Positions 1 through 61,904 of a stretch of 61,904 nt of DNA are shown here, piece by piece. A model generated the notes under the pieces. That model was not told the DNA's origin and did no database searches. It was given only the letters and a program-made list of their open reading frames with translations. Each line of letters starts with the position of its first letter. Within the stretch, counting starts at the first letter, position 1. The translations under genes were made by a program, and so were the position numbers. Source of the DNA: Clostridia bacterium. Its GTDB lineage: Bacteria; Bacillota; Peptococcia; DRI-13; SV3-B141. The DNA is taken from contig JAHDSB010000062.1 of NCBI GenBank assembly GCA_018433015.1, forward strand, positions 1 through 61,904. Reading direction: 5' to 3'.

Positions 1-173
1 GATAGAAAGGTGTGTCTTATGACAAGGTATTTCCTTTTTCTAAAATAAAAAGATTGTTATCTTGAGTGATGAAAAATTACATTAAATCAGCTATGTATGG
101 GATATGAAAGTAAGTGCCAACGTTTACTTGACTGTAACAGTTTTATGAGATTAATGGAAATAAATTCAATTAG

Positions 174-182
174 TGATATAAT
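174..182 (+). promoter_or_regulatory. Candidate extended -10 promoter
   Basis: TGATATAAT is a perfect TGnTATAAT extended -10 element about 90 bases upstream of the 271 start. No convincing -35 box lies 17 bases before it, as is common for extended -10 promoters. Positions 1-270 hold no gene that I can see. Confidence 0.4.
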
Positions 183-270
183 CATAACAGAACAGAATTA
201 ATAATAAAGGGAATGAACGGTTTCTAAATTCCGTTAATATTTTAAAATAATACAATGGAGGAGGAATATA

Positions 271-2319
271 ATGGACGAGCATAATGAATTAGATATTTTA
301 AAAAGTCTTGTATTACATTCAAGAGAAGGTCAAAGTATTGAATTAAAAAACACAAATATTTCAATCATATACTTTGGAAATCCAATATTTTTTATTTTGC
401 CAAGTAGTGATTCTGATCGAGGTATATTAATAGAGATAGAACATGAAGTACTTTCTAATTACATTGGGTATGATAAATTTCAGGCACTTTTGCAGAACCT
501 AAACAAAAAAATGAATTCGATAATTGTATTTGAAACAACATTTTTGAGACAAATCACTATAAGTGGTAATGTTGCTGAAGTTATCGACCCATTAACTAAA
601 GAGAATAATGTTAAACTAATAAAAGCAAAGAAAATAACTAAATGCGCAGAAAATGATTGGAAAAGAGGGCACATATTATTTCAAGGGGAAGACAAGTCAT
701 ATTTGCAAGTCAATGAAGGCTTAAGAGGTAGGATTGCCAGAGGGCTTAGACGCTATGTACATACTAATATTTTTTCTTATCTTACTCAAGAAATAAATAC
801 TCAATTTATTGAAGAAAAGGAAAAAGTATTTGGAATCTTTGAATGTGAAAAATGTAAAGAAATAGAAATATATCATGCTTTTGAAGTAGCTAATAGATTG
901 TGTGATAGTAGATACTGTAGAAATTGTTCGCAAAGCAAATATAAAAGTCTTATAGAAGTACCATTTTCGGATACGTTCTTAGTGGATATTTTTTCGGAGT
1001 TCAATACTTTTTTTGAAAAGTATATGCATCAGGGTATAACGCCACCGGATTGGATGATTCACAAACTTTTGAAATATTCCAAATTGGATCATCAATTAGA
1101 GATAGGTGTAGTATATGATTATTTAAGAAATATGTACAAAGAGAAATTTCAAAAGTCAAAATATGATATAATGATTAAATTAGAGGGAGTTATAAAAAAA
1201 GCTGAAAACAACAAGGTAAGATTCGAAGAATTTCTTAAGTATGATGAAAAATTTTCAACATTACAAAGTTTTCAAACAACCACAGATATTTCATTAGTGT
1301 ATAATAACATTTATAGTAAGTTAAGGTTTAAAATTCAAGAATTTTATTATCCGAATCCAATTACAACAGTTGAGTCTGACGAATTTATAGACATAAGTGA
1401 AGTTGAGGACATGGATTTTAATTCAATAATCAATTTATATAAAGATACATTTGATTTAATTGGAGATCACTGGTTTCTTGCAAACTTAGCAAAAGTAGTT
1501 AAGAATTCCCCTATCATCGAAGATTGTATTACAGCTGATTTGTATGGATCAAATTTGCTAAATAAGACTTTAAGATTAACAAGAAATACTGATTTACATG
1601 ACATCATAGAAGATACTTATAATGTACAAATTAGAAATGCAATTGCACATCCAGGAAGAGTTATAGACAAAGTGAATAATGAAATCAAAATATATGATAA
1701 AGGGATTTTAATAGAAACATTTAAGATAAATGAGTTTTTAAAAAATGTTGAGAAACTAATTGATTTTCATATTGAATTAACCTATGCGAAATATAGGTTG
1801 GCCATGAAGAAAGACGCAGCTTTTTTAATGACAGGTGGAATTTTATCATTTCAACCTGAATTTTATACTAAGCCAAATGAAAATGAAAAACCACACTTAG
1901 TAATTAATCAATTAGAACAATTCAAATTTTATGGAAACAATAATTTGGATTTTTGGTCGAAAAACATTAATATAGAAACAATTGAAGAAAAAGTTGGAAT
2001 ACGATTTTCTATTAAAAGAAATAAGTCTAATTACTTTGAAACTCCTGAAGTGAGAGAAACAGTATGGGGTGCAAGTGACCATATTAAGGAGTGGGTAGAG
2101 CTAGCAGTGAAAGAAAAAGAAATTGTTGTAACTCACAGATATTGCTATATTCCTATAGATATTAATTCGGGTGAAAGAGATTTGCAATGGATACCCTTAG
2201 AAATACCAATTTATCCACTAGAAGATGAACAAGAGGTATTTATAAAATCTATGACCGAATGCGGAAAAATAGAAATTTCCGGAGACTTAGAGAAACAATT
2301 TACAAAATTCATTTCATAG
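271..2319 (+). CDS. Unrecognised protein with Cys4 cluster and HEPN-like Rx4H motif
   Basis: The 682-residue product is not one I recognise. A GGAGGAGG ribosome binding site at 257-264 fixes the start. Two CxxC pairs (C192/C195 and C216/C219) look like a zinc-binding ribbon. RNAIAHP at residues 455-461 has the Rx4H spacing (R455, H460) of HEPN domains, many of which are RNases in antiviral or toxin systems. The C-terminal third has no recognisable motif. The gene is AT-rich and lies outside the ICE, next to the integration boundary. A defence role is an inference from the motif and from the restriction operon beyond the other ICE end. It could instead be an unrelated protein with a chance RNxxAHP motif. 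Confidence 0.75.
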   Translation: MDEHNELDILKSLVLHSREGQSIELKNTNISIIYFGNPIFFILPSSDSDRGILIEIEHEVLSNYIGYDKFQALLQNLNKKMNSIIVFETTFLRQITISGNVAEVIDPLTKENNVKLIKAKKITKCAENDWKRGHILFQGEDKSYLQVNEGLRGRIARGLRRYVHTNIFSYLTQEINTQFIEEKEKVFGIFECEKCKEIEIYHAFEVANRLCDSRYCRNCSQSKYKSLIEVPFSDTFLVDIFSEFNTFFEKYMHQGITPPDWMIHKLLKYSKLDHQLEIGVVYDYLRNMYKEKFQKSKYDIMIKLEGVIKKAENNKVRFEEFLKYDEKFSTLQSFQTTTDISLVYNNIYSKLRFKIQEFYYPNPITTVESDEFIDISEVEDMDFNSIINLYKDTFDLIGDHWFLANLAKVVKNSPIIEDCITADLYGSNLLNKTLRLTRNTDLHDIIEDTYNVQIRNAIAHPGRVIDKVNNEIKIYDKGILIETFKINEFLKNVEKLIDFHIELTYAKYRLAMKKDAAFLMTGGILSFQPEFYTKPNENEKPHLVINQLEQFKFYGNNNLDFWSKNINIETIEEKVGIRFSIKRNKSNYFETPEVRETVWGASDHIKEWVELAVKEKEIVVTHRYCYIPIDINSGERDLQWIPLEIPIYPLEDEQEVFIKSMTECGKIEISGDLEKQFTKFIS

Positions 2320-2472
2320 GATATTTGATATTTTAATATATAAAAACAAAGTAGCTTCGTTGCCATGATTACTAACTTAAACAAAGATTATCCATATTAT
2401 TATAATCAAATAAAACGGATGAATAAGGGAATGTAGGTTTTAGCTTATGTTCTCTTTTCATATAAACGAAGT

Positions 2473-2516
2473 AAAAAGCCGTTTGCTTTATTGAGCGATA
2501 AAGCAAACGGCTTTTT
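2473..2516. terminator. Strong bidirectional terminator upstream of parA
   Basis: AAAAAGCCGTTTGCTTTA and its exact complement form an 18-bp perfect stem around an 8-base loop. T-runs lie on both strands, so it can stop transcription from either side. It insulates parAB from the flank and marks the approximate left edge of the ICE backbone. Confidence 0.85.
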
Positions 2517-2539
2517 TGCGTGAAAGGAGGAAATTAAAA

Positions 2540-3364
2540 GTGTCAAAAGTAATCGCCCTGGCAAATCAGAAAGGCGGCACGGGTAAAACTACGACAACTG
2601 TCAATTTGGGTATCGGACTTGCGGCACAGGGTAAAAAGGTATTGCTGGTGGACGCAGACGCACAGGGTAACCTGACGGACTCATTGGGCTTCCGTGAGCC
2701 GGATAATCTTCCCGTTTCGCTGGCTACAATCCTGACCAAAACCATGATGGAGGAGCCATATGAGCCTGATGAGGGAATACTTCACCATGCAGAAGGTATT
2801 GACCTTATGCCGGGGAACATTGAATTGTCAGCTATAGAGGTATCCCTCGTCAACACCATGAGCAGGGAAACGGTATTGTGCAGCTACATTAACACTGTTA
2901 AATCCAGCTATGACTATGTGTTGATAGATTGTATGCCATCTCTGGGCATGATGACTATCAACGCCCTTGCGTCTGCCGATAGTGTAATTATTCCCGTTCA
3001 GGCTCATTATCTGCCCGCTAAAGGAATGACACAGCTTTTGCAGACCATCACTAAGGTAAGGCGACAAATCAATCCCAAGTTGGCCATTGATGGCGTTTTG
3101 CTCACAATGATGGATAACCGTACTAACTTTGCAAAAGACATTTCCTTTGTACTGCGACGGGACTATGGCGACAAGCTACGGGTGTTTCAAACGGAAATCC
3201 CTCTGTCCATCCGGGCGGCAGAAACAAGCGCACAAGGCAAAAGTATCTATGCTTATGACCCTCACGGGATAGTTTCAAAAGCTTACAAATCCTTTACGAA
3301 GGAGGTGCAGGACATTGGCGAAAAGCAGCGTAAGAGACAGCATCAAGCTGACCTCAGTAGATGA
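2540..3364 (+). CDS. parA: ParA/Soj-family partition ATPase
   Basis: The 274-residue ParA/MinD-type P-loop ATPase probably drives segregation or maintenance of the excised circular form, acting on the nucleoid with ParB. A deviant Walker A motif (KGGTGKTT) lies near residue 12, and the switch regions VDADAQGN and VLIDCMPSLG follow. I chose the GTG start at 2540 because AAAGGAGG sits nine bases before it and the protein then begins SKVIALANQKGG, as expected for the family. The longer frame from 2516 would begin inside the terminator. Its 3' end overlaps parB by 50 bases, so the two are translationally linked. The call is secure; the role in ICE stability is inferred. Confidence 0.95.
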   Translation: MSKVIALANQKGGTGKTTTTVNLGIGLAAQGKKVLLVDADAQGNLTDSLGFREPDNLPVSLATILTKTMMEEPYEPDEGILHHAEGIDLMPGNIELSAIEVSLVNTMSRETVLCSYINTVKSSYDYVLIDCMPSLGMMTINALASADSVIIPVQAHYLPAKGMTQLLQTITKVRRQINPKLAIDGVLLTMMDNRTNFAKDISFVLRRDYGDKLRVFQTEIPLSIRAAETSAQGKSIYAYDPHGIVSKAYKSFTKEVQDIGEKQRKRQHQADLSR

Positions 3365-4259
3365 TCTGTTTTCCACTGAGGAAAGCCGTGTTGAACAGCA
3401 GCGTGAAAAGGTGCTGGATATTCCCTTATCGGAAATCAGTGATTTTCCTAATCATCCGTTTAAGGTGAAAGCTGATGAAGCAATGCTTGAAATGGCGGAC
3501 AGCGTAAAGCAATACGGTGTTTTAGTTCCAGGACTTGTGCGACCTAAAGCTGGCGGCGGCTATGAAATGGTTGCCGGGCACCGACGTAAAAAGGCAAGTG
3601 AGCTTGCGGGCAAAGAAAATATGCCTTGCATTGTTCGCGAACTTGACGACGACCAAGCTACTATTATTATGGTTGACAGCAATTTGCAAAGGGAAAGCAT
3701 TTTACCCAGTGAAAAAGCCTTTGCATATAAGATGAAGCTGGAAGCTATGAAGCGGCAGGCAGGAAGACCAAGTAAAGAAAATTCTACCCAAGTTGGGCAG
3801 GATTTAAGGGGAAAGTATTCTGTTGAGATTTTAGGTGAGCAAGTTGGTGAAAGTAGAAATCAAATTCAGCGTTACATCCGCTTAACTGAACTTATACCAC
3901 CCATTCTTGAAATGGTTGACGAAAAACGAATTGCCTTTAATCCTGCTGTGGAGATTTCCTACTTAGCCGAAAATGAACAGCAAGACCTATACAACACCAT
4001 GCAGTCGGAGGATTGCACTCCATCTTTGGCACAGGCACAGCGCATGAAGAAGCTCAGTCAGGACGGCAGGCTGAACATAGATGTCATTTTCTCCATTCTT
4101 ACAGAGGAAAAGCCAAATCAAAAGGAAAAATTCAATATCCAGAGGGAACGCATTGACCGATTTTTCCCTAAGAACTTTTCGGAAAAGCAGAAGGAGGACT
4201 TGATTGTTCAGCTGCTTGAAAACTGGTTCAAAAAGCGGCAGCGGGAACAGGAACGATGA
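3315..4259 (+). CDS. parB: ParB/Spo0J-family partition protein
   Basis: The 314-residue ParB has the N-terminal CTP-binding ParB/Srx fold, with GHRRKKASEL near residue 90 followed by the MVDSNLQRE segment. A central helix-turn-helix region around residues 165-190 would contact a centromere. The TTG start has GGAGGT eight bases upstream and lies inside the end of parA. A terminator follows at 4284-4313, making parAB a self-contained unit. The centromere is not known. No classical parS (TGTTTCACGTGAAACA) was seen, but a repeated TTCGGYTGGTAA element lies 0.4-0.6 kb downstream. N-terminal features and length fit the family well. Confidence 0.93.
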   Translation: MAKSSVRDSIKLTSVDDLFSTEESRVEQQREKVLDIPLSEISDFPNHPFKVKADEAMLEMADSVKQYGVLVPGLVRPKAGGGYEMVAGHRRKKASELAGKENMPCIVRELDDDQATIIMVDSNLQRESILPSEKAFAYKMKLEAMKRQAGRPSKENSTQVGQDLRGKYSVEILGEQVGESRNQIQRYIRLTELIPPILEMVDEKRIAFNPAVEISYLAENEQQDLYNTMQSEDCTPSLAQAQRMKKLSQDGRLNIDVIFSILTEEKPNQKEKFNIQRERIDRFFPKNFSEKQKEDLIVQLLENWFKKRQREQER

Positions 4260-4283
4260 ACCGGCGGTGCAAGATAATCATTT

Positions 4284-4313
4284 CACTCTCAAATGAACGA
4301 GGGTGTTTTTTTT
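4284..4313 (+). terminator. Terminator after parB
   Basis: CACTCTC pairs with GAGGGTG (one G-U) around an 8-base loop and is followed by a T-run of about nine. Confidence 0.7.
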
Positions 4314-4340
4314 ATGCCCTTTTTGAAAGGAGGTGCGCCT

Positions 4341-4514
4341 ATGCACTTTACAGAAGGGAGGTTGCGCGAATATGAGCGCATGATGCAGGAAAAACCGGTA
4401 CATGACCGCAGACCCATTAAAACCATGAAGGAGAGGGATTGTAAGAACTGTCTGCACTTTGATAAGCGTTTCCACAAATGCAAAATGGAAAAGTGCGCCA
4501 TATATGATGATTAA
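4341..4514 (+). CDS. Small Cys-rich protein
   Basis: A 57-residue basic protein starts at the ATG at 4341, preceded by AAAGGAGGT. The C-terminal half contains DCKNC, then KCKMEKC, four cysteines spaced as in a small zinc-binding knuckle. It lies between the parB terminator and the Tad locus. I do not recognise the family; small Cys4 proteins of this kind occur in Firmicutes mobile elements. Its function is unknown. Confidence 0.6.
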   Translation: MHFTEGRLREYERMMQEKPVHDRRPIKTMKERDCKNCLHFDKRFHKCKMEKCAIYDD

Positions 4515-4620
4515 AAGACAGATAAACATTTTACACCAAGGGGGTAGTATGACTATTTATGGAAAGCAGAGACTACGCTGTTTCCCGTCGTTCCCCTCCC
4601 CACACCCCTCCCCTTTAAAT

Positions 4621-4661
4621 TTACCAGCCGAAAAAGAAATATTTTAGCCTTCGGCTGGTAA
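4621..4661. repeat. Perfect 12-bp inverted repeat, with a third copy at 4838-4849
   Basis: TTACCAGCCGAA (4621-4632) and its exact complement TTCGGCTGGTAA (4650-4661) flank a 17-base loop. A third, one-mismatch copy (TTCGGTTGGTAA) is at 4838-4849. There is no T-run after the stem, so a simple terminator is unlikely. The position just downstream of parAB makes a centromere-like site or operator possible. Confidence 0.6.
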
Positions 4662-4693
4662 TATACCAAAGTTTACATAGAAAGGAGCCTGTT

Positions 4694-4822
4694 ATGAAAG
4701 ATACAAGAAAGAAAAAGCTCAAGGTTTTCCGTACACTGATCCGACTCATCAGAACCGATGACAAGGAGATACAGGGCCAAAGAAATGGGCAGGCTGCCGG
4801 GAAGAAAACTGAAAATCAGTAA
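4694..4822 (+). CDS. Small basic protein
   Basis: A 42-residue, Lys/Arg-rich peptide starts at ATG 4694 with AAAGGAG at 4681-4687. It lies between two copies of the TTCGGYTGGTAA element, directly before the Tad locus. No motif is recognisable. Coding status rests on the good ribosome binding site and the basic, DNA-binding-like composition. It is too short to be sure. Confidence 0.4.
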   Translation: MKDTRKKKLKVFRTLIRLIRTDDKEIQGQRNGQAAGKKTENQ

Positions 4823-4893
4823 AGGCAGCCATCTTTTTTCGGTTGGTAAAATCGGCCTTTATTCTAAAAACATGAAAGGAGGAACATAACAAC

Positions 4894-5604
4894 TTGAAGC
4901 TACTGAAAAACCGGATATTTCTAAGTGTCCTATGCCTTTTGATTGCGGCAGTCGTTTCTTTTGTGCTTCTACCGCGTTTTTACGAGAACAAAAGTACAAC
5001 GGTCATGGTGCTGCGGGCATCGGAGGACATCCCGGCGGGAACAGAGATACAGGATAAACATATTGCTTCTGTGGAGGTAGGAAGCTTTGGAATGCCTGAG
5101 GGGGTTATCAAAGATAAGACCATGATTGTGGGAAAAGTTGCACAGACCGCTATCTCCAAAGGGGACTATTTCTTTCCACAAAAGTTAGGTGAAACTATTG
5201 CCAGCGAATTGCTTGACCGGATTGTAAAAAATAATCAACGCCTTGTTACCGTGAGTGTACCGAGTATTGCCGCAGGGCTTTCCTCCCACCTGAAAAGCGG
5301 TGATATGGTAACGGTAGCTGTGTTTATGGAGAAAGCAACAGGCGGTCAGGAAGCTTCTCCACAGGTTATTATTTATCCGGAACTGAAAGGGCTGGAGGTT
5401 TACAGCGTGGAGAATGCCCGAACACAGGATACCGCAGAGGTTCGGGAGCAGCAGTTAAACAGCCAGTCATCCACCGGTGACCCCGTTCCCAAGGCTATAA
5501 CCTTAATTGCCACTGAAGCCCAGGCTGAAAAGCTCATTGAAGCTGAATATACCGGCAAGCTGCACCTTATTTTTGAGAAACGAGGTGTAAGCCATGAGCA
5601 GTAA
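4894..5604 (+). CDS. CpaB/RcpC-like SAF-domain pilus assembly protein
   Basis: The 236-residue protein has one N-terminal membrane anchor (about residues 7-27). A SAF domain follows (about residues 38-105), with the typical ASEDIPAGTEI opening and the KGDYFF segment. It is the CpaB/RcpC component of Tad (type IVc) pili. In Gram-negatives this acts near the secretin; here, without an outer membrane, it is presumably an extracytoplasmic assembly or wall-associated factor. The TTG start has AAAGGAGG eleven bases upstream. It overlaps the next gene by 11 bases and is the first gene of the pilus operon. Confidence 0.85.
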   Translation: MKLLKNRIFLSVLCLLIAAVVSFVLLPRFYENKSTTVMVLRASEDIPAGTEIQDKHIASVEVGSFGMPEGVIKDKTMIVGKVAQTAISKGDYFFPQKLGETIASELLDRIVKNNQRLVTVSVPSIAAGLSSHLKSGDMVTVAVFMEKATGGQEASPQVIIYPELKGLEVYSVENARTQDTAEVREQQLNSQSSTGDPVPKAITLIATEAQAEKLIEAEYTGKLHLIFEKRGVSHEQ

Positions 5605-6331
5605 AATCTATACTGTTTGGGGAGGCAGCAACAGCGGCAAAACCACCTTTGCAGCTAACCTGGCCTGCGCTCTTTCCAAGCGTGAAGTGCTGGTGGGACT
5701 TATTTCCTCCAATCTCACCTATGGGGATATGCAGGTTCTTTTCGGTCAAAGCGTCCCCACAGAAAAGGGTTTGTTTCAGGCTTTGAATGAGGATAATCCA
5801 AACATCGGAGAAAAATTCGTGGAGTATGAGGAAAGCAAAAATCTGTTTTTTCTGTCTGTTCCCACTTGCTATTCCGGCCTGCTTTGTGACACCGTGACTT
5901 TGCAAAGTGTGGAACGGATGATTAACTCTGCAGCTTTAGTATTTGACATACTCCTTGTGGATGGAGCTTCTGAAATCAATAACCCGGTATCAGGTGTGGG
6001 CTTGTGGCTGGCAGACGAGATTTTTACCCTGCACAGACCATCCATATCAGCACAAATGTGGTATCGGGGCGTTGCGGATTTTATGCGGGAGCTGCATATA
6101 GCCGAAAAGCAAATTCATGTATTGCAAGCTCCCACTGGTGAATTTGATAATAAGACCTATCAAAGCATGATGGAACTGTCTTTTGCCTATGAGCTGCCCT
6201 ACGTCAAACGGGCAGGTGAACTGGAAAACGCCGGAACACCCCTGTATTTCTTCCATGATCGACCTTGCAGACGCTACGGCAAGGTGCTGGAGGAAATTGC
6301 AAAGAGAATGTGCGGAGGTGGGAAGCCATGA
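5594..6331 (+). CDS. TadZ/CpaE-like MinD-family ATPase
   Basis: The 245-residue P-loop protein carries a Walker A-like GGSNSGKTT at residues 10-18 and a Walker B-like ILLVDGASEI segment. It resembles CpaE/TadZ, the ParA/MinD relatives that position Tad pilus machinery at the cytoplasmic membrane. It lacks the N-terminal receiver-like domain of longer CpaE proteins. It overlaps both neighbours (start inside the CpaB-like gene, end overlapping cpaF by ATGA), which supports co-translation. A second ParA-type protein (parA, 2540) on the same element has a different Walker A sequence and neighbourhood, so the two are not simple duplicates. Confidence 0.8.
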   Translation: MSSKIYTVWGGSNSGKTTFAANLACALSKREVLVGLISSNLTYGDMQVLFGQSVPTEKGLFQALNEDNPNIGEKFVEYEESKNLFFLSVPTCYSGLLCDTVTLQSVERMINSAALVFDILLVDGASEINNPVSGVGLWLADEIFTLHRPSISAQMWYRGVADFMRELHIAEKQIHVLQAPTGEFDNKTYQSMMELSFAYELPYVKRAGELENAGTPLYFFHDRPCRRYGKVLEEIAKRMCGGGKP

Positions 6332-7716
6332 GCAACAGATTTTCAGTCAACGACCTTATTTACAGGGCTAACAAGAGGCGATCAGACAGCGGAGAAAATA
6401 TAAAAGCCCAGGACTATGGAGAAATCCTTGACAAGTTGCAACGTATTATTGCAAAGAACCATTCGGCAGAACTGGCCCAGGTATTGTATTCCGAGGAAGC
6501 CGAGGGAAAGCTCAAGGACCTTATTATGCGCTACTTAAACAGTGAGCAGCTGGTAGCAAAAGATATCCGGAACATTTCCGAGCTTGTGGATGCGGTGTAT
6601 TACGACATGGCGGGTATGGGGCTGCTATCTCCATATCTTCAGGACAGTGATGTAGAGGAAATCAACGTCAATGGATTTAGTGGTATCTGGGTACTGTACA
6701 AGGACAGAAAGGTGCGGCTTACAGAAACCTTTGGAAATCCGGAAGCCTGCGCCAACATCGTCCGGAAGATGAGCCGGTTCGGGAACGTTATCCTGGATGG
6801 TTCCAAACCTATCGGTGACAGTTATATTTCAAAAGGTGTTCGTATGTCGGGAGCCATTGAACCTTGCGTCGATTCAGATGCCGGAGCCATTGCTTCCATA
6901 AGAAAGCAAAAGCCATCGTATATTACACGTGAAAACCTCATCGGGTGGGATACAGCCACAGCAGAAGAACTTGATTTTCTCACCCTTTGCGTCAACAACG
7001 GTGTATCGGTAGCCATTGCCGGAGCCACCGGCAGCGGAAAAACTGCTGACATGGGATATATTCTAAGCTGTGTATCCGCAGATAAACGTATCGTAACCAT
7101 TGAAGATACCCGCGAATTGACGTTGGCACAGTTTGATGAAAACGGCGTAATGACTAACGATGTCATTCATCTTTTGACCAAAGAGGAACCCAATCCCGTA
7201 ACCATGCTGGATTTACTGAAGCTGTCATTAAGACTGCATCCTCAAATCCTTGTTCCTGCAGAAATGCGTGGCAAAGAAGCCCTCACAGTGCAGGAAGCAG
7301 GAAGAACGGGACACACCATCGTCAGTACCCTCCATGCAAACAGTGCGAGGACGGCCTATGAAAGAATACTGACTATGTGCCTGGAGGCTGGAACGTTCTT
7401 GTCAGAGGAAAGGCTTTTGAAAAACATAGTAGAAGCCTTCCCTATTATGCTGTTTAAGATGCAATTGCCAGATAAGTCAAGAAAGTACATGGAAGTCTTT
7501 GAAGCCACCGGAGTAAAGAATGGTGAAGTCATAGGCAGCACTCTTTTTAAATATGTGGTTGACCATTATGAGCGGGATAGCACCGGGAGGATTATAAAGG
7601 TTGTGGGAGGCCATAAGCGTTTGGGCTGCATTTCCACAGCACTTGCTGAAAAGCTGCTGGTTGGCGGTGTGCCGCAAAAGGAGATTCGCCGCTTTTCGGA
7701 AGGAGGAACTGCATGA
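6328..7716 (+). CDS. cpaF: CpaF/TadA-type secretion ATPase
   Basis: The 462-residue ATPase powers pilus assembly. Visible features are the N-terminal all-helical region, a Walker A GATGSGKT at residues 232-239, an Asp-box/Walker B region around EMRG (E312), and the His-box STLHAN near residue 335. These define the CpaF/TadA branch of the GspE superfamily. The start at 6328 overlaps the previous stop and has GGAGGTGGG upstream. The stop overlaps tadB as ATGA. Walker B reads PAEMRG where many relatives have VGEIRG. The catalytic glutamate is retained, so I expect an active enzyme. Confidence 0.93.
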   Translation: MSNRFSVNDLIYRANKRRSDSGENIKAQDYGEILDKLQRIIAKNHSAELAQVLYSEEAEGKLKDLIMRYLNSEQLVAKDIRNISELVDAVYYDMAGMGLLSPYLQDSDVEEINVNGFSGIWVLYKDRKVRLTETFGNPEACANIVRKMSRFGNVILDGSKPIGDSYISKGVRMSGAIEPCVDSDAGAIASIRKQKPSYITRENLIGWDTATAEELDFLTLCVNNGVSVAIAGATGSGKTADMGYILSCVSADKRIVTIEDTRELTLAQFDENGVMTNDVIHLLTKEEPNPVTMLDLLKLSLRLHPQILVPAEMRGKEALTVQEAGRTGHTIVSTLHANSARTAYERILTMCLEAGTFLSEERLLKNIVEAFPIMLFKMQLPDKSRKYMEVFEATGVKNGEVIGSTLFKYVVDHYERDSTGRIIKVVGGHKRLGCISTALAEKLLVGGVPQKEIRRFSEGGTA

Positions 7717-8627
7717 ATTCAATTTACCTATTCTTAGTTCTTGTTTTCCTGCTCATCAGCCTTGCACTATTTTTATTGTTAAAATTGGACCCATTGAAAG
7801 TGGAGCAGAACCCATTGAAAAAGCGCCGTTTGTACCTGACAGGGACGAAACTTAAAATCACCGAGAGAATTTCAATCCGGTTTCAAACTCTGTTTAGACA
7901 AACCCGATGCACAAGGAAAAAATTTCTTGTAATGGTGCTGGTATCGGCATTAGGCGGCTTTATGGCCGGGATACTGTTATTTGGAAGTGCGGAGCTGGCT
8001 TCAGTGATGGCGATATGCGTTATTCCCGCACCGTACTTTTATCTGACAGTGAAAAGCTCTGGAGCGGCCCGGGAGGAAATTGAAGGACTGGAAAACACCA
8101 TGTCCATTATCACCAATGCCTATGCCGGAAATGACGACATCATTAAAGCAGTGGAGCTTTATGTGGAGGAAAAGAACCGGTATATTCCGGTTCACTTAAG
8201 GACGCCAACGCCTTTTGACGAGTTTATCTCAGAAATCAGGCTCATAAATCCCAATGTTGAACATGGACTATACCGCTTGGAAGCTAAAATCAAAAACCGG
8301 TATTTTGCCGAATGGGTGAAAACCCTTATCCTTTGTCACCATGACCGGAGACTGAAATTCGCTTTGTTTCCCATCATCAAAGCAATGAATGACGCGAAAT
8401 CCATGCAGATTGAAAGTGATGGCATGATGGTCAGGGTATGGCGGGACTATCTTATGACGGCAGGACTGATGTTTTCCATCATCCCCATGATGCGTTTTTC
8501 CAACGCTGAATGGTTTTCCATTCTCACCAAAACCACTATCGGAAAGCTGCTGATCGTCCTGATGCTTGTAACCGCACTTGCCACCGCCTTTTATGTAATG
8601 AAAGCTACAAAACCATCAAACAGATAA
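7713..8627 (+). CDS. tadB: TadB-like inner-membrane platform protein
   Basis: This 304-residue membrane protein has an N-terminal transmembrane helix (about residues 3-24), a central hydrophobic pair around residues 70-115, a cytoplasmic helical stretch and two C-terminal transmembrane helices. That layout matches the T2SSF/TadB family, which forms the membrane platform contacted by CpaF. Sequence conservation is low, as is usual for TadB. The identification leans on length, topology and its place between cpaF and tadC. It is translationally coupled to cpaF by ATGA. Confidence 0.82.
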   Translation: MNSIYLFLVLVFLLISLALFLLLKLDPLKVEQNPLKKRRLYLTGTKLKITERISIRFQTLFRQTRCTRKKFLVMVLVSALGGFMAGILLFGSAELASVMAICVIPAPYFYLTVKSSGAAREEIEGLENTMSIITNAYAGNDDIIKAVELYVEEKNRYIPVHLRTPTPFDEFISEIRLINPNVEHGLYRLEAKIKNRYFAEWVKTLILCHHDRRLKFALFPIIKAMNDAKSMQIESDGMMVRVWRDYLMTAGLMFSIIPMMRFSNAEWFSILTKTTIGKLLIVLMLVTALATAFYVMKATKPSNR

Positions 8628-8639
8628 GGAGGCTTTACG

Positions 8640-9545
8640 TTGTTTTATCAAATCATTGTGTTTGTCCTGCTGACTGCGGCAGGATTTTTAATTTGCAGAC
8701 AACTGCTTAAAATTCCAAAGCTCAGTATGAAAAAGAATATCAAAAACCTGAAAACAGAAAAAGAGGAACCGGGCAAGTGGCTCTTAAACCGAGTTGTTAT
8801 GCCCTTAGTAAAGCCCTTTGCACGGCTTATCAGGCTTGACCCGGCAAAGGAAGCTAAAATGGCATCCATGCTGCGGCGCGGAGGGCTGGAGATGACTCCA
8901 AAGGAGTATTATGCCAGGGCTATTCTGTGTGCTCTTTTTACTGTGCCGCCTGCCTTACTGATGTTTGCCATAGGCGCGGCTAACATCGCACCCATTGTCC
9001 TTATATTTTCCGTAGTGGTATATTTCCACTTCACAACCGACCTTAAAGACAAGATGAAGGAAAAAAAGAACCGAATTGAAATGGAGCTTCCCGGCTTTGT
9101 TCGTTCCATCCTATATAAGCTGGACGATATTAAGGGCGGCAGCAACAGGGTAATAGTACAGGTGGACTTAATTCAGATATTTGAGGATTATCTAAAGGTT
9201 GCAAGTGAAGTATTCCGTTATGATGTTTCAGTTCTGGTGATGGAAATGAAAGCAAAGGATATTGAAACCGCCCTGCGAAACTTCAATGAGCGCATTGGGC
9301 TTACAGATGTGTCATTTTTAGTGAACGCCCTTATCGGATTGTACCGAGGCGAGCATCAAGGAGAGGCGCTGGCCTATCTTGCAAGAGATATGGACATCAA
9401 GGCCAAGGAAGCTTTAAAGAAAAAGTTAAATAAGCTGCCCCGCAGGATTAAGATTGCGTCCATCCCTTTGGTGGCCGTAACCCTTGCCAGCCTGCTTTAT
9501 GTCATAGGCTCCCATCTCATTAAATCAATGGGGGGCCTTTTTTAA
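8640..9545 (+). CDS. tadC: TadC-like inner-membrane platform protein
   Basis: The 301-residue protein pairs with TadB as the second platform subunit. It has an N-terminal hydrophobic helix, a central pair of transmembrane helices (about residues 95-135) and a C-terminal helix, with the basic loop KLNKLPRRIKIASI before it as in T2SSF proteins. The TTG start is preceded by AAGGAGG at 8627-8633. It ends just before the pilin cluster. The assignment rests on topology and order. Confidence 0.82.
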   Translation: MFYQIIVFVLLTAAGFLICRQLLKIPKLSMKKNIKNLKTEKEEPGKWLLNRVVMPLVKPFARLIRLDPAKEAKMASMLRRGGLEMTPKEYYARAILCALFTVPPALLMFAIGAANIAPIVLIFSVVVYFHFTTDLKDKMKEKKNRIEMELPGFVRSILYKLDDIKGGSNRVIVQVDLIQIFEDYLKVASEVFRYDVSVLVMEMKAKDIETALRNFNERIGLTDVSFLVNALIGLYRGEHQGEALAYLARDMDIKAKEALKKKLNKLPRRIKIASIPLVAVTLASLLYVIGSHLIKSMGGLF

Positions 9546-9650
9546 TGTGAAAACGGGGGAACCCTTTTCAAAATAAATTTTTAGGAGGTAAGACTCATGT
9601 ACATCAGCAAAACCACAGCCCCAATTACAAAGGAAAGGAGGACACATTCC

Positions 9651-9848
9651 ATGAAAAAGAGGATTACAAACGCTCTTTTGAATGCCAGAAATGTGCTGGC
9701 TAATCCATCCGGAGATCAGATGACTGGCTGGCTTATAGTTGTATTGGTTGTAGTAGTTGTTGGCGCAGTGTTCATGACACTGTATCAAGACTCCATCACA
9801 ACTATTTGGAACAGCATTGTTACCAAAATCACCGGCCTTTTGAGCTAA
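9651..9848 (+). CDS. Flp/Tad-type pilin, copy 1
   Basis: A 65-residue pilin has a basic leader, then SGDQMTGWL and a Val-rich membrane stretch, ending SIVTKITGLLS. The C-terminal 46 residues are almost identical in all four copies. I chose ATG 9651 (GGAAAGGAGG upstream), which aligns the leader with copies 2-4. An alternative ATG at 9597 with its own AGGAGGT would add 18 residues. Canonical Flp pilins have Glu5-Tyr6 after the cleavage Gly; these do not, so cleavage after the G of SGD is an inference. Confidence 0.85.
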   Translation: MKKRITNALLNARNVLANPSGDQMTGWLIVVLVVVVVGAVFMTLYQDSITTIWNSIVTKITGLLS

Positions 9849-9872
9849 TCACAGTCAAAGGTTAGCAGCACG

Positions 9873-9891
9873 GGGGAAGTATGGCTTCCCC
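9873..9891 (+). repeat. Interpilin hairpin 1
   Basis: GGGGAAG-TATGG-CTTCCCC is a perfect 7-bp stem in the 85-base spacer after pilin 1. The same hairpin recurs after pilins 2 and 3. The trailing sequence is CT-rich and not a clean T-run, so mRNA stabilisation, processing or partial attenuation are all possible. Confidence 0.7.
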
Positions 9892-9933
9892 TTTCCTTTA
9901 AACCAAAATCTAAAATAAACGGAGGTATTTGTT

Positions 9934-10143
9934 ATGATAGCTACATTAAAAAACAAAATGCAGAGCCTGGGCCTGGAAGCTAGAAGAGTTATGGCTAATC
10001 AGTCGGGAGATCAGATGACCGGATGGCTTATCGTGGTATTAATTGTCGTTGTGGTAGGCGCAGTGTTTATGACACTGTATCAGGACTCTATCACTACCAT
10101 CTGGAATAGCATCGTTACGAAAATTACCGGTCTTTTGAGTTAA
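9934..10143 (+). CDS. Flp/Tad-type pilin, copy 2
   Basis: The 69-residue pilin has a leader MIATLKNKM followed by a helix-rich basic region, then SGDQMTGW and the Val-rich segment. It differs from copy 1 mainly before the SGD motif. An AACGGAGGT ribosome binding site and the same spacer architecture precede it. It is likely processed by the A24 peptidase encoded at 14898 and polymerised by the CpaF-TadBC machine. Confidence 0.85.
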   Translation: MIATLKNKMQSLGLEARRVMANQSGDQMTGWLIVVLIVVVVGAVFMTLYQDSITTIWNSIVTKITGLLS

Positions 10144-10174
10144 GAGAACTGAACCCCACAGGTAAAGACACATA

Positions 10175-10193
10175 GGGGAAGCATGGCTTCCCC
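10175..10193 (+). repeat. Interpilin hairpin 2
   Basis: The same 7-bp GGGGAAG/CTTCCCC stem lies in the spacer after pilin 2. Loop and flanks differ slightly, so the stem has been maintained while the surroundings drifted. Confidence 0.7.
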
Positions 10194-10238
10194 TATTCCC
10201 TTAAAACCAAAAATAAAAAATAAACGGAGGTATTTGCT

Positions 10239-10448
10239 ATGATAACTACTTTAAAAAATAAAATGAGAATGGCGGCTTTGAAAGCCAGAAACATACTGGC
10301 TAATCCATGCGGAGATCAGATGACCGGTTGGCTTATTGTGGTGCTGGTTGTTGTAGTTGTGGGTGCTGTATTTATGACACTGTATAAAGGTTCTATCACC
10401 ACCATTTGGAACAGCATTGTTACCAAGATCACTGGTCTTTTAAGCTAA
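10239..10448 (+). CDS. Flp/Tad-type pilin, copy 3
   Basis: The 69-residue pilin has a leader MITTLKNKMRM, then CGDQMTGW (Cys in place of the Ser found in the other copies) and the shared Val-rich core. LYKGS replaces LYQDS of copies 1 and 2 near the C-terminus. An AACGGAGGT ribosome binding site precedes it. The extra cysteine just before the presumed cleavage site is the most notable difference. Expression of several variants could give a mixed fibre. Confidence 0.85.
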   Translation: MITTLKNKMRMAALKARNILANPCGDQMTGWLIVVLVVVVVGAVFMTLYKGSITTIWNSIVTKITGLLS

Positions 10449-10472
10449 TCATAGTCAAGCGGCAGTAGTACA

Positions 10473-10491
10473 GGGGAAGCATGACTTCCCC
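10473..10491 (+). repeat. Interpilin hairpin 3
   Basis: This is the third copy of the GGGGAAG/CTTCCCC stem, with loop CATGA, between pilins 3 and 4. Confidence 0.7.
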
Positions 10492-10537
10492 TTTCCCTTT
10501 GAAATCAAAATCTAAAAAATAAATGGAGGTATTTGTA

Positions 10538-10747
10538 ATGATAACTACTTTGAAAAACAAAATGAGAATGGCGGCTGTAAGGGGCAGGAACGTACTATCA
10601 AACCAGTCTGGCGACCAGATGACAGGCTGGCTCATCGTGGTACTTATTGTCGTAGTGGTAGGTGCTGTGTTTATGACGCTGTACCAGGGTTCTATCACAA
10701 CCATTTGGAACAGCATTGTTACCAAAATCACCGGCTTACTTAGCTAA
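10538..10747 (+). CDS. Flp/Tad-type pilin, copy 4
   Basis: The 69-residue pilin begins MITTLKNKMRMAA like copy 3, carries SGDQMTGW and the Val-rich core, and ends as the others do with LYQGS. I chose ATG 10538, which follows GGAGGT at 10525-10530; an upstream in-frame codon at 10523 lies in the ribosome binding site. It is followed almost directly by the TadE-like gene, without the usual interpilin spacer. Confidence 0.85.
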   Translation: MITTLKNKMRMAAVRGRNVLSNQSGDQMTGWLIVVLIVVVVGAVFMTLYQGSITTIWNSIVTKITGLLS

Positions 10748-10794
10748 TGAAAGCCGAAAAAGACATATCCCAAGACGCGGGAGGTGCAAAACGC

Positions 10795-11277
10795 ATGAAC
10801 AGCAGGCACCGGGGCATAGGGGGGAGATTTCCTCCCCCCTTGTCTTTTGAAAAGCTTCTTTTCAGCAGGAAAGGCAGCAGCTATTTTGACCTGATGATTA
10901 AAACACTGGTGGTAATTACGCTTATGGTTACAGTCATGAGTTTTCTAAGTATCTTTACCACCTATCTGAATCTAAACCATGTCTGCCGGCGAGTTGTCCG
11001 GGTAGTTGAGTTGGAGGGAGAAGTATCGGATAAAGCATACGACGTTTTCTACCGCCTCAAACAGCAGACCGGCCTATCGCCGGAAATGACCATCGAGGAT
11101 GTGGAATATTGCGAGGACCAGAAAATACAGTTGAGGGACACTTTTATGGTCACGATGGTATACAGCTACCCTTTTACCATATTTATGCCGTCCTTTGCAC
11201 CGCCTGTTCAAATCAATATACCCATGAAAGTCAGTATTACCGGCATGTCGGAAAAATATTGGAAGCTCTCTGAGTGA
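10795..11277 (+). CDS. TadE-like pseudopilin
   Basis: The 160-residue protein has RKGSSYFDLMI followed by a hydrophobic helix, resembling TadE/DUF4320-type minor pseudopilins that are also prepilin-peptidase substrates. I prefer ATG 10795, with GGGAGGT nine bases upstream, over ATG 10747, which overlaps the pilin stop and lacks a ribosome binding site. A strong GC-rich stem at 10819-10839 lies within the first codons, where the interpilin hairpin would be expected. The Gly before SSYF aligns with the Gly before DQMT in the pilins. Confidence 0.75.
   Translation: MNSRHRGIGGRFPPPLSFEKLLFSRKGSSYFDLMIKTLVVITLMVTVMSFLSIFTTYLNLNHVCRRVVRVVELEGEVSDKAYDVFYRLKQQTGLSPEMTIEDVEYCEDQKIQLRDTFMVTMVYSYPFTIFMPSFAPPVQINIPMKVSITGMSEKYWKLSE
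10819..10839 (+). promoter_or_regulatory. GC-rich hairpin at the start of the TadE-like gene
   Basis: GGGGGGAG and CTCCCCCC pair around a 5-base loop within the first ten or so codons of the 10795 gene. It could slow ribosomes or set the ratio of pilin to minor pseudopilin. It occupies the position of the interpilin hairpins. Confidence 0.5.
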
Positions 11278-11300
11278 GAGTACCGGAAAGGAGAAAAGCT

Positions 11301-11783
11301 GTGGGCAAATTAAAGCATATTTTAAACAACCGAAAAGGCGATGCCTTTATATTTATCCTGATCCTTGTCTTTTTCATCCTGACCCTTTCGGCTATCCTGA
11401 TTGAATATTTTCGCATGGAAAGCTTGTATCAGCAGGTGGAATATGTCCTCCAGAGAGGTGTAAACAGTTCCGTAGAAAATGCCATGCTGGATGAATACCG
11501 CAGGGACGGCAATGCCAGGATGGACAGCGCACTTGCGAAAGACACTATCTATACCTATTTTCACGAAAACATGGAGCTGGATACAGCACTTAACAAATAT
11601 GCCGGTGAACAGTGGGTTTATCAGCTTGAAATCAAGGGCATTGACGCAACCGATGATCCACCCCGGCTGACGCTGGACGGAGCGCTAAAAACCCGCAGCA
11701 TTTTCAGTTTTTTAACAGGGGATGTGCGGCTCCCCTTTAGCATCTCCAGCGTCAACAATAGAATTGAGGAAGGAGGTTCTTAA
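11301..11783 (+). CDS. TadE/TadF-like pseudopilin
   Basis: The 160-residue protein has NNRKGDAFIFILILVF near its N-terminus, again a KG before a long hydrophobic helix, followed by an extracytoplasmic region. It fits a second minor pseudopilin (TadF-like). The GTG start at 11301 follows AAAGGAG by seven bases; an earlier in-frame start at 11274 overlaps the previous gene and has a poorer site. The stop overlaps the ATG of the large secreted protein. The family assignment rests on context plus the KG-hydrophobic signature. Confidence 0.7.
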   Translation: MGKLKHILNNRKGDAFIFILILVFFILTLSAILIEYFRMESLYQQVEYVLQRGVNSSVENAMLDEYRRDGNARMDSALAKDTIYTYFHENMELDTALNKYAGEQWVYQLEIKGIDATDDPPRLTLDGALKTRSIFSFLTGDVRLPFSISSVNNRIEEGGS

Positions 11784-14700
11784 TGAAAGGAAAATTCATC
11801 TTTAACGTTCCGCTTGTAATTTTGTGCTGTCTATTCTTTTCCGTTAAGGCATTTGCCGCATCAAATAGTGACATTGAAATTACGGTTACATCTCCTATAG
11901 ACAGCCTGCAAAGCGAAAACGGCATGGTAGCAGTGGAGCAGTTTCCGGCAGAAATTCCTATCCGTATTACGGCTAATACTGGAGTGCTTACAGAAATCCA
12001 ACTGGAATATGGCGGCCAAAGCAAGGAGATAACGCCGGAATATATGCTTACCATAGAGGATAAGGAGGCTTGCGGCCCCTACACTATCACGGCTAAAACA
12101 GATCAGGGAGCTGTCCTTACCATCACAGCCAACGTCATATTTCAAGTAAAAGCCATCTATGATACCAGATACCGCACTATAGGCATGAACGTTAAGGAAA
12201 TTTATGAGGGCGAAAGGCTGCTAAAGTCTTTTCAGGAACCTGAGCGCATCGACCTTGTGAATGCTAATACCGTTGACGACCATGAACAGGAAAGAATCGC
12301 CGCATGGATAGGCAAATATGACGGCGGCACTTATACACTAAAAGGCAGCAATGTGGTAGAGATTTACGGTTTTTCTTCCGGAAAGCTCTATGGAACCTAT
12401 GATACTGACACGGATTTTGAGCCGTTAACCACCCGTTACGGATGGACGAAAAAGGCACTCATTGCCTTTGAAACCATGCGTTACACAGAAATTACCTATC
12501 AGGCTCCAGTTAAAATTGATGTGGATGCTACCTGGTGCGATGAGAGCAAGCAGAAGATTTATGGAAAGCTCACTGCTCAGGACAAAGGAGTGCCAAAGCT
12601 GCTCTATCCCTATCAGACAACATCAGTTACCTTTACCAAGGATGATATACAGCTGTCCCGAAACTTCATCTATTGCGGCCTTGAATGGGATTACACTCCG
12701 GAAAGTGCCGAATACGCTGATGGAGAAAGCAAAAGTAAGACCAGTATCACGCAGAAAATCAATTATAAAATTCCGGTGACAGATTTTTATTTCAAATTCA
12801 AAGCACAGGATGGAAATGACCTGTCGGTTGCCATCCGCGCCCCAGCCACTGTTAACCAGGGTGATAGCTACACCTTTACCGTAATTTATATGAACAGCGG
12901 AAAGAGTCCGGCCTATGACGTACCCTTAAAAGGTACGGTGGATGACAATATAATAGAAGAAATACCTGATAAACAGGATTTTCCGGCTAATATAAGCAAG
13001 ACATACACTATCAAACGCACAGCTGATACCAAAGCAGATGAAATCCACCTGTGGGCCAACATTGGTGTGCCGGAGGGCTTTATTGACGGAAATCTCAGCA
13101 ACAATACGGCTGCAGTGGTCATTAAGGTGATTGACCCTGAATCAGAGCCAACGCCTGACCCCGGTGATAACCCCGACAAGCCGGATACCCCTGATGAACC
13201 AAATAGTCCTGACAATCCGGATAATCCTCCCGACAAGCCACCCGCCCTGCCGGAACAATGCGACCTGTCGGCAAGCATACTTGCACCGCCTACGGTTTAT
13301 GAGCATGAGAATTACAGTTTTACCGTGAGCTTTACTAACAATTCCGATATGGAACTAAAAGCTGTGCCCCTACAGGGGAAAAGTAATGAAAATACCCTGC
13401 TGCAAATTCCGAAAGCGGCCAATTTTAAACCCCAGGAAACCAAATCCTTTACCATCACCGGTACAGCAGGAAGTGCCGGCGAGGTTTACCGCCTGTGGGG
13501 TAATGTAGAAGCACCAAAGGGATTTACGGATGAAAGCCCCATCAACAATACTGCCCTTTCAAGTATTACGGTGGTGAAACAGCCCATAGACAATCCAGAT
13601 AATCCTGACAATCCTGATGAGCCAGATAACCCTGACGAACCAGATGATCCGAATGAACCGGATAATCCATCCCAAAATGCGTGTGACCTATGGGTAAACC
13701 TGTCGTCTCCACCAACGGTTTACGAAAAGGAGGAATACAGTTTTACCATATATTTTGCCAACTCCACCGACAGAGCGCTGTCAGAAGTGACATTGAATGC
13801 TTCCATCGACGGAAAGGCAGTTTCATCAGTACCTTCTACGGCAAATTTCAAAGCCTATGAAACCAAGACTTACGTCATCAAAAGTACAGCGGGCGAAAAA
13901 GGTGCAGCCATTCATTTAGCAGCTCATGTATCTCCGCCTGAAGGGTGTGAAGATACCAACACCAGCAACAATCAGGCGACGGCGGAAATCATGGTTGCAG
14001 AGCGTCCCTATGACCTGGATGTGCAGAGGATAACACCCGACCGGTATAAAGAAAATCAGACTGTTATCAGTACCATCAAGATATCCAACAAAGGCAGTCT
14101 GGATTTTACGCCGGGACAAAAGGTATCCGTACTGTTTAAAATCCCGGAGCTTTCGCTGCAAAAACGTGTGGATGCCGTGGTTATGGTACAGGATACCTGG
14201 AACATTGTATCGGTCAAATGGGATACTCCCAATGTCCAAGCTGATAAAAATATCACCTTGATTGCTACCATCAATCCCGATAGGGTTTTGGACAATGAAA
14301 CCACCAATGCCAACAATACCTATACTCAAAGAGCCGTTATTCAAAATGTAGACTATGAAAAACCGGAGGAAAGCCGGGTACTGCCCGACCCGCCGAAAAG
14401 AAATGAACAGCCCAGGGTAACATGGTGGGAACAGCGGTACGAAAACGACCAATTTGTATGGAGGCAGTTTTACGCCGAGTTAAAGGTAAAAGCTATACTG
14501 GACTATGACACAAAGGCAAAGGACTACCTTAAATCCGGCTATGGTTATTCTATCAGAGTTACTACGACAATAAGCACCAACTACGACAGGCCGGAGATGA
14601 TTACCGCCCCTCAGACGGCGGAAGTCTATTTGCCTGAATACCGCTATGAAACCGCTATTCCTTTAATCAAGGAGGGCGGTCAATTTACATTTAGGGAAAA

Positions 14701-14896
14701 TCCCGCGTCCCCTTTCCGGTACAAAAAGCAATACATCCCGGTGTGGTTCCCGGATAACAGGGAGTATATTATGCAGCTTCTTGTTACGGATGTCCATACG
14801 CCAGGTGGAACCTTATCCCGTTGGATTACCGGAGGGGAACTTAAAATTCATGTAGTAGACAGCATGTATTCCGATGATGTCACCACAGGAAATTAA
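11783..14896 (+). CDS. Large secreted CARDB-like repeat protein of the pilus locus
   Basis: The 1037-residue protein has a clear Sec signal peptide (MKGKF start, hydrophobic core, cleavage after AFA near residue 25). After an N-terminal domain of about 300 residues come at least three repeats of a CARDB-like beta-sandwich (around residues 345-450, 495-600 and 635-745). Each contains an xAPPTVyexexYSFTV-type strand and a NNTAxxxIxV end. They are separated by Asp/Pro-rich linkers near residues 455-490 and 602-632. No LPXTG motif or C-terminal membrane anchor is visible. Lying inside the Tad operon, it is a candidate pilus-tip adhesin or mating-contact protein; this role is inferred. Confidence 0.8.
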   Translation: MKGKFIFNVPLVILCCLFFSVKAFAASNSDIEITVTSPIDSLQSENGMVAVEQFPAEIPIRITANTGVLTEIQLEYGGQSKEITPEYMLTIEDKEACGPYTITAKTDQGAVLTITANVIFQVKAIYDTRYRTIGMNVKEIYEGERLLKSFQEPERIDLVNANTVDDHEQERIAAWIGKYDGGTYTLKGSNVVEIYGFSSGKLYGTYDTDTDFEPLTTRYGWTKKALIAFETMRYTEITYQAPVKIDVDATWCDESKQKIYGKLTAQDKGVPKLLYPYQTTSVTFTKDDIQLSRNFIYCGLEWDYTPESAEYADGESKSKTSITQKINYKIPVTDFYFKFKAQDGNDLSVAIRAPATVNQGDSYTFTVIYMNSGKSPAYDVPLKGTVDDNIIEEIPDKQDFPANISKTYTIKRTADTKADEIHLWANIGVPEGFIDGNLSNNTAAVVIKVIDPESEPTPDPGDNPDKPDTPDEPNSPDNPDNPPDKPPALPEQCDLSASILAPPTVYEHENYSFTVSFTNNSDMELKAVPLQGKSNENTLLQIPKAANFKPQETKSFTITGTAGSAGEVYRLWGNVEAPKGFTDESPINNTALSSITVVKQPIDNPDNPDNPDEPDNPDEPDDPNEPDNPSQNACDLWVNLSSPPTVYEKEEYSFTIYFANSTDRALSEVTLNASIDGKAVSSVPSTANFKAYETKTYVIKSTAGEKGAAIHLAAHVSPPEGCEDTNTSNNQATAEIMVAERPYDLDVQRITPDRYKENQTVISTIKISNKGSLDFTPGQKVSVLFKIPELSLQKRVDAVVMVQDTWNIVSVKWDTPNVQADKNITLIATINPDRVLDNETTNANNTYTQRAVIQNVDYEKPEESRVLPDPPKRNEQPRVTWWEQRYENDQFVWRQFYAELKVKAILDYDTKAKDYLKSGYGYSIRVTTTISTNYDRPEMITAPQTAEVYLPEYRYETAIPLIKEGGQFTFRENPASPFRYKKQYIPVWFPDNREYIMQLLVTDVHTPGGTLSRWITGGELKIHVVDSMYSDDVTTGN

Positions 14897-14897
14897 T

Positions 14898-15299
14898 ATG
14901 CTGCTGTTTTGTGCCGTCCCGCTCTTGTGGGCGGCTATCACTGATTTTAGAAAGCGGATCATACCTGACTGGACGTGGATTGTAATTATTCTAATTGGAA
15001 GTGTATCCGCTTTTCTTTTTCTATACCCGACCCTGGCTCAGCGGATTGCGGGATTTCTGCTGCCGGGCATCTGCCTGTTTATTCTTGCCATAAAATACGG
15101 CGGTGTGGGTGGGGGCGACATAAAGCTGACAGCAGCGATGGGCTTTTGTTTCGGTCTGAATGCCCTTGCATTCATCCTCTTTTTTGCCCTGTTTCCTGCC
15201 TGCATCTATGCAAGAGCAACGCGGCAAAGAAGTGTTCCTCTGGCCGTATTTTTATGCATCGGCTTTTTTGTATATGCCGGTGCTTTATATATAGTTTGA
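14898..15299 (+). CDS. A24-family prepilin peptidase
   Basis: The 133-residue polytopic aspartic peptidase should cleave the leaders of the four pilins and the TadE/F-like proteins. Both catalytic aspartates are visible: TDFRKRIIPD near the N-terminus and the GxGD motif GGGDIKL in the middle. The small size, without the N-methylase domain, is typical of TadV/CpaA enzymes. ATG 14898 (ACAGGA upstream) avoids overlap with the previous gene; ATG 14874 is an in-frame alternative. Its presence makes the locus self-sufficient for processing. Confidence 0.88.
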   Translation: MLLFCAVPLLWAAITDFRKRIIPDWTWIVIILIGSVSAFLFLYPTLAQRIAGFLLPGICLFILAIKYGGVGGGDIKLTAAMGFCFGLNALAFILFFALFPACIYARATRQRSVPLAVFLCIGFFVYAGALYIV

Positions 15300-15335
15300 T
15301 TGACCTGTTGGATTAGATAGAAGGAGGTATTATTC

Positions 15336-15425
15336 ATGGAACTGAAAGCAATTTTAGCTGTCATGCTGTGCCTGGTGATTGCAGGCGGCGCAGTATATCT
15401 GCATATTAAAAGAAAAAAGAAATAA
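15336..15425 (+). CDS. Small single-pass membrane peptide
   Basis: A 29-residue peptide starts at ATG 15336 with AAGGAGGT upstream. It is one hydrophobic helix followed by a basic tail (HIKRKKK). It lies just after the prepilin peptidase and before a terminator, so it is the last gene of the pilus transcript. It is too short for family assignment. The strong ribosome binding site and clean helix-plus-basic-tail form support coding. Confidence 0.5.
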   Translation: MELKAILAVMLCLVIAGGAVYLHIKRKKK

Positions 15426-15436
15426 GGGCTGAGCGG

Positions 15437-15466
15437 AAAAGGGACGGAAGTACCGTCCCTTTTGCC
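15437..15466 (+). terminator. Terminator closing the Tad operon
   Basis: AAAAGGGACGG and CCGTCCCTTTT form an 11-bp stem with a 5-base loop and terminal Ts. It separates the pilus transcript from the next operon. Confidence 0.8.
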
Positions 15467-15491
15467 TGCCAATAGATAGGAGTGAAAAATA

Positions 15492-16100
15492 ATGGACGAG
15501 GAAAAACGCATGGTGGATAGCTTTGAGGTGAAACACGCCATTCATGTTGGAGATAGACAAATCATTTTTGCGGTGGATGATACGAAAACCGATTATCCGT
15601 ATATGGTGTGCAACTGCACCTGGGATAATCCCTTTGGGGTGGAGGAATATTCTAATGCCGCAGCAAGCGCAGACTATCTTGAAATGATGACCGAGTTTAC
15701 CAGCCGTGTGTCGGCACAGCTTGAAGCGGTCAAGACAGAACGGGATAAAATTACCGTTCCATTGCAGCTATTTACGCTGGAGCATTGTATTCCAAACGAT
15801 TATGGAGGGAGCATTGAAAACAAGGTGGTAGTCATTCGTGCTGAATGCCTGCGTCCAGAATACCGTACTGCCGATAAGCAGCTTGTACTGGCCACAGGCG
15901 GCTTTGGCGCTCATGCCAACTCCAGGGGCCGTGCGGTCTATACCGTGAACCTCTATTCCGGAAAGGAATCCCGTTGGAACCGGGAAGACATTTTGGGTAT
16001 GGTTAAGCCTGAATGTATGCCCGATTGGGCAAAGGAACGGTTAAAGCAGATACAAACAAAGCGGCAAGTGAAACATAAAAAACAGGAGCCGGAACGATGA
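15492..16100 (+). CDS. Conserved-type ICE protein, function unknown
   Basis: The 202-residue soluble protein is not one I can name. It begins an operon of acidic-start, basic-end small proteins that all finish in a similar ER tail (EPER, HELER, NDLER) before the giant helicase. The central GGFGAHANSRGRAV stretch is glycine-rich and may bind a ligand or nucleic acid. GATAGGAGTG upstream gives a fair ribosome binding site. There is no signal peptide. It probably has an accessory role in the ICE DNA-processing module. Confidence 0.6.
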   Translation: MDEEKRMVDSFEVKHAIHVGDRQIIFAVDDTKTDYPYMVCNCTWDNPFGVEEYSNAAASADYLEMMTEFTSRVSAQLEAVKTERDKITVPLQLFTLEHCIPNDYGGSIENKVVVIRAECLRPEYRTADKQLVLATGGFGAHANSRGRAVYTVNLYSGKESRWNREDILGMVKPECMPDWAKERLKQIQTKRQVKHKKQEPER

Positions 16101-16112
16101 GGAGGCTGAGCT

Positions 16113-16409
16113 ATGGAAAAGGAAATAAACGCGGGTTATACAATCACTGACCGGCTGACTGTGGGAAATTCGGAATTTATCATTGGACAGCGCGATACGG
16201 CTCCGGCACAGTTTGTTACATGGAAATGTATAAAAGGTGAAAAAGATTACTTCTGGGGTCATTATCTGGGTGACAGGCTGGCGGCTGTCGAGGATTTATG
16301 CAAACGCGCCCTTGAAGAAATAGAATACTTACGAACCTTTCAGCAAGAGAAAAGCACCTCTGGAAAAACAGCTCGACAGGTAAAAAGACATCACGAACTG
16401 GAGCGATAA
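16113..16409 (+). CDS. Small ICE protein, function unknown
   Basis: The 98-residue protein follows the previous gene by 12 bases and has a basic C-terminus ending HHELER. It shares the wording of its first half with the 15492 product (a beta-rich segment ending in a C-x-W-like element), so the two may be distant relatives. No catalytic motif is evident. It is part of the same operon. Confidence 0.55.
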   Translation: MEKEINAGYTITDRLTVGNSEFIIGQRDTAPAQFVTWKCIKGEKDYFWGHYLGDRLAAVEDLCKRALEEIEYLRTFQQEKSTSGKTARQVKRHHELER

Positions 16410-16422
16410 GGAGGAATGAAAA

Positions 16423-16776
16423 ATGGCGAGATACAATGCAATGGAAGAAATTTTTGAAGAAATAGAGTTGTTCGGGAAACCTGCTTTGTTTACTCCTGTA
16501 AGGATTGACAGGAATACCGTACCAAAAGGGCTTTATCTTTACGAGGTTAGGCATGACGATGAATCATGGGGTGATCCGGTACAAATCGGCAGAGGAATTT
16601 TAGTCAATCACTATGGGACAGTTATTACCCGTGAAAAGTTGCAGCTGGATAAGGATGGCTTCCTAAATATAGAGCCGGATGATTTTAATTTTTCAAACGG
16701 AGATTGCCGGACAATTAAAGATTATCAAGAAAAATATAAAGTAAAAGCAGAAAAAAGAAATGATCTGGAAAGATAA
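16423..16776 (+). CDS. LPD28-like domain protein
   Basis: The 117-residue protein resembles the large-polyvalent-protein-associated LPD28 domain. The hallmark wording is FGKPALFTPVRIDRNTVPKG near the N-terminus, then the VNHYGTVITRE strand and a DGFLNIEPDDFNF end. Such domains occur beside or inside giant methyltransferase-helicases of mobile elements. The AAGGAGGAATG ribosome binding site supports the start. The biochemical function is unknown. The family call is from memory of the motif. Confidence 0.65.
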   Translation: MARYNAMEEIFEEIELFGKPALFTPVRIDRNTVPKGLYLYEVRHDDESWGDPVQIGRGILVNHYGTVITREKLQLDKDGFLNIEPDDFNFSNGDCRTIKDYQEKYKVKAEKRNDLER

Positions 16777-16789
16777 GGGGGGATAAACG

Positions 16790-19700
16790 TTGGCAACAAA
16801 ACTGCAACTGATTACAGAGCTTTCGGAAAGGACGACCCGAGCTGTCGTAAAAAATACTGACAACTGGACTGCCTTTTTGAAAACGGCGGCATGGAACTAC
16901 AAGTATCCTTTTCAAGATCAGCTTTTAATCTATGCACAGCGCCCCGACGCCACGGCATGTGCCTCTATTGAGATATGGAATCAGAAGCTGGGCAGATGGA
17001 TAAATAGGGGTGCAAAGGGCATAGCTCTTATCGACGACAGTGGAAGCAGACTTACCCTGCGCCATGTATTTGATGTGTCTGATACCAACAGCCGCCAGAA
17101 CCGACCCATTATCCTTTGGGCTATGCGGGATAGATATGCTGAAGCTGTGACGGAAACACTGGAAAATACCTTTGGAGAACTGGATAAAAAAAGTGATATG
17201 CCAGCTGCCCTTATATCCGCAGCATATAACGCTGTGGAGGATAACTTTTCTGACTATCTCTCCGATCTGATGTACTTTAGAGAAAACAGCTTTCTGGAGG
17301 AACTGGATGATTTAAATGTGGAGATCATCTTCAAGAATACTCTCAAAAACTCCGTTGCTTACATGGCCTTAGTCCGCTCTGGCTATCCTGCTGACCAATA
17401 TCTGCCCTTAGAAGATTTTCAGGGTATTGTCAATTTTAATACGCTGGATACCATATCCCGTTTAGGAGCTGCCACCAGCGATATTTCTGAAATGCTCCTG
17501 CAGGAAATCGGCGCGACAGTCAAGGAACTTCAAATTGCAGAGAAAAAACAAAACCGTACCTTTGCAAAAAATCAGGATGTGGGTCAAAATGAAAGCATAA
17601 AGCAAAACAATAATCCTGAAAGGAATGATGAATATGGAACTGACTTACACGCAGCAAGGCGATTATCTGATGCCCGACCTGACACTACCGAGGGAAGAAG
17701 TGAACATCGGCAAGTATGGGATGTTGCGCAAAACATACCTGAAAAACCACAAGAAAGGAATGTACGCCAGCCTGATGCTGTCGGGCAAGCTTACAGAGCA
17801 CCTGTCGGAGATAGACCAGACGGCGAAAGAGAGAATCGAGAGAATTACGGAGAAACTCTTGACAGAGAACCCAGCACCGGACAAAGCGACCGACCCGATG
17901 GGTTGGACGGGACACATGAACAGTCTGAAACATCAGGCGGAGGAAACAGTGCTGACGGAGCTGATTTACAATTAACTTGGTATGACAGAAGAACGGAGGA
18001 TAAAAGTCTTCCGTTTTTTCATTTCACGCCTCTTATCAATGAAATCCTGCGCTCAACACCGCATCTCAAAGTCACAAAACAGGAGATTGCAGATTTTTAT
18101 GCTGTCCATGAAGATAGCAGTGAGCGTACCGAGTACATTAAAAGCATTTTTAATAATGACTATACAGAATTGATTATAAACGGAGATCATCGCGTCGGGT
18201 ACAAGACCTATCAAAATGTCCTCCACCTTTGGGAGGGCAGCTACACTGCAAGAACATCGCAGAGCTATTATGATTGGGGTGTTATTGCCGGACATATTGG
18301 CAGCATGATACTGCTAAACGAATTTCTTGATAAGCCGTCGGTATTGCCATCAATGCAGCAGCAAATAGCATTAATTGAGCAGGCAGAGAATGATAAATCC
18401 TCTGCTTTTTCTATTTCACAGGAAGTTATTGATGCAGTTTTACAACAAGGAAGCGGAGTGCAGGATGGTAAGTATAGGATTTATCTGCACTATCAAAACA
18501 AAACTTCTGCGAAAGAGAATACCGACTTTCTGAAAGATGAATATGGAATGGGCGGCCGGGCACCTGCTTTAACTGGCACGGATATTCACGAATGGCATGA
18601 CAGCAAGGGTATCACCCTCACCAGCAGAAAAATCATGGGGCCGGATAAAAAGATTGTTTTGCCCTGGACAAAGGTGCAAAAGCGCATCTGGGAGCTGATC
18701 GAAGCCGACCGATACTTAAACAGAAAAGAAAAAGAGCACCTGCCTGCTTATGAAAAGGAACAGGAGGAACGCCGCCAGAAGCTTGCCGAAGAAGCCTATG
18801 TCCGTGAAATCCTAAATCATCAACCGGCTCCATCTGAACCGGAGCCACCGTCACGGGAAAATGCGCATTATGCCTTTTCTCTTGGCGACACCATTTATCT
18901 TGGTGCGGATGAATACGAGATTTTATCCTATGACAACAGCACAGTTTATCTACGTGATGTACAATTCCCACTGTTCAGCAAGGAGCTTGCACGAAGTGAT
19001 TTTGACCGGATGCTGCGGGAAAATCCCTTAAATGACCATCTCATTGCACTGGAACAACAAGCCGAAAAAGAAACAGAAACACCATCACCGCGTGGGCTGT
19101 ATCAGACATATTTGCCGGAAATGGTCAGCAGGGTACAAAACGATGAAGTCTATTCCTATCTACGGGAAAGGGATACCGACCCTGATAGCGCCAAACAGGA
19201 ATTGGATGGTGCACTTAACCGTATTATCCTTTCCATGAGGGAGGAACATGCAGCTTTTTATGAAGCATATACCACCCTCCCACAGTTTCGGGAATGGCTT
19301 CATGAGGATGTATTTCAAAGAACTTATCAGGACCATCTGACGGAAGAAAGAGATATGGCCACCATTCATGCCGATGATCCCGAAGCACCTGCATGGGTTC
19401 GGGAAAGCAGCGATGTTACCATTACCCGGGAGAAAGATGCTGGCACCATTGATAGCAGAGACGTGGGTGAAAAATCCTATGTGGAACTGCTGGATAATAA
19501 GGCTGATGAAACGGAAAAGAAACCAGCCGAAAAAGAAATATCTGTAGGTATGGAAATTACAATCGAGAACCGGCGTTATGTCATCGACGGGATTGACAAG
19601 AAAGCCGGAACCGTCAGCCTGCGGGATATTACCTTTCAAAATAGTGTGGGGTTCCCGATTTTCCGCAGTGAAAGCATTGAGTATATACGCAGCATTTTGG

Positions 19701-22700
19701 AGCAATCAAACGAACCAATATGGCACAAAACTCAGGAAGGTGAAGTTTCTAAAGTTATCATCGACCTTGCACCTGAAAAGCCGAAGCAGCCATATATCAA
19801 TTTTCATATCACAGATGATGAATTAGGACACGGCGGTGCAAAGACTAAATACAGCTGGAACGTGGCTGCCATTAGACTATTGAACCAGCTTGAGGAGCAA
19901 AACCGGCTAGCCACGCCGGAGGAACAGGAAAATCTGTCCCGGTATGTAGGATGGGGCGGCTTACCGCAGGTGTTTGATGAAAAGAATACCCAATGGGCCA
20001 GAGAATACGCTGAATTGAAGGAGCTGCTCACCGAGGATGAATATGTTTCAGCACAGGCTTCCACCTTAAACGCCCATTACACATCACCTACGGTTATTAA
20101 GGCCATCTACACTTGTCTTTCTAACATGGGCTTTCAGACCGGCAATATTTTAGAGCCTGCAATGGGAATCGGTAATTTCTTTGGGCTTATCCCCGACAGT
20201 ATGGCAAAGTCCAAATTATATGGCATAGAACTGGACAGCATCACAGGCCGTATTGCCAAACAGCTTTACCAGCAGGCCAATATTGCTGTGCAGGGCTATG
20301 AGGAAACAAATTTACCCGACAGCTTTTTCGACCTTGCTATAGGAAACGTGCCCTTTGGCTCATACGGTGTGTTGGATAAGAAATATGACAAGCACAAGTT
20401 TTTGATTCATGACTACTTTTTTGCCAAGACCTTAGACAAGGTGCGTCCCGGCGGTATTATCGCATTTATAACCAGCAAGGGTACAATGGATAAACAAAAC
20501 CCGGAGGTGCGCAAATACATTGCACAGAGAGCAGAACTTTTGGGCGCTGTAAGGCTCCCAAACAATGCATTTCTTGCCAATGCCGGTACTGAGGTTACGG
20601 CAGACATACTCTTTTTACAAAAGCGTGACCGTGTAATTGATATCGAATCGGATTGGGTGCATCTTAGCCAGACCCAAGACGGCATACCGGTTAATCAATA
20701 CTTTACCGACAACCCTGACATGATGCTGGGAACAATGGCCTTTGACGACAGGATGTACGGTAATCGCAGTGAAACTACCTGTAAACCTCATGAGGATGCT
20801 GACCTTGCAGAGCAGCTCCGTGAAGCTATGGAGAATATCCATGCGGAAATAACGGAATACGAACTGGATGACATCTCAGGCGATGAGGATACTTCCATTC
20901 CGGCAGATCCCAATGTCCGTAATTTCAGCTATACAGTGGTAGATGGAACTATTTACTACCGGGAAAACAGCCGGATGAACCGCGTGGAAACCTCAGTTAC
21001 AGCAGAGGGGCGCATAAAGGGCATGATTGCTATACGGGACTGTGTCCGTGAGCTGATTGAATACCAGACCGAGGATTACAGCGATGAAGCCATTCAATCA
21101 CAGCAGCGTAAACTGAACCGCCTATATGATAATTTTACCGCCAAATATGGGCAGCTAAACAGCCGCGGCAATAACATGGCGTTCTCCGATGACAGCTCCT
21201 ACTGCTTGCTCTGTTCCCTTGAAATTTTAGACGAGAACGGTGAGCTGGAACGCAAAGCGGATATGTTCACCAAGCGCACCATCCGGCAGCGCACAAACGT
21301 GAACCATGTGGATACTGCCACCGAAGCGCTGGCTATATCCATTGCAGAAAAAGCCTGTGTGGATATGGGCTTCATGCAAAACCTCACGGGACTTTCCAAG
21401 GAGCAGCTTGTGAAAGACCTGGAGGGTGTGGCATTTCGCAATCCTACTAATTATAACAATGACGGCATTATTCAATATGAAACGGCAGATGAATACCTGT
21501 CCGGCAATGTCCGGGAAAAATTGAAAACCGCCCGGCAGTTTGCCCAGATGCATCCCGATATTTACAGTGTGAACGTCACAGCACTGGAAAAGGTGCAGCC
21601 AAAGGATTTGAGCGCTTCTGAAATTGATGTGCGTCTGGGTGCTACCTGGCTTCCTCCAGATGTGATCAAGGACTTTATGTTTGAGCTTTTGGAAACACCT
21701 TATATGTACAGGCGTTATATAGATGTGTTGTATTCAAGCTATACCGCTAACTGGAACGTCAAGGGCAAAAACGACGACCGCAGTGGCAACATCAAAGCCG
21801 TCATGACCTATGGAACCAGCCGCATTAACGCCTATAAAATTATTGAGGAAACCTTGAACCTAAAAGATGTACGAGTTTTTGATACGGTTTATGAAGACGG
21901 AGTTGAGAAACGTGTACTGAATAAAAAAGAAACTGCCATCGCCCAGCAAAAACAGGAAGCTATCAAAGAAGCATTCCAAAGCTGGATATGGAAAGACCCC
22001 AATCGCAGTGAAAGGCTGACCCGAATTTACAATGACAGATTTAATTCCATACGTCCCCGTGAATATGATGGCAGCCATATTCGTTTTACCGGCATGAACC
22101 CGGAAATCAATCTTCGCAAGCATCAGGTGGACGCAGTGGCCCATATCCTTTATGGGGGAAATACTTTATTGGCCCATTGTGTCGGTGCTGGCAAGACCTA
22201 TGAAATGACGGCTGCGGCAATGGAAAGCAAGCATTTGGGACTTTGTAATAAAAGCATGTTCGTTGTACCTAATCATTTGACTGAGCAATGGGCTGGAGAG
22301 TTTCTGCAGCTCTACCCATCGGCTAATATTCTTGTGGCTACCAAGAAAGATTTTGAAACTAAAAACCGCAAGAAGTTCTGTGCGAGAATTGCCACCGGCG
22401 ACTATGATGCGGTTATCATCGGCCACAGCCAGTTTGAGAAAATCCCCATCTCAACAGAGCGCCAAAAGCAGCAGCTGCAGGAACAGATTGAGGAGATTAC
22501 CAGCGGCATTCAGGAGTTAAAGGATGCACGTGGCGAGCGTTATGCCATCAAACAGCTCGAAAAGACAAAGAAAACCTTAAAGCTAAGGTTGGATAAACTC
22601 AACGATACCAGCCGAAAAGACGATGTGGTGACCTTTGAAGAATTAGGAGTTGACAGGATTTTTGTTGACGAAGCAGACTTTTATAAAAATTTATTTCTCT

Positions 22701-24604
22701 ATACAAAGATGAGGAATGTGGCAGGACTGTCACAGACCGAGGCACAGAAGTCCTCCGACCTGTTTGCAAAGTGCCGTTATTTGGACGAATTAACCGGAGG
22801 ACGTGGCATTATCTTTGCCACGGGAACGCCAATAAGCAACAGTATCACGGAAATGTACACCATGCAGCGGTATTTACAATATGAAACCTTGCGTAAAAAC
22901 GGTCTTCAGCATTTCGACTGCTGGGCAAGTACCTTTGGTGAGACTGTCACAGCTATTGAGCTTGCACCGGAGGGTACAGGCTACCGGGCAAAAACGAGAT
23001 TTGCACGGTTTTACAATCTTCCTGAACTTATGAACATGTTCAAAGAGATTGCGGACATCAAGACTGCAGATATGCTGAATCTCCCTGTTCCGAAAGCCAA
23101 CTATCACAATGTGGCGGTAAAACCCAGCGAATTTCAGCAGGACATGGTAGCAGAACTTGCCGAGCGTGCGGAACGGGTACGCGCCAAGGAAGTTGAACCC
23201 TATGAGGACAATATGCTCAAGATTACCAATGATGGCCGCAAGCTGGCTCTTGACCAGAGGCTTGCAAATCCTATGCTTCCCGACCATGAGGACAGCAAGG
23301 TAAATGCCTGTGTGGACAATATCTTCCGATTCTGGCAGGAAAACAGCGATAAAAAGCTGACGCAGCTGGTGTTCTGCGATCTATCCACTCCTAAAGGTGA
23401 TGGAAGCTTCAATGTGTACGACGATGTGCGTCAAAAGCTTATTGAGCGTGGTGTTCCTTCCGATGAGATTGCTTTCATCCATGACGCGAATACGGAAACC
23501 AAGAAAAAGGAGCTTTTCACCAAGGTACGCAAAGGCCAGGTACGCGTGCTGTTAGGTTCCACTTTTAAGATGGGGGCAGGAACTAATGTTCAGGACCGAT
23601 TGATTGCGCTCCATGATTTAGACTGTCCCTGGCGGCCAAGAGATTTGGAGCAGCGATCCGGACGTATCGTGCGTCAGGGCAATAAAAATGGTGAGGTGCA
23701 TATCTTCCGGTATGTTACGGAAAACACCTTTGACGCTTATCTCTATCAAATATTGGAGAACAAGCAGCGCTTTATTTCACAGATTATGACTTCAAAGTCT
23801 CCAGTGCGTTCTGCCGAGGACATTGATGAAACAGCCCTTTCTTATGCTGAAGTTAAGGCATTGGCGACGGGCAATCCCTATATAAAGGAAAAGATGGATT
23901 TAGATATTCAGGTTTCCAAGCTGAAATTACTGAAAGCCAACCATCTAAGCCAGAAATATGCTTTGGAGGACAGATTGCTGAAATATTACCCGCAGCAGAT
24001 TAAATCTACAGAGGAACGCATTGCGGGTTATGAAAAAGACCTTGCTTTATATGAGCGTTACAGAATAGGCGAGTCTATGGCTGACGGTGCGGAGGACAGC
24101 AAGTTTGCGGGAATGACAGTTAAGGGCATTGCCTATACGGAAAAAACAAAGGCGGGCGCGGCTATCCTGGAAGCCTGTAAGCTGATGACCACTCCGGAGC
24201 CGCAGGAGATGGGCAGCTACATGGGCTTTCCCATGCTGTTTTCCTTTGACAGCTTCAACAAGCAGTATCAGATTACCCTGCGCGGCGCTATGAGCCATAC
24301 TGTGTCGCTGGGCACGGACATTCACGGCAACATCACGAGACTCAATAATGCTCTTGCCGAAATACCGAAGAAGCTGGAGTATTGCCAGGAACAGTTAAAA
24401 ACTCTCAAGCAGCAGATGGAAACAGCAAAGGAGCAGGTTGATGTTCCCTTTGAAAAGGAACAGGAGCTGCAAACCAAGTCAGCACGTCTGGCTGAATTAA
24501 ACATTTTACTGAACATGGATAAGCAGGAAAATGAAATGGTTGATGGCGAACCGGACGAGGACACGGAAATCCCCGAAAAGAAAGCCGTGGGAGTTGAAAG
24601 ATGA
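16790..24604 (+). CDS. Giant ICE polyprotein: N6-adenine methyltransferase plus SNF2-type helicase
   Basis: The 2604-residue protein has an ArdC-like N-terminus (YPFQDQLLIYAQRPDATA near residue 38). A low-complexity linker (about 255-395) and accessory domains follow. The methyltransferase has SAM motif I near residue 1120 (EPAMGIGNFF) and a catalytic NVPF near 1185. The SNF2 helicase has GAGKT near 1797, VDEADF near 1958 and QRSGRIVRQGN near 2287. Such proteins are hallmark genes of Firmicutes ICEs and probably protect or remodel transferred DNA. Motif IV is NVPF rather than NPPF/Y. The TTG start has AAGGGGGG upstream. tnpV is overprinted in the linker. Confidence 0.9.
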   Translation: MATKLQLITELSERTTRAVVKNTDNWTAFLKTAAWNYKYPFQDQLLIYAQRPDATACASIEIWNQKLGRWINRGAKGIALIDDSGSRLTLRHVFDVSDTNSRQNRPIILWAMRDRYAEAVTETLENTFGELDKKSDMPAALISAAYNAVEDNFSDYLSDLMYFRENSFLEELDDLNVEIIFKNTLKNSVAYMALVRSGYPADQYLPLEDFQGIVNFNTLDTISRLGAATSDISEMLLQEIGATVKELQIAEKKQNRTFAKNQDVGQNESIKQNNNPERNDEYGTDLHAARRLSDARPDTTEGRSEHRQVWDVAQNIPEKPQERNVRQPDAVGQAYRAPVGDRPDGERENRENYGETLDREPSTGQSDRPDGLDGTHEQSETSGGGNSADGADLQLTWYDRRTEDKSLPFFHFTPLINEILRSTPHLKVTKQEIADFYAVHEDSSERTEYIKSIFNNDYTELIINGDHRVGYKTYQNVLHLWEGSYTARTSQSYYDWGVIAGHIGSMILLNEFLDKPSVLPSMQQQIALIEQAENDKSSAFSISQEVIDAVLQQGSGVQDGKYRIYLHYQNKTSAKENTDFLKDEYGMGGRAPALTGTDIHEWHDSKGITLTSRKIMGPDKKIVLPWTKVQKRIWELIEADRYLNRKEKEHLPAYEKEQEERRQKLAEEAYVREILNHQPAPSEPEPPSRENAHYAFSLGDTIYLGADEYEILSYDNSTVYLRDVQFPLFSKELARSDFDRMLRENPLNDHLIALEQQAEKETETPSPRGLYQTYLPEMVSRVQNDEVYSYLRERDTDPDSAKQELDGALNRIILSMREEHAAFYEAYTTLPQFREWLHEDVFQRTYQDHLTEERDMATIHADDPEAPAWVRESSDVTITREKDAGTIDSRDVGEKSYVELLDNKADETEKKPAEKEISVGMEITIENRRYVIDGIDKKAGTVSLRDITFQNSVGFPIFRSESIEYIRSILEQSNEPIWHKTQEGEVSKVIIDLAPEKPKQPYINFHITDDELGHGGAKTKYSWNVAAIRLLNQLEEQNRLATPEEQENLSRYVGWGGLPQVFDEKNTQWAREYAELKELLTEDEYVSAQASTLNAHYTSPTVIKAIYTCLSNMGFQTGNILEPAMGIGNFFGLIPDSMAKSKLYGIELDSITGRIAKQLYQQANIAVQGYEETNLPDSFFDLAIGNVPFGSYGVLDKKYDKHKFLIHDYFFAKTLDKVRPGGIIAFITSKGTMDKQNPEVRKYIAQRAELLGAVRLPNNAFLANAGTEVTADILFLQKRDRVIDIESDWVHLSQTQDGIPVNQYFTDNPDMMLGTMAFDDRMYGNRSETTCKPHEDADLAEQLREAMENIHAEITEYELDDISGDEDTSIPADPNVRNFSYTVVDGTIYYRENSRMNRVETSVTAEGRIKGMIAIRDCVRELIEYQTEDYSDEAIQSQQRKLNRLYDNFTAKYGQLNSRGNNMAFSDDSSYCLLCSLEILDENGELERKADMFTKRTIRQRTNVNHVDTATEALAISIAEKACVDMGFMQNLTGLSKEQLVKDLEGVAFRNPTNYNNDGIIQYETADEYLSGNVREKLKTARQFAQMHPDIYSVNVTALEKVQPKDLSASEIDVRLGATWLPPDVIKDFMFELLETPYMYRRYIDVLYSSYTANWNVKGKNDDRSGNIKAVMTYGTSRINAYKIIEETLNLKDVRVFDTVYEDGVEKRVLNKKETAIAQQKQEAIKEAFQSWIWKDPNRSERLTRIYNDRFNSIRPREYDGSHIRFTGMNPEINLRKHQVDAVAHILYGGNTLLAHCVGAGKTYEMTAAAMESKHLGLCNKSMFVVPNHLTEQWAGEFLQLYPSANILVATKKDFETKNRKKFCARIATGDYDAVIIGHSQFEKIPISTERQKQQLQEQIEEITSGIQELKDARGERYAIKQLEKTKKTLKLRLDKLNDTSRKDDVVTFEELGVDRIFVDEADFYKNLFLYTKMRNVAGLSQTEAQKSSDLFAKCRYLDELTGGRGIIFATGTPISNSITEMYTMQRYLQYETLRKNGLQHFDCWASTFGETVTAIELAPEGTGYRAKTRFARFYNLPELMNMFKEIADIKTADMLNLPVPKANYHNVAVKPSEFQQDMVAELAERAERVRAKEVEPYEDNMLKITNDGRKLALDQRLANPMLPDHEDSKVNACVDNIFRFWQENSDKKLTQLVFCDLSTPKGDGSFNVYDDVRQKLIERGVPSDEIAFIHDANTETKKKELFTKVRKGQVRVLLGSTFKMGAGTNVQDRLIALHDLDCPWRPRDLEQRSGRIVRQGNKNGEVHIFRYVTENTFDAYLYQILENKQRFISQIMTSKSPVRSAEDIDETALSYAEVKALATGNPYIKEKMDLDIQVSKLKLLKANHLSQKYALEDRLLKYYPQQIKSTEERIAGYEKDLALYERYRIGESMADGAEDSKFAGMTVKGIAYTEKTKAGAAILEACKLMTTPEPQEMGSYMGFPMLFSFDSFNKQYQITLRGAMSHTVSLGTDIHGNITRLNNALAEIPKKLEYCQEQLKTLKQQMETAKEQVDVPFEKEQELQTKSARLAELNILLNMDKQENEMVDGEPDEDTEIPEKKAVGVER
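17634..17975 (+). CDS. tnpV: TnpV-like protein overprinted within the helicase gene
   Basis: This 113-residue product is read in a different frame of the same strand inside the helicase gene. It closely resembles TnpV of Clostridia mobile elements: GDYLMPDLTLP, then GKYGMLRKTYLK, LLSGKLxxHLxEID-like wording, and the C-terminal AEETVLTELIY. A GAAAGGA site at 17618-17624 lies nine bases before ATG 17634. The overlapping helicase frame encodes a disordered Asp/Gly/Arg/Pro-rich linker, so the folded product here is TnpV. The function of TnpV is not established. Confidence 0.8.
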   Translation: MELTYTQQGDYLMPDLTLPREEVNIGKYGMLRKTYLKNHKKGMYASLMLSGKLTEHLSEIDQTAKERIERITEKLLTENPAPDKATDPMGWTGHMNSLKHQAEETVLTELIYN

Positions 24605-24668
24605 CCATTGCCCGTACCTTTGCTTAAAAAGCCTCCCTTATTTATATTAAAGAAAGAGGAGGTGTGCA

Positions 24669-25010
24669 ATGAGCTATTCAAAAGATTCCCAGGATTTTGT
24701 TCTGGATTTAGTCAAACGAGTGGAAGAATTATTTGGCGAAATCGACAATGATATTGCCACTAATCTGCTTCACAGCAATGACGAGTATAGTAAGCTCTAT
24801 TACCGGCGAATAGAAATATTACAACAATATCCAACTGTTAAAAAAGCTGTGGATGGTGAAGGTGGCATATCATTAAGCAAAGACGAGCATAAAGCACTGA
24901 TTGAATATTTAAGGGTGAATGAACAGGCAAGTTCTATGGAACGTATGCAAATCTATTTTCATGGACATGCGGACTGTATCTCCTATCTGAAAAGAATTGG
25001 TGCATTATGA
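24669..25010 (+). CDS. Small ICE protein, function unknown
   Basis: The 113-residue, largely helical soluble protein starts after GAGGAGGTGTGCA. I do not recognise a motif. It lies between the giant helicase and the TOPRIM protein and ends at a terminator-like hairpin, so it closes that transcript. It is probably a conserved ICE backbone gene by position. Confidence 0.6.
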   Translation: MSYSKDSQDFVLDLVKRVEELFGEIDNDIATNLLHSNDEYSKLYYRRIEILQQYPTVKKAVDGEGGISLSKDEHKALIEYLRVNEQASSMERMQIYFHGHADCISYLKRIGAL

Positions 25011-25027
25011 TCCTACAACAAAACAAC

Positions 25028-25069
25028 ACATGAAAAAGCATCGGAAAATAATCCGGTGCTTTTTCATGT
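25028..25069. terminator. Long symmetrical terminator-like hairpin
   Basis: ACATGAAAAAGCATCGG and CCGGTGCTTTTTCATGT pair with one mismatch around an 8-base loop, with T-run and A-run arms usable on either strand. The ribosome binding site of the next gene follows immediately. Confidence 0.7.
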
Positions 25070-25085
25070 TAAGAGGTGATAAACT

Positions 25086-26042
25086 ATGACATATGTATCC
25101 AAAGAGCAGATCGATCGGGCAAAGCAAATGGATCTGCTGACGTATCTGCAATATTATGAACCACAGGAGTTGGTACGCTTTTCCGGCAATGTCTATACCA
25201 CACGCAGCCATGACAGCCTGAAAATCAGCAACGGAAAATGGTGCTGGTGGTCGCGTAATATTGGCGGGCGTTCTGCTCTGGACTACCTCATTAAGGTACG
25301 AGGCATGACACTCCCTGAAGCAGTTATTCAGATAGACGGACAGGCGGCTATATCACCGCCTGTTTTATCAAGAACACCGGAACCCACAGAACCAAAGAAA
25401 CTACTTTTACCGGATAAAAACGAAAATAACGACCGTGTAATTGCCTATCTTGCTGGGCGCGGTATACATAGAAACTTAATTGATTACTGTGTCCGCACCG
25501 GAAGGCTGTATGAAAGCCGGAATTATCATAATGCCGTTTTTGTGGGTTTTGACAGGCAAGGAGTTCCTAAATATGCGACACTCCGGGGTACGACCAATAG
25601 GCGATATATGGGTGAAGCCAATGGGAGCGATAAGTACTTCTCATTTTCCATACCGGCCCAGCAGGAAAGCTGCAAGCTGCACCTGTTTGAAAGCGCCATT
25701 GATTTATTGTCCTATAGCACGTTAGAACTGCTTTCCGGCAGGAGCTGGCGCTATGAGAATTGCCTTTCTCTTGCGGGAATTTACAAGCCAAGGGAGGTTG
25801 TTGAAGAAAGTACCCTTCCGGCAGCTTTGATACAATACTTAAAGGATTTCCCCCAAATTAATGAAATAGCTTTGCACCTGGATAACGACATACCAGGGAG
25901 ACTGGCAGCAAAGGCAATTCAAACCGTTCTACCGACGACTTACACTGTTGTCGATGAACCTCCAAAGCGGGGGAAGGATATGAACGATTACTTAAAAATT
26001 ACATTGGGATTACAGCGCCCACAGGATATTGAAAGGCTGTAA
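25086..26042 (+). CDS. DUF3991/TOPRIM domain protein
   Basis: The 318-residue protein resembles the DUF3991-TOPRIM family of ICE primase-like proteins. The N-terminal WCWWSRNIGGRSALDYL segment is a family hallmark. The C-terminal TOPRIM fold has the acidic ESAIDLLSY and the metal-binding LDNDIPGR (DxD type). It may act in primer synthesis or nicking during ICE DNA replication. AAGAGGTGATAAACT precedes the start. Confidence 0.8.
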   Translation: MTYVSKEQIDRAKQMDLLTYLQYYEPQELVRFSGNVYTTRSHDSLKISNGKWCWWSRNIGGRSALDYLIKVRGMTLPEAVIQIDGQAAISPPVLSRTPEPTEPKKLLLPDKNENNDRVIAYLAGRGIHRNLIDYCVRTGRLYESRNYHNAVFVGFDRQGVPKYATLRGTTNRRYMGEANGSDKYFSFSIPAQQESCKLHLFESAIDLLSYSTLELLSGRSWRYENCLSLAGIYKPREVVEESTLPAALIQYLKDFPQINEIALHLDNDIPGRLAAKAIQTVLPTTYTVVDEPPKRGKDMNDYLKITLGLQRPQDIERL

Positions 26043-26054
26043 CGACATTGTTAG

Positions 26055-26083
26055 TTGATTCCATAGCATGAAAGGGGTATAAT
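26055..26083 (+). promoter_or_regulatory. Sigma-A-type promoter of the toxin-antitoxin pair
   Basis: TTGATT and a perfect TATAAT are separated by exactly 17 bases. The antitoxin start lies 34 bases downstream. The antitoxin probably autoregulates here, as is usual for Phd/YefM systems. Confidence 0.7.
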
Positions 26084-26116
26084 ATGATTAGAATATTACT
26101 ACAAGGAGTTGATACC

Positions 26117-26407
26117 ATGCAGATTAAACCGTCCGCAAGCATCCGGCAGAACTACAATGAAATTGCGGCCTTATGCAAATCTTCCGGTGAGCCTGTGTAT
26201 CTTACAAAAAACGGCGAGGGCGATCTCGTGGTGATGGATATAGAAGCGTTTAACCGCCGTGAAAAAATGCTGAAACTGAGAGAAGAACTGTTGGCTGTTG
26301 AAGAAGACCGCCTGGCTGGTCGTATGGGAAGTACACCAGATGAACTGGACAGCTATCTGGACAGCATAATAGATGAGGTGGAACATGGAAAAGAAGCCTC
26401 AATATAA
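26117..26407 (+). CDS. Phd/YefM-type antitoxin
   Basis: The 96-residue antitoxin has the family opening (SASIRQNYNEIAALC), the VYLTKNGEGDLVVMDIEAF strand pair and an acidic C-terminal toxin-binding tail. ATG 26117 is preceded by AAGGAG with eight bases spacing; the upstream frame start at 26084 would be inside the promoter. Its end overlaps the toxin start by 23 bases. It neutralises the RelE-like toxin and should stabilise the ICE. Confidence 0.88.
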   Translation: MQIKPSASIRQNYNEIAALCKSSGEPVYLTKNGEGDLVVMDIEAFNRREKMLKLREELLAVEEDRLAGRMGSTPDELDSYLDSIIDEVEHGKEASI

Positions 26408-26702
26408 AGTTATTGTTTCCGACCGTGCCCGTCAGATGCTGGCGGGCCATGTTAGGTTTCTGGCACAGAAAAGTCCCACAGTTGCCCGTAAAATAAAAAA
26501 TGACATGATGAACGCCATCCGCTCCCTATACAAAATGCCGGAGCGTTTTCCATTTTTGGAGGCTGAATTTATTCCTCCAAACAAATATCATAAGATGTTC
26601 GTGGAAAAATGGTATTTGATTCTGTATCAGATCAAGGACCAGACAGTGTACGTTGACTATATTGTGGATTGCAGGCAGGATTATGGATGGTTGGTACATT
26701 AG
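26385..26702 (+). CDS. RelE/ParE-superfamily toxin
   Basis: The 105-residue toxin shows the ParE/RelE fold signature: YKVIVSDRARQML start, a helical hairpin, MPERFPFLE in the middle, and the KWYLILYQIKDQTVYVDYIVDCRQDY strand set. I cannot decide between a ribosome-dependent RNase and a gyrase poison. ATG 26385 follows GAGGTGG. A degenerate copy of its 3' end occurs at 31340-31440, on the far side of the Avs-like gene. Confidence 0.88.
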   Translation: MEKKPQYKVIVSDRARQMLAGHVRFLAQKSPTVARKIKNDMMNAIRSLYKMPERFPFLEAEFIPPNKYHKMFVEKWYLILYQIKDQTVYVDYIVDCRQDYGWLVH

Positions 26703-26723
26703 AGAATAAAGGGGAGTGAGAGT

Positions 26724-29600
26724 ATGAACTGGCAACATTTTCAGACTTATAACGAGGCGCCAACACGAGCTTTTGAATGTATGTGCAATCAAGTGTTTGA
26801 ATTGTGGTGCAAAAAAACATATCCTGACTCTTTAAAGGCCGTTACAATTGTAAATGGTGCTGGAGGAGATGGGGGAGTTGAATCCTTTGCAATAAAAAAA
26901 GATGATACAATTATCGGAATGCAAGCTAAGTGGTTTTCAAATAGTATTACCACAGGCCAGTTCGCTCAAATTAGCAGTTCGATTAAAACTGCGCTTAGAG
27001 TAAGACCATTGATAAAACAATATATTGTATGTGTTCCTCGTGATTTATCATCAGATCGCATTGGTAGAGGAAAGAAGGTTATAGAAGATACTGAATTAAA
27101 TCGTTGGCAACAGTTAAAAAATAAATTAGAAGATGATTATCCAGGATTGAATATTGAGTTATGGAATGAAACTCAAATTTTAACTAAATTGCAAGATAGT
27201 GATGCTGCAGGGATATACCGATATTGGTTTGAAAAATCCGAGATATCAAAAGAGCTTATTGTTTACTCTTACGAGAAACAAAAAAGTGGATGGTTATCGC
27301 AGAAATATACCCCTTGTCTGCATATTCAAGGACAAATGCAAAAAAGCATTTTAAAATTTGTAGGAGCATTAGATAATCGCCAAAGCAGTATAAGTACACT
27401 GAGTGCTATGAGCCAGCAATGCAGCAAATTTTTGAAAGCGTGCGATGACTATTTACAATTTGTTCAAGATCATTCATCGCAGGAACAGTTAATACATGAA
27501 ATTCAGAGAGCTCAAGAGCAAGTAATTAAGTTATTAGGTGAGATAAAATGTGCTATAGATGTTATAAATAGTGACCAACAAGTTGCATCCTCGATTAATG
27601 AAAATAATTGGTATATTGACTTTGCTATGCTATTAGAGTTGTTAAAGCAAAATGAACAACTTAGAGAAAATTACTTTCACATTAGTGAGATTAAAAAAAC
27701 TGCCGAAGCACTTCAGGCAAATGAAATCCATACTATTATTTCAGATATTCGTTTTCAATTAGATAATAAAAAATATCTGATATTAGGCAATCCTGGTTCG
27801 GGAAAAACACATGGGATAGCTAACATGGTGGAATCATTACTAAATGAAAAATTACATATCCCGATATTAATTCGCGCGAAAGATGTTAATCCAAATAATA
27901 GCTGGATTGATATCTTAAAAAAGTCTTTAGGGTTAGCTTCGGTTTGGAACGAAACAGAATTATGGCAGGCTTTAGAAGCATTGTCATATCGTGTAGAAAT
28001 TAATAATGTCTCTACAGCAGATACTGTTGTAGCTAAAATCATTCCGAAGATATTAATTTGCATTGAAGGGGTGGATGAATCTAAACCATATGATTCGTGG
28101 TATGATCGCCTTCGAGAGATAGAAGCAATATGTTACAAATATCCCAGGCTGAGGTTTTGTATTACAAGTCGACCATATGTATTTAGAGAATTGGCATATG
28201 ATGATAGCTTATTGAGTAATACATTAAGACTACCTTCTGATGGTGATGTTCCGGTAAACGAATTATTTCAAGAATATATTGAATATTTTCATGTAAATAT
28301 CGAAGGGTGCACTTGGGTTAAATGGAGCTTAAAAACTCCCCTTGCATTACGCATCTTTTGCGAAAATTATAAGTATAGAAGTATATCCGGTGTAGAGAAA
28401 TCTTCTGTTACTATTACTAATCTTTTATCGAAGAAATTTCATATAATTGAAAAGGAGTTTAATTCCAAGTATGAAACGGGGTATGGAGATAGAGAGCTTA
28501 TTGTGCAAAATTCATTATTAGCAATAGCCAGAAAGTTTCTAATTAATACAACGGTGTATAGAAATGATTTAATTGACTCTCTGAAAGATGTTCCAGGACT
28601 TATTACCGTTGCCCATGATTATAGAAGAGAACTTATTGATTTTATTGAGGATTATGGAATACTGCAGAGCTGTACAGTAAATTCAGATACTATACTTGAG
28701 CCTCCGAAAACCTATTATTCGACGGGCATTCAACCTTTTTTTGATTATATACTTGCAATATTAATTACCAATCAAATGCAAGACCCATCAAAAGTCACAC
28801 TTACAGAAACATTGGTAGCTCATGAGGGTGCGCTGCAAATGGTCTCTATTCTTCTTTTGGAAGATTATAGCTACTTGATAGTTGAGAATAAAAGCTTCAG
28901 AGATAATTTAAGCAATGACGAATTATTTGATTTAGTTTGCTTTTCATTATCAAACGTATCACCAAACCCTGCATCTAAATACATACCTTTGGTCAAAAGG
29001 ATGATGAATTATAATTCGGACTGTTTAAAAAGTGTTGTGAATAAAATTATTCTTCTGGTATCACGAATTGAGAATCACCCTCTTGGTGCACAGATGTTAC
29101 ATGAGTACCTTATGGGTTTTGAAACTGCGGGAAAACGTGACATTATATGGTCTGTACCTAGCTACTTAAGGTATTCAGGAGATGCTTCTTGGAAATGTTA
29201 TACAAAAATTGATTTAAACGATAAAAGATATGAATTATGTAGTGAGGACAAACATAATGGTATTCCTTTAGTCTATGCATGGATGTTAACTACTGTTAAT
29301 AATATCGAAAGAGTGGATTATAGGCGAGAATTAATGAAGTGGGCTTCTATGCAACCTTTTGAATTCTATAAACTTTTCGAGCATACATGGAACACTAACG
29401 ATCCTCAGATGAAAGAAGATTTATTTTCAATAGCAATGGGGACTGTATTTATGCTTGAAAAGGAGCATCTCTGCATTAAATTATTCAGTGATTGGATGAT
29501 AAAAAATATTTTTGCTCCAGATAAAATTAGTATGCACTATAATTGTGCTATTCGATATTACAGCAGAGCTATTGTTGAACGGGTCCTATGCATTTGGTAA
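26724..29600 (+). CDS. Avs-like STAND NTPase with Mrr-like nuclease domain (N-terminal part; frameshifted)
   Basis: The first 958 residues of a probable 1520-residue antiviral STAND protein. The N-terminus has a PD-(D/E)xK/Mrr-like signature, GGDGGVESF at about residues 48-56 and GMQAKW near 65. A STAND/NACHT-like NTPase follows: GNPGSGKT near residue 354, ILICIEGVDE near 443 and RFCITSRP near 476. This nuclease-NTPase-sensor order is that of Avs proteins, which detect conserved phage proteins. The frame ends at 29600 and continues in another frame. The gene is AT-rich compared with the ICE backbone. The defence role is inferred from architecture. Confidence 0.8.
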   Translation: MNWQHFQTYNEAPTRAFECMCNQVFELWCKKTYPDSLKAVTIVNGAGGDGGVESFAIKKDDTIIGMQAKWFSNSITTGQFAQISSSIKTALRVRPLIKQYIVCVPRDLSSDRIGRGKKVIEDTELNRWQQLKNKLEDDYPGLNIELWNETQILTKLQDSDAAGIYRYWFEKSEISKELIVYSYEKQKSGWLSQKYTPCLHIQGQMQKSILKFVGALDNRQSSISTLSAMSQQCSKFLKACDDYLQFVQDHSSQEQLIHEIQRAQEQVIKLLGEIKCAIDVINSDQQVASSINENNWYIDFAMLLELLKQNEQLRENYFHISEIKKTAEALQANEIHTIISDIRFQLDNKKYLILGNPGSGKTHGIANMVESLLNEKLHIPILIRAKDVNPNNSWIDILKKSLGLASVWNETELWQALEALSYRVEINNVSTADTVVAKIIPKILICIEGVDESKPYDSWYDRLREIEAICYKYPRLRFCITSRPYVFRELAYDDSLLSNTLRLPSDGDVPVNELFQEYIEYFHVNIEGCTWVKWSLKTPLALRIFCENYKYRSISGVEKSSVTITNLLSKKFHIIEKEFNSKYETGYGDRELIVQNSLLAIARKFLINTTVYRNDLIDSLKDVPGLITVAHDYRRELIDFIEDYGILQSCTVNSDTILEPPKTYYSTGIQPFFDYILAILITNQMQDPSKVTLTETLVAHEGALQMVSILLLEDYSYLIVENKSFRDNLSNDELFDLVCFSLSNVSPNPASKYIPLVKRMMNYNSDCLKSVVNKIILLVSRIENHPLGAQMLHEYLMGFETAGKRDIIWSVPSYLRYSGDASWKCYTKIDLNDKRYELCSEDKHNGIPLVYAWMLTTVNNIERVDYRRELMKWASMQPFEFYKLFEHTWNTNDPQMKEDLFSIAMGTVFMLEKEHLCIKLFSDWMIKNIFAPDKISMHYNCAIRYYSRAIVERVLCIW

Positions 29601-31284
29601 CATAAATGGTGAGGATATAGATAAGAGCCGTCCACCATATCATACAAGTGGAACTATCTCTCTCAATCGTGAGGCTACTTCTGGTACAAGGATGGGTGGC
29701 TTTGGACCAATTGATTATGATTTGGCAAGATATGTTCTATGTGATCCTATGGATAGAATGTTTTTCAGCCGCCGCGGTAGTGATAAAACTGCTGAAGAGG
29801 TTGACCATACATGGTATTTTTCTGAGAAAGAAATTGAAGAAATATTGACTAACGAAGAAATTTTTCTTAATGAGAAATGTAGAGAAAAATTGAAAGAAAT
29901 TCAACTTGCATATAAAAAGAGAAGGAGATTTTGGGATCATCTAGATGATTTGATTGATGACGATGCAAATACCACCATTACAAATTCGAAATCTCCTACT
30001 TACAAATATAATAAAGAAGCAGACAACTTCTTGCTAGAACATGCGTGTATATTGGAAATGGAATCACTTGAACCTAATCAATTTGTTCTATCAGCCGCAT
30101 ATGCTTACATTCTCCTACAGGGATGGAATGAAGAAGAGTTCTACGGCTGTCCTAATGGAGGTAAACCAGGGGAAGTAATCGGTGCTGATATTGCAATTTT
30201 GCGCCAACACCATCCCGCAACTCACGGTTCCAAAAGTAGCATAATGACTTTTTGCGAGAAGTATACATGGTGCGCACGCAATGAGATTTTAGGTTATTTG
30301 TCAGATCGGTTACCATTTAGAGATTTTGAAAGAGCACCATCATTGCTGAATGATTATGGTTTGCTTGATGATTTTCCAAATCCAGCGCAAGAATTATATC
30401 AAGAAAATCCAGACAGTATTATGGAAAAGACCTCTTGGTTTATCCCAGAGGAACTATCACCTTTAATTAATGAAAAAATGGGAGAAAACGACATAAGACA
30501 TTGGATAATAAATTCTCCTACTCCCAATTTTGAAAAATGGATTGATATTCGTGATTTCAATCATGAAATTGTACAAGAAGAGAAAAAGAATTGGATATCA
30601 TTATATAGTTTTAATTCTGTATCTAATGCTTTGGGTGGAGAATCACTTATGTGGATTTCTTCAGCAATAATCACAAATGAGCATTTTAAATACTTTAAAA
30701 ATGACATAATAAATCGAAAAGACTCTTTAGTCTATAATTTAAGTAATCCTGAGGATTTACATTCATCTACTGAGACTCAATGCTATATAACCCCTAAAGA
30801 GATATGCTGGATGAGTTGGAAAAATGATTGTTACAATAAAATATATAATATTTCTATTGATGATGGCGATTTTGTGGACTATACAATTGAAAAGACAGTT
30901 GAAGAGTGTACAGCTAATTATCCTGAATTTGGTGATGTATATTATAAACTACCTTCCCGAATTATACGGGAATTACTGGGCATATGTGATGGGGATGGGT
31001 ATAAGTACTATAATGGAGAAAAACAGCTTGAAGCAATTAGGTTTGAAGCAGGAGAAAAGTGGCATGACTCACAATCATATTTATGTGTTGATCGAGAAAA
31101 ACTGCTTTTGCAATTAGAACATCTAAATTTCAAGATTTTTTGGACTGTTAGATTACTTAGACAAGCTACTTCAAAAGCACTTGAGAAATATCCTAAACTG
31201 CATAGTCGAAGTGACAAATGTTGGCTAATTTGGTTTGAGGGTGGAGAGTTAAGAACTCAGCTTTTTTCAGAGCAGGTTGATTAA
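29512..31284 (+). CDS. C-terminal sensor part of the Avs-like protein (after frameshift)
   Basis: This frame overlaps the end of the previous one by 89 bases and has no ribosome binding site of its own. The natural reading joins near 29580-29600, where NGSYAFGNINGEDI starts to look like normal protein sequence. It encodes about 560 residues of probable target-sensing domain. ATHGSKSSIMTFCEKYTW and ARNEILGYLSDRLP near its middle look like conserved positions. A single inserted base (or two deleted) would split the gene. Mutation, sequencing error and programmed frameshifting cannot be told apart here; no clear slippery heptamer was seen. Confidence 0.7.
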   Translation: MLQIKLVCTIIVLFDITAELLLNGSYAFGNINGEDIDKSRPPYHTSGTISLNREATSGTRMGGFGPIDYDLARYVLCDPMDRMFFSRRGSDKTAEEVDHTWYFSEKEIEEILTNEEIFLNEKCREKLKEIQLAYKKRRRFWDHLDDLIDDDANTTITNSKSPTYKYNKEADNFLLEHACILEMESLEPNQFVLSAAYAYILLQGWNEEEFYGCPNGGKPGEVIGADIAILRQHHPATHGSKSSIMTFCEKYTWCARNEILGYLSDRLPFRDFERAPSLLNDYGLLDDFPNPAQELYQENPDSIMEKTSWFIPEELSPLINEKMGENDIRHWIINSPTPNFEKWIDIRDFNHEIVQEEKKNWISLYSFNSVSNALGGESLMWISSAIITNEHFKYFKNDIINRKDSLVYNLSNPEDLHSSTETQCYITPKEICWMSWKNDCYNKIYNISIDDGDFVDYTIEKTVEECTANYPEFGDVYYKLPSRIIRELLGICDGDGYKYYNGEKQLEAIRFEAGEKWHDSQSYLCVDREKLLLQLEHLNFKIFWTVRLLRQATSKALEKYPKLHSRSDKCWLIWFEGGELRTQLFSEQVD

Positions 31285-31339
31285 ATTGATTATAAAAGGG
31301 ATCTATCTTTGAATGATTCAAGCGGGTCTGTCAGTTTAT

Positions 31340-31440
31340 ACCATTGAATAAGCTCACAAGATGTTTGTGAAAAAAGTGGTATGTGATTCTATATAAATCA
31401 AGGATCAGACCTATAACTATATCGTGGATTGTCGGTAGTG
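31340..31440 (+). pseudogene. Degenerate 3' fragment of a RelE-like toxin gene
   Basis: Bases from about 31356 (AAGATGTTTGTGAAAAAAG) to 31440 align with the toxin gene at about 26590-26685. They share the GATTCTRTAT, ATCAAGGA-CAGAC and ATATYGTGGATTG blocks. Point changes and a stop (TATAAATC) destroy the frame. It is the relic of a second toxin gene or of a duplication that accompanied insertion of the Avs-like gene. Confidence 0.7.
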
Positions 31441-31470
31441 TAAGGAATAGGGTAATAGGAGGAGAACCAT

Positions 31471-31764
31471 ATGATTTATTCGGTACATTTTTATTATCAT
31501 AAAATAGGCAGCAGAAAAGCTGCCAGCAAGTTTGAAGGCATTGTGTTTGCCAAGAACCAGGAGCATGCAGAAGAATTGGTTAAAAAATTGATTTCTGGTT
31601 ATCCGATTGAGACTGAAGAACCTTTTGGTATTATCGGAGGCTCAGATAAGACGTTGGAAGAAATCTATAATGAACGTCCGGAGCTTATTGGAATAATACC
31701 AGAGCAAGGGTATATTTATAATGAATTCATGCACAGAAATTCTATAAGCAGGTACGTTCGCTAA
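31471..31764 (+). CDS. Small hypothetical protein
   Basis: The 97-residue soluble protein follows AGGAGGAGAACCAT. It begins MIYSVHFYYHK and contains a short helix with repeated E/K. I do not recognise it. It lies between the toxin remnant and an HNH gene in the accessory hot spot. The good ribosome binding site and balanced composition support coding. Confidence 0.6.
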   Translation: MIYSVHFYYHKIGSRKAASKFEGIVFAKNQEHAEELVKKLISGYPIETEEPFGIIGGSDKTLEEIYNERPELIGIIPEQGYIYNEFMHRNSISRYVR

Positions 31765-31895
31765 AAGTGACTTTCCTATTATTAGGAAACTGGTTTTACT
31801 AATGGTATATAATAGGAATAATGAGAAGCCTAACAACCAGCTTTTATGCGATGGCTCTGTTGGTGAGTTTATAAAGAATAGGAAGTGAAGCAATA

Positions 31896-32825
31896 GTGAT
31901 TTGTGCTTATTGTGGGCAAGAAGCAAAAGGAACAAAAGAGCATATTATTTCTTGTGCCATATTAGATCTTTTCCCGGAGTGCTTTGCCACAATAGATAGT
32001 ATTAGAGGCAAAGTCCACCTGGGAGATCCCATGTTAAAAGATGTGTGTGCGAAATGCAACAACAATAGAATTTCTTATATTGATACGTATGCAAAAGAGA
32101 TAATTTTTGATTATTTTGTTCGAAAATATGAAAAAGATGATGTGCTGAATTTTGCTTACGATTATACTTTAGTTCAAAAAATGCTCTTGAAATACGCATT
32201 TAATGATTTGCGGTCACACAAAGATGATACCTCCTTCTTTACACAAAATATATTAGATTTCTTGATGAACGAAGATATAGTTGAGCCGTTAAGAAATGTT
32301 ACAGTATTGGCCGGCCTTGCTGTTAATACTTCACCTGCACCTGACTATATGTTTGGTAATAATAAAATTCGATGGGGCAAAAATCCTGTTTTTCTTTCAA
32401 ATAGTATTATTGAGCATTTAAATTATGAGACAGGAGAAATTAGTCATAGAAGCGAAAATCCACGTCAAGAATTTAAGAAGATGAGCTTTTCTTATGTATT
32501 TAGATTTAATAGCGGACAATTTTTGCTAATTTGTTGGGACGGTGATATTTCCGACGATGATTTGAAAACGAACAATGTGGTATTGCAGTGTCAATATCCA
32601 TATACCATTCTAAGTAGTCAAGGAGATCATACCCTATCAAGGTGTACAAGCGAAACAACGTATCATTTTGAAATGCTAATTGACGTAAGCTGGGGACAAG
32701 GAATTTTTGATGATATTACTTGGATGCGTGGCACTTATTTAGATGAAAGCCAACAGTATCTTAAAGAAATAGAAACACTTTGGCAAAAAGAAGAAGGGTA
32801 TCTAGCTAAAAGGTTCCCGAGATAA
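31896..32825 (+). CDS. HNH-endonuclease-like protein
   Basis: The 309-residue protein opens with CAYCGQEAKGTKEHIIS: a CxxC pair followed by KEHI, then CAKCNNNRIS about 40 residues later. This two-CxxC plus H plus CNN layout is typical of HNH nucleases with a structural zinc. The GTG start at 31896 has a GGAAGTGAAG site. The rest of the protein has no recognised motif and may be a specificity or effector domain. Being next to the Avs-like gene and TA pair, it may be another defence gene; that is inference. Confidence 0.75.
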   Translation: MICAYCGQEAKGTKEHIISCAILDLFPECFATIDSIRGKVHLGDPMLKDVCAKCNNNRISYIDTYAKEIIFDYFVRKYEKDDVLNFAYDYTLVQKMLLKYAFNDLRSHKDDTSFFTQNILDFLMNEDIVEPLRNVTVLAGLAVNTSPAPDYMFGNNKIRWGKNPVFLSNSIIEHLNYETGEISHRSENPRQEFKKMSFSYVFRFNSGQFLLICWDGDISDDDLKTNNVVLQCQYPYTILSSQGDHTLSRCTSETTYHFEMLIDVSWGQGIFDDITWMRGTYLDESQQYLKEIETLWQKEEGYLAKRFPR

Positions 32826-32888
32826 ATTCAATATGAGCGTAACCTATATCACAGTAATTCACATTATGAGCATAACGGAAACTTGTCT

Positions 32889-32917
32889 AAGGCGTTGATA
32901 AATCAGCGTCTTTTTTC
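32889..32917 (+). terminator. Terminator after the accessory hot spot
   Basis: GGCGTTGAT and ATCAGCGTC pair with two G-U pairs, with a two-base loop, followed by six or more Ts. Confidence 0.55.
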
Positions 32918-32951
32918 TTTGTCAAAAATGAAGAAAGGAGGGTTAGCGACA

Positions 32952-33125
32952 ATGAAAACCTATCAAGTGGAAATCAAGGAAACGCTTTGCATGACCATTG
33001 AAATCGAAGCAGAAAGTGTACAGCAGGCGGAAGCGTTGGTTCAGGAAGCATACAGCAGAGAAGAATATGTCCTGGATGCGGAACACTTTATCGGTGTGGA
33101 ATTTACTGCGCAGGAAAAAAATTGA
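32952..33125 (+). CDS. DpnD/PcfM-like small protein
   Basis: The 57-residue protein starts at ATG 32952 behind AAAGGAGGG. It has the DpnD/PcfM wording: MKTYQVEIKETL opening, IEIEAESVQQAEALV helix and AEHFIGVEF end. Such proteins lie near the transfer region of Gram-positive conjugative elements, but their function is unknown. It is the last gene before the candidate oriT. Confidence 0.7.
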   Translation: MKTYQVEIKETLCMTIEIEAESVQQAEALVQEAYSREEYVLDAEHFIGVEFTAQEKN

Positions 33126-33156
33126 CATTAAAAGCAGACATCAAAAACACCATGGA

Positions 33157-33303
33157 CAGGAGCGATAACCTCCTGCTCTTTCTTTATCGGCTGGTGGTAT
33201 CTGAAACCAACCGTAACCATATTTCAACATAAGACCAGTGTCTTATGTTGTAGCAAGCACTGAATAATGCCAGCATTATTCGCTTGTCAGGGATAATCCC
33301 TGA
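33157..33303. other. oriT: Candidate origin of transfer (oriT) with four inverted repeats
   Basis: Four perfect inverted repeats stand in a row just upstream of mobC: CAGGAG/CTCCTG (33157-33175); CAACATAAGAC/GTCTTATGTTG (33225-33250, 11 bp, 4-base loop); GAATAATGC/GCATTATTC (33262-33281, 9 bp, 2-base loop); TCAGGGA/TCCCTGA (33287-33303, 7 bp, 3-base loop). Such clusters adjacent to MobC and relaxase genes are the usual form of oriT. A nic site cannot be placed by eye; the segment after the last repeat is a likely place. The first repeat could instead be a terminator of the preceding gene. Confidence 0.65.
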
Positions 33304-33330
33304 AACCCTTAACAGAATAGGAGGTTCTGT

Positions 33331-33714
33331 ATGCTAAAAAGAAGCATTAAGATAACATTCCGATTGAACATACAAGAATGCCAGTTGTTAAAAAAACAGG
33401 TTAAGAAATCCGGACTTTCACAGGAAAGTTATCTGCGTACCCTCATTAACGGCTATGTACCCAAAGAACTTCCCCCTCCGGATTATTACACCATGATAAG
33501 GGAGCTTCACGCCATTGGTAGCAACCTAAACCAGATTGCAGCAAAGGCGAATGCAACAGGGCATATAGACCGGACAGCATTTCAGTATGAAGCTAACAGG
33601 CTTAGAAAGGCAGTGCTTGATATACAGGCGGCGGTTACGTCGCCGGAAAGGAGAAGTGAAGATGGCGACTACGGCAATATGGGATGTGAACGACCGCCTG
33701 GACCGGGTGATTGA
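33331..33714 (+). CDS. mobC: MobC-like relaxosome accessory protein
   Basis: The 127-residue protein has an N-terminal ribbon-helix-helix-like segment (KITFRLNIQECQLL, then SGLSQESYLRTLI) and the MobC signature region LHAIGSNLNQIAAKANATG. MobC proteins bind oriT and help the relaxase open the strands. AGGAGG precedes the ATG. The gene overlaps the relaxase gene by 53 bases, and its C-terminal tail, read in that overlap, is probably unstructured. Confidence 0.88.
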   Translation: MLKRSIKITFRLNIQECQLLKKQVKKSGLSQESYLRTLINGYVPKELPPPDYYTMIRELHAIGSNLNQIAAKANATGHIDRTAFQYEANRLRKAVLDIQAAVTSPERRSEDGDYGNMGCERPPGPGD

Positions 33715-35053
33715 TTATACTACCAATCCTAATAAAACAGAAAATGTAGATTTTTCAAGTCCTGATTTTCAGAGCCTGAGAGATGTGCTGGAATATACCA
33801 AGCAGAATTACAAGACCGAAAAGCAATTCTATGTGACTGGTATTAACTGTGATCCGACCATAGCTTATGAGCAGATGTCCCGTACAAAGCTGCAATTTCA
33901 AAAGATGGATGGTATTCTTGCTTTTCATGGTTATCAGTCCTTTGCTCCGGGAGAAGCTACTCCGGAAACAGCCCATGCTATTGGTGTAAAGCTGGCACAG
34001 AAGCTTTGGGGTGAGCGCTTCGAGGTTGTAGTATCCACTCACCTTGACAAGAATCATCTTCACAATCATTTTGTATTAAACTCTGTATCCTTTATGGACG
34101 GCAAGCGGTACTACGATAACAAGACCACATACTCCCTCATGCGTCAGACTTCTGACCGGCTGTGCAGGGAATATTCTCTTTCCGTTATTGAAAATCCGGA
34201 AAAAGGCAAATCCAAGCACCATGCTGAATGGAGAGCCGAGCAAGAGGGAAAGCCCACATGGCGGGGCCTTATCCGGGAGGACGTAGACAAAGCCATCGCT
34301 ACATCCATGACCTTTACACAGTTTATCGCAGCCATGCGAAAACAGGGCTATGAGGTAAAAACCGGAGTAAAATACATGGCGGTTCGTCCACCAGGCAAGG
34401 AGCGCTTTGTCCGGTTGAAAACATTGGGCGATGATTATGCCGAGGAAGCCATCAAGCAGCGCATTCTGCAAAACCGTATCCCTAAGCGGCCACCACTGTT
34501 GCCGGAGCCTAAGCGAAAGCGCTATATCCTAAGAGGTTCCATCAAGACTACAAGAAATATAACCGGCCTGCAGGCATTATATTTCCACTACCTTTACAAA
34601 ATGGGTATCCTACCCAGGCACCGTGCGTCCAATAAACGGACGCATTTTTTATTGCGTGAGGACCTCCGGCATCTGGAGGAAATCACTGCCCAAACCAAGC
34701 TGCTCTGCGCTCATAGTATTTCGAGCAAAGAGCAGCTTTTTATATATCAATCAACATTGGAGCAGGAAATAAGCGCCCTGTATGCCGACCGCAAAGCCAT
34801 TTATAACCGAATACGAAGGTGTAAGGACGATGTGCAGATAGCGGTATATAAGGAGCAAATATCCGAGCTTTCAAAGAAGCTGTCCCTGCTTCGAAAGGAG
34901 GTGAAACTTTGCACAGGCATTGTATCTCGTTCTGAAGAGATGAAGCAGAAATTGCTTCAAATTAAACAAGCAGAAATTCATCAAGGAAAGGAGGAAAAGG
35001 CACATGAACAACGGAGCCGAAGCAGCAGACCAAATCGTCAATATGAGTCTTAA
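33662..35053 (+). CDS. MOBP-type relaxase
   Basis: The 463-residue protein is a relaxase/mobilisation nuclease. The histidine triad motif THLDKNHLHNHFVLNS is at about residues 125-140, and YGxVxxSFxxxE-like wording is replaced here by YVTGINCDPTIAYEQM near residue 55. It nicks oriT through a catalytic tyrosine and pilots the strand through the coupling protein. ATG 33662 follows AAAGGAG and starts MATTAIWDV, the usual family start; the longer frame from 33587 lies inside mobC. The C-terminal part is helical and coiled-coil-like, then overlaps pcfB by 50 bases. Confidence 0.9.
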   Translation: MATTAIWDVNDRLDRVIDYTTNPNKTENVDFSSPDFQSLRDVLEYTKQNYKTEKQFYVTGINCDPTIAYEQMSRTKLQFQKMDGILAFHGYQSFAPGEATPETAHAIGVKLAQKLWGERFEVVVSTHLDKNHLHNHFVLNSVSFMDGKRYYDNKTTYSLMRQTSDRLCREYSLSVIENPEKGKSKHHAEWRAEQEGKPTWRGLIREDVDKAIATSMTFTQFIAAMRKQGYEVKTGVKYMAVRPPGKERFVRLKTLGDDYAEEAIKQRILQNRIPKRPPLLPEPKRKRYILRGSIKTTRNITGLQALYFHYLYKMGILPRHRASNKRTHFLLREDLRHLEEITAQTKLLCAHSISSKEQLFIYQSTLEQEISALYADRKAIYNRIRRCKDDVQIAVYKEQISELSKKLSLLRKEVKLCTGIVSRSEEMKQKLLQIKQAEIHQGKEEKAHEQRSRSSRPNRQYES

Positions 35054-35819
35054 GGGAATTGAGGTAATGGCCAAAATTTCAGGAGAGGGTGCGAAAAACC
35101 TTGCTGCTTACCTGTACGCTGTCCTGAGAGATCAGAAGAAAACCAGGGGTAAAACCCGTCTTGAGGGACTTTTGCGAAGTGGCAAAGAACTGAAAGTCTT
35201 TGCGGTAAGAAATGAGGATTTAAAGAAATTTACACAGGAAGCCAAGCGATATGGCGTTCTTTACTGTGCACTTCGAGATAAAAAGGATATTGATGGGATG
35301 TGCGACATCATGGTACGGGCAGAGGATGCATCCCAAATAAACCGCATAGTAGAACGCTTTAAGCTGGCTACTGTGAACACTGCAAGCATCAAAAGTGAAA
35401 TTGAGAAATCCAGAGCTTCTAAACAGAAGGAAAAAACATCGGATGAAAAAACTCCAACGGAAAAAGGAACTCCTGCTGAGAAAAACACAGATGATTTTCT
35501 TGATGAGCTCATGGCAAAGCCCACTCAGCCGGAACCTGCTGCTGAACAAATCGACAACCCAAACCCCACGACGGCGACGACGGAGAAATCCCGTCCGTCC
35601 GAGCCTATCTTAGAGCGCAGCGGGAAAGCCGTCGAGGGTGCTATTGAGCCGCCGAAGAAATCTGTACGCGAAGAACTGCGGGAAATCAAGGCTGCTCAAA
35701 AGGAACAGGCGGAGCCAGAGCGCGAACCGGCCAAAGAACAGCCTAAGGCTTCAAAGCAGAACACCAAACCAGGCAGACAGCAGCAAAAATCTAAAAAGCC
35801 CAAATCGAAAGCGAGGTGA
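35004..35819 (+). CDS. PcfB-family conjugation protein
   Basis: The 271-residue protein has a PcfB/DUF3801-like N-terminal domain: GIEVMAKISGEGAKNLAAYLYA, then the TRLEGLLRSGKELKVF region. A long charged, Lys/Glu/Pro-rich tail (from about residue 130) looks disordered. In the pCF10 system PcfB-type accessory factors support relaxosome-coupling protein contact. AAGGAAAGGAGG lies upstream of the ATG. The tail is low complexity and may be a flexible linker. Confidence 0.8.
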   Translation: MNNGAEAADQIVNMSLKGIEVMAKISGEGAKNLAAYLYAVLRDQKKTRGKTRLEGLLRSGKELKVFAVRNEDLKKFTQEAKRYGVLYCALRDKKDIDGMCDIMVRAEDASQINRIVERFKLATVNTASIKSEIEKSRASKQKEKTSDEKTPTEKGTPAEKNTDDFLDELMAKPTQPEPAAEQIDNPNPTTATTEKSRPSEPILERSGKAVEGAIEPPKKSVREELREIKAAQKEQAEPEREPAKEQPKASKQNTKPGRQQQKSKKPKSKAR

Positions 35820-35824
35820 ATTTT

Positions 35825-36721
35825 ATGAGTAATTTCGATGACCTTTTCAGACAGGAAAAAGAACAATCTGTTCCTCAAAATAATCGGCCTTTTGATAAAG
35901 AGGCATGGAAACAGCAGAAACAGGAACAGCGGGAAATGGTGTACTCTCTCATTGATGACACGGCTCAAACCGTGGCCCAGGACGGTGCAGTTTTCCAGAA
36001 GTACCTGGATGTGCAAAGCCGTTTTGACCGCTACAGCGTGGCCAATGCTCTGTTAATCCTTACACAAAAGCCGGATGCTACACGTATTGCGGATTTTGAC
36101 ACATGGAAGGAGCAAGGTGCTTACATTCGTAAAAAGGAAAGCGGCTTCTACATTTTAGAACCCGGTGAAGAATATCAGCGGGATGATGGGTCTGTCGGCA
36201 TAAGCTACAACCCCAAAAAGATGTTTGATATCTCCCAGACTGGAGCACGCAAACGTGAGACTCCTACCTATCCCGATGATCGTACCCGCATTAAAGCACT
36301 GATGGACCATGCACCAGTATCCATTCGCATCAGCGATACCCTGCCGGAAGGTACTAATGCCCTGTATATTCCGGAGACAAGGGAAATCCAAATCCGAAAG
36401 GGTATGGACGCAGACAGCATTTTCCGTTCTCTTTCCCAGGAGCTTGCCCATGCAGAAATGGATAAGGGTGACGGAAACTACAGCCGCTTAAACTATGTCT
36501 TTCATGCCTACTGCGTCTCATATATGCTCTGCAGGCAATATGGTATAGATACAAACGGTTATCGTTTTGATCGCGCACCTCAAATGCTTCAGGGTATGGA
36601 TGTACAGGAGATCCGCGCAGAGCTTTCTGTTATAAGGGATACTGCCGGTGAAATTTCCGGTCGGATGAACCGAGTGCTGGCACAGCAAAGACAACAAAAA
36701 CAGCAAGAGATAGAACGTTAG
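35825..36721 (+). CDS. ArdC-like ssDNA-binding/metallopeptidase-like protein
   Basis: The 298-residue protein has an ArdC-type N-terminal domain (FDRYSVANALLILTQKPDATR near residue 65) and a C-terminal metallopeptidase-like region. The expected HExxH site reads QELAH in SLSQELAHAEMD, so the first zinc ligand is a Gln. ArdC relatives are antirestriction or ssDNA-binding proteins that protect incoming DNA. ATG 35825 is preferred over the GTG at 35816, which overlaps the pcfB stop. The same N-terminal wording occurs at the start of the giant helicase. Confidence 0.75.
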   Translation: MSNFDDLFRQEKEQSVPQNNRPFDKEAWKQQKQEQREMVYSLIDDTAQTVAQDGAVFQKYLDVQSRFDRYSVANALLILTQKPDATRIADFDTWKEQGAYIRKKESGFYILEPGEEYQRDDGSVGISYNPKKMFDISQTGARKRETPTYPDDRTRIKALMDHAPVSIRISDTLPEGTNALYIPETREIQIRKGMDADSIFRSLSQELAHAEMDKGDGNYSRLNYVFHAYCVSYMLCRQYGIDTNGYRFDRAPQMLQGMDVQEIRAELSVIRDTAGEISGRMNRVLAQQRQQKQQEIER

Positions 36722-36733
36722 GAGGATATGCCC

Positions 36734-36925
36734 ATGAAGGAAGAAGAAAGGGTTCTCACCCTGGATGATTATGAATATGGCGTTGTGGTGAATGCCTTAA
36801 ACGAGCTTAGAAATGACCTGATTAAAGAGGAACGGCCTACCGACGCCGTGGATGAACTGCTATTAAAAACCATTGACGCCCCGACTAAAAAACAGAAAAG
36901 AAGGAAAATGGATGAGGCGCGATAA
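36734..36925 (+). CDS. Small acidic ICE protein
   Basis: The 63-residue protein begins MKEEERVLTLDDYEYGVVVNALNELRN. ATG 36734 sits eight bases after GGAGG; ATG 36728 would be too close. It overlaps the start of virD4 by 14 bases. A protein with this DDYEYG opening is commonly found just before VirD4 in these elements. Its function is unknown. Confidence 0.6.
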   Translation: MKEEERVLTLDDYEYGVVVNALNELRNDLIKEERPTDAVDELLLKTIDAPTKKQKRRKMDEAR

Positions 36926-38669
36926 GACCACACAGGGTAATTTCATACTCTATGTGGTCTTTTTAATTCCTGTGGTGTGGGCGGCACTTCTTACCGCCCC
37001 CTCCTTATCCGGCGGACTTCCCGAAATCCTTGCCAATCTTACAGTGGCAGTAAACAATCCCTTTGACATCCAATGGGTGGATAATACACCCAAGTGCATA
37101 TTACTGTTTATTGCTGCCTATGGCATGGGTATCGGAATTTATCTTTCCACTAAACGCAATTACCGCAGAAGGGAGGAACACGGCAGCGCCCGCTGGGGCG
37201 GCGCGGCGGCTGTCAACAGGAGATACAGAGATAAAGACTTAAAGAAAAATAAAATACTTACACAGAATGTCCGCATTGGCCTTAACGGGAGGAAACACCG
37301 GCGAAACCTAAATGTCATGGTGGTAGGCGGCTCAGGTTCCGGTAAAACGAGGTTTTATGCAAAACCTAACGTGATGCAGGCCAACACTTCCTTTGTTGTC
37401 CTTGACCCAAAGGGTGAAATCCTGCGGGACACGGGTAATTTGTTAAAAGCTGAGGGATATGAAATCAAGGTCCTGGATTTAATCAATATGCACCTGTCCC
37501 ATTGCTATAACCCCTTTGCTTACTTAAAAGACGACAAGGATGTATTAAAACTTGTAACAAACCTGATTAGAAACACCACACCCAAAGGCAGCAATACCAA
37601 CGACCCATTTTGGGAGCGTTCCGAGACTGCATTATTGGAAGCTTTGATTCTCTATCTTCTCTATGAAGCGCCACTGGAAGAACAAAACTTCCCAATGGTC
37701 ATGGAAATGATCGCTGCCGCTGAAGTACGGGAGGATGATGAAACCTATCAAAGCCCCCTTGACGAACTGTTTGAAAGGCTTCAAATGCGTGAACCTGAAC
37801 ATCTGGCAGTTAAACAATACAATATCTTTAAGCTGGCAGCAGGCAAAACAGCCAAGTCCATTTTAATCAGTTTAGGTGTCCGGCTTGAGAAGTTTAATCT
37901 TGCTTCCATTGCCGGGATTACCACGGTAGATGAAATGGAGCTGTCTTCTATTGGGGAGAAAAAGACGGCACTCTTTGCTGTAATCCCTGACAATGACAGC
38001 AGCTTTAATTTTATCGTAGGAATGCTCTATACCCAGCTATTTCAGCAGCTATACTTTCTTGCAGACCATGTATACGACGGACGGCTTCCCGTCCATGTGC
38101 ATTTTGTCATGGACGAATTTAGCAATGTCGCCCTGCCGGATGAATTTGACAAGCTCCTTTCCACCATGAGGTCGAGGGAAATATCTGTATCCATCATCCT
38201 GCAAAATCTGGCGCAGTTAAAAGCCCTGTTCAAAGACACCTGGGAATCCATTGTGGGAAACTGCGACGAATTTTTATACCTTGGCGGCAACGAGCAATCC
38301 ACCCATAAGTATGTGTCAGAGCTTTTGGGCAAGGAAACCATTGACACCAATACCTACGGACAGAGCAAAGGCAGAAACGGCAGCTACTCTATCAATTTTC
38401 AGCAATCCGGAAGAGAGCTTTTAACTCCCGATGAGGTAAGGATGCTGGACAACCGCTATGCCCTGCTCTTCATCCGTGGAGAAAGGGCGATTATGGATGA
38501 CAAGTACGATATTCTAAAACATCCTAATTTAAAGCTGACTGTTGATGGCGGCAGTGAACCTTTCAGGCATGGTGATACGGAAAATGCTATTGACTGGAAA
38601 GCTGTGGAGTTGAATGAAAACAGTGATTATGAGCTTCTTTCTGAAGAAGAACTTGAAAACCTATCTTAA
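36912..38669 (+). CDS. virD4: VirD4/TraG-type coupling protein
   Basis: The 585-residue ATPase couples the relaxosome to the secretion channel. It has two N-terminal transmembrane helices (about residues 9-30 and 57-80). A Walker A GGSGSGKT lies near residue 138, FVVLDPKGEI follows, and Walker B FVMDEFSNVALPDEF lies near 397. GRELLTPDEVRMLDNRYAL is the conserved C-terminal strand. ATG 36912 lies at the end of the preceding gene. The gene is intact, so mobilisation of the relaxosome could still be served. Confidence 0.93.
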   Translation: MRRDKTTQGNFILYVVFLIPVVWAALLTAPSLSGGLPEILANLTVAVNNPFDIQWVDNTPKCILLFIAAYGMGIGIYLSTKRNYRRREEHGSARWGGAAAVNRRYRDKDLKKNKILTQNVRIGLNGRKHRRNLNVMVVGGSGSGKTRFYAKPNVMQANTSFVVLDPKGEILRDTGNLLKAEGYEIKVLDLINMHLSHCYNPFAYLKDDKDVLKLVTNLIRNTTPKGSNTNDPFWERSETALLEALILYLLYEAPLEEQNFPMVMEMIAAAEVREDDETYQSPLDELFERLQMREPEHLAVKQYNIFKLAAGKTAKSILISLGVRLEKFNLASIAGITTVDEMELSSIGEKKTALFAVIPDNDSSFNFIVGMLYTQLFQQLYFLADHVYDGRLPVHVHFVMDEFSNVALPDEFDKLLSTMRSREISVSIILQNLAQLKALFKDTWESIVGNCDEFLYLGGNEQSTHKYVSELLGKETIDTNTYGQSKGRNGSYSINFQQSGRELLTPDEVRMLDNRYALLFIRGERAIMDDKYDILKHPNLKLTVDGGSEPFRHGDTENAIDWKAVELNENSDYELLSEEELENLS

Positions 38670-38694
38670 TTATAAAAACAGGAGGAATGAATTT

Positions 38695-38997
38695 ATGAAG
38701 TTATCAAAGAAAACTAAAAAGTCCTTTACAATCTATTGTGCGTTGGTGCTGATATTGTCCTTTGTCACCCCCGCTTATGCGGCAGGAGATCCACTTCAGG
38801 TGGTCAATAATTTATCTGACTTCATCTTCGGACTAATCCGCGCTATAGGGATGATTCTCTTAGGCTTTGGTATCGTGCAGATTGGCCTATCCCTCAAATC
38901 CCACGACCCTTCCCAAAGAGCTAACGGATTTTTGACCCTTGCAGGCGGTGTTATCATCACCTTTGCAAAAGAGATTTTGAATCTCATTACAGGCTAA
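38695..38997 (+). CDS. Maff2-family membrane protein (VirB2-like position)
   Basis: The 100-residue protein has a signal peptide-like N-terminus with cleavage near AYAAGDP, then two hydrophobic helices joined by KSHDPSQRANGF. This is the wording of the Maff2 family of Gram-positive ICEs, which occupies the position of a VirB2 pilin-like subunit. ATG 38695 follows ACAGGAGG. The frame upstream of 38695 belongs to the end of virD4. The gene is intact. Confidence 0.8.
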   Translation: MKLSKKTKKSFTIYCALVLILSFVTPAYAAGDPLQVVNNLSDFIFGLIRAIGMILLGFGIVQIGLSLKSHDPSQRANGFLTLAGGVIITFAKEILNLITG

Positions 38998-39009
38998 CAG
39001 GAGGTAAAA

Positions 39010-39240
39010 ATGAAATTTCCAATTATAGAAAAGATGCACATCCATTCCCTTGATGGGGAGCTTCGAGAGGCCACGATATACAAGAAAATCGGCGCTAACG
39101 ATTATCTTGCCGAATATAACGGCGTCAAATGCCATGCAATCTACAACCCGTTTGTCAATAAATTCTATGTGGATGATAAGTATGGCATTATTAGGGACAA
39201 AGCGCCCGGCAGGGATGAACCGGGGCCACTGAAAAAGTGA
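39010..39240 (+). CDS. Small ICE protein with its C-terminus altered by an IS insertion
   Basis: The 76-residue protein follows CAGGAGG and begins MKFPIIEKMHIHSLDGEL. The IS1182-type element at 39222 enters between the codons for the last residues. Without the IS the gene would read on from DEP to two residues (Cys-Arg) and TAG at the sequence now at 40959-40967; with the IS it ends GPLKK. The insertion therefore leaves the protein almost intact. I do not recognise its function. Confidence 0.7.
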   Translation: MKFPIIEKMHIHSLDGELREATIYKKIGANDYLAEYNGVKCHAIYNPFVNKFYVDDKYGIIRDKAPGRDEPGPLKK

Positions 39241-39254
39241 TTATTATCTGACAC

Positions 39255-39302
39255 GAAAAGCCTTGGAAACATTGATATAGTCAAGTGTTTTCAAGGCTTT
39301 TG
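39255..39302 (+). terminator. Hairpin shielding the transposase from outside transcription
   Basis: AAAAGCCTTGGAAACA and TGTTTTCAAGGCTTTT pair almost perfectly around a 16-base loop within the left end of the IS. Such hairpins near IS ends commonly block read-through into the transposase. Confidence 0.6.
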
Positions 39303-39339
39303 TGGTATAATTATAGTATTAAAACAAGTGGGTGATACT

Positions 39340-40791
39340 ATGATACAACAACAGGAAACAATGGTTTTAAGTCCTTATCTCGAAATATATGATTTAGTTA
39401 TTCCGAAAGATAATATATTAAGAAGAATTAAAGAATTAGTCGACTTTTCCTTCATATATGATGAGCTTTTAGAAAAATACTGTTTGGATAATGGTAGAAA
39501 TGCTATTAGTCCAGTTAGAATGTTTAAATATTTGCTATTAAAGTCTATCTTTGATTTATCTGATGTTGATGTAGTTGAACGTTCTAAATATGATATGTCA
39601 TTTAAATATTTTTTAGATTTAGCTCCCGAAGATACAGTAATTGAACCCAGTTCATTAACTAAATTTAGAAAACTAAGGCTTAAGGACATGACTCTCTTAG
39701 ATATGCTTATTAATAAAACCGTAACAATCGCAATTGAGAAGGGTATTATTAAATCTACATCAATTATTGTTGATTCAACTCATACAAAATCACGATATAA
39801 TCAAAAATCGCCAAGAGAGATTTTAATAGAGTGTTCTAAAAAACTAAGAAAATCTATCTATTCTGTAGATGAAAATATGAAGAACAAATTTCCTGTTAAA
39901 AACACTGTAGATAAATTGGAAGATGAAGTTAAATATTGCCATGAATTAATTGAGGTTGTTGAGAATGAGTCTACACTTACTGATTATCCAAAAGTGAAAG
40001 AAAAACTTAATCTACTAAAAGAAATCTTGATTGACGATGTTGAACATTTGCAAATATCTAAAGATGAGGACGCCAAAACTGGACATAAAACTTCAGATAC
40101 GTCCTTTTTCGGATATAAAACTCACATAGCTATGACGGAGGAAAGAATAATTACAGCTGCAATTATTACAAGTGGTGAGAAAAGCGATGGGAAACAATTA
40201 AAGAAGCTAATAGAAAAAAGTAAGGGAACGGGAATGGATATAGATACGGTAATAGGGGATAAAGCCTATTCTGATAAGGAAAACATACAACATACACTCA
40301 AAGAGAAGATACGACTTGTTTCAAAGTTAAATTCATCAATTACCCAAGGTACTCGTAAAAAAGAAGATGAATTTGAATATAACAAAGATGCTGGTATGTA
40401 TGTTTGTAAAGCTGGACATATGGCATTTCGGAAAGTAGCGCAAAATAGATATAAGGATAAAAGAAATCCTAGAATCACATACGACTTTGATATAAATAGA
40501 TGTCGTGTTTGTTCAATGAGAGAGGGTTGCTACAAGGAAGGTGCCACAAGAAAAACCTATTCTGAAACAATAAAATCACATATTCATATTGAGCAAGAGA
40601 TATTTCAGGAAAGTGATTTTTTTAAAGCGAAAACTAAGGAACGCTATAAAATCGAGGCTAAAAATAGTGAACTTAAACATAGGCACGGATATGATATCGC
40701 ATCATCTTCGGGTCTCATTGGTATGGAATTGCAAGGGGCACTAACAATATTTGCAGTTAACTTAAAACGAATTTTAGCATTAACAAAGTAA
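39340..40791 (+). CDS. IS1182-type DDE transposase
   Basis: The 483-residue transposase shows a DDE triad: VDSTH (D145), IGDKAYS (D307) and IEAKNSELKHRHGYD (E439). An N-terminal domain (VLSPYLEIYDLVIP...) and a C-x2-C/C-x4-C region (CRVCSMREGC) before the glutamate are typical of the IS1182 group. ATG 39340 follows GGGTGAT, and the extended -10 lies about 30 bases upstream. No frameshift was seen, so it may be active. Confidence 0.92.
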   Translation: MIQQQETMVLSPYLEIYDLVIPKDNILRRIKELVDFSFIYDELLEKYCLDNGRNAISPVRMFKYLLLKSIFDLSDVDVVERSKYDMSFKYFLDLAPEDTVIEPSSLTKFRKLRLKDMTLLDMLINKTVTIAIEKGIIKSTSIIVDSTHTKSRYNQKSPREILIECSKKLRKSIYSVDENMKNKFPVKNTVDKLEDEVKYCHELIEVVENESTLTDYPKVKEKLNLLKEILIDDVEHLQISKDEDAKTGHKTSDTSFFGYKTHIAMTEERIITAAIITSGEKSDGKQLKKLIEKSKGTGMDIDTVIGDKAYSDKENIQHTLKEKIRLVSKLNSSITQGTRKKEDEFEYNKDAGMYVCKAGHMAFRKVAQNRYKDKRNPRITYDFDINRCRVCSMREGCYKEGATRKTYSETIKSHIHIEQEIFQESDFFKAKTKERYKIEAKNSELKHRHGYDIASSSGLIGMELQGALTIFAVNLKRILALTK

Positions 40792-40843
40792 TATAAAACG
40801 GGATTTATAAAAGAATTATTGGTTATAATCCTTAAAATAGATA

Positions 40844-40900
40844 AAAAAAGAGCTAGACTTGCTTGATTATTGAATCTTGCAATTTCTAGTTCTTTTTTTT
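40844..40900 (+). terminator. Terminator at the right end of the IS1182-type element
   Basis: AAAAAGAGCTAGA (ending near 40857) pairs with TCTAGTTCTTTTT around 40885-40900, and GC pairs further in, closing with a run of eight Ts. It should stop transcripts that enter the IS from the transfer operon. Confidence 0.65.
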
Positions 40901-40978
40901 GATATATTAGTTTACCAGGTCAAGGAAAAAAGAAACTTTTTCAGTGGCCTCGGATGAACCATGCCGGTAGCGATCACA

Positions 40979-41014
40979 AAGGCAGGCCCGCGTTTTATAT
41001 GCGGGCTTTGCCTT
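40979..41014 (+). other. GC-rich hairpin upstream of virB6
   Basis: AAGGCAGGCCCGC and GCGGGCTTTGCCTT pair with one bulge. There is little T-run. It belongs to the ICE sequence next to the IS target and may be a pre-existing processing or attenuation element of the transfer operon. Confidence 0.45.
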
Positions 41015-41033
41015 AGAAATGAGGTGATTTTAT

Positions 41034-41873
41034 TTGGGAAGCGGAAACTGGGTAATCGACAATCTTAATAACGCCCTGCAAACCTGGAATGATAAGCTGG
41101 CGGAAATCTGGCAGCTTGTCACCCAATCCCCTACGGAGTTTAAGGGGGGCGGTATCTGGAACGTCATTGTAAATATCCACGGCGCATTACAAGCCATCGG
41201 TCTTGCCCTGCTGGTGTTGTTTTTTGTTATAGGCGTAGTGAAGACTTGTGGTAGCTTTGCGGAAGTCAAGAAGCCCGAACACGCCTTAAAGTTGTTCATA
41301 CGTTTTGCACTGGCAAAGGGTGTTGTCACCTACGGGCTGGAACTTATGATGGCGTTATTCAACATCGCGCAGGGGATTATCTCCACTATCATGAGCAGTG
41401 CAGGCTTTGGAACAACTACCGAAACTGTGCTGCCCGATACCATTGTGCAGGCTATTAAAGATTGCGGCTTTTGGGAGAGCATACCCCTTTGGGCGGTAAC
41501 ACTCATCGGCGGCCTGTTCATCACGGTGCTGTCATTCATCATGATTATGTCGGTCTACGGCCGATTTTTTAAGCTATACCTTTACACGGCAATCGCCCCC
41601 GTGCCCCTGTCCTCCTTTGCTGGAGAACCAAGCCAGAGCATCGGTAAATCCTTTCTAAAAGGCTATGCTGCCGTATGCCTGGAAGGAGCGATCATTGTTC
41701 TTGCCTGCATTATCTTTTCGGTCTTTGCTTCCTCCCCACCGGTGGTAGATACCAACGCCAGTGCTGTGACAATGGTGTGGTCCTATATAGGAGAGTTAAT
41801 CTTCAATATGCTGGTGCTGGTGGGCGCAGTGAAGATGGCCGACCGTGTAGTGCGGGAAATGATGGGGCTTTAA
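41034..41873 (+). CDS. VirB6/TrbL-like channel protein
   Basis: The 279-residue polytopic membrane protein has about five or six transmembrane helices. It contains the conserved FFVIGVVKTCGSFAEVKKPEH loop and a C-terminal VGAVKMADRVVREMMGL. It is the likely VirB6-type mating channel subunit. The TTG start follows GAGGTGATTTTA. It is the first transfer gene downstream of the IS1182-type insertion and is itself intact. Confidence 0.8.
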   Translation: MGSGNWVIDNLNNALQTWNDKLAEIWQLVTQSPTEFKGGGIWNVIVNIHGALQAIGLALLVLFFVIGVVKTCGSFAEVKKPEHALKLFIRFALAKGVVTYGLELMMALFNIAQGIISTIMSSAGFGTTTETVLPDTIVQAIKDCGFWESIPLWAVTLIGGLFITVLSFIMIMSVYGRFFKLYLYTAIAPVPLSSFAGEPSQSIGKSFLKGYAAVCLEGAIIVLACIIFSVFASSPPVVDTNASAVTMVWSYIGELIFNMLVLVGAVKMADRVVREMMGL

Positions 41874-41899
41874 GATCATCTGTAAAAGGAGGTTTCAAC

Positions 41900-42088
41900 G
41901 TGAAATACCATGAAGAACTGGAAATGGAGAAAGAAAAACTATGCAGGCTTGTGGGTGAAGCCTTGAAAAATGGCACTCCTATCATACAGGATGAGGCAGT
42001 TATGGCGCAGAACCGCAAGGTTGATACATTGGTAGTCAGAATTCAAAGGGAGAAAATTCAATATAAGAAAAATCAGCAAGAAAGATAA
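41900..42088 (+). CDS. Small protein, possibly Spo0E-like
   Basis: The 62-residue protein starts at GTG 41900 behind AAAGGAGGT. Its helical-hairpin layout (MEKEKLCRLVGEAL, then QNRKVDTLVVRIQ) is like Spo0E phosphatases. However, the hallmark SQELD reads AQNRKVD, so the catalytic serine and exact motif are missing. It could simply be a small ICE helical protein. It sits between VirB6 and PrgI genes. Confidence 0.5.
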   Translation: MKYHEELEMEKEKLCRLVGEALKNGTPIIQDEAVMAQNRKVDTLVVRIQREKIQYKKNQQER

Positions 42089-42150
42089 GGCGAGAAATCC
42101 AATGGCGTTTGGTTGTAAGACGCTATTTTTTATATGGAGGTGATCTAATT

Positions 42151-42516
42151 TTGGAAGTGAAAATAAACCGGGAAATCCGGGATTATACTGAAAGCATGTT
42201 TTTCGGACTGTCCATGCGGCAGTTCATTTTTTCTGTCCTGGCCGTTGGAATAGCTGTTGCCATATACTTTATCCTGCTCAGTTATTTCGGCACAGAAACC
42301 GTTAGCTGGATGTGCATTTTAGGAGCTGCTCCCTTTGCGGCGCTGGGCTTTATCAAATACCACGGCATGACGGCGGAACAGTTTCTTTGGGCATATATCA
42401 AATCGGAATTTCTTATGCCAAAGAAGCTTACCTTTTACCCAACTAACATCTATTATGAAGCACTCAAAAACATTATTGCAAATCACGAAAAGGAGGAATT
42501 AAAACGCCATGATTAA
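42151..42516 (+). CDS. prgI: PrgI-family membrane protein
   Basis: The 121-residue protein has two adjacent transmembrane helices (about residues 20-65) and the PrgI wording LEVKINREIRDYTESMFFGL at its start. PrgI is the VirB3-like component placed directly before VirB4. The TTG start follows GGAGGTGAT by six bases. It overlaps the VirB4 gene by 8 bases. Confidence 0.85.
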   Translation: MEVKINREIRDYTESMFFGLSMRQFIFSVLAVGIAVAIYFILLSYFGTETVSWMCILGAAPFAALGFIKYHGMTAEQFLWAYIKSEFLMPKKLTFYPTNIYYEALKNIIANHEKEELKRHD

Positions 42517-43081
42517 GACACTTCAAAAAATCATGAAACAGGATAAAGAAAAGTTTGTTGTCCCTAAAGGAGTTCAGCAGGCAATTCCCATCCGAACTAT
42601 CTGGCCGGATGGGATTTTTCGTGTGGGAAACAAGTTCTCCAAATCCTTTCGCTTTGAGGATATCAACTATGCAGTGGCCTCCAAGGAGGATAAAGAAGCC
42701 ATGTTTTTATCTTACTCGGAGCTTTTAAATTCCTTTGACAGCGGAGCTACCACCAAAATTACCATAAACAATCGCCGCTTAAACAAAGCGGACTTTGAAA
42801 GCTCTATCCTAATCCCTTTAAAGGGCGACAGCCTGGACGAATATCGCAAAGAATATAACCAGATGCTTTTGGATAAGGCTACTGGAGCAAACAGCATTGT
42901 ACAAGACAAGTATGTTACCGTATCGGTGGTAAAGAAGAATATTGAGGAAGCCCGAAACTACTTTTCCCGCATCGGCACAGACCTCATTACCCACTTTTCC
43001 CACCTGGGTTCAAAGTGCGTGGAACTGGATGCCATTGACCGACTTAGAATCTTTCATGACTTTTTCCGTGCAGGTGAGTAA
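42509..43081 (+). CDS. VirB4/TraE-type ATPase, N-terminal fragment ending at an in-frame stop
   Basis: The 190-residue fragment is the N-terminal domain of a VirB4 ATPase (PIRTIWPDGIFRVG, then LRIFHDFFRAGE). It ends at TAA 43079-43081. The rest of the protein starts again in the same reading frame at 43100 (591 bases from the start, a multiple of three), so a single base change made the stop. The intact protein would be about 778 residues. It would have supplied the energy of the type IV secretion channel. Confidence 0.8.
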   Translation: MIKTLQKIMKQDKEKFVVPKGVQQAIPIRTIWPDGIFRVGNKFSKSFRFEDINYAVASKEDKEAMFLSYSELLNSFDSGATTKITINNRRLNKADFESSILIPLKGDSLDEYRKEYNQMLLDKATGANSIVQDKYVTVSVVKKNIEEARNYFSRIGTDLITHFSHLGSKCVELDAIDRLRIFHDFFRAGE

Positions 43082-43099
43082 ACGGATTTTCATTTTAAT

Positions 43100-44845
43100 A
43101 TGTCCGATACTATGAGAAAAGGCCATGACTTTAAGGACTATATTTGCCCTGACACCTTCGAGTTTGAGAAAGACCACTTCCGTATGGGTAGCAAATACGG
43201 GCGTGTTATATTTCTACGGGAGTTTGCCAGCTACATCAAGGACAGTATGGTATCCGAACTGTGCGACTTAAACCGCAATATGATGTTATCCCTCGATATT
43301 ATCCCTATCCCAACTGATGAAGCTGTAAGGGAAGTGGAAAATCGTCTTTTAGGTGTTGAGACCAACATTACCAACTGGCAGCGTCGGCAAAATCAAAGCA
43401 ATAACTTCTCTGCTGTCGTTCCCTATGACATGGAGCAGCAGCGAAAGGAAAGCAAGGAATTCCTTGATGATCTGACTACCCGTGACCAGCGCATGATGTT
43501 TGCCGTTCTCACAATGGTACATGTGGCAGATAGTAAGGAACAGCTTGACAGCGACACCGAAGCCCTGCTGACTACTGCAAGAAAGCACCTGTGTCAATTC
43601 TCTACCCTAACCTATCAGCAGATGGACGGCCTGAACACAGTGCTGCCCTATGGACTGCGTAAAATTAATGCTATCCGTACACTGACCACTGAAAGCACGG
43701 CGGTGTTTATCCCGTTCAGAGCGCAGGAAATCTCCCACAACGGCGGCATTTACTACGGGCAGAATGTTATCAGTAAGAACATGATTATCGCCAACCGTAA
43801 ATACTTATTAAACGGCAACAGCTTTATCCTCGGTGTCTCCGGTTCCGGTAAGAGCTTCACTGCTAAGAGGGAAATCGTGAACCAAATGCTTTCCAGTGAC
43901 GATGACATTATTCTTATTGACCCGGAGCGCGAGTATTCTTCCCTTGTAAAGGCAATGGGTGGCGAGATTATCCATATTTCTGCAACTTCCTCCAACCACA
44001 TCAATGCAATGGATATGAGCAAGGATTACGGTGATGGTGCAAACCCAGTCATTTTGAAATCCGAATTTGTTCTATCCCTTTGCGAGCAGCTTATCGGCGG
44101 CCAAAACCTGGGAGCAAAGCAGAAATCCTTGATTGACCGCTGTACAGCCAGTGTTTATAGAAAGTATATGCAAAGCAATTTCAAAGATAATCCACCCACT
44201 CTGCAGGACTTTCATGGGGAGCTTTTAAAGCAATCAGAACCGGAAGCCCAGGAAATCGCCCTTGCCATTGAATTGTTTACCAGCGGAAGCCTTAATACCT
44301 TTGCTAAGCCAACCAATGTGGATGTCAACAATCGTCTGATTTGTTATGACATACTTGACCTTGGGAAGCAGCTTCTTCCCATTGGTATGCTGGTGGTACT
44401 GGACAGTATCTTAAATCGTATTACGCAGAACCGAGCCAAAGGAAAAAACACTTTCATCATCATTGATGAAATCTATTTACTCTTTCAGCATGAATACAGC
44501 GCCAACTTTCTGTTCACCCTCTGGAAGCGTGTCAGGAAGTATGGCGCTTTTTGTACGGGAATTACACAGAATGTGGATGACCTTTTGCAAAGTCATACGG
44601 CTCGTACCATGTTAGCTAACAGCGAGTTTATTGTTATGCTTAACCAGGCCAGTACCGACCGAATTGAGCTTGCAAAGCTTCTAAATATTTCTGACCTGCA
44701 GCTTTCCTATATTACCAATGTGGACGCAGGCAATGGCCTGATTAAGGTGGGAAGTTCCCTTGTACCCTTTACCGACCAATTCCCGCGCAATACCAAACTC
44801 TATCGCCTTATGACCACCAGACCGGGAGAACAGGCACAAGTATAA
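43100..44845 (+). CDS. VirB4/TraE-type ATPase, C-terminal fragment (after nonsense codon)
   Basis: The 581-residue remainder of VirB4 carries the ATPase core: GVSGSGKSFTAKREI near residue 244, IILIDPEREYSSLV after it, and FIIIDEIYLLF near 455. It begins MSDTMRKGHDFKDYICPD, a segment normally joined to RAGE of the fragment before. Nothing upstream is a convincing ribosome binding site, so translation of this part would need readthrough or weak reinitiation. I expect little functional VirB4. Confidence 0.82.
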   Translation: MSDTMRKGHDFKDYICPDTFEFEKDHFRMGSKYGRVIFLREFASYIKDSMVSELCDLNRNMMLSLDIIPIPTDEAVREVENRLLGVETNITNWQRRQNQSNNFSAVVPYDMEQQRKESKEFLDDLTTRDQRMMFAVLTMVHVADSKEQLDSDTEALLTTARKHLCQFSTLTYQQMDGLNTVLPYGLRKINAIRTLTTESTAVFIPFRAQEISHNGGIYYGQNVISKNMIIANRKYLLNGNSFILGVSGSGKSFTAKREIVNQMLSSDDDIILIDPEREYSSLVKAMGGEIIHISATSSNHINAMDMSKDYGDGANPVILKSEFVLSLCEQLIGGQNLGAKQKSLIDRCTASVYRKYMQSNFKDNPPTLQDFHGELLKQSEPEAQEIALAIELFTSGSLNTFAKPTNVDVNNRLICYDILDLGKQLLPIGMLVVLDSILNRITQNRAKGKNTFIIIDEIYLLFQHEYSANFLFTLWKRVRKYGAFCTGITQNVDDLLQSHTARTMLANSEFIVMLNQASTDRIELAKLLNISDLQLSYITNVDAGNGLIKVGSSLVPFTDQFPRNTKLYRLMTTRPGEQAQV

Positions 44846-44862
44846 TAAAGGCTACAAAGCTT

Positions 44863-44894
44863 GAACGGCTGGCCGTTCTTCCGGTCAGCCGTTC
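44863..44894 (+). terminator. Terminator-like hairpin after virB4
   Basis: GAACGGCTGGCC and GGTCAGCCGTTC pair with one mismatch around an 8-base loop; the T-run after it is weak. It may act as a partial terminator or processing site. Confidence 0.5.
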
Positions 44895-44921
44895 ATTTAT
44901 TCAATTAAGGAGGAAAATTAA

Positions 44922-45329
44922 ATGGAAAATATTCAGTTTGCGGACAAGGAACACAAGGCTTTTTATTATAAAATGCTTACTAAAACCCATAATGACGACG
45001 CCTATCATCGGGCGTTTTTTTATGCAATGGGAATTTGTGCGGAGACAAGACGTAATATCAATTCACTCTTTGATTTCAAAAATGGCGGGATTAACCCGTA
45101 CGGCCTTTCAGCTCCATGGCAGACAGGCAGTACGCGCCGTCTGTGCCGTTTGGCTTTTAACCTTTGGAATGGCTTTTCAGAGGAAGGAAAAGAGCAATAT
45201 TCCACCCCTTACGAATTGTTCGATTGCAGCTTTGCACCGTACTTCTTTGAAGCCATCCGGCTGCGTTATCCCGAATATTGCCGGAGCATAGAGCGCATAG
45301 CGCCCCGGTTAAGTGATAAAGCGAGATAA
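44922..45329 (+). CDS. DUF6075-like protein
   Basis: The 135-residue soluble protein contains HRAFFYAMGICAETRRNI, SLFDFKNGGINPYGL and CRLAFNLWNGFSEEG, wording I associate with the DUF6075 family of Clostridia mobile elements. It follows AAGGAGGAAAA. It sits between VirB4 and P60 genes in the transfer operon. The function is unknown. Confidence 0.65.
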   Translation: MENIQFADKEHKAFYYKMLTKTHNDDAYHRAFFYAMGICAETRRNINSLFDFKNGGINPYGLSAPWQTGSTRRLCRLAFNLWNGFSEEGKEQYSTPYELFDCSFAPYFFEAIRLRYPEYCRSIERIAPRLSDKAR

Positions 45330-45363
45330 CAAATATGCGAAACCCTGAAAGGAGGTGCGCTCA

Positions 45364-46989
45364 TTGAAGGAAATTAAAACAAAGTCCACCATCAAGGATA
45401 TTAAGGTACTGGATAAAACTGCTGATGTGTCCTATAGGGCGAAAAATGCCTATATTCGTACCAAGGAGCAGGCTGAACAGACACAGCGGCAGGAGCATGA
45501 CAATGTTATAGAGTATGCAGAGGATAAAATCAGGAATGGGACAAAAACTGTTACCCGTGAAGCTGGCAATACTGTTGAGCGTCAGGGTAAAAAGATTATT
45601 TACAAAATCAAAGAGCGCCACAGTACAGGCACGGATACCAATTATACAGATACTGATGATAACTATAAGGGAGATCAGACCTCCTGTAAAGAAAGTAACA
45701 ATCTCCAGATGGGTAAGCAAAATGGAGCTTCTACTAAAGGAAATCAAACCAAATCATACAAAGCCGGAAAATCACCGAAACAGAATAATGCTTCTATACA
45801 GGTAAAGCAATCAGTACAGCAAAAATCAGGTATTCAATCTAAAGTGAATGAAACAGCAAAGCGAAAATATACTCTTGCTAATACAAATGAATTAGCAAAA
45901 CAGCGATTTATTCAAAGCAAAGCGAAAGTGCAACTTACCCTTAATAGAGAAATCCAGGTGAAGGAAACAAAAGCCTTACAAGGTATTCAAAGTCCTGTAT
46001 TTAAGCCAGCCGAAAGAACAACATTGCACACCACTAAACCCAACATCAGCGGTGTAGGCCGAACTATCAAGCAGGGAGCTCCCTCCGAAAGAAAAGTAAT
46101 AAAAGAAACTGCCAAGGGCACGATTAAAACCACGCAAAGGTCAGTCAAGACCGCGGAGCAGACCGCCAAGACTGGCGCAAAAACTTCTCAAGCGGCTTCT
46201 AAAGCTGTTACAAAAACTGCGCAGGCAACCGCAAGGGCCGCACAGCAGACAGCACGAGCGGCAAGGGCTGCTACCCAATTTACCATACGCATGGTCAAGC
46301 TGACTGTCAAAGCAACCGCTGCGATGGCTAAGGGACTTGTCGCTCTTGTGGGCACAGGTGGGACTGTCCTTGTCTTGTTCTTAATCATTATCGCTGTAGC
46401 AGCCTTGGTATCGTCTCCTTTCGGCATCTTCTTTTCCGGTGAAAACAAGGATGCAGAGGTAACGCCAATATCCAGTGTGGTACAGGAGGTCAATACTGAG
46501 TTTGCCGACAAGATTGAAAAGATCAAATCCGACCATAGCAATGTGGATAGTGTGGAGATTAATTATGCTGGCAGTGCCGATAATACACGGGTAGATAACT
46601 GGATGGATGTTACGGCTGTGTTTGCCGTCAAGACCGCAATGGATAAGGAAAACGGTATGGATGTGGCCACGATTGATACGACACGGATTGACCTCATCAA
46701 GTCTGTGTTTTGGGATATGAACCTGATTGATTATTATGTAGAAACCATTGAGCATACGGAAACGGAAACTGTAGATAACGGGGATGGCACGACCAGTGAG
46801 GGAACTACCACAACCTACGAACACATTCTTCACATCACCATCACCAGCAAAACCGCTGAGCAGCAGGCTGATGTATACGGCTTTACCGATGACCAGAAGG
46901 ATATTATGAAAGAAATGCTGTCCGGGGAATTCCGACCCATGATGTACGCTCTGCTGAGTTTGGATGAAGATTACGGGCCTGACCGCTGA
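45364..46989 (+). CDS. CD1108/P60-type transfer protein, N-terminal part (gene broken downstream)
   Basis: This is a large transfer-associated protein: a Lys/Thr/Ala-rich cytoplasmic region of about 310 residues, one transmembrane helix near residue 330, then an extracytoplasmic domain. Relatives end in an NlpC/P60 peptidoglycan hydrolase that opens the cell wall for mating. TTG 45364 (AAAGGAGGTGCGC upstream) gives the family start LKEIKTKSTIKDIK. The frame stops at 46989, before the hydrolase, because of a frameshift near 46970. The hydrolase continues in another frame (next entry). Confidence 0.8.
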   Translation: MKEIKTKSTIKDIKVLDKTADVSYRAKNAYIRTKEQAEQTQRQEHDNVIEYAEDKIRNGTKTVTREAGNTVERQGKKIIYKIKERHSTGTDTNYTDTDDNYKGDQTSCKESNNLQMGKQNGASTKGNQTKSYKAGKSPKQNNASIQVKQSVQQKSGIQSKVNETAKRKYTLANTNELAKQRFIQSKAKVQLTLNREIQVKETKALQGIQSPVFKPAERTTLHTTKPNISGVGRTIKQGAPSERKVIKETAKGTIKTTQRSVKTAEQTAKTGAKTSQAASKAVTKTAQATARAAQQTARAARAATQFTIRMVKLTVKATAAMAKGLVALVGTGGTVLVLFLIIIAVAALVSSPFGIFFSGENKDAEVTPISSVVQEVNTEFADKIEKIKSDHSNVDSVEINYAGSADNTRVDNWMDVTAVFAVKTAMDKENGMDVATIDTTRIDLIKSVFWDMNLIDYYVETIEHTETETVDNGDGTTSEGTTTTYEHILHITITSKTAEQQADVYGFTDDQKDIMKEMLSGEFRPMMYALLSLDEDYGPDR

Positions 46990-47416
46990 ACAGCTTCAAA
47001 ATCTCTATAACAACCTGCCAGTATGTGAATTAGGCGGCGAAGTTGTCAAGTTGGCTCTATTTCGATTGGGTGATCCTTATAGCCAACCAAAGGCCGGTCA
47101 GGGTGATTACACCGATTGCAGCTATCTTATACAATGGTGCTATCATCAATAGGGCATATCCCTTTCCCGTACAGCAGCTCAGGGTGAATACTGCGTAGAC
47201 AATGGTCTTACCATTAGTCCCGCCAATCTTGCTCTGGGAGACCTCATATTCTTTAGCAATGATACCAACGGACGATTTATGAATATAACCCATGTTGGAA
47301 TATATGCATGGGGTGGGATGATTGTAGATGCTTCATCCTCGAAAGGGCAAGTAGTATACCGCAAGCTATTCAGTGGGCAGGTACTTTATGGGAGACCAGG
47401 AATTTCACGAAATTGA
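46964..47416 (+). pseudogene. Detached NlpC/P60 hydrolase domain of the transfer protein
   Basis: In this frame the reading passes TAEQLQNLYNNLPVCELGG and the catalytic-Cys region YTDCSYLIQWCYH. It hits TAG at 47150-47152 and then continues as GISLSRTAAQGEY to NITHVGIYAWGG (catalytic His) and ends near 47416. One frameshift and one nonsense mutation thus separate the domain from its gene. Cys and His survive, so the decay looks recent. Confidence 0.78.
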
Positions 47417-47710
47417 GTAATATTAGTTAAGGAATGTAATTTCCTTAATTTACAAAACCGGACATCGAAAGGGATGAAATATATTTTTTTATTGTGAAAA
47501 GTTTTTACATAAGGAAGTGGCGACATAGAGTAGTTGAGTGAAATAAATCAAGCAACAGTTAGTGAGCTTGTGAACAGCAATACAGAATACTGGATGTGTT
47601 TCAGTGTTTTATATGGATGCGTTAGTTAATTATAATTATGCAATTTCCATTTCATAACAAAAACTTTATTAAGGGGTGGTTAATATTATTTGACATAAAC
47701 AAATAATTGG

Positions 47711-47740
47711 TTGACAAAGTCAAGTAAAATGATATATATT
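47711..47740 (+). promoter_or_regulatory. Promoter and candidate operator of the cargo operon
   Basis: The 361-base gap 47417-47777 holds no gene. A perfect -35 TTGACA is followed after 18 bases by TATATT. The -35 lies inside the palindrome TTGACAAAGTCAA (47711-47723), a plausible binding site for the MarR domain of the first gene, suggesting autoregulation. Confidence 0.65.
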
Positions 47741-47777
47741 TAAATCATAAATCAATAAGAATGAAAGGATGATATTT

Positions 47778-48710
47778 ATGAAAAAAAGTACACTTGATAA
47801 CAAGATCGACCAAGTACGAAAATTCAACCGTTTTTTTACACGGAAGATAGGTGTCTTACGTGAAGGATTATTACACAGTTCATATTCCCTAACAGAGGTG
47901 CGAATACTGTTTGAAATTGCTAATAGTGATAATCCAACGGCTACAAAGCTAAGCCGTGAGCTGGGCCTGGATGCCGGCTATCTTAGCCGTATTCTGGCTC
48001 GCTTTGAGGAACAGGGACTTACTGAGAGAGTTCGTTCAGAGCAGGATGGCCGACAGTTTCTTATTCGTCTTACACAGGAAGGCATGAAATTATTTTCACT
48101 TTTAGATCAACGCTCACGGGATGAGGTTGCCGAGATATTGAATGAGCTTAGTGAAGAAGAACAGCAGAAGTTTCTAAAATCTATGCACGATATTGAAAAT
48201 ATCCTTGATAAAAAAAACTTTAAGTTCTCTGAAGCATTTTTTCTAAGAACTCATCAGTCAGGAGATATGGGTTGGGTTATCCACCGTCATGGTGTACTGT
48301 ACGCGCAGGAATATGGTTGGGATGAACGTTTTGAGGCGCTTGTAGCTCAGATTGCAGCGGAGTTTATTAACAACTACAAGCCTGAACGTGAGAGATGCAT
48401 AATCGCAGAAATGAATGGTGAAATTGTTGGTTCGGTGTTCGTTGTTCAAAGCAGTGAGACTGTGGCTAAACTGCGACTCCTTTTAGTGGAACCAAAAGCA
48501 CGTGGATTGGGACTTGGAAGCCGTTTGGTGCAAGAGTGCATTACCTTTGCGAGGCGTGCCGGTTATCAGAAGCTTGTTTTATGGACCAACAGTGTACTTG
48601 AAGAAGCACGGCATATTTATGCAAAAGCTGGATTTAAACTGGTAGAACAGGAAGAACACCATAGCTTTGGAAAAGACCTTATTGGGGAGACGTGGGAGCT
48701 GGTTCTTTGA
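47778..48710 (+). CDS. MarR-GNAT fusion regulator/acetyltransferase
   Basis: The 310-residue two-domain protein has an N-terminal MarR winged helix (about residues 35-135, with ATKLSRELGLDAGYLSRIL as recognition region). A C-terminal GNAT acetyltransferase follows (about 160-310, with the acetyl-CoA loop VEPKARGLGLGSRLVQE). ATG 47778 follows AAAGGA at eight bases; the ATG at 47769 overlaps that site. Its stop overlaps the transporter start by one base. Such fusions often sense a small molecule and acetylate the same or a related compound. The substrate is unknown. Confidence 0.88.
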   Translation: MKKSTLDNKIDQVRKFNRFFTRKIGVLREGLLHSSYSLTEVRILFEIANSDNPTATKLSRELGLDAGYLSRILARFEEQGLTERVRSEQDGRQFLIRLTQEGMKLFSLLDQRSRDEVAEILNELSEEEQQKFLKSMHDIENILDKKNFKFSEAFFLRTHQSGDMGWVIHRHGVLYAQEYGWDERFEALVAQIAAEFINNYKPERERCIIAEMNGEIVGSVFVVQSSETVAKLRLLLVEPKARGLGLGSRLVQECITFARRAGYQKLVLWTNSVLEEARHIYAKAGFKLVEQEEHHSFGKDLIGETWELVL

Positions 48711-50002
48711 TGAGAAGTCCTCAAACAAATTCTGGAACTGAATCAGGACAAAACTTTTCGCAGATTTGTCTGTTGATTTGTTCTAATTTGCTTACCTCCA
48801 TAGGGGGAGGAACTGTATTAAGCGCAGCAAAAGGTATCTCAGGATTAACAGTATTTGGAAGTGGATCTATTTTTGCCTTTTTATCCGGAAGTGCACTTAG
48901 CTTAGGATTGCTAATAACAGTAAAATCATACTCTAAAAGTCGTGTATTGACCTATATTTCTATTGCAACTATCCTTAGTTCTATTACACTTTTGAGCATT
49001 GTTTTGGGGAACGCACTACTCATAGAGAAAAGCTTGCCTTTGTCTGGGGCTATGGCATGGATGTTTTTGATTGTTTTAATAATAAGATATGCATTTTGGT
49101 TCCTGAATCGATCACTACGCTCTAACATTGCTTCCATGATAAAGACCTCATGGCTTGCTTTGACAGAAGCTGCTTATTTTCTTGGGTTCATTATTGGCTT
49201 ATTATTAAGACCTATTGCCTTATTAGCGGGTGGCAATATTATAAGAGTTCTAATTTTTGATATCCTTTTGCTGTTTATTGTTGCGGTCTTTGATTATTTA
49301 CAGCAAAAATATGCCTGTGATAATCATAGCCAACACGTATACATCAAGAGGGGCAGAATAATTAAACAGCCATTTTTTTTATACCTTACAGGAGCATTAA
49401 CATTTTTGACTGTTGCGTTTCAAGTAACGATTTTTCATTTTGCAGACAGTGTAGCCCAGGCCGGTATGCCTGTTCCTAACACTATAGCAGATATTATACT
49501 TGCTCTGTTTTATGCAGGGGTAGCGGCAACGGCCACATTGTGTTTTTATTGGAAGCCTGACGTAGAAATTGTTGATAATAGATCAGTTCGAATTTCATTG
49601 CAATTAAATGGACGGATAGTCAGTATTCCTTTTTCATTGCTGGTTTTGCTTTCAGGCTTGCTGATTTTCCTGGGGATTTTTGGAATTACTACTGCAACCA
49701 ACTTAAGGAGTGATTCAACACTATGGTTAATGATCAGAGTAATTTCATTTTTATCAATAGGTATAGGAGCAGGTTTATTTGAATTTTTGTTTCTTAGCAT
49801 AATTGGCAGGATTAACTCATGGGGAAACTCGACGGTAGCTTTAGCAATTGGGCTTGTTTCTACTGGTGCTACAGTTGTAATGTTCCTTATGCTGCAATGG
49901 AAGCTGTACCCTGTAAGTAGGTTAGTTATCATTGTAATAGGGGCTTCATTAAGTATCTTTTTAATAGAGAAGGCTAAATTCCATAAAGACAAATTATATT
50001 AG
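48710..50002 (+). CDS. Polytopic membrane transporter, MFS-like
   Basis: The 430-residue protein has about eleven or twelve hydrophobic segments in an alternating pattern consistent with a major-facilitator-type carrier. I do not see a clear GxxxDRxGRR-type loop, so the family is tentative. ATG 48710 overlaps the MarR-GNAT stop (TGATG), giving translational coupling. Its low G+C matches the other two cargo genes. In this context it may export an amino acid or drug. Confidence 0.7.
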   Translation: MRSPQTNSGTESGQNFSQICLLICSNLLTSIGGGTVLSAAKGISGLTVFGSGSIFAFLSGSALSLGLLITVKSYSKSRVLTYISIATILSSITLLSIVLGNALLIEKSLPLSGAMAWMFLIVLIIRYAFWFLNRSLRSNIASMIKTSWLALTEAAYFLGFIIGLLLRPIALLAGGNIIRVLIFDILLLFIVAVFDYLQQKYACDNHSQHVYIKRGRIIKQPFFLYLTGALTFLTVAFQVTIFHFADSVAQAGMPVPNTIADIILALFYAGVAATATLCFYWKPDVEIVDNRSVRISLQLNGRIVSIPFSLLVLLSGLLIFLGIFGITTATNLRSDSTLWLMIRVISFLSIGIGAGLFEFLFLSIIGRINSWGNSTVALAIGLVSTGATVVMFLMLQWKLYPVSRLVIIVIGASLSIFLIEKAKFHKDKLY

Positions 50003-50089
50003 TCAGGGTTTGGGCAGTGGATAAAGTTAGAAATCGATAGTAAAGTGATAATTTTTAGTAATTAAGTTAATCAAAAGGAGGGAAAATTA

Positions 50090-51040
50090 ATGTCTTCAAC
50101 TAAAAAAGCAGTTTACTTTTTTTGTATGAACTCAAATATCGACCCAGTTGCAGGTCATGTTTTTAATGCACTATCAGAAGTGTGTAGTTTAAATGAGACA
50201 GATATTAATATTGATAATAATCCGGTGCTAAAACATTCGGATGATATAGGTAATGAATTCTATTTCGTTAAAACTTATAAAGTTGTTTGCCATGATTACA
50301 GATATTATCTGCCCATTATGAACCGTTATTTTTCTGATTTTGATATGGCAGGCCTTGTGACATGGCATGAGGGGCAAAATGCTCCGGATGGAATCCTATC
50401 AGTTCATACAACAGGAGATGTAGATACCGGTAATTTTGGAAACGCTAATCCTGTTTACATGCACAATTTATTATGGTCATTGGAGAAAAATCGAATTGAT
50501 GCCGGATTAGAGGATTTTAGGATTACCACGGAAGCAACTCACTGGTCTGGTATAATCAATAATGGTGGTACTCCAGATATGATACCTCAGTTTCCAGTAC
50601 CATTAGTTGATATTGAGATTGGGAGTACCCCACATAGCTGGTCAAACTACTCTGCAGCAAAAGTTATTGCACAGGCTCTTACCAACGTTTTTAATAATAG
50701 TGGTAAAACACTGAAAAACTTGCTTTGCGTGGGTGGTGTTCATTTTGAATCGGCTTTTGCAAGCGCCGTATTACAGACTTGGGAAGACAATGCTTTTGGT
50801 ATATCTCATATAATTCCCAACCACTGGTTGATTACAGGACAGTATGAAGGTGAAGGTGGGCAAGCAAAATTTGAAAATTGCATAAAGTCCATTAGAAGCG
50901 GTATCGTTGGTATTGTATTTCATGATAATTTAAAGGGTGCATACAAGGAACAGCTCAGAATACTTGGAAAGAAATATAATATTCCTGTTTTTAAGCATCA
51001 ATTGCTACGTCGACCTTCAGATATTCCTTGGAATGAATAA
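50090..51040 (+). CDS. DTD2/GEK1-like D-aminoacyl-tRNA deacylase
   Basis: The 316-residue protein matches, block by block, the archaeal DtdA and plant GEK1 family: TEATHWSG near residues 147-153 (family EATHHGP), DIEIGSTPHSWSN (family IEIGSSEEEW), and CVGGVHFES near 213-220 (family GGGHYAP). Those enzymes remove D-amino acids from tRNA. The second His and Pro of HHGP and the Tyr of GGGHY are changed (to W-S and F), so activity or substrate may differ. AAAAGGAGGG precedes ATG 50090. Members are mainly archaeal and plant, so a bacterial ICE copy is unusual. Confidence 0.75.
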   Translation: MSSTKKAVYFFCMNSNIDPVAGHVFNALSEVCSLNETDINIDNNPVLKHSDDIGNEFYFVKTYKVVCHDYRYYLPIMNRYFSDFDMAGLVTWHEGQNAPDGILSVHTTGDVDTGNFGNANPVYMHNLLWSLEKNRIDAGLEDFRITTEATHWSGIINNGGTPDMIPQFPVPLVDIEIGSTPHSWSNYSAAKVIAQALTNVFNNSGKTLKNLLCVGGVHFESAFASAVLQTWEDNAFGISHIIPNHWLITGQYEGEGGQAKFENCIKSIRSGIVGIVFHDNLKGAYKEQLRILGKKYNIPVFKHQLLRRPSDIPWNE

Positions 51041-51324
51041 AACAGTTTTTTGTCTCTTAGGGGGTTATTTGTGTAATTTTTAATGAAGATATATCTTGAT
51101 ATTGGCAAGTAAATACGAGAGGACTGGGAGCTATGTGAACGGAAAAGCAGAACTTCTAAGTTAAGCTATTAAAACTCAAAACGGCCAGAAAGAAAACTTG
51201 ATGGGATCAATAAAGCGCTTTATTTCTTTTAAGATGTTACGGTTGCTGGTTCGACTGCCGTGAAAATTATTCTTATTTATTGATTTAGGCGCCATTATTG
51301 TAAATGACAATTAAACTATCAGTG

Positions 51325-51409
51325 TTAAGGGCAAACCTGTCAAAAGGCAGGGACGCAAAGCCATAGGGTCTAAGGTGCTTTTAAGCACTATGACAGCCTG
51401 GCCGCCGCA
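51325..51409 (+). ncRNA. Cyclic-di-GMP-I (GEMM-I) riboswitch aptamer
   Basis: The conserved core is present in order: GGGCAAACC (51329-51337), the P2 hairpin CCTG/CAGG, GGGACGCAAAGCC (51350-51362), GGGTCTAA, a P3 hairpin GTGCTTTTAAGCAC (51375-51388) and ATGACAGCC with closing GGCCGCC (51390-51406). A terminator follows at 51424-51454, as in regulatory platforms. No open frame follows on the plus strand until 52543, with three terminators in between, so it appears to have lost its target gene. Positions 51041-51324 hold nothing I can identify. Confidence 0.82.
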
Positions 51410-51423
51410 GAAATTATGTGCAT

Positions 51424-51454
51424 AACCTGCCCTTTCTTAAGCGGCAGGTTTTTT
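51424..51454 (+). terminator. Terminator of the riboswitch expression platform
   Basis: AACCTGCC and GGCAGGTT pair perfectly and end in a T-run of six. The position directly after the aptamer suggests a c-di-GMP-controlled attenuation decision. Confidence 0.8.
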
Positions 51455-51646
51455 ATCTTTTGAGCACAGAATTTGTGATTTCTGTGTGAAAGTCCACTAT
51501 GAGGGCTGAGAATAACAAATGTGCGGGCCTATTTTGAAAATATGTACCGTTTTAATAGCAACATATGACTCATTATATGAAAGAGGATTTTAGCGAATTA
51601 AATTATATATAAAAAGGAAAATTTTAGCGGCTAAAAGACTCCCTTT

Positions 51647-51988
51647 TTATATACGTTTTCTATCATTGCCCTCTAAAAGTGCTTTTATGGTTGCTGTAGC
51701 TACATCTATTGCGTATGAGTCACAAAGGGATATTAATCTTATCAAGTTCTCTTGTTTACTATTATTACTATCCCGCTCTGGATAAAAGATGGTATCCGCG
51801 GATATACCCAATTCTCGGACAAGCCTAAACAGGAGATTGTAGCTCGGTTTCTTGTTCTCGTTCTCAATTGACATGAGATAGCGAGGAGATATATTTAAGA
51901 TTTCAGCTAATTGTTCTCGTGTATGTCCTTTTGCATTTCGTGCAGCCTTCAGGATGCTGCCAAGTTTATCGATGTTATTAAGTTCCAT
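51647..51988 (-). CDS. XRE-family helix-turn-helix regulator
   Basis: The 113-residue protein has an N-terminal Cro/C1-type HTH (LGSILKAARNAKGHTREQLA, then ISPRYLMSIE). Read on the minus strand, GGAGGT lies seven bases before its ATG. A variable C-terminal part of about 40 residues may sense a signal or dimerise. It is the only minus-strand gene inside the ICE core. It probably controls excision or the sigma-like gene that follows in the opposite direction. Confidence 0.88.
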   Translation of the reverse strand: MELNNIDKLGSILKAARNAKGHTREQLAEILNISPRYLMSIENENKKPSYNLLFRLVRELGISADTIFYPERDSNNSKQENLIRLISLCDSYAIDVATATIKALLEGNDRKRI

Positions 51989-52194
51989 CCGTTCACCTCC
52001 AATAACAGTTTACAGATCGCGTTATGAAGGTGAAACGATTGGGCAGAACCATATAAATAGGAAGTATTAGTTCACATTTGTTTAAGAAGCTGTGTAAATA
52101 GAGTTTACATAGAAGTCAAATGAAATAAGGCGTAACCCGCCCAACAAAAAAAACGTGAGTTTGGCGGGAAGTTTTCGTATGCCCAAATAATCAT

Positions 52195-52229
52195 CCCCTC
52201 CAAATCCACAAGTTTGGAAGGGGTTTTTT
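52195..52229 (+). terminator. Terminator between the XRE and sigma-like genes
   Basis: CCCCTCCAAA and TTTGGAAGGGG pair with one bulge, followed by six Ts. The gap 51989-52542 holds this, a second terminator and no gene that I can support. Confidence 0.6.
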
Positions 52230-52420
52230 ATGCTCACTCGGTATGTGACAAAAATCCAGTGGCTACTATTGAAAAGCGATTGGGCGCATAGAGAAACAGA
52301 TATCAATTTATACACTGTAGTTAATGGTGAACTATTAAAAAAATCTTATTCAGGTCAGGGGGCAAATGCCGCCATCAAGTAGAACTATCAGAACTTAAAA
52401 ATAGGAAATATAATGCCATA

Positions 52421-52458
52421 AACGCTCGGTTGGATTATACCCAACTGGGCGTTTTTTG
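52421..52458 (+). terminator. Terminator upstream of the sigma-like gene
   Basis: AACGCTCGGTTGG pairs fully (two G-U) with CCAACTGGGCGTT around a 7-base loop, followed by Ts. Confidence 0.75.
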
Positions 52459-52542
52459 TCATATAAAGAGTAACAGTGTCGGTTGTCGTTCTCCACCCTC
52501 TGTTTTGGTTTTTACAAAAAAATCAAAACGGAGGTTTGAAAA

Positions 52543-52965
52543 ATGAAAAAAATTAACTTACGGGATTACTATCCTTTTTATATATCTGACTTCCTTATTG
52601 AAGTAGATGATGAAATGGTGCTATTACTGAAACACTTTGAGCTGGACGAAAATGCCTACCAATTGCGTACATATAGGCACAAAGCCTATTACTCGCTTGA
52701 TCGGAATGATGGTATTGAACATGAAATTATGTTTATCTCATTGTCTCCTCAAGAGATCTACGAAAGGAAAGTCACCAACCAGGAATTGTATACTGCAATC
52801 AATAGCCTGCCGGAAAAACAGGCAAAGCGTATATATGCTCATTTCTTTTTGGGCATGAGCAAAGCAGCCATTGCAAAAGCAGAGGGCATCCATGAAAGTA
52901 CCGTTCGGGAATCCATTAACGGAGGACTAAAAAATATAGAAAAATTCTTAAAAAAGTTTTTCTAA
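52543..52965 (+). CDS. Sigma-70 region 4-like regulator
   Basis: The 140-residue protein ends in a region 4-like helix-turn-helix (LPEKQAKRIYAHFFLGMSKA, then AIAKAEGIHESTVRESINGG). The N-terminal half lacks a recognisable region 2, so it is more likely a sigma-like accessory regulator than a full sigma factor. AACGGAGGTTTGAAAA precedes the ATG. Proteins of this type stand upstream of the integrase region in many Clostridia elements and probably activate excision or transfer. Confidence 0.8.
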   Translation: MKKINLRDYYPFYISDFLIEVDDEMVLLLKHFELDENAYQLRTYRHKAYYSLDRNDGIEHEIMFISLSPQEIYERKVTNQELYTAINSLPEKQAKRIYAHFFLGMSKAAIAKAEGIHESTVRESINGGLKNIEKFLKKFF

Positions 52966-53252
52966 TACCCCCGATTTTGCCCCGAAAATGAAATGGCTAT
53001 TAGAGGGACAACTTCTACCCCCTCTGCTGAACTTTGACAACTAAATAGGTGTTTTTCCGGTACGTTCCCCGTATATCCTGAAAGGGAAAGCCAGATTGCA
53101 GGTACGCCAAGACCACCTGTCCGGTATTATTCGGATTACAACCGAAGTATCACTACCATTTCGGTCAGATAAAGGTCAGGTGTGAGCGGTTAATACCCAT
53201 GCAATAAATAAATGTCGGTTACATTTAAGGCGAAGACACATACGGAGGGATA

Positions 53253-53453
53253 ATGATACTTCCGTCCAGCCACAGCCCTGCACAAGCAGGATCACGCAAT
53301 GGGGGCGGCTTGCAGAGAACCTGGGAGAGGTGTAATTCCTATGAGGACGGTCAGCCGCCGTTCGCCGGAAAATCTATGAACAATAAAACCAAAACAGAAA
53401 TGCAGGTTAGGGGTGCGCTTATTTGTACGAGTTACATGTGTATCCAATTATGA
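53253..53453 (+). CDS. Possible small ORF in the pre-integrase region (weak)
   Basis: A 66-residue frame begins after GGAGGGATA. Composition (Ser/Gly/Arg rich, no hydrophobic core) is poor for a folded protein. The 543-base interval 52966-53508 is otherwise without a gene. It may act as DNA or RNA: an 11-bp inverted repeat lies at 53409-53463. I list it only as possible. Confidence 0.2.
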   Translation: MILPSSHSPAQAGSRNGGGLQRTWERCNSYEDGQPPFAGKSMNNKTKTEMQVRGALICTSYMCIQL

Positions 53454-53463
53454 GCGTACCCCT
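53409..53463. repeat. Inverted repeat upstream of the recombinase module
   Basis: AGGGGTGCGCT and AGCGTACCCCT pair with one G-U around a loop of 33 bases. It could be an operator or structured leader for the 53509 gene and recombinase. Confidence 0.5.
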
Positions 53464-53508
53464 GATTCTGTAAATTTAAGAAACACTGGAGATTAAAGGG
53501 GGATTTTC

Positions 53509-53655
53509 ATGAAAGATAGATTAATTCGATATAGTATGCAGATTGCCATGTTAGGGCAATTATTGTCTTTGGCTCTAATAACAGAGAAAGAATTTACCCT
53601 AATCAAGAATAAACTGATGCAGGATTATGGTGTTATTTCAGACCTGACATCTTAA
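53509..53655 (+). CDS. Small SHOCT-like protein preceding the recombinase
   Basis: The 48-residue protein follows AAAGGGGGA and begins MKDRLIRYSMQIAML. LALITEKEFTLIKNKLMQDYG resembles the SHOCT helical motif (xGxITxEEFxxxKxxLL). Small SHOCT-type proteins directly before a large serine recombinase are a common arrangement in these elements. It is probably co-transcribed with the recombinase and may assist recombination directionality, which is only a guess. Confidence 0.65.
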   Translation: MKDRLIRYSMQIAMLGQLLSLALITEKEFTLIKNKLMQDYGVISDLTS

Positions 53656-53729
53656 TTCGTACATTTGTCATATAGCCGATAGATTATTATACTGATTCCG
53701 TGATAATAAAAAGCTGAAAGGGGGACTTT

Positions 53730-55445
53730 ATGATGCATGAAGTTGAAGTAATCAAAGCAAATAGAAAAATATCTGAGCGTACAGCTGGAAGGGTAGCAGA
53801 TATTCTGCGTGTTGCTCCTTATGCAAGGGTTAGTACGGATTCAGAGGAACAATTAAATAGTTATAAATCGCAGGTTACATATTATACGGACTTGGTAAAT
53901 AAGCGCAAGGATTGGGTGCTGGTAGATATTTATGCAGATGAAGCGATAACGGGTACACAGGTAACAAAACGTGAAAACTTCCAGCGTATGATTAATGACT
54001 GTATGGATGGAAAAATTGATATGATTATTACAAAATCCATATCAAGGTTCGCAAGAAATACGTTGGATACATTGAAATATGTACGTATGTTGAAAGAACG
54101 AAATATTGCTGTGTTTTTTGAGGATGAGAACATCAATACAATGACAATGGACGGCGAATTGCTGCTTGTCATATTAAGTTCTGTGGCACAGCAGGAGGTT
54201 GAGAACATTTCAGCTAATGTTAAAAAAGGTTTAAAGATGAAAATGAAGCGTGGTGAACTGGTTGGCTTCCAAAGCTGTTTGGGGTATGATTATGATCCTA
54301 CCGATAAGAGCATTTCTATCAATGAAGCAGAAGCCCAGGTGGTACGCTACATATTTGATAGGTATGTCGACGGCGCGGGTGCTTATGTTATTGCAAAAGA
54401 GTTAACCAGCCTTGGATATAAAACCAGGTATGGCAATACCCAATGGCACGATACCACCGTTTTAGGCATTATTAAAAATGAAAAATACAAGGGTGATGTT
54501 TTGCAGGGCAAAACATTTACCGTTGATCCTATATCAAAGAGAAGATTGGATAACTATGGTGAGGAGGATCAATTCTATGTAAAAAATCATCATGAGCCTA
54601 TAGTTAATGAAGAAGTTTTTGAAAAAGCACAGGCAATTTTAAACCGGAGAGGTGCCAGCCGCCGCGGTGTTGAAAAGGGGAAACGTGAGAAATACAGCAG
54701 AAAATATGCTTTCAGCAGCAAGCTGGAGTGCGCTTTTTGCGGAGGTAATTTATCGCGTCGAAACTGGCATAGCGGAACTGTTCATGAAAAGGTAATCTGG
54801 CAATGTGTAGCTGCCACTAAGAAAGGCAAGAAATATTGTCCACACAGTAAAGCAATCGAAGAAAATATTCTTGAAAATGCTTTTGTTGAATCGTACAAAT
54901 TGTTATGCGATAATAATTCTGATGTGCTGGATGAGTTAGTAAAAAGAATGGAAGCTGTTTTAAAGAGTAACGATTTTCAAAAGCGGCTTGTAAAAGTGGA
55001 GAATGAAATTCAAGCCGTTGAACAGAAGCGAAACAGATTGATTGACCTTCACCTGGAAGAAAAGATAGATAAATCTGCTTATGAAAAGAAGTACGAGGAA
55101 TTTGAACTGATTTTGGATGACCTTATGAGTGAAAAAGAGCAATTAGAGCAGTCTTCTCAAGAAGAAATTGACCTTGGAAAACGGATTGAGCATTTCCGAA
55201 AGGTGCTTGAGAAAAATGAGATTTTATCTACCTTTGACCGTTGTGTATTTGAAAGTATTGTTGATAAGGTTATTATTGGAGAAGTTGATAAGGATGGAAA
55301 TCCTAACCCATACAAGCTTACTTTTGTTTATAAAACCGGATTTTATAATACTGTGCAGAGCAAAATGCATAAGCAGTTTAAAAAAAAGAGACGGCAAAAT
55401 GATGTGGTAGATTTGCCTTCCTTTACCTCGACCGACACACGTTGA
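53730..55445 (+). CDS. Large serine recombinase (ICE integrase/excisionase)
   Basis: The 571-residue recombinase has an N-terminal resolvase domain with the catalytic serine S35 in YARVSTDSEEQ and the ISRFARNTLD active-site segment. The recombinase domain follows, then a zinc ribbon (CAFCGG and a later Cys pair). The C-terminal coiled-coil is rich in Lys/Glu (about residues 410-480). It catalyses integration and excision with short att cores. GAAAGGGGGAC precedes the ATG. It is intact, so the element may still excise. Confidence 0.93.
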   Translation: MMHEVEVIKANRKISERTAGRVADILRVAPYARVSTDSEEQLNSYKSQVTYYTDLVNKRKDWVLVDIYADEAITGTQVTKRENFQRMINDCMDGKIDMIITKSISRFARNTLDTLKYVRMLKERNIAVFFEDENINTMTMDGELLLVILSSVAQQEVENISANVKKGLKMKMKRGELVGFQSCLGYDYDPTDKSISINEAEAQVVRYIFDRYVDGAGAYVIAKELTSLGYKTRYGNTQWHDTTVLGIIKNEKYKGDVLQGKTFTVDPISKRRLDNYGEEDQFYVKNHHEPIVNEEVFEKAQAILNRRGASRRGVEKGKREKYSRKYAFSSKLECAFCGGNLSRRNWHSGTVHEKVIWQCVAATKKGKKYCPHSKAIEENILENAFVESYKLLCDNNSDVLDELVKRMEAVLKSNDFQKRLVKVENEIQAVEQKRNRLIDLHLEEKIDKSAYEKKYEEFELILDDLMSEKEQLEQSSQEEIDLGKRIEHFRKVLEKNEILSTFDRCVFESIVDKVIIGEVDKDGNPNPYKLTFVYKTGFYNTVQSKMHKQFKKKRRQNDVVDLPSFTSTDTR

Positions 55446-55506
55446 GTGTGTTGTCTTGATGTCAAGGGTGGAGAAATAGGACTATTCGAAACATTGATAA
55501 ATAAAG

Positions 55507-55569
55507 GGTTTTCAAGGTTGGAGGATTTTCTGCCCAATGTCTGGCAGTGCCTTTTAACCTTGAAAATCC
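55507..55569. repeat. Compound inverted repeat right of the recombinase
   Basis: TTTTCAAGGTT (55509-55519) and AACCTTGAAAA (55556-55566) form a perfect 11-bp arm, extended by AT-rich complementary flanks. An inner CTGCC/GGCAG hairpin sits at 55530-55546. It may be a terminator of the recombinase gene or part of the right att region. Confidence 0.6.
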
Positions 55570-55614
55570 TTATTTTTATTTATTGAGGAAACAGTTCAAT
55601 CGCAAAAAATTGCG

Positions 55615-55669
55615 TAGGGTTGTGGAGACAGATTAGATAACTTCATAGGGTTGTGGAGATAGGTTAGAT
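55615..55669. repeat. Two 24-base direct repeats, period 31
   Basis: TAGGGTTGTGGAGA-AG-TTAGAT occurs at 55615-55638 and 55646-55669 with two mismatches. The pair lies between the recombinase and the restriction operon. It could be a protein-binding site at the ICE end. The rest of 55446-55832 holds no gene that I can support. Confidence 0.55.
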
Positions 55670-55780
55670 TAAACATTCCCTAATTTTGAAATGAAGGGTT
55701 ATCCATATTTCTATATTATAGATATACATATATTAATATTTGAGTTGAAAAAGTAATTACATTTCAAGTATAAATAGTCA

Positions 55781-55809
55781 TTTCAATAGACTGATTTTCT
55801 TGGTATAAT
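55781..55809 (+). promoter_or_regulatory. Promoter of the Phd-like/hsd operon
   Basis: TATAAT (55804-55809) with an extended TGG before it lies 17 bases after TTTCAA (4 of 6 to the -35 consensus), 24 bases upstream of the 55833 start. Confidence 0.6.
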
Positions 55810-55832
55810 AAAAAGAAAAAGCAGGTGTGGAT

Positions 55833-56045
55833 ATGGAAAGTGAAGATAAAATACAAAAACAGCCTATGGACTTTTATAATATGTCAGATTTTTTAAGAGG
55901 GCAATCCTCGAAATTAATAACTAAATTATCTGATGAGGATAGGACAGCTTTCGTTTTAAAAAATGGAAAGCCTATTGCTGTTCTACTGTCTAATGAACGC
56001 TATGAAAGGCTTTTGAAATCGGGTATTGATATAACAGAATATTAA
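55833..56045 (+). CDS. Phd/YefM-like protein leading the type I R-M operon
   Basis: The 70-residue protein has the Phd/YefM core (NMSDFLRGQSSKLITKL, then AFVLKNGKPIAVLLSNERYE). There is no adjacent toxin; hsdM follows after 20 bases. Phd-like proteins at the head of restriction operons are probably transcriptional repressors. ATG 55833 follows CAGGTGTGG. Confidence 0.75.
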   Translation: MESEDKIQKQPMDFYNMSDFLRGQSSKLITKLSDEDRTAFVLKNGKPIAVLLSNERYERLLKSGIDITEY

Positions 56046-56065
56046 AGATGAGCGAGGTAAAATGA

Positions 56066-57733
56066 ATGGCCGTGAAAAAATCAGAACTATATTCCCTACT
56101 ATGGGAAGCGTGTAATAAACTAAGAGGTGGCGTAGAGCCGTCAAGATACAAAGACTACGTACTTGTATTGTTGTTTTTTAAATACGTATCAGATAGATAC
56201 AAGGGACAGCGATTTGCTGAGTTTACAGTAAGCGAAGGTGCATCATTTGATGACTTAATTGCTGCGAAGGGCAAGAGTGATGTCGGTGAACGAGTAGATA
56301 AGATTATCCAAAAGTTCCTAGAGGAAAACCGTCTTCAAGGTTCTCTTCCTGATGTTAGTTTTAATAACCCGGATGAATTGGGTTCTGGCAAGGAACTAGT
56401 TGATAAAGTTTCTGGACTTATTGCTATATTCCAAAATCCTGCTATTGACTTCAGAAGTAACAGAGCTAGTGGTGATGACATCATCGGAGATGCTTATGAG
56501 TACTTCATGATGAAATTTGCTCAAGAGTCTGGTAAGAGCAAGGGTCAATTTTATACACCTAGTGAGGTGTCACGTATCATTGCTAGACTTATTGGTATTG
56601 GTGATATTAGACAAGAAACAGGTAAAAAGTGGACACTTCATGATCCTGCAGCGGGCAGTGGTTCTTTATTAATTCGTGCAGCAGATGAAGCTCCTATGGA
56701 TGAAAACGGTGACTCTATAGTTACAATATTTGGTCAGGAAAAATACCCTGATACTGCAGGTTTAGCAAAGATGAACTTTATCCTACATAACAAAGGTACA
56801 GGTGAAATTAAAAGTGGTAATACATTAGCAAACCCAGCATATACTGATGATTTTGGTGGGCTTAAGAAATTTGACTTTATTGTTATGAATCCACCTTTTT
56901 CTGATAAGGACTGGACAGATGGAATCAAACCATCAGAAGATAAATTTAAGAGATTTGATGGGTATGGCATTCCACCAGAAAAGAATGGTGACTATGCTTG
57001 GTTTTTACACGTCTTAAAGGCCTTAGATAGTAATGGTAAGGCAGGGATTATTCTGCCCCATGGTGTGCTATTTAGAGGGAATATAGAAGAGACCATTAGA
57101 AAAGCAGTTCTTGATAAGCGATACATAAAGGGCATAGTTGGTCTGCCTGCTAATTTATTTTACGGCACAGGTATTCCTGCTTGTATCATAATTATTGATA
57201 AAGAAAATGCCGATAATCGTGAAGGTATCTTTATGGTAGATGCAAGCCGTGGATTTAAGAAAGACGGTAACAAAAATCGCCTTCGTGAACAAGATATTGA
57301 GAAGATAGTACAAACATGCATAAATAAAGAAGAAATTATGGGATATTCTCGCTTTGTTACCTATAAAGAAATCTTAGAAGAAAACGATGGTAATTTGAAT
57401 GTTCCTCGATATATCCAAAAGATTGACGATACATTGCCGCAAAATATTTCATCCCATCTAAAGGGTGGAATTCCGGAAGTTGATATTGATTCAATAGAAA
57501 AACTATGGAAAGTTTCACCAAAGTTAAAACAAGAGCTATTTACCCGTGTTGATGAAAAGCATAACGTCTATAACCTTGCTACGTCACCAAACGAGATAGA
57601 AACGGTTATCTCTGAGGATGAAAATATCAAGAGCCAAAAGGATACCGAGTGTGGTGAACTATTCGGGGCTTGGAGAAATGCAGTAAAAAATGTGCTATTA
57701 AATATCAATGTAGATACAAATCCAAGGAGTTAA
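56066..57733 (+). CDS. hsdM: Type I R-M methyltransferase HsdM, N-terminal part (frameshifted)
   Basis: The 555 residues carry the HsdM N-terminal helical domain, the SAM motif DPAAGSGSLL (near residue 192) and the catalytic NPPF (near 274). The frame ends early at 57733. The sequence around CCAAGGAG (57722-57729) suggests loss of one A: adding it restores NPKELIRNIGLEIL and joins the next frame. A joined protein would be about 896 residues. The methylase catalytic core lies before the break. Confidence 0.85.
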   Translation: MAVKKSELYSLLWEACNKLRGGVEPSRYKDYVLVLLFFKYVSDRYKGQRFAEFTVSEGASFDDLIAAKGKSDVGERVDKIIQKFLEENRLQGSLPDVSFNNPDELGSGKELVDKVSGLIAIFQNPAIDFRSNRASGDDIIGDAYEYFMMKFAQESGKSKGQFYTPSEVSRIIARLIGIGDIRQETGKKWTLHDPAAGSGSLLIRAADEAPMDENGDSIVTIFGQEKYPDTAGLAKMNFILHNKGTGEIKSGNTLANPAYTDDFGGLKKFDFIVMNPPFSDKDWTDGIKPSEDKFKRFDGYGIPPEKNGDYAWFLHVLKALDSNGKAGIILPHGVLFRGNIEETIRKAVLDKRYIKGIVGLPANLFYGTGIPACIIIIDKENADNREGIFMVDASRGFKKDGNKNRLREQDIEKIVQTCINKEEIMGYSRFVTYKEILEENDGNLNVPRYIQKIDDTLPQNISSHLKGGIPEVDIDSIEKLWKVSPKLKQELFTRVDEKHNVYNLATSPNEIETVISEDENIKSQKDTECGELFGAWRNAVKNVLLNINVDTNPRS

Positions 57734-58755
57734 TTCGTAACATTGGCCTTGAAATCTTGCATGATTTCGAATCGGCACAGCTTTTAGACAATTATGATGT
57801 GTACGATTTCTTGCTAAATTATTGGAATGAGAAAATGCAAGATGATGTGTATGTAATTAAGGCTAGTGGATATGAGGCTGGTCGTGAGATTGAATATGTA
57901 TATGCTCAAAAGAAAGCAAAAGATGAAAGTGGAGAAGAAATAAAAGTTGACGATACCTCTAAAATGAAGTCGTTTGAAGGGGCGTTAATCTCAAGAGAGA
58001 TTATCGAGAATGAGTATTTTGAAAAAGAGTTAATTGTTCTTAATAAGTTGAGAGAAAAATCAACATTGCTTGAATCTGAAATAGATGAAATGCGTGAAGA
58101 AGAATCTGGCGATGAAGGTTTGCTGGTAAATGCCCTAAATGAAAAAGGTGACAGCATTCCAAAGGCAAATCTTAATAAACGGATTAAGGAACTCGAAAGT
58201 AAAAAGACCTCACCTGTAATGAGCGATATTACAAAGTTGATTGAATTGTTAGATGAGGGCAATACAATTGAAATGGAGCAAATCGTTCAAGATAACAGTG
58301 AGCTAAAGGGCTACGAACTTAGAAATAAGAATGGGTCATTTGGTAAGGCCAAGCTAAAAGCCGCATTAAAAGAGGCAAACGAAAAAGCGGTTATGCCTGA
58401 AATTTATGCAGATGAATATAACGCTCTGCTTGCATATCAGGCTAAGGTTTCAGAAAAAGAAGAATCTGATAAGGCTATCAAAGAGGCACAAAAGACACTT
58501 GATGAACTAGTGCTTGCTAAATATGGCGAATTATCAATTGATGAAATTAAGCACTTGCTTTTTAATAAGAAATGGATGGCAAGACTTGAGGGTGATATTG
58601 TAGATGCAATTGATCAAGTATTAAATGAACTAGCATCAAAAGTGGTGTTAATCGCAAAACGCTATGAGCATACTCTAGGTGAGATTGAAGAAAAGACAGC
58701 TCAGTCAAAGATTAAGGTAAAGTCTGCTCTGGAAAGGATGGGGTACATATGGTAG
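57670..58755 (+). CDS. hsdM: HsdM C-terminal part (after one-base deletion)
   Basis: From about 57724 this frame gives the HsdM C-terminal helical region that contacts HsdS (KELIRNIGLEILHDFESAQL onwards, then Lys/Glu-rich helices). The residues from 57670 to 57723 are out-of-frame reading of the first part. It has no convincing ribosome binding site. Its end overlaps hsdS by 7 bases. Confidence 0.8.
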   Translation: MEKCSKKCAIKYQCRYKSKELIRNIGLEILHDFESAQLLDNYDVYDFLLNYWNEKMQDDVYVIKASGYEAGREIEYVYAQKKAKDESGEEIKVDDTSKMKSFEGALISREIIENEYFEKELIVLNKLREKSTLLESEIDEMREEESGDEGLLVNALNEKGDSIPKANLNKRIKELESKKTSPVMSDITKLIELLDEGNTIEMEQIVQDNSELKGYELRNKNGSFGKAKLKAALKEANEKAVMPEIYADEYNALLAYQAKVSEKEESDKAIKEAQKTLDELVLAKYGELSIDEIKHLLFNKKWMARLEGDIVDAIDQVLNELASKVVLIAKRYEHTLGEIEEKTAQSKIKVKSALERMGYIW

Positions 58756-59972
58756 CTTATCCTAGTGATTGGAGTGAAAGCATTCTTGATGATGTCATTA
58801 AAATAAAAAGGGGTGCATCCCCTCGTCCAATAGAGAGTTATTTAACTTTCAGTTCATCAGGAGTGAACTGGATTAAAATTGGCGATGCCCCACAAGATGG
58901 GAAATATATTATTTCTACGGCAGAGAAAATAACAAAAGATGGGGCTAAGCGTTCGGTACGGGTATGTCCAGGTGATTTTATTTTATCAAATTCAATGAGT
59001 TTTGGGAGACCCTACCTTTTAAAAATTGATGGGTGCATACATGACGGATGGTTAAGGCTATACGATTTTCAAAATGAAGTTGATAAGGACTTTCTTTATT
59101 ATTTGCTTTCATCATCAAGTGTCAAGGGGCAATATGATTCTTTTGCTGCCGGAAGTGGAGTCCAAAATCTTAATAAAGAGGTTGTAAAAAAAGTACAAGT
59201 TCATTTACCCTTGCTCGCTGAACAACAAGCCATCGCCTCTGTTCTATCCGACTTCGATGAGCATATCAATAATCTAGCAAAGCTTATCGAAAAGAAAAAA
59301 GCTATCCGTGATGGTGCTTTGGAGGATTTGGTTAGTGGCAAAACTAGGGTTGATGGTTTTGAAAAGGAATGGGAAACTGTTTCTTTTAACCAAGTGATTA
59401 AACCAAAAGCAAGAATTGGATGGCAAGGTTTAAAAAAGGAAGAGTATTTAAGAAGTGGATACAGTTATTTAATTGGGGGCACTGATTTCCATAATGGAAA
59501 GGTCAATCTGGAGAACATATCATACTTATCAAAAGAACGATACGATATGGATTCAAATATTCAAGTCGAGTCAAATAATGTACTGGTAACAAAGGATGGA
59601 ACGATTGGTAAGGTAGCACTGGTTCCTAAATTGGATAAACCAGCAACTCTGAATAGCGGAGTTTTTGTTTTCAGAACAACGTCTAGCCTTCTTCCAACGT
59701 TTCTCTATAGAGTTTTGTTGTCCTCAATTTTTAAAGAGTTTATTAATACATTGTCCGCAGGTTCTACAATAAAGCATCTATATCAAAAAGATTTAAGTAA
59801 TTTTGAGTTTAGAATGCCACAGGATATCAGAGAACAACAAGCCATCGCCTCTGTCTTAACAGCTATGGATGAAGAAATCGAATCTCTCGAAATAGAAAAA
59901 GAGAAGATAATGGGAATTAGAGAAGGTGCAATGGATGACCTTTTAACAGGCCGTGTGCGTCTTAAATTATAG
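58749..59972 (+). CDS. hsdS: Type I R-M specificity subunit HsdS
   Basis: The 407-residue protein has two target-recognition domains, each followed by a conserved helix with the wording REQQAIASVL or AEQQAIASVL, then DFDEHINNL or AMDEEIESL. Recognition is of a bipartite site. It overlaps the hsdM end. It is intact, although both hsdM and hsdR are broken. Confidence 0.92.
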   Translation: MVAYPSDWSESILDDVIKIKRGASPRPIESYLTFSSSGVNWIKIGDAPQDGKYIISTAEKITKDGAKRSVRVCPGDFILSNSMSFGRPYLLKIDGCIHDGWLRLYDFQNEVDKDFLYYLLSSSSVKGQYDSFAAGSGVQNLNKEVVKKVQVHLPLLAEQQAIASVLSDFDEHINNLAKLIEKKKAIRDGALEDLVSGKTRVDGFEKEWETVSFNQVIKPKARIGWQGLKKEEYLRSGYSYLIGGTDFHNGKVNLENISYLSKERYDMDSNIQVESNNVLVTKDGTIGKVALVPKLDKPATLNSGVFVFRTTSSLLPTFLYRVLLSSIFKEFINTLSAGSTIKHLYQKDLSNFEFRMPQDIREQQAIASVLTAMDEEIESLEIEKEKIMGIREGAMDDLLTGRVRLKL

Positions 59973-59985
59973 GGAGGTTAAGTTT

Positions 59986-61770
59986 ATGTCTGTTGATTTA
60001 GAAAGAAAATTACAAAATAAGGTCCTCCACTGGTTAATAGATAAAGAAAAAGACGGTGGTTTAGGCTACACATATCTTGGCAACCTTGAAGATCAAGACA
60101 ACACACCAGTTAAAGAGGACTTGCTAAAGAAGAATCTAGAAAAGCGCGGTTATACGAAAGACCAAATTTCAAAAGCAGTAAATGAACTTGTTACTAAGGC
60201 AAGTAATCAAGTGGATAGCTTATATCAAACCAATAAAGAGGTCTATTCCCTACTTCGTTACGGAAAGCAAGGTGTAAAGGACGATAATAAAAATCGTCAA
60301 ACTGTGCATTATATCGACTGGGATAATGTAGAGAATAATGATTTTTATGTTGCTGAAGAAGTAAGTGTACTTTGTTTTAATCAGATAGAAAGAAAACGTC
60401 CTGATGTGGTGCTGTATATAAACGGCATCGCTCTAGGCGTATTTGAGTTAAAGCGTTCATGCGTTAGTATTGGCGAAGGTATTCGTCAAAATCTTACAAA
60501 TCAAAAAAAAGAGTATATTCAGCCTTTTTTTAGTACCGTTCAATTAATTTTTGCAGGTAATGAGGCAGAGGGGCTTAAGTACGGTACTACCGAAACGGCT
60601 GAAAAGTATTTTCTTAAATGGAAAGAAGATATCAAAGCCACCGATGACCTTTCCGCAACTATCAAGGATATTCAATCTAAAGAAAAGAATAAGCTAAGAG
60701 ATGCTATAGTCTCTCTTTGTCAAAAAGAACGTTTTTTATCGTTGATTTATGACTTCATTATCTTTGATGCTGGAGTGAAGAAGGTTACAAGACATAATCA
60801 ATACTTTGCAAATATTGCTGCAAGGAAAAGGATTATTGAAAAAGAGGGAGGTATCATTTGGAATACACAAGGTTCCGGTAAGTCGTTGATAATGGTTTGG
60901 CTGGCTAAGTGGATTATTGAAAATTTGGCAGATAGCCGTGTAGTTATCATTACAGACCGTGATGAGCTTGATGACCAAATAGAGAGCCTATTTATTGATG
61001 TTAATGAGAAAGTTAAAAGAGCAAAGAGTTGCTCTGATTTAAGAGAAATACTAAATAAAAATGATGATTCTATCATATGCTCTTTAATTCATAAGTATGG
61101 ACACAATGCAGGTAAACAATCCGATGTGGATCAGTATCGGAAAGAGTTATTAAAGGACTTACCTGCTGACTTTAAGGCAAAAGGAAACATTATTGCCTTT
61201 ATTGACGAATGCCACCGTACAAACTCGGGGAAATTACACGAGGCTGTTAAAGTATTGATGCCTGAAGCAGTGCTTATAGGTTTTACAGGAACACCGCTAC
61301 TTAAAAAGGACAAGAAAACCAGCCTTGAAACATTTGGATCGTATATTCACACTTATAAATTTGATGAGGGTGTGGAAGATGGCGTTGTTCTTGATTTGCG
61401 TTATGAGGCAAGAGATGTTGACCAAGATCTATCCAATAAGGAAAAGGTAGATTTGTGGTTTGATAATAAAACCTTTGGTCTTACTGAAAGAGCAAAGACA
61501 AATTTAAAACAGAGTTGGACTTCAATCAATAAACTATATAGTTCAAGACAAAGACTTGAGAAAATTGCAGGGGACATTATCTTTGATATGAATTTAAAAC
61601 CGCGCCTTAAAAATGAACGTGGAACGGCTATGCTGGTTGCCAACAGTATATACGAGGCTTGTAGATATTGGGATATCTTTACTAGCAATGGCTTTAATAG
61701 GTGTGCTGTTGTCACCTCTTACGAACCTTCAGCCGCTAGTGTAAGAACTGCTACGAGCGACTTATGTATT
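59986..61770 (+). CDS. hsdR: Type I R-M restriction subunit HsdR, truncated by an IS
   Basis: The first 595 residues of HsdR are present; the family is usually about 1000. Visible are the N-terminal nuclease (PDVVLYINGIALGVFELK near residues 139-156), Walker A TQGSGKS near 293 and DECH near 407. At codon 596 the IS21-type end (TGTCAACTGAAAG) begins and adds ten foreign residues to the stop at 61803. The C-terminal helicase motifs and translocase domain are lost. ATG 59986 follows GGGAGGT. Confidence 0.9.
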
Positions 61771-61904
61771 TGTCAACTGAAAGTTCCCCTGTATTATAGA
61801 TGAAATTTCCCCTAGAGGAGTAAAAAAATTATTGTTCTTCAAGCCATCGTTTTGTTTCTTTTAGCCTGTAAGAATTTCCATTCATATTCACTATATATGA
61901 TTTA
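61771..61904 (-). mobile_element. End of an IS21-family element (runs off the window)
   Basis: It begins with the IS21-type TGT terminus and carries two related 12-base repeats (TGAAAGTTCCCC at 61778-61789 and TGAAATTTCCCC at 61801-61812), the multiple terminal repeats typical of IS21. A partial istB lies inside. It interrupts hsdR exactly at a codon boundary. The other end is outside the window. Confidence 0.8.
61829..61904 (-). CDS. istB: IstB-like transposition helper, C-terminal end (partial)
   Basis: On the minus strand the last 24 codons read GNSYRLKETKRWLEEQ and stop at 61829. The SYRLK ending is typical of IstB proteins, the AAA+ helper of IS21 transposases. The rest lies beyond the window. 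Confidence 0.8.
   Translation of the reverse strand, partial: KSYIVNMNGNSYRLKETKRWLEEQ

Follow-up and report, generated by a model that had tools for sequence, protein, structure and literature searches.

A Tad-like gene set on conjugative elements of Clostridia as a candidate mating-contact pilus

Why would a conjugative element of a clostridial bacterium carry a pilus locus of its own? The transfer systems of such bacteria are usually said to be without pili. We analysed a 61,904-nucleotide stretch of DNA from a Clostridia bacterium (the window), in which a first-pass annotation had described a complete Tad (type IVc) pilus locus, without a secretin, on an integrative conjugative element (ICE). 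We asked what the locus encodes, where its relatives occur and what it might do.

Gene content and conservation of the locus

All of the components named in that annotation are present on the forward strand and in the order given: CpaB, TadZ, CpaF, TadB, TadC, four pilins, two TadE/F-like proteins, a secreted protein and an A24 peptidase. Of the proposed span, 4894 to 15425, the start holds and the end does not, the cluster stopping slightly earlier, at 15299.

4894-5604, +, CpaB/RcpC (RcpC PF16976, 1e-17; SAF, 3.6e-8; NCBIfam TIGR03177, pilus_cpaB)
5594-6331, +, TadZ-like ParA/MinD-type ATPase (MinD, 2.9e-6; CbiA, 2.4e-4; Walker A GGSNSGKT; position)
6328-7716, +, CpaF/TadA motor ATPase, 462 aa (T2SSE PF00437, 9.6e-27; Walker A and HANS box)
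7713-8627, +, TadB-like platform protein (hhalign E 1.4e-6 to TadB of its own genome)
8640-9545, +, TadC-like platform protein (hhalign 4.2e-8 to TadC of G000:C26, 2.5e-4 to classical TadC)
9597-9848, +, pilin 1 (leader class 1; predicted mature part 44 aa)
9934-10143, +, pilin 2
10239-10448, +, pilin 3
10523-10747, +, pilin 4 (weak DUF6133 match, PF19629, 8.8e-4, below the cut-off)
10747-11277, +, TadE-like pseudopilin (DUF4320, PF14208, 1.5e-35)
11274-11783, +, TadF-like pseudopilin (no family; position and one N-terminal transmembrane segment)
11783-14896, +, secreted protein, 1037 aa (CARDB, 2.5e-8; DUF11, 1.1e-5)
14874-15299, +, A24 prepilin peptidase (PF01478, 1e-16; TDFRKR and GGGDIK motifs)

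On the assembly side, CpaB scored 80.8 bits against TIGR03177 (curated cut-off 71), and the A24 prepilin peptidase (TadV) combines its PF01478 match with both Asp motifs. The motor matches PF00437, and its nearest solved relative is Caulobacter CpaF (8rkd, 2.6e-36), with VirB11 far behind (1.9e-14). Assignment as a VirB11-type ATPase of a type IV secretion system (T4SS) was ruled out, as CpaF is the closest solved relative and TadB, TadC, CpaB and A24 genes adjoin. The cpaF gene likely starts at ATG 6328, overlapping the tadZ stop, and not at TTG 6265. Our query began at that TTG, ahead of the likely start and in the stretch shared with tadZ; this accounts for the stops seen inside the cpaF frames of relatives, and recoding was therefore set aside. 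The TadZ-like protein has MinD/CbiA-type ATPase matches only and takes its name mainly from its position.

TadB and TadC, adjacent membrane proteins of ~300 aa, have no direct Pfam match. The TadB of the host genome, which served as a bridge to that of the window, itself matches T2SSF at 7e-4, and the TadB and TadC profiles match each other at 9e-6 (hhalign). Within the TadC alignment, 2 of 18 members reached T2SSF (0.016 at best); otherwise it was reached through bridging profiles. A PDB search with the AlphaFold model of TadC (pLDDT 69) gave no match. A search of PHROGs produced no useful match.

The pilin side is divergent. The four small pilins are near-identical, and all four, like the relatives listed, carry the processing site G/DQMTGW, lacking Glu at +5, and not the G/XXXXEY site of Flp pilins; the pilin search took only frames with GDQ or GEQ. 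Pilin 4, the one pilin scanned, has no Flp1 match, whereas a classical pilin of the same host matches Flp1_like at 1.3e-18. The TadE/TadF pseudopilin family PF07811 went unmatched in G000 at the cut-off used, and the window set has PF14208 in its place. The TadF-like protein is 65-86% identical across 22 matches. We write 'Tad-like' rather than 'Tad' because the pilins lack Glu +5 and DUF4320 stands in for TadE. Judged by its proteins, the set is Tad-like (type IVc-like) and not canonical, and the description as a complete Tad locus is best amended to a complete Tad-like set: the assembly machine is Tad, the pilin and TadE/TadF side is not typical. With pilins that lack Glu +5 and go unmatched by Flp models, assembly into a long fibre is not assured.

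The absence of a secretin was confirmed, with none above the cut-off in 19 host genomes and one weak sub-threshold match, in G031. This is expected of a Tad set in a single-membrane cell and is no peculiarity.

The secreted protein comprises an N-terminal part, three CARDB/Ig-like domains, Pro/Asp-rich linkers and a conserved C-terminal domain. In the predicted model the Ig-like domains (~aa 347-450, 493-598 and 634-739) are the only three confident regions. Its C-terminal domain is homologous to that in plasmid Tad sets (2e-11, 2e-13 and 8e-15), and the protein travels with the Tad-like module, both occurring in the same 6 of 72,556 plasmids. All 6 are typed 'non-mobilizable' in PLSDB; relaxases are annotated in 3, those whose transfer regions were read further.

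Loci in other genomes show the same gene order, all reading frames of the window set are intact, and nine genes compared between the window and locus L014 gave dN/dS of 0.05-0.14, that is, purifying selection. The pilins differ by 1-3 amino-acid changes against 19-21 silently changed codons. Because order is kept and dN/dS is this low, the cluster is more than a chance assembly. Degraded relatives also occur: in G001 the match breaks off partway through tadB and continues directly with SNF2 and toprim, and in G172 tadB is split.

The conjugative element and its relatives

The annotation had placed the set on an integrated conjugative element, between parAB and the transfer genes, and Pfam matches bear this out.

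2516-3364, +, ParA, partition/maintenance, left flank of the Tad-like module (PF13614, 3.2e-57)
3315-4259, +, ParB (PF02195, 1.8e-17)
16790-24604, +, SNF2-helicase/methylase-type element protein, 2604 aa (read by eye, no family call)
33331-35053, +, NikA-like accessory protein and MobA/VirD2-type relaxase (PF21983, 1.8e-14; PF03432, 3.4e-39)
36873-38669, +, VirD4 coupling protein (PF02534, 2.9e-60)
43100-44845, +, VirB4 ATPase (PF19044, 8.3e-20)
53730-55445, +, large serine recombinase, likely integrase, right element end (PF00239, 2.7e-31; PF07508, 2.4e-24)

The relaxase, coupling protein and VirB4 of an ICE are thus all present (PF03432, PF02534 and PF19044), the large serine recombinase at 53730-55445 is the likely integrase, and the element also carries a VirB2/TrbC-like gene of its own. 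Homology to most relatives reaches its left limit at 2383-2449. A direct repeat of 11 bp, with copies at 2388 and 55699, is a possible attachment core and may be chance.

The same association recurs elsewhere. Among 27 close loci, parAB adjoins the Tad set upstream in 17, with SNF2 also downstream in 15 of these; VirB4 or VirD4 lies on the same contig in a further 5, giving element genes at 22 of 27. The outcome that the annotation had named as telling against its reading, a cluster mainly outside conjugative elements, was not found, although there are exceptions (below). Of the 17 parAB loci, 7 share their contig with a VirB4 of 93-97% identity, at a distance of 28-36 kb from cpaF. VirB4 and CpaF queries recovered 24 of the 27 loci plus G010 and G001, missing L018, L020 and L031 (the first two in genomes that were covered); the VirD4 query recovered 14.

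Across 398 genomes of the phylum, VirD4 lay within 50 kb of at least 21 of 39 strong DUF4320 loci, a set that includes the window's own locus and whose cut (E 2.2e-16) was fixed after the table had been inspected. For all DUF4320 loci the count was at least 22 of 54, and for classical TadE loci 0 of 150 among the matches listed. This search mostly scored three or fewer candidates per genome and left out second fragments of the same gene. A VirB4 match was found at 7 of the 18 strong DUF4320 loci without VirD4, the classical TadE loci having been compared with VirD4 only.

Several backbones carry the module, and environmental carriers include Acetivibrio mesophilus N2K1, Petroclostridium sp. 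X23 and Geosporobacter ferrireducens. A second ICE backbone, in Geosporobacter, has a CpaF 87% identical, a VirB4 44% and a relaxase 32%. Plasmids with MobP2 or MobP3 relaxases carry it adjoining their transfer genes, and a tandem pair of modules lies upstream of TrbL-, VirB4-, M23- and VirD4-like genes. The annotation had suggested looking for co-occurrence with one relaxase/VirB4 family; the tie to conjugative elements held, the single family did not. The association, across several backbones, is well supported. A search of the open-licence literature found no paper that deals with a Tad set on a clostridial ICE or plasmid.

Exceptions to the link are four Desulfosporosinus loci (L027 and L034-L036), with no T4SS gene near the Tad-like set, and the DUF4320 loci of G141 and G063, the two f22 loci inspected, both chromosomal. 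No T4SS gene was seen near the Tad-like locus of G345. As a possible Tad-less close relative of the ICE we considered the element around the second VirB4 of G037. It has a partial virD4, a toprim fragment ~44 kb beyond nikA and, in the 80 kb analysed, no parAB, SNF2 or Tad gene, and so does not serve as a natural control.

Possible roles of the set

In our judgement, the Tad-like set probably gives clostridial conjugative elements an exchangeable pilus for mating contact. As a module that conjugative elements of Clostridia carry, it would serve pilus assembly in a single-membrane cell. The A24 peptidase would remove the leader, and CpaF would then polymerise the pilins, 44 residues long, on the platform of TadB and TadC; the TadE/TadF-like proteins and the secreted protein of 1037 aa would be minor or tip components. 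A pilus made by the donor would bind other cells and then retract. Since CpaF motors elsewhere drive both extension and retraction, such a pilus could draw cells close, and DNA would then be passed by the separate VirB4/VirD4 system. Filaments of another class offer a precedent: PMC9045228 describes the type IVb pilus of TP114 as stabilising mating in broth and gut, and conjugation-serving pili of IncI plasmids and PAPI-1 are described in PMC12857230.

Points that weigh against this reading are the loci with no T4SS gene nearby, the pilins that lack Glu +5 and go unmatched by Flp models, and the element's own VirB2/TrbC-like gene. The association with conjugative elements fits mating contact or a benefit to the host cell alike. 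The pilus could serve host adhesion or biofilm and ride on mobile elements by helping their carriers, not by aiding transfer, a reading we consider unlikely. Tad pili are described as adhesion fibres in many bacteria (in passages of PMC11300603), one survey (as reported in part of PMC6668835) finds Tad on plasmids more often than any other filament type, and Tad-like loci without a T4SS exist. Against this stand the VirD4 counts, which set the classical loci apart from those with DUF4320; a module that sits among or beside transfer genes and switches backbone as a unit; and two other Tad-type loci already in the host genome.

Somewhat less likely again is a short pseudopilus, built by this machine, that passes through the thick wall and makes or clears a route for the transferred DNA, the set then being required under all conditions. 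Very short, almost invariant pilins do resemble a structural part more than a variable adhesin. However, VirB4, VirD4 and a TrbC/VirB2-like gene are also on the element, related transfer systems function without Tad genes, and the secreted Ig-like protein suggests an outward role. An apparatus for contact-dependent secretion or killing, comparable to the Kil system of Myxococcus, is improbable: a Tad-type pilus can serve killing, according to parts of PMC12075869 and PMC8460266, but no effector/immunity pair was recognised among the Tad genes, and the secreted protein is Ig-like. Despite the degraded relatives in G001 and G172, a decaying, non-functional remnant has next to no likelihood, being contradicted by the intact frames and the selection on the window set.

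Beyond the mating-contact pilus itself, we tentatively suggest, with rather more doubt than confidence, that a dedicated, exchangeable Tad-type branch, shared by clostridial elements with different relaxases and T4SS, might be to monoderms what the conjugative pilus is elsewhere and might work as part of the transfer machine. This branch may be characterised by DUF4320, by minimal pilins in which Glu +5 is not fixed, by a secreted protein whose conserved C-terminal domain is new and, sometimes, by two tandem copies. If it does make mating pili, the no-pili rule would fail for many clostridial elements, including Clostridioides plasmids; donor-recipient contact in these bacteria would become a question testable by one cpaF deletion; and the secreted protein would be an anchor family for finding such elements.

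Comparison with known systems

Canonical Tad/Flp loci (Caulobacter, Aggregatibacter) share with the window set CpaB/RcpC, a TadZ-like protein, one CpaF motor, two platform proteins (TadB- and TadC-like in the window), TadE/TadF-like proteins and an A24 peptidase, all in one locus. The window set differs in lacking a secretin, in pilins without Glu +5 and outside the Flp models, in DUF4320 in place of TadE, in its extra secreted CARDB protein and in its location on a conjugative element. Chromosomal DUF4320-type loci (G000:C26, G141:C9 and G063:C25) also have DUF4320, CpaF, TadB, TadC and CpaB, but the secreted protein is unmatched there and no T4SS was seen nearby; their chromosomal neighbours are conserved in two genomes.

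The type IVb pili of IncI plasmids such as TP114, together with the PAPI-1 pilus, offer a parallel: they are described as type IV filaments that serve conjugation and whose genes accompany an unrelated T4SS. They belong to diderm hosts and to another type IV pilus class, with PilV shufflon adhesins in TP114, whereas the window set is Tad-type and monoderm. PrgB of pCF10, described as a Gram-positive cell-wall adhesin, shares the presumed role of joining cells, but adhesins of its type are LPxTG-anchored single proteins without an assembly machine. Finally, the plasmid tad locus of Cutibacterium acnes, as described in passages of PMC5696575, differs in its Actinomycetota host, FtsK-type plasmid and G/SSTVET pilin; it too is a Gram-positive plasmid Tad set with VirB4- and TcpC-like genes, and its authors raise a possible link with DNA transfer.

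The element and its Tad cluster

Within a window that forms part of a single contig of a 3.75-Mb host genome, the region from ~2.4 kb to 55.5 kb reads, on sequence evidence, as an integrated conjugative element. Its genes run parA, parB, Tad cluster, 2604-aa SNF2-type protein, NikA-like, relaxase, VirD4, TrbC/VirB2-like, VirB6-like (named from position), VirB4 and large serine recombinase.

2388-2398 and 55699-55709: direct repeat of 11 bp with one copy close to each presumed end, possibly an attachment core or chance
4894-15299, + strand throughout: Tad cluster
26084-26702: Phd/YefM-ParE toxin-antitoxin pair, opening a low-GC cargo region
38614-38997: TrbC/VirB2-type pilin gene (PF04956, 6.4e-7, above cut-off)
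39328-40791: DDE transposase gene (PF05598, PF13751) between the VirB2-like and VirB6-like genes, which may disturb the transfer operon in this copy
47769-51040: cargo before the recombinase, comprising a MarR-GNAT fusion, a membrane protein and a D-aminoacyl-tRNA deacylase
56066-61904: directly past the recombinase, genes resembling a type I restriction-modification set (named by reading only)

All the Tad genes that the first-pass annotation had named are present, and most overlap their neighbour or lie close to it. In order they are cpaB, tadZ, cpaF (most likely starting at 6328), tadB, tadC, the genes of four pilins, one for a DUF4320 protein (PF14208, TadE-like), one that is tadF-like, one of 3.1 kb encoding a secreted protein, and one for an A24 peptidase. 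CpaB, CpaF, DUF4320 and A24 owe their names to matches with curated models, TadZ and TadF mainly to position. The closest solved structure to CpaF is Caulobacter CpaF, with VirB11 far behind. TadB and TadC matched no Pfam model; their alignments align mutually (9e-6), and each resembles its counterpart in a second Tad locus of the same genome (TadC 4.2e-8, TadB 1.4e-6), where TadB has a weak T2SSF match (7e-4). An AlphaFold model of TadC left its fold unsettled. As also annotated earlier, the system goes without a secretin: the secretin cut-off was reached in 0 of 19 host genomes, in line with what the single-membrane cell type predicts.

Pilins and the secreted protein

The four pilin genes encode predicted 44-residue mature proteins, cut at G/D behind long leaders of two kinds. 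Between any two copies, 19-21 codons carry silent changes and only 1-3 amino acids differ, which marks them as old copies kept alike by selection. Their core, GDQMTGWLIVV, is conserved in the listed loci, as recovered by a script restricted to frames with GDQ or GEQ. Position +5 is Gly in the window pilins, whereas classical Flp pilins carry Glu; it varies among more distant plasmid members. The host has two further Tad-type loci, one DUF4320-type (L063, G000:C26) and one classical (L061, G000:C156), the latter beside a ClpX-like gene (named by reading). Unlike the window pilins, the pilin of this classical locus is Flp1-type (G/MGTVE), making the two types clearly distinct.

The 1037-aa secreted protein has a signal-like N-terminus, an N-terminal part, three Ig-like domains that are confident in the structure model, Pro/Asp/Asn-rich linkers and a C-terminal domain; no LPxTG was seen. 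In its close family, residues 861-1037 are best conserved (82% mean pairwise identity), followed by the Ig-like domains (65-77%) and linkers (52-57%). Proteins adjoining plasmid Tad sets share the C-terminal domain (2e-11, 2e-13, 8e-15) and differ in their N-terminal parts. Both the secreted protein (1e-5) and CpaF (1e-60) of plasmid pCd5_2 match the same 6 of 72,556 plasmid records. On this pattern the protein seems to accompany the machine constantly and to have an outer part that can be exchanged; placing it at the tip of the pilus is guesswork.

Linkage to diverse transfer systems

A CpaF scan of species genomes returned 27 loci. Best-segment identity is 81-92% for 26 of them and 44% for the last; the genera include Geosporobacter, Acetivibrio, Petroclostridium, Desulfosporosinus, Lutispora and Syntrophomonas. 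parAB is attached upstream in 17 of the 27, and SNF2 lies downstream in 15 of those 17, the contigs ending at the other two. At five further loci (L015, L017, L018, L038 and L040) VirB4 or VirD4 lies on the same contig, at most ~35 kb away; L020 has parAB, then its contig ends. No T4SS gene was shown at 4 of the 27 loci (L027, L034, L035 and L036, all Desulfosporosinus; the L034 contig is 10.6 kb), and L035 and L036 adjoin a helicase and serine recombinases, with genes further out that read as chromosomal. Desulfosporosinus islands (L064, L068-L070; G048:C1, G049:C15) combine a Tad set, helicase and several serine recombinases, with no T4SS seen, and are possibly another kind of mobile element. 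A second element copy (L057-L058; G037:C1, ~897-907 kb) keeps VirB4 (94%) and only part of virD4; Tad, parAB and SNF2 were not found in the 80 kb fetched around it, and it is a decayed relative.

Across 398 genomes from the window's phylum, PF14208 gave 54 loci in 40 genomes. VirD4 lies within 50 kb on the same contig at 22 of these 54, and at 21 of the 39 strong loci (cut at E 2.2e-16, chosen after the table was seen). The classical TadE family (PF07811), our control, occurs in 200 of the 398 genomes, with 0 of 150 listed loci within 50 kb of VirD4 (49 in genomes with a listed VirD4). Searching the 15 genomes of the other 18 strong loci placed VirB4 within 50 kb at 7, an addition for which the control was compared with VirD4 only. 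We read the contexts of 7 of the remaining 11, leaving out G217, G169, G223 and G105: G172 is the same ICE kind as the window; G013:C171 has a TrbL-like gene as well as a relative of the secreted protein; the Tad loci of G141 and G063 have the same chromosomal-looking neighbours as each other and are of a kind also found at G000:C26; G345 showed no T4SS within the 13 kb read; and G240 and G259 reach contig ends. The sequence data show an assembly set of pilus type that is intact, under selection and linked to conjugative elements.

Between Geosporobacter ferrireducens and the window, Tad proteins are 70-87% identical, versus 56% for parA, 66% for SNF2, 49% for VirD4, 44% for VirB4 and 32% for the relaxase; G. 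subterraneus has both element kinds. Tad sets also lie next to transfer genes on plasmids of Clostridioides difficile, Terrisporobacter, another Clostridioides and an Oscillospiraceae isolate (CpaF ~32-36% identical to the window), and the three plasmids whose transfer regions were read further have annotated relaxases of MobP2 or MobP3 type. Judging by these similar Tad proteins on a diverged ICE and by the MobP2/MobP3 plasmids, the module moves among transfer systems and is independent of any single one. All six plasmid hits (H41-H46) are typed non-mobilizable in PLSDB despite those relaxases, families that its typing seems to miss.

Tad sets also occur in tandem, two different ones within one element. 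On G049:C19 (Desulfosporosinus; L083-L086), a window-type set precedes a plasmid-type one, followed on one strand by TrbL-like, VirB4-like and M23-like genes, one we take by likeness to be a relaxase, toprim and a VirD4-like gene. G259:C22 (L077-L078) starts in the same way, its second set cut by the contig end. Each tandem set has its own A24 peptidase, as far as that cut allows.

Proposed function and known systems

As the likeliest mechanism, we infer that the donor would build a thin fibre that touches recipients and draws them in. CpaF powers both extension and retraction of Caulobacter Tad pili (PMC11300603), the type IV pilus of TP114 aids mating in liquid (PMC9045228), and a 2025 review states that IncI type IV pili do likewise and that PAPI-1 depends on its own pilus (PMC12857230). 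The same review reports adhesins instead of conjugative pili in Gram-positive systems. Among rival readings of the Tad set, a pilus serving host adhesion is unlikely, and a direct role in DNA passage is slightly less probable still. A killing apparatus is very improbable. The proposed fibre may not be the only filament: the review describes VirB2 as absent from Gram-positive T4SSs, with one exception, and this apparently monoderm element, having a TrbC/VirB2-type gene besides the Tad set, may code for two filament types.

Among type IV filament systems, those encoded by Tad loci are the commonest on plasmids (PMC6668835). For conjugation-like plasmids of C. acnes, a Tad set has been described with a remark on adjoining DNA-transfer functions (PMC5696575). 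We found no report in the open-licence literature of a dedicated Tad branch in clostridial elements. As far as that literature shows, this branch is new, together with its backbone exchange, tandem pairs, pilin type and secreted partner.

Follow-up and report, generated by a model that had tools for sequence, protein, structure and literature searches.

A predicted MarR-GNAT and DTD2-like operon on a conjugative element of a Clostridia bacterium: a possible inducible detoxification module

Introduction

The closest described relatives of the system reported here are the archaeal and plant DTD2 proteins (GEK1; PF04414; solved structures PH0006, 2gfq, and AF0625, 1yqe), the DTD1 proteins (Dtd, PF02580), and the bifunctional HTH (MarR)/GNAT acetyltransferases. 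A 2024 account confines DTD2 to archaea and land plants and assigns DTD1 to bacteria, and it reports that aldehyde-modified D-aminoacyl adducts are removed by DTD2, not by DTD1 (PMC10942605). Our literature searches found neither a bacterial DTD2 nor a characterised MarR-GNAT protein with a known substrate, the latter family being known by its NCBI name only.

We analyzed a window of DNA (the whole stretch under study, 61,904 nucleotides) from a Clostridia bacterium in which a MarR-GNAT gene, a membrane protein gene and a DTD2-like gene follow one another. The DTD2-like protein (gene 3) resembles archaeal and plant DTD2 in its fold (Z about 31), its conserved core His, Glu and Gly residues, its single-domain build and its similar size, but it is about 40 residues longer, is only about 20–30% identical to them, and belongs to a separate bacterial clade marked by six core-adjacent changes and an invariant C12. 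Unlike archaeal and plant DTD2, part of this clade appears to be under MarR-GNAT regulation, and most of the bacteria that carry it also have DTD1. Gene 3 and DTD1 presumably share the job of clearing D-aminoacyl-tRNA, although their folds are unrelated and a separate DTD1 gene coexists in the host. Gene 1 has the domain order and acetyl-CoA motif of the bifunctional acetyltransferases and, as in several unrelated bacteria, the sequence TTGAC-N3-GTCAA before the gene; those relatives usually stand alone, whereas gene 1 shares one operon with a DTD2-like gene.

Operon Architecture and Predicted Control

The window is a conjugative element, judged by eye from relaxase, coupling-protein, VirB4-like and serine-recombinase genes among its open reading frames, and the operon sits in it as cargo, with the transfer genes on one side and the recombinase on the other. 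All three reading frames are open and lie in tandem on the plus strand (Table 1), with the ATG of gene 2 overlapping the TGA of gene 1; an alternative ATG for gene 1 is possible at 47769, three codons upstream. The initial annotation, which placed three genes in line behind a palindromic operator and called the first a MarR-GNAT and the third a member of the deacylase family, was confirmed in its coordinates, in the palindrome and in both family assignments.

Table 1. Coordinates of the operon, its predicted control sites and nearby features of the window.
Feature	Position	Strand	Remarks
Gene 1, MarR-GNAT fusion (winged-helix repressor and N-acetyltransferase)	47778–48710	+	Pfam; acetyl-CoA loop
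Gene 2, putative transporter with 12 TM helices, of no known family	48710–50002	+	430 aa
Gene 3, DTD2-like (PF04414) putative aminoacyl-tRNA deacylase	50090–51040	+	316 aa; RBS AGGAGGG
Predicted palindromic operator, TTGAC-AAA-GTCAA	47711–47723	.	67 bp upstream of gene 1
Imperfect second copy of the operator-like site, TTGACATAAACAA	47690–47702	+	21 bp upstream of palindrome
Candidate MarR-GNAT operator site of the operon, TTGACAAAGTCAA			
c-di-GMP-I riboswitch aptamer	51320–51409	+	78.4 bits
Rfam pemK RNA motif	53250–53344	+	67.9 bits; upstream of serine recombinase gene
Genes for type I restriction-modification (HsdM-, HsdS- and HsdR-like as judged by eye)	56066–61803	+	Next to recombinase, to contig end

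The palindrome overlaps the −35 element of the best promoter-like site (TTGACA-18-TATATT, 11/12), and TTGAC-N3-GTCAA has a single copy in the 3.75-Mb host genome, at this operon. The tandem arrangement of the palindrome and its imperfect copy had zero occurrences in shuffled sequence, and a similar doubled arrangement lies upstream of the orthologous gene at locus L097. A palindrome that overlaps the operon's own promoter and is kept between loci points to predicted autoregulation.

Gene 1 is an intact fusion of an N-terminal MarR winged helix (Pfam E 4e-12) to a C-terminal GNAT domain (E 1e-15), and its acetyl-CoA loop, RGLGLG, agrees with the pattern R/Q-x-x-G-x-G/A. Related fusions occur in nine plasmid records, mostly solo or adjoining unrelated genes; one lies beside an MFS transporter gene (Priestia, L017) and another near resistance genes (Listeria, L018). 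The host genome also holds a second, partial MarR-GNAT match (L023; G000:C34:6160–6786) that is 31% identical and carries an internal stop.

The protein encoded by gene 2 has 12 membrane helices by hydropathy, arranged as six plus six on either side of a loop of about 28 residues, and for this reason a transporter role is plausible. It had zero matches in Pfam, NCBIfam and PHROG, to the major facilitator transporters or to any other family, and a single-sequence structure model (pLDDT 47.6) was too poor for a fold search. No relatives were found in viral contigs, in plasmids, or in seven other DTD2-like genomes or records. Among the 398 sampled genomes of the phylum, a decayed remnant of 52–86 residues was present only in G211; a short match in G338 was set aside as spurious. 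A decayed fragment of the gene 2 family lies at L123:7243–7467, beside a cupin-like reading frame.

A Separate Bacterial Clade of DTD2-Like Proteins

Gene 3 matches the Pfam family PF04414 (tRNA_deacylase) with 104.5 bits against a curated cut-off of 33.6. Its AlphaFold model, built from an alignment of 22 bacterial sequences, has a pLDDT of 93.6, and the nearest solved folds are PH0006 (Z 31.6) and AF0625 (Z 30.3), followed at a distance by the next at 10.7; its N-terminal part resembles nucleosidase/phosphorylase folds with Z about 10. Fourteen core positions are common to the bacterial clade and 23 archaeal DTD2s (H93, H106, G109, E148, T150, H151, E176, G178, S179, W184, G215, G216, H218, and H240). 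Next to this core, the bacterial proteins differ from archaeal DTD2 at six positions (N to D110, H to W152, P to G154, F to D174, K to N244, and D to H278).

In an unrooted tree of bacterial sequences and those of a single archaeal phylum, the bacterial DTD2-like sequences formed their own clade with support of 100/100, and the branch that joins it to archaeal DTD2 is about 4.8 changes per site long. Because of this long branch and the differing core-adjacent positions, the substrate of the bacterial clade may have changed. Gene 3 reached at best 63 bits against the NCBIfam D-aminoacyl-tRNA deacylase equivalog models (PRK03995 series), below their cut-off of 272. Given the separation in the tree, the changed positions and the low NCBIfam scores, we classify gene 3 under PF04414, with a mode of action that is probably like that of DTD2, rather than as a proven DTD2. 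Recent transfer from archaea is not favoured, the bacterial clade being separate and long-branched.

Members of the clade come from a Synergistales relative's phylum and from a small number of Bacillota. Within the phylum of the window, PF04414 was found in only one of the 398 sampled genomes, and within its class in one of 46, in both cases the window's own genome. It was present in 20 of the 188 genomes from the Synergistales relative's phylum (two or three DTD2-like copies in some), in three of the six genomes from the order of G435, and in Acetoanaerobium noterae. No relatives of the gene were found in viral contigs. DTD1 is encoded by 17 of the 19 carriers searched, the window's host included (G000:C182), so the idea that the DTD2-like gene substitutes for a missing DTD1 was rejected; since most carriers encode both, the DTD2-like enzyme appears to add to ordinary D-aminoacyl-tRNA proofreading.

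A Recurrent MarR-GNAT and DTD2-Like Pair With a Common Predicted Operator

A MarR-GNAT gene lies beside the DTD2-like gene at seven of the 26 DTD2-like loci (window included), in both gene orders. It is directly upstream at L097 and L100, upstream with one membrane protein gene between in the window, and directly downstream at L080, L087, L093 (counted on a reading frame of the MarR half only), and L094; the genomes behind these four downstream cases are related Synergistota, and the cases are not independent of one another. A GNAT gene downstream of the DTD2-like gene at L006 was a weak, decayed match (E 0.012) and was left out of the count. Because the remaining 19 loci have no adjacent MarR-GNAT, the two genes are not obligate partners. 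The MarR-GNAT proteins of paired loci fall in two distant parts of their tree, and a single clade was rejected (AU p 3e-52), which indicates that the pairing formed, or was re-made, more than once.

TTGAC-N3-GTCAA stands 55–78 bp before the first gene at all seven paired loci (with one mismatch at L097), whichever of the two genes comes first. The 300 bp preceding the DTD2-like gene were examined at 18 unpaired loci; of these, 17 were testable (L082 has 1 bp of upstream sequence only), and none had the site; the association of site and pairing has a nominal Fisher p of 2e-6, for loci that are not fully independent. The same site precedes solo MarR-GNAT genes on unrelated plasmids of Listeria, Azospirillum, and Polymorphobacter, and a Bacillus MarR-GNAT has a near match upstream. 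Its presence at paired loci and at solo MarR-GNAT genes, together with its single copy in the host, makes TTGAC-N3-GTCAA the probable MarR-GNAT operator, with the DTD2-like gene probably part of the MarR-GNAT regulon. T-box or riboswitch control of DTD2-like genes was not found at the 22 loci searched.

The membrane protein gene does not share in this conservation. It is absent from every other DTD2-like locus, and no second example of the trio was found among the viral contigs, plasmids and genomes searched. At L097, the nearest intact relative (76–78% identity to the window's genes), the pair is 20 bp apart and lacks the membrane gene. At L101, where the DTD2-like protein and that of the window share 84% identity, the membrane gene is likewise missing, and a scar remains of the last 15 MarR-GNAT codons (FGKDPIGETGELLL*; L101:9664–9708) directly before the DTD2-like gene; that gene looks intact and runs off the end of its contig. 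These two loci indicate that the pair is the ancestral arrangement of the window's lineage. Gene 2 is a window-specific insertion between two conserved genes and a later arrival. Thus the functional linkage of MarR-GNAT and deacylase suggested by the initial annotation is upheld by adjacency at seven loci, in both orders and with the same operator, whereas conservation of the trio is not. The initial annotation is thus partly supported: its general idea stands, and tolerance of D-amino acids is still a hypothesis.

Gene neighbourhoods at other DTD2-like loci hint weakly at amino acids and tRNA editing. Adjoining genes include those for AzlC/AzlD at L097 (AzlC recognised by eye, AzlD through Pfam), an S58 aminopeptidase at L074 and, at L008, a PLP enzyme that resembles diaminopropionate ammonia-lyase; LysE lies close to L093 and an Asp/Glu racemase close to L087. 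Because the carrier lineages ferment amino acids, we did not count this enrichment as proof. A solo B3/4 gene (PF03483) is divergently adjacent to a second-type DTD2-like copy at L075, L076, and L090, and at L093 a B3/4 gene and a tRNA_bind (PF01588) protein lie two to three genes from the paired copy; together these four loci may represent a second tRNA-editing neighbourhood. L008 (NZ_CP154629.1) is labelled a plasmid, but at 2.63 Mb and with DTD1 it is probably a chromosome.

Proposed Function and Alternative Explanations

Our best reading is that the operon is inducible and acts against misacylated tRNA, or against an amino-acid-like compound that causes misacylation. More fully, we propose a detoxification operon that regulates itself, is cargo of an integrative conjugative element, and would sense an amine, acetylate its free form and clear its tRNA-bound form, and we assign this a probability of roughly 0.5. 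The MarR half of gene 1 would bind TTGAC-N3-GTCAA over the −35 element and repress the operon until released by a small amine or amino-acid-like ligand, after which the GNAT half would acetylate the toxic amine in its free form. Transport of this amine, acetylated or not, across the membrane would probably fall to gene 2, and tRNA already charged with the amine would be freed by the DTD2-like hydrolase. The genes, the fold, the common core residues, the operator sequence, the conserved pairing and the coexistence with DTD1 are observed; the ligand, the substrates, the order of action and the direction of transport in this scheme are our suppositions. Recurrence of the pair and of the same DNA site in unrelated bacteria makes a real detoxification module probable.

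With DTD1 retained by the host and by most carriers, the most likely targets of the DTD2-like enzyme are adducts that DTD1 leaves untouched. The leading candidates are D-amino acids, which remain a plausible substrate of the module, or N-modified (e.g., aldehyde-adducted) D-aminoacyl-tRNAs. We suggest more tentatively, and hold as possible rather than probable, that the clade is an ancient bacterial branch of DTD2 that persists beside DTD1 and has come under a MarR-GNAT sensor-acetyltransferase, giving an inducible rather than housekeeping proofreading module borne by a conjugative element. Coexistence with DTD1 would make these bacteria a direct test of DTD2-only tasks, such as those on aldehyde-modified D-aminoacyl-tRNA; the inducer of the module could be approached through the paired MarR-GNAT, and the pairing places a widespread fusion family in a context linked to function.

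The operon could instead be a cassette that confers resistance to an antibiotic resembling an amino acid, or to an aminoacyl analogue. The GNAT would acetylate the drug, the membrane protein would export it, and the DTD2-like protein would hydrolyse drug-tRNA or another drug ester or amide; its natural trigger would then be a secondary metabolite and not D-amino acids. A GNAT, a MarR regulator and a transporter are the usual shape of a resistance operon, and the cargo position on a conjugative element, the Priestia and Listeria plasmid contexts and the altered core-adjacent residues all fit. However, most relatives sit at loci that look chromosomal and lack transport and resistance genes, several of them lie in amino-acid-metabolism neighbourhoods, and matches to resistance families were zero, and we regard this explanation as unlikely, though the strongest of the alternatives. 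A search for defence-system membership gave weak HTH matches only.

Next in rank, and likewise improbable, is a metabolic role in amino-acid fermentation, with the DTD2-like clade having given up tRNA deacylation to hydrolyse an amino-acid ester or amide, or a nucleoside-linked compound, and the MarR-GNAT acting as a catabolic regulator. The long branch from archaeal DTD2, the N-terminal likeness to nucleosidase/phosphorylase folds, the ammonia-lyase, aminopeptidase and racemase neighbours, and the presence of up to three paralogues per genome are what such a role would lead one to expect, but every strictly conserved DTD2 core residue is kept, and the B3/4 and tRNA_bind proteins beside several copies point to tRNA. 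That three unrelated cargo genes came together by chance is very improbable. Cargo regions are mosaics, and the lack of conservation of the membrane gene agrees with chance in its case; for the pair, its recurrence in both orders with a common operator and the single operator copy in the genome contradict chance, which survives for the membrane gene only.

Other Features of the Element

Downstream of the operon, the c-di-GMP-I riboswitch aptamer is followed by no plus-strand reading frame of at least 40 aa before the next gene, which lies on the opposite strand; the aptamer is possibly an orphan left by cargo exchange. The pemK RNA motif and the type I restriction-modification genes lie farther along the element (Table 1).
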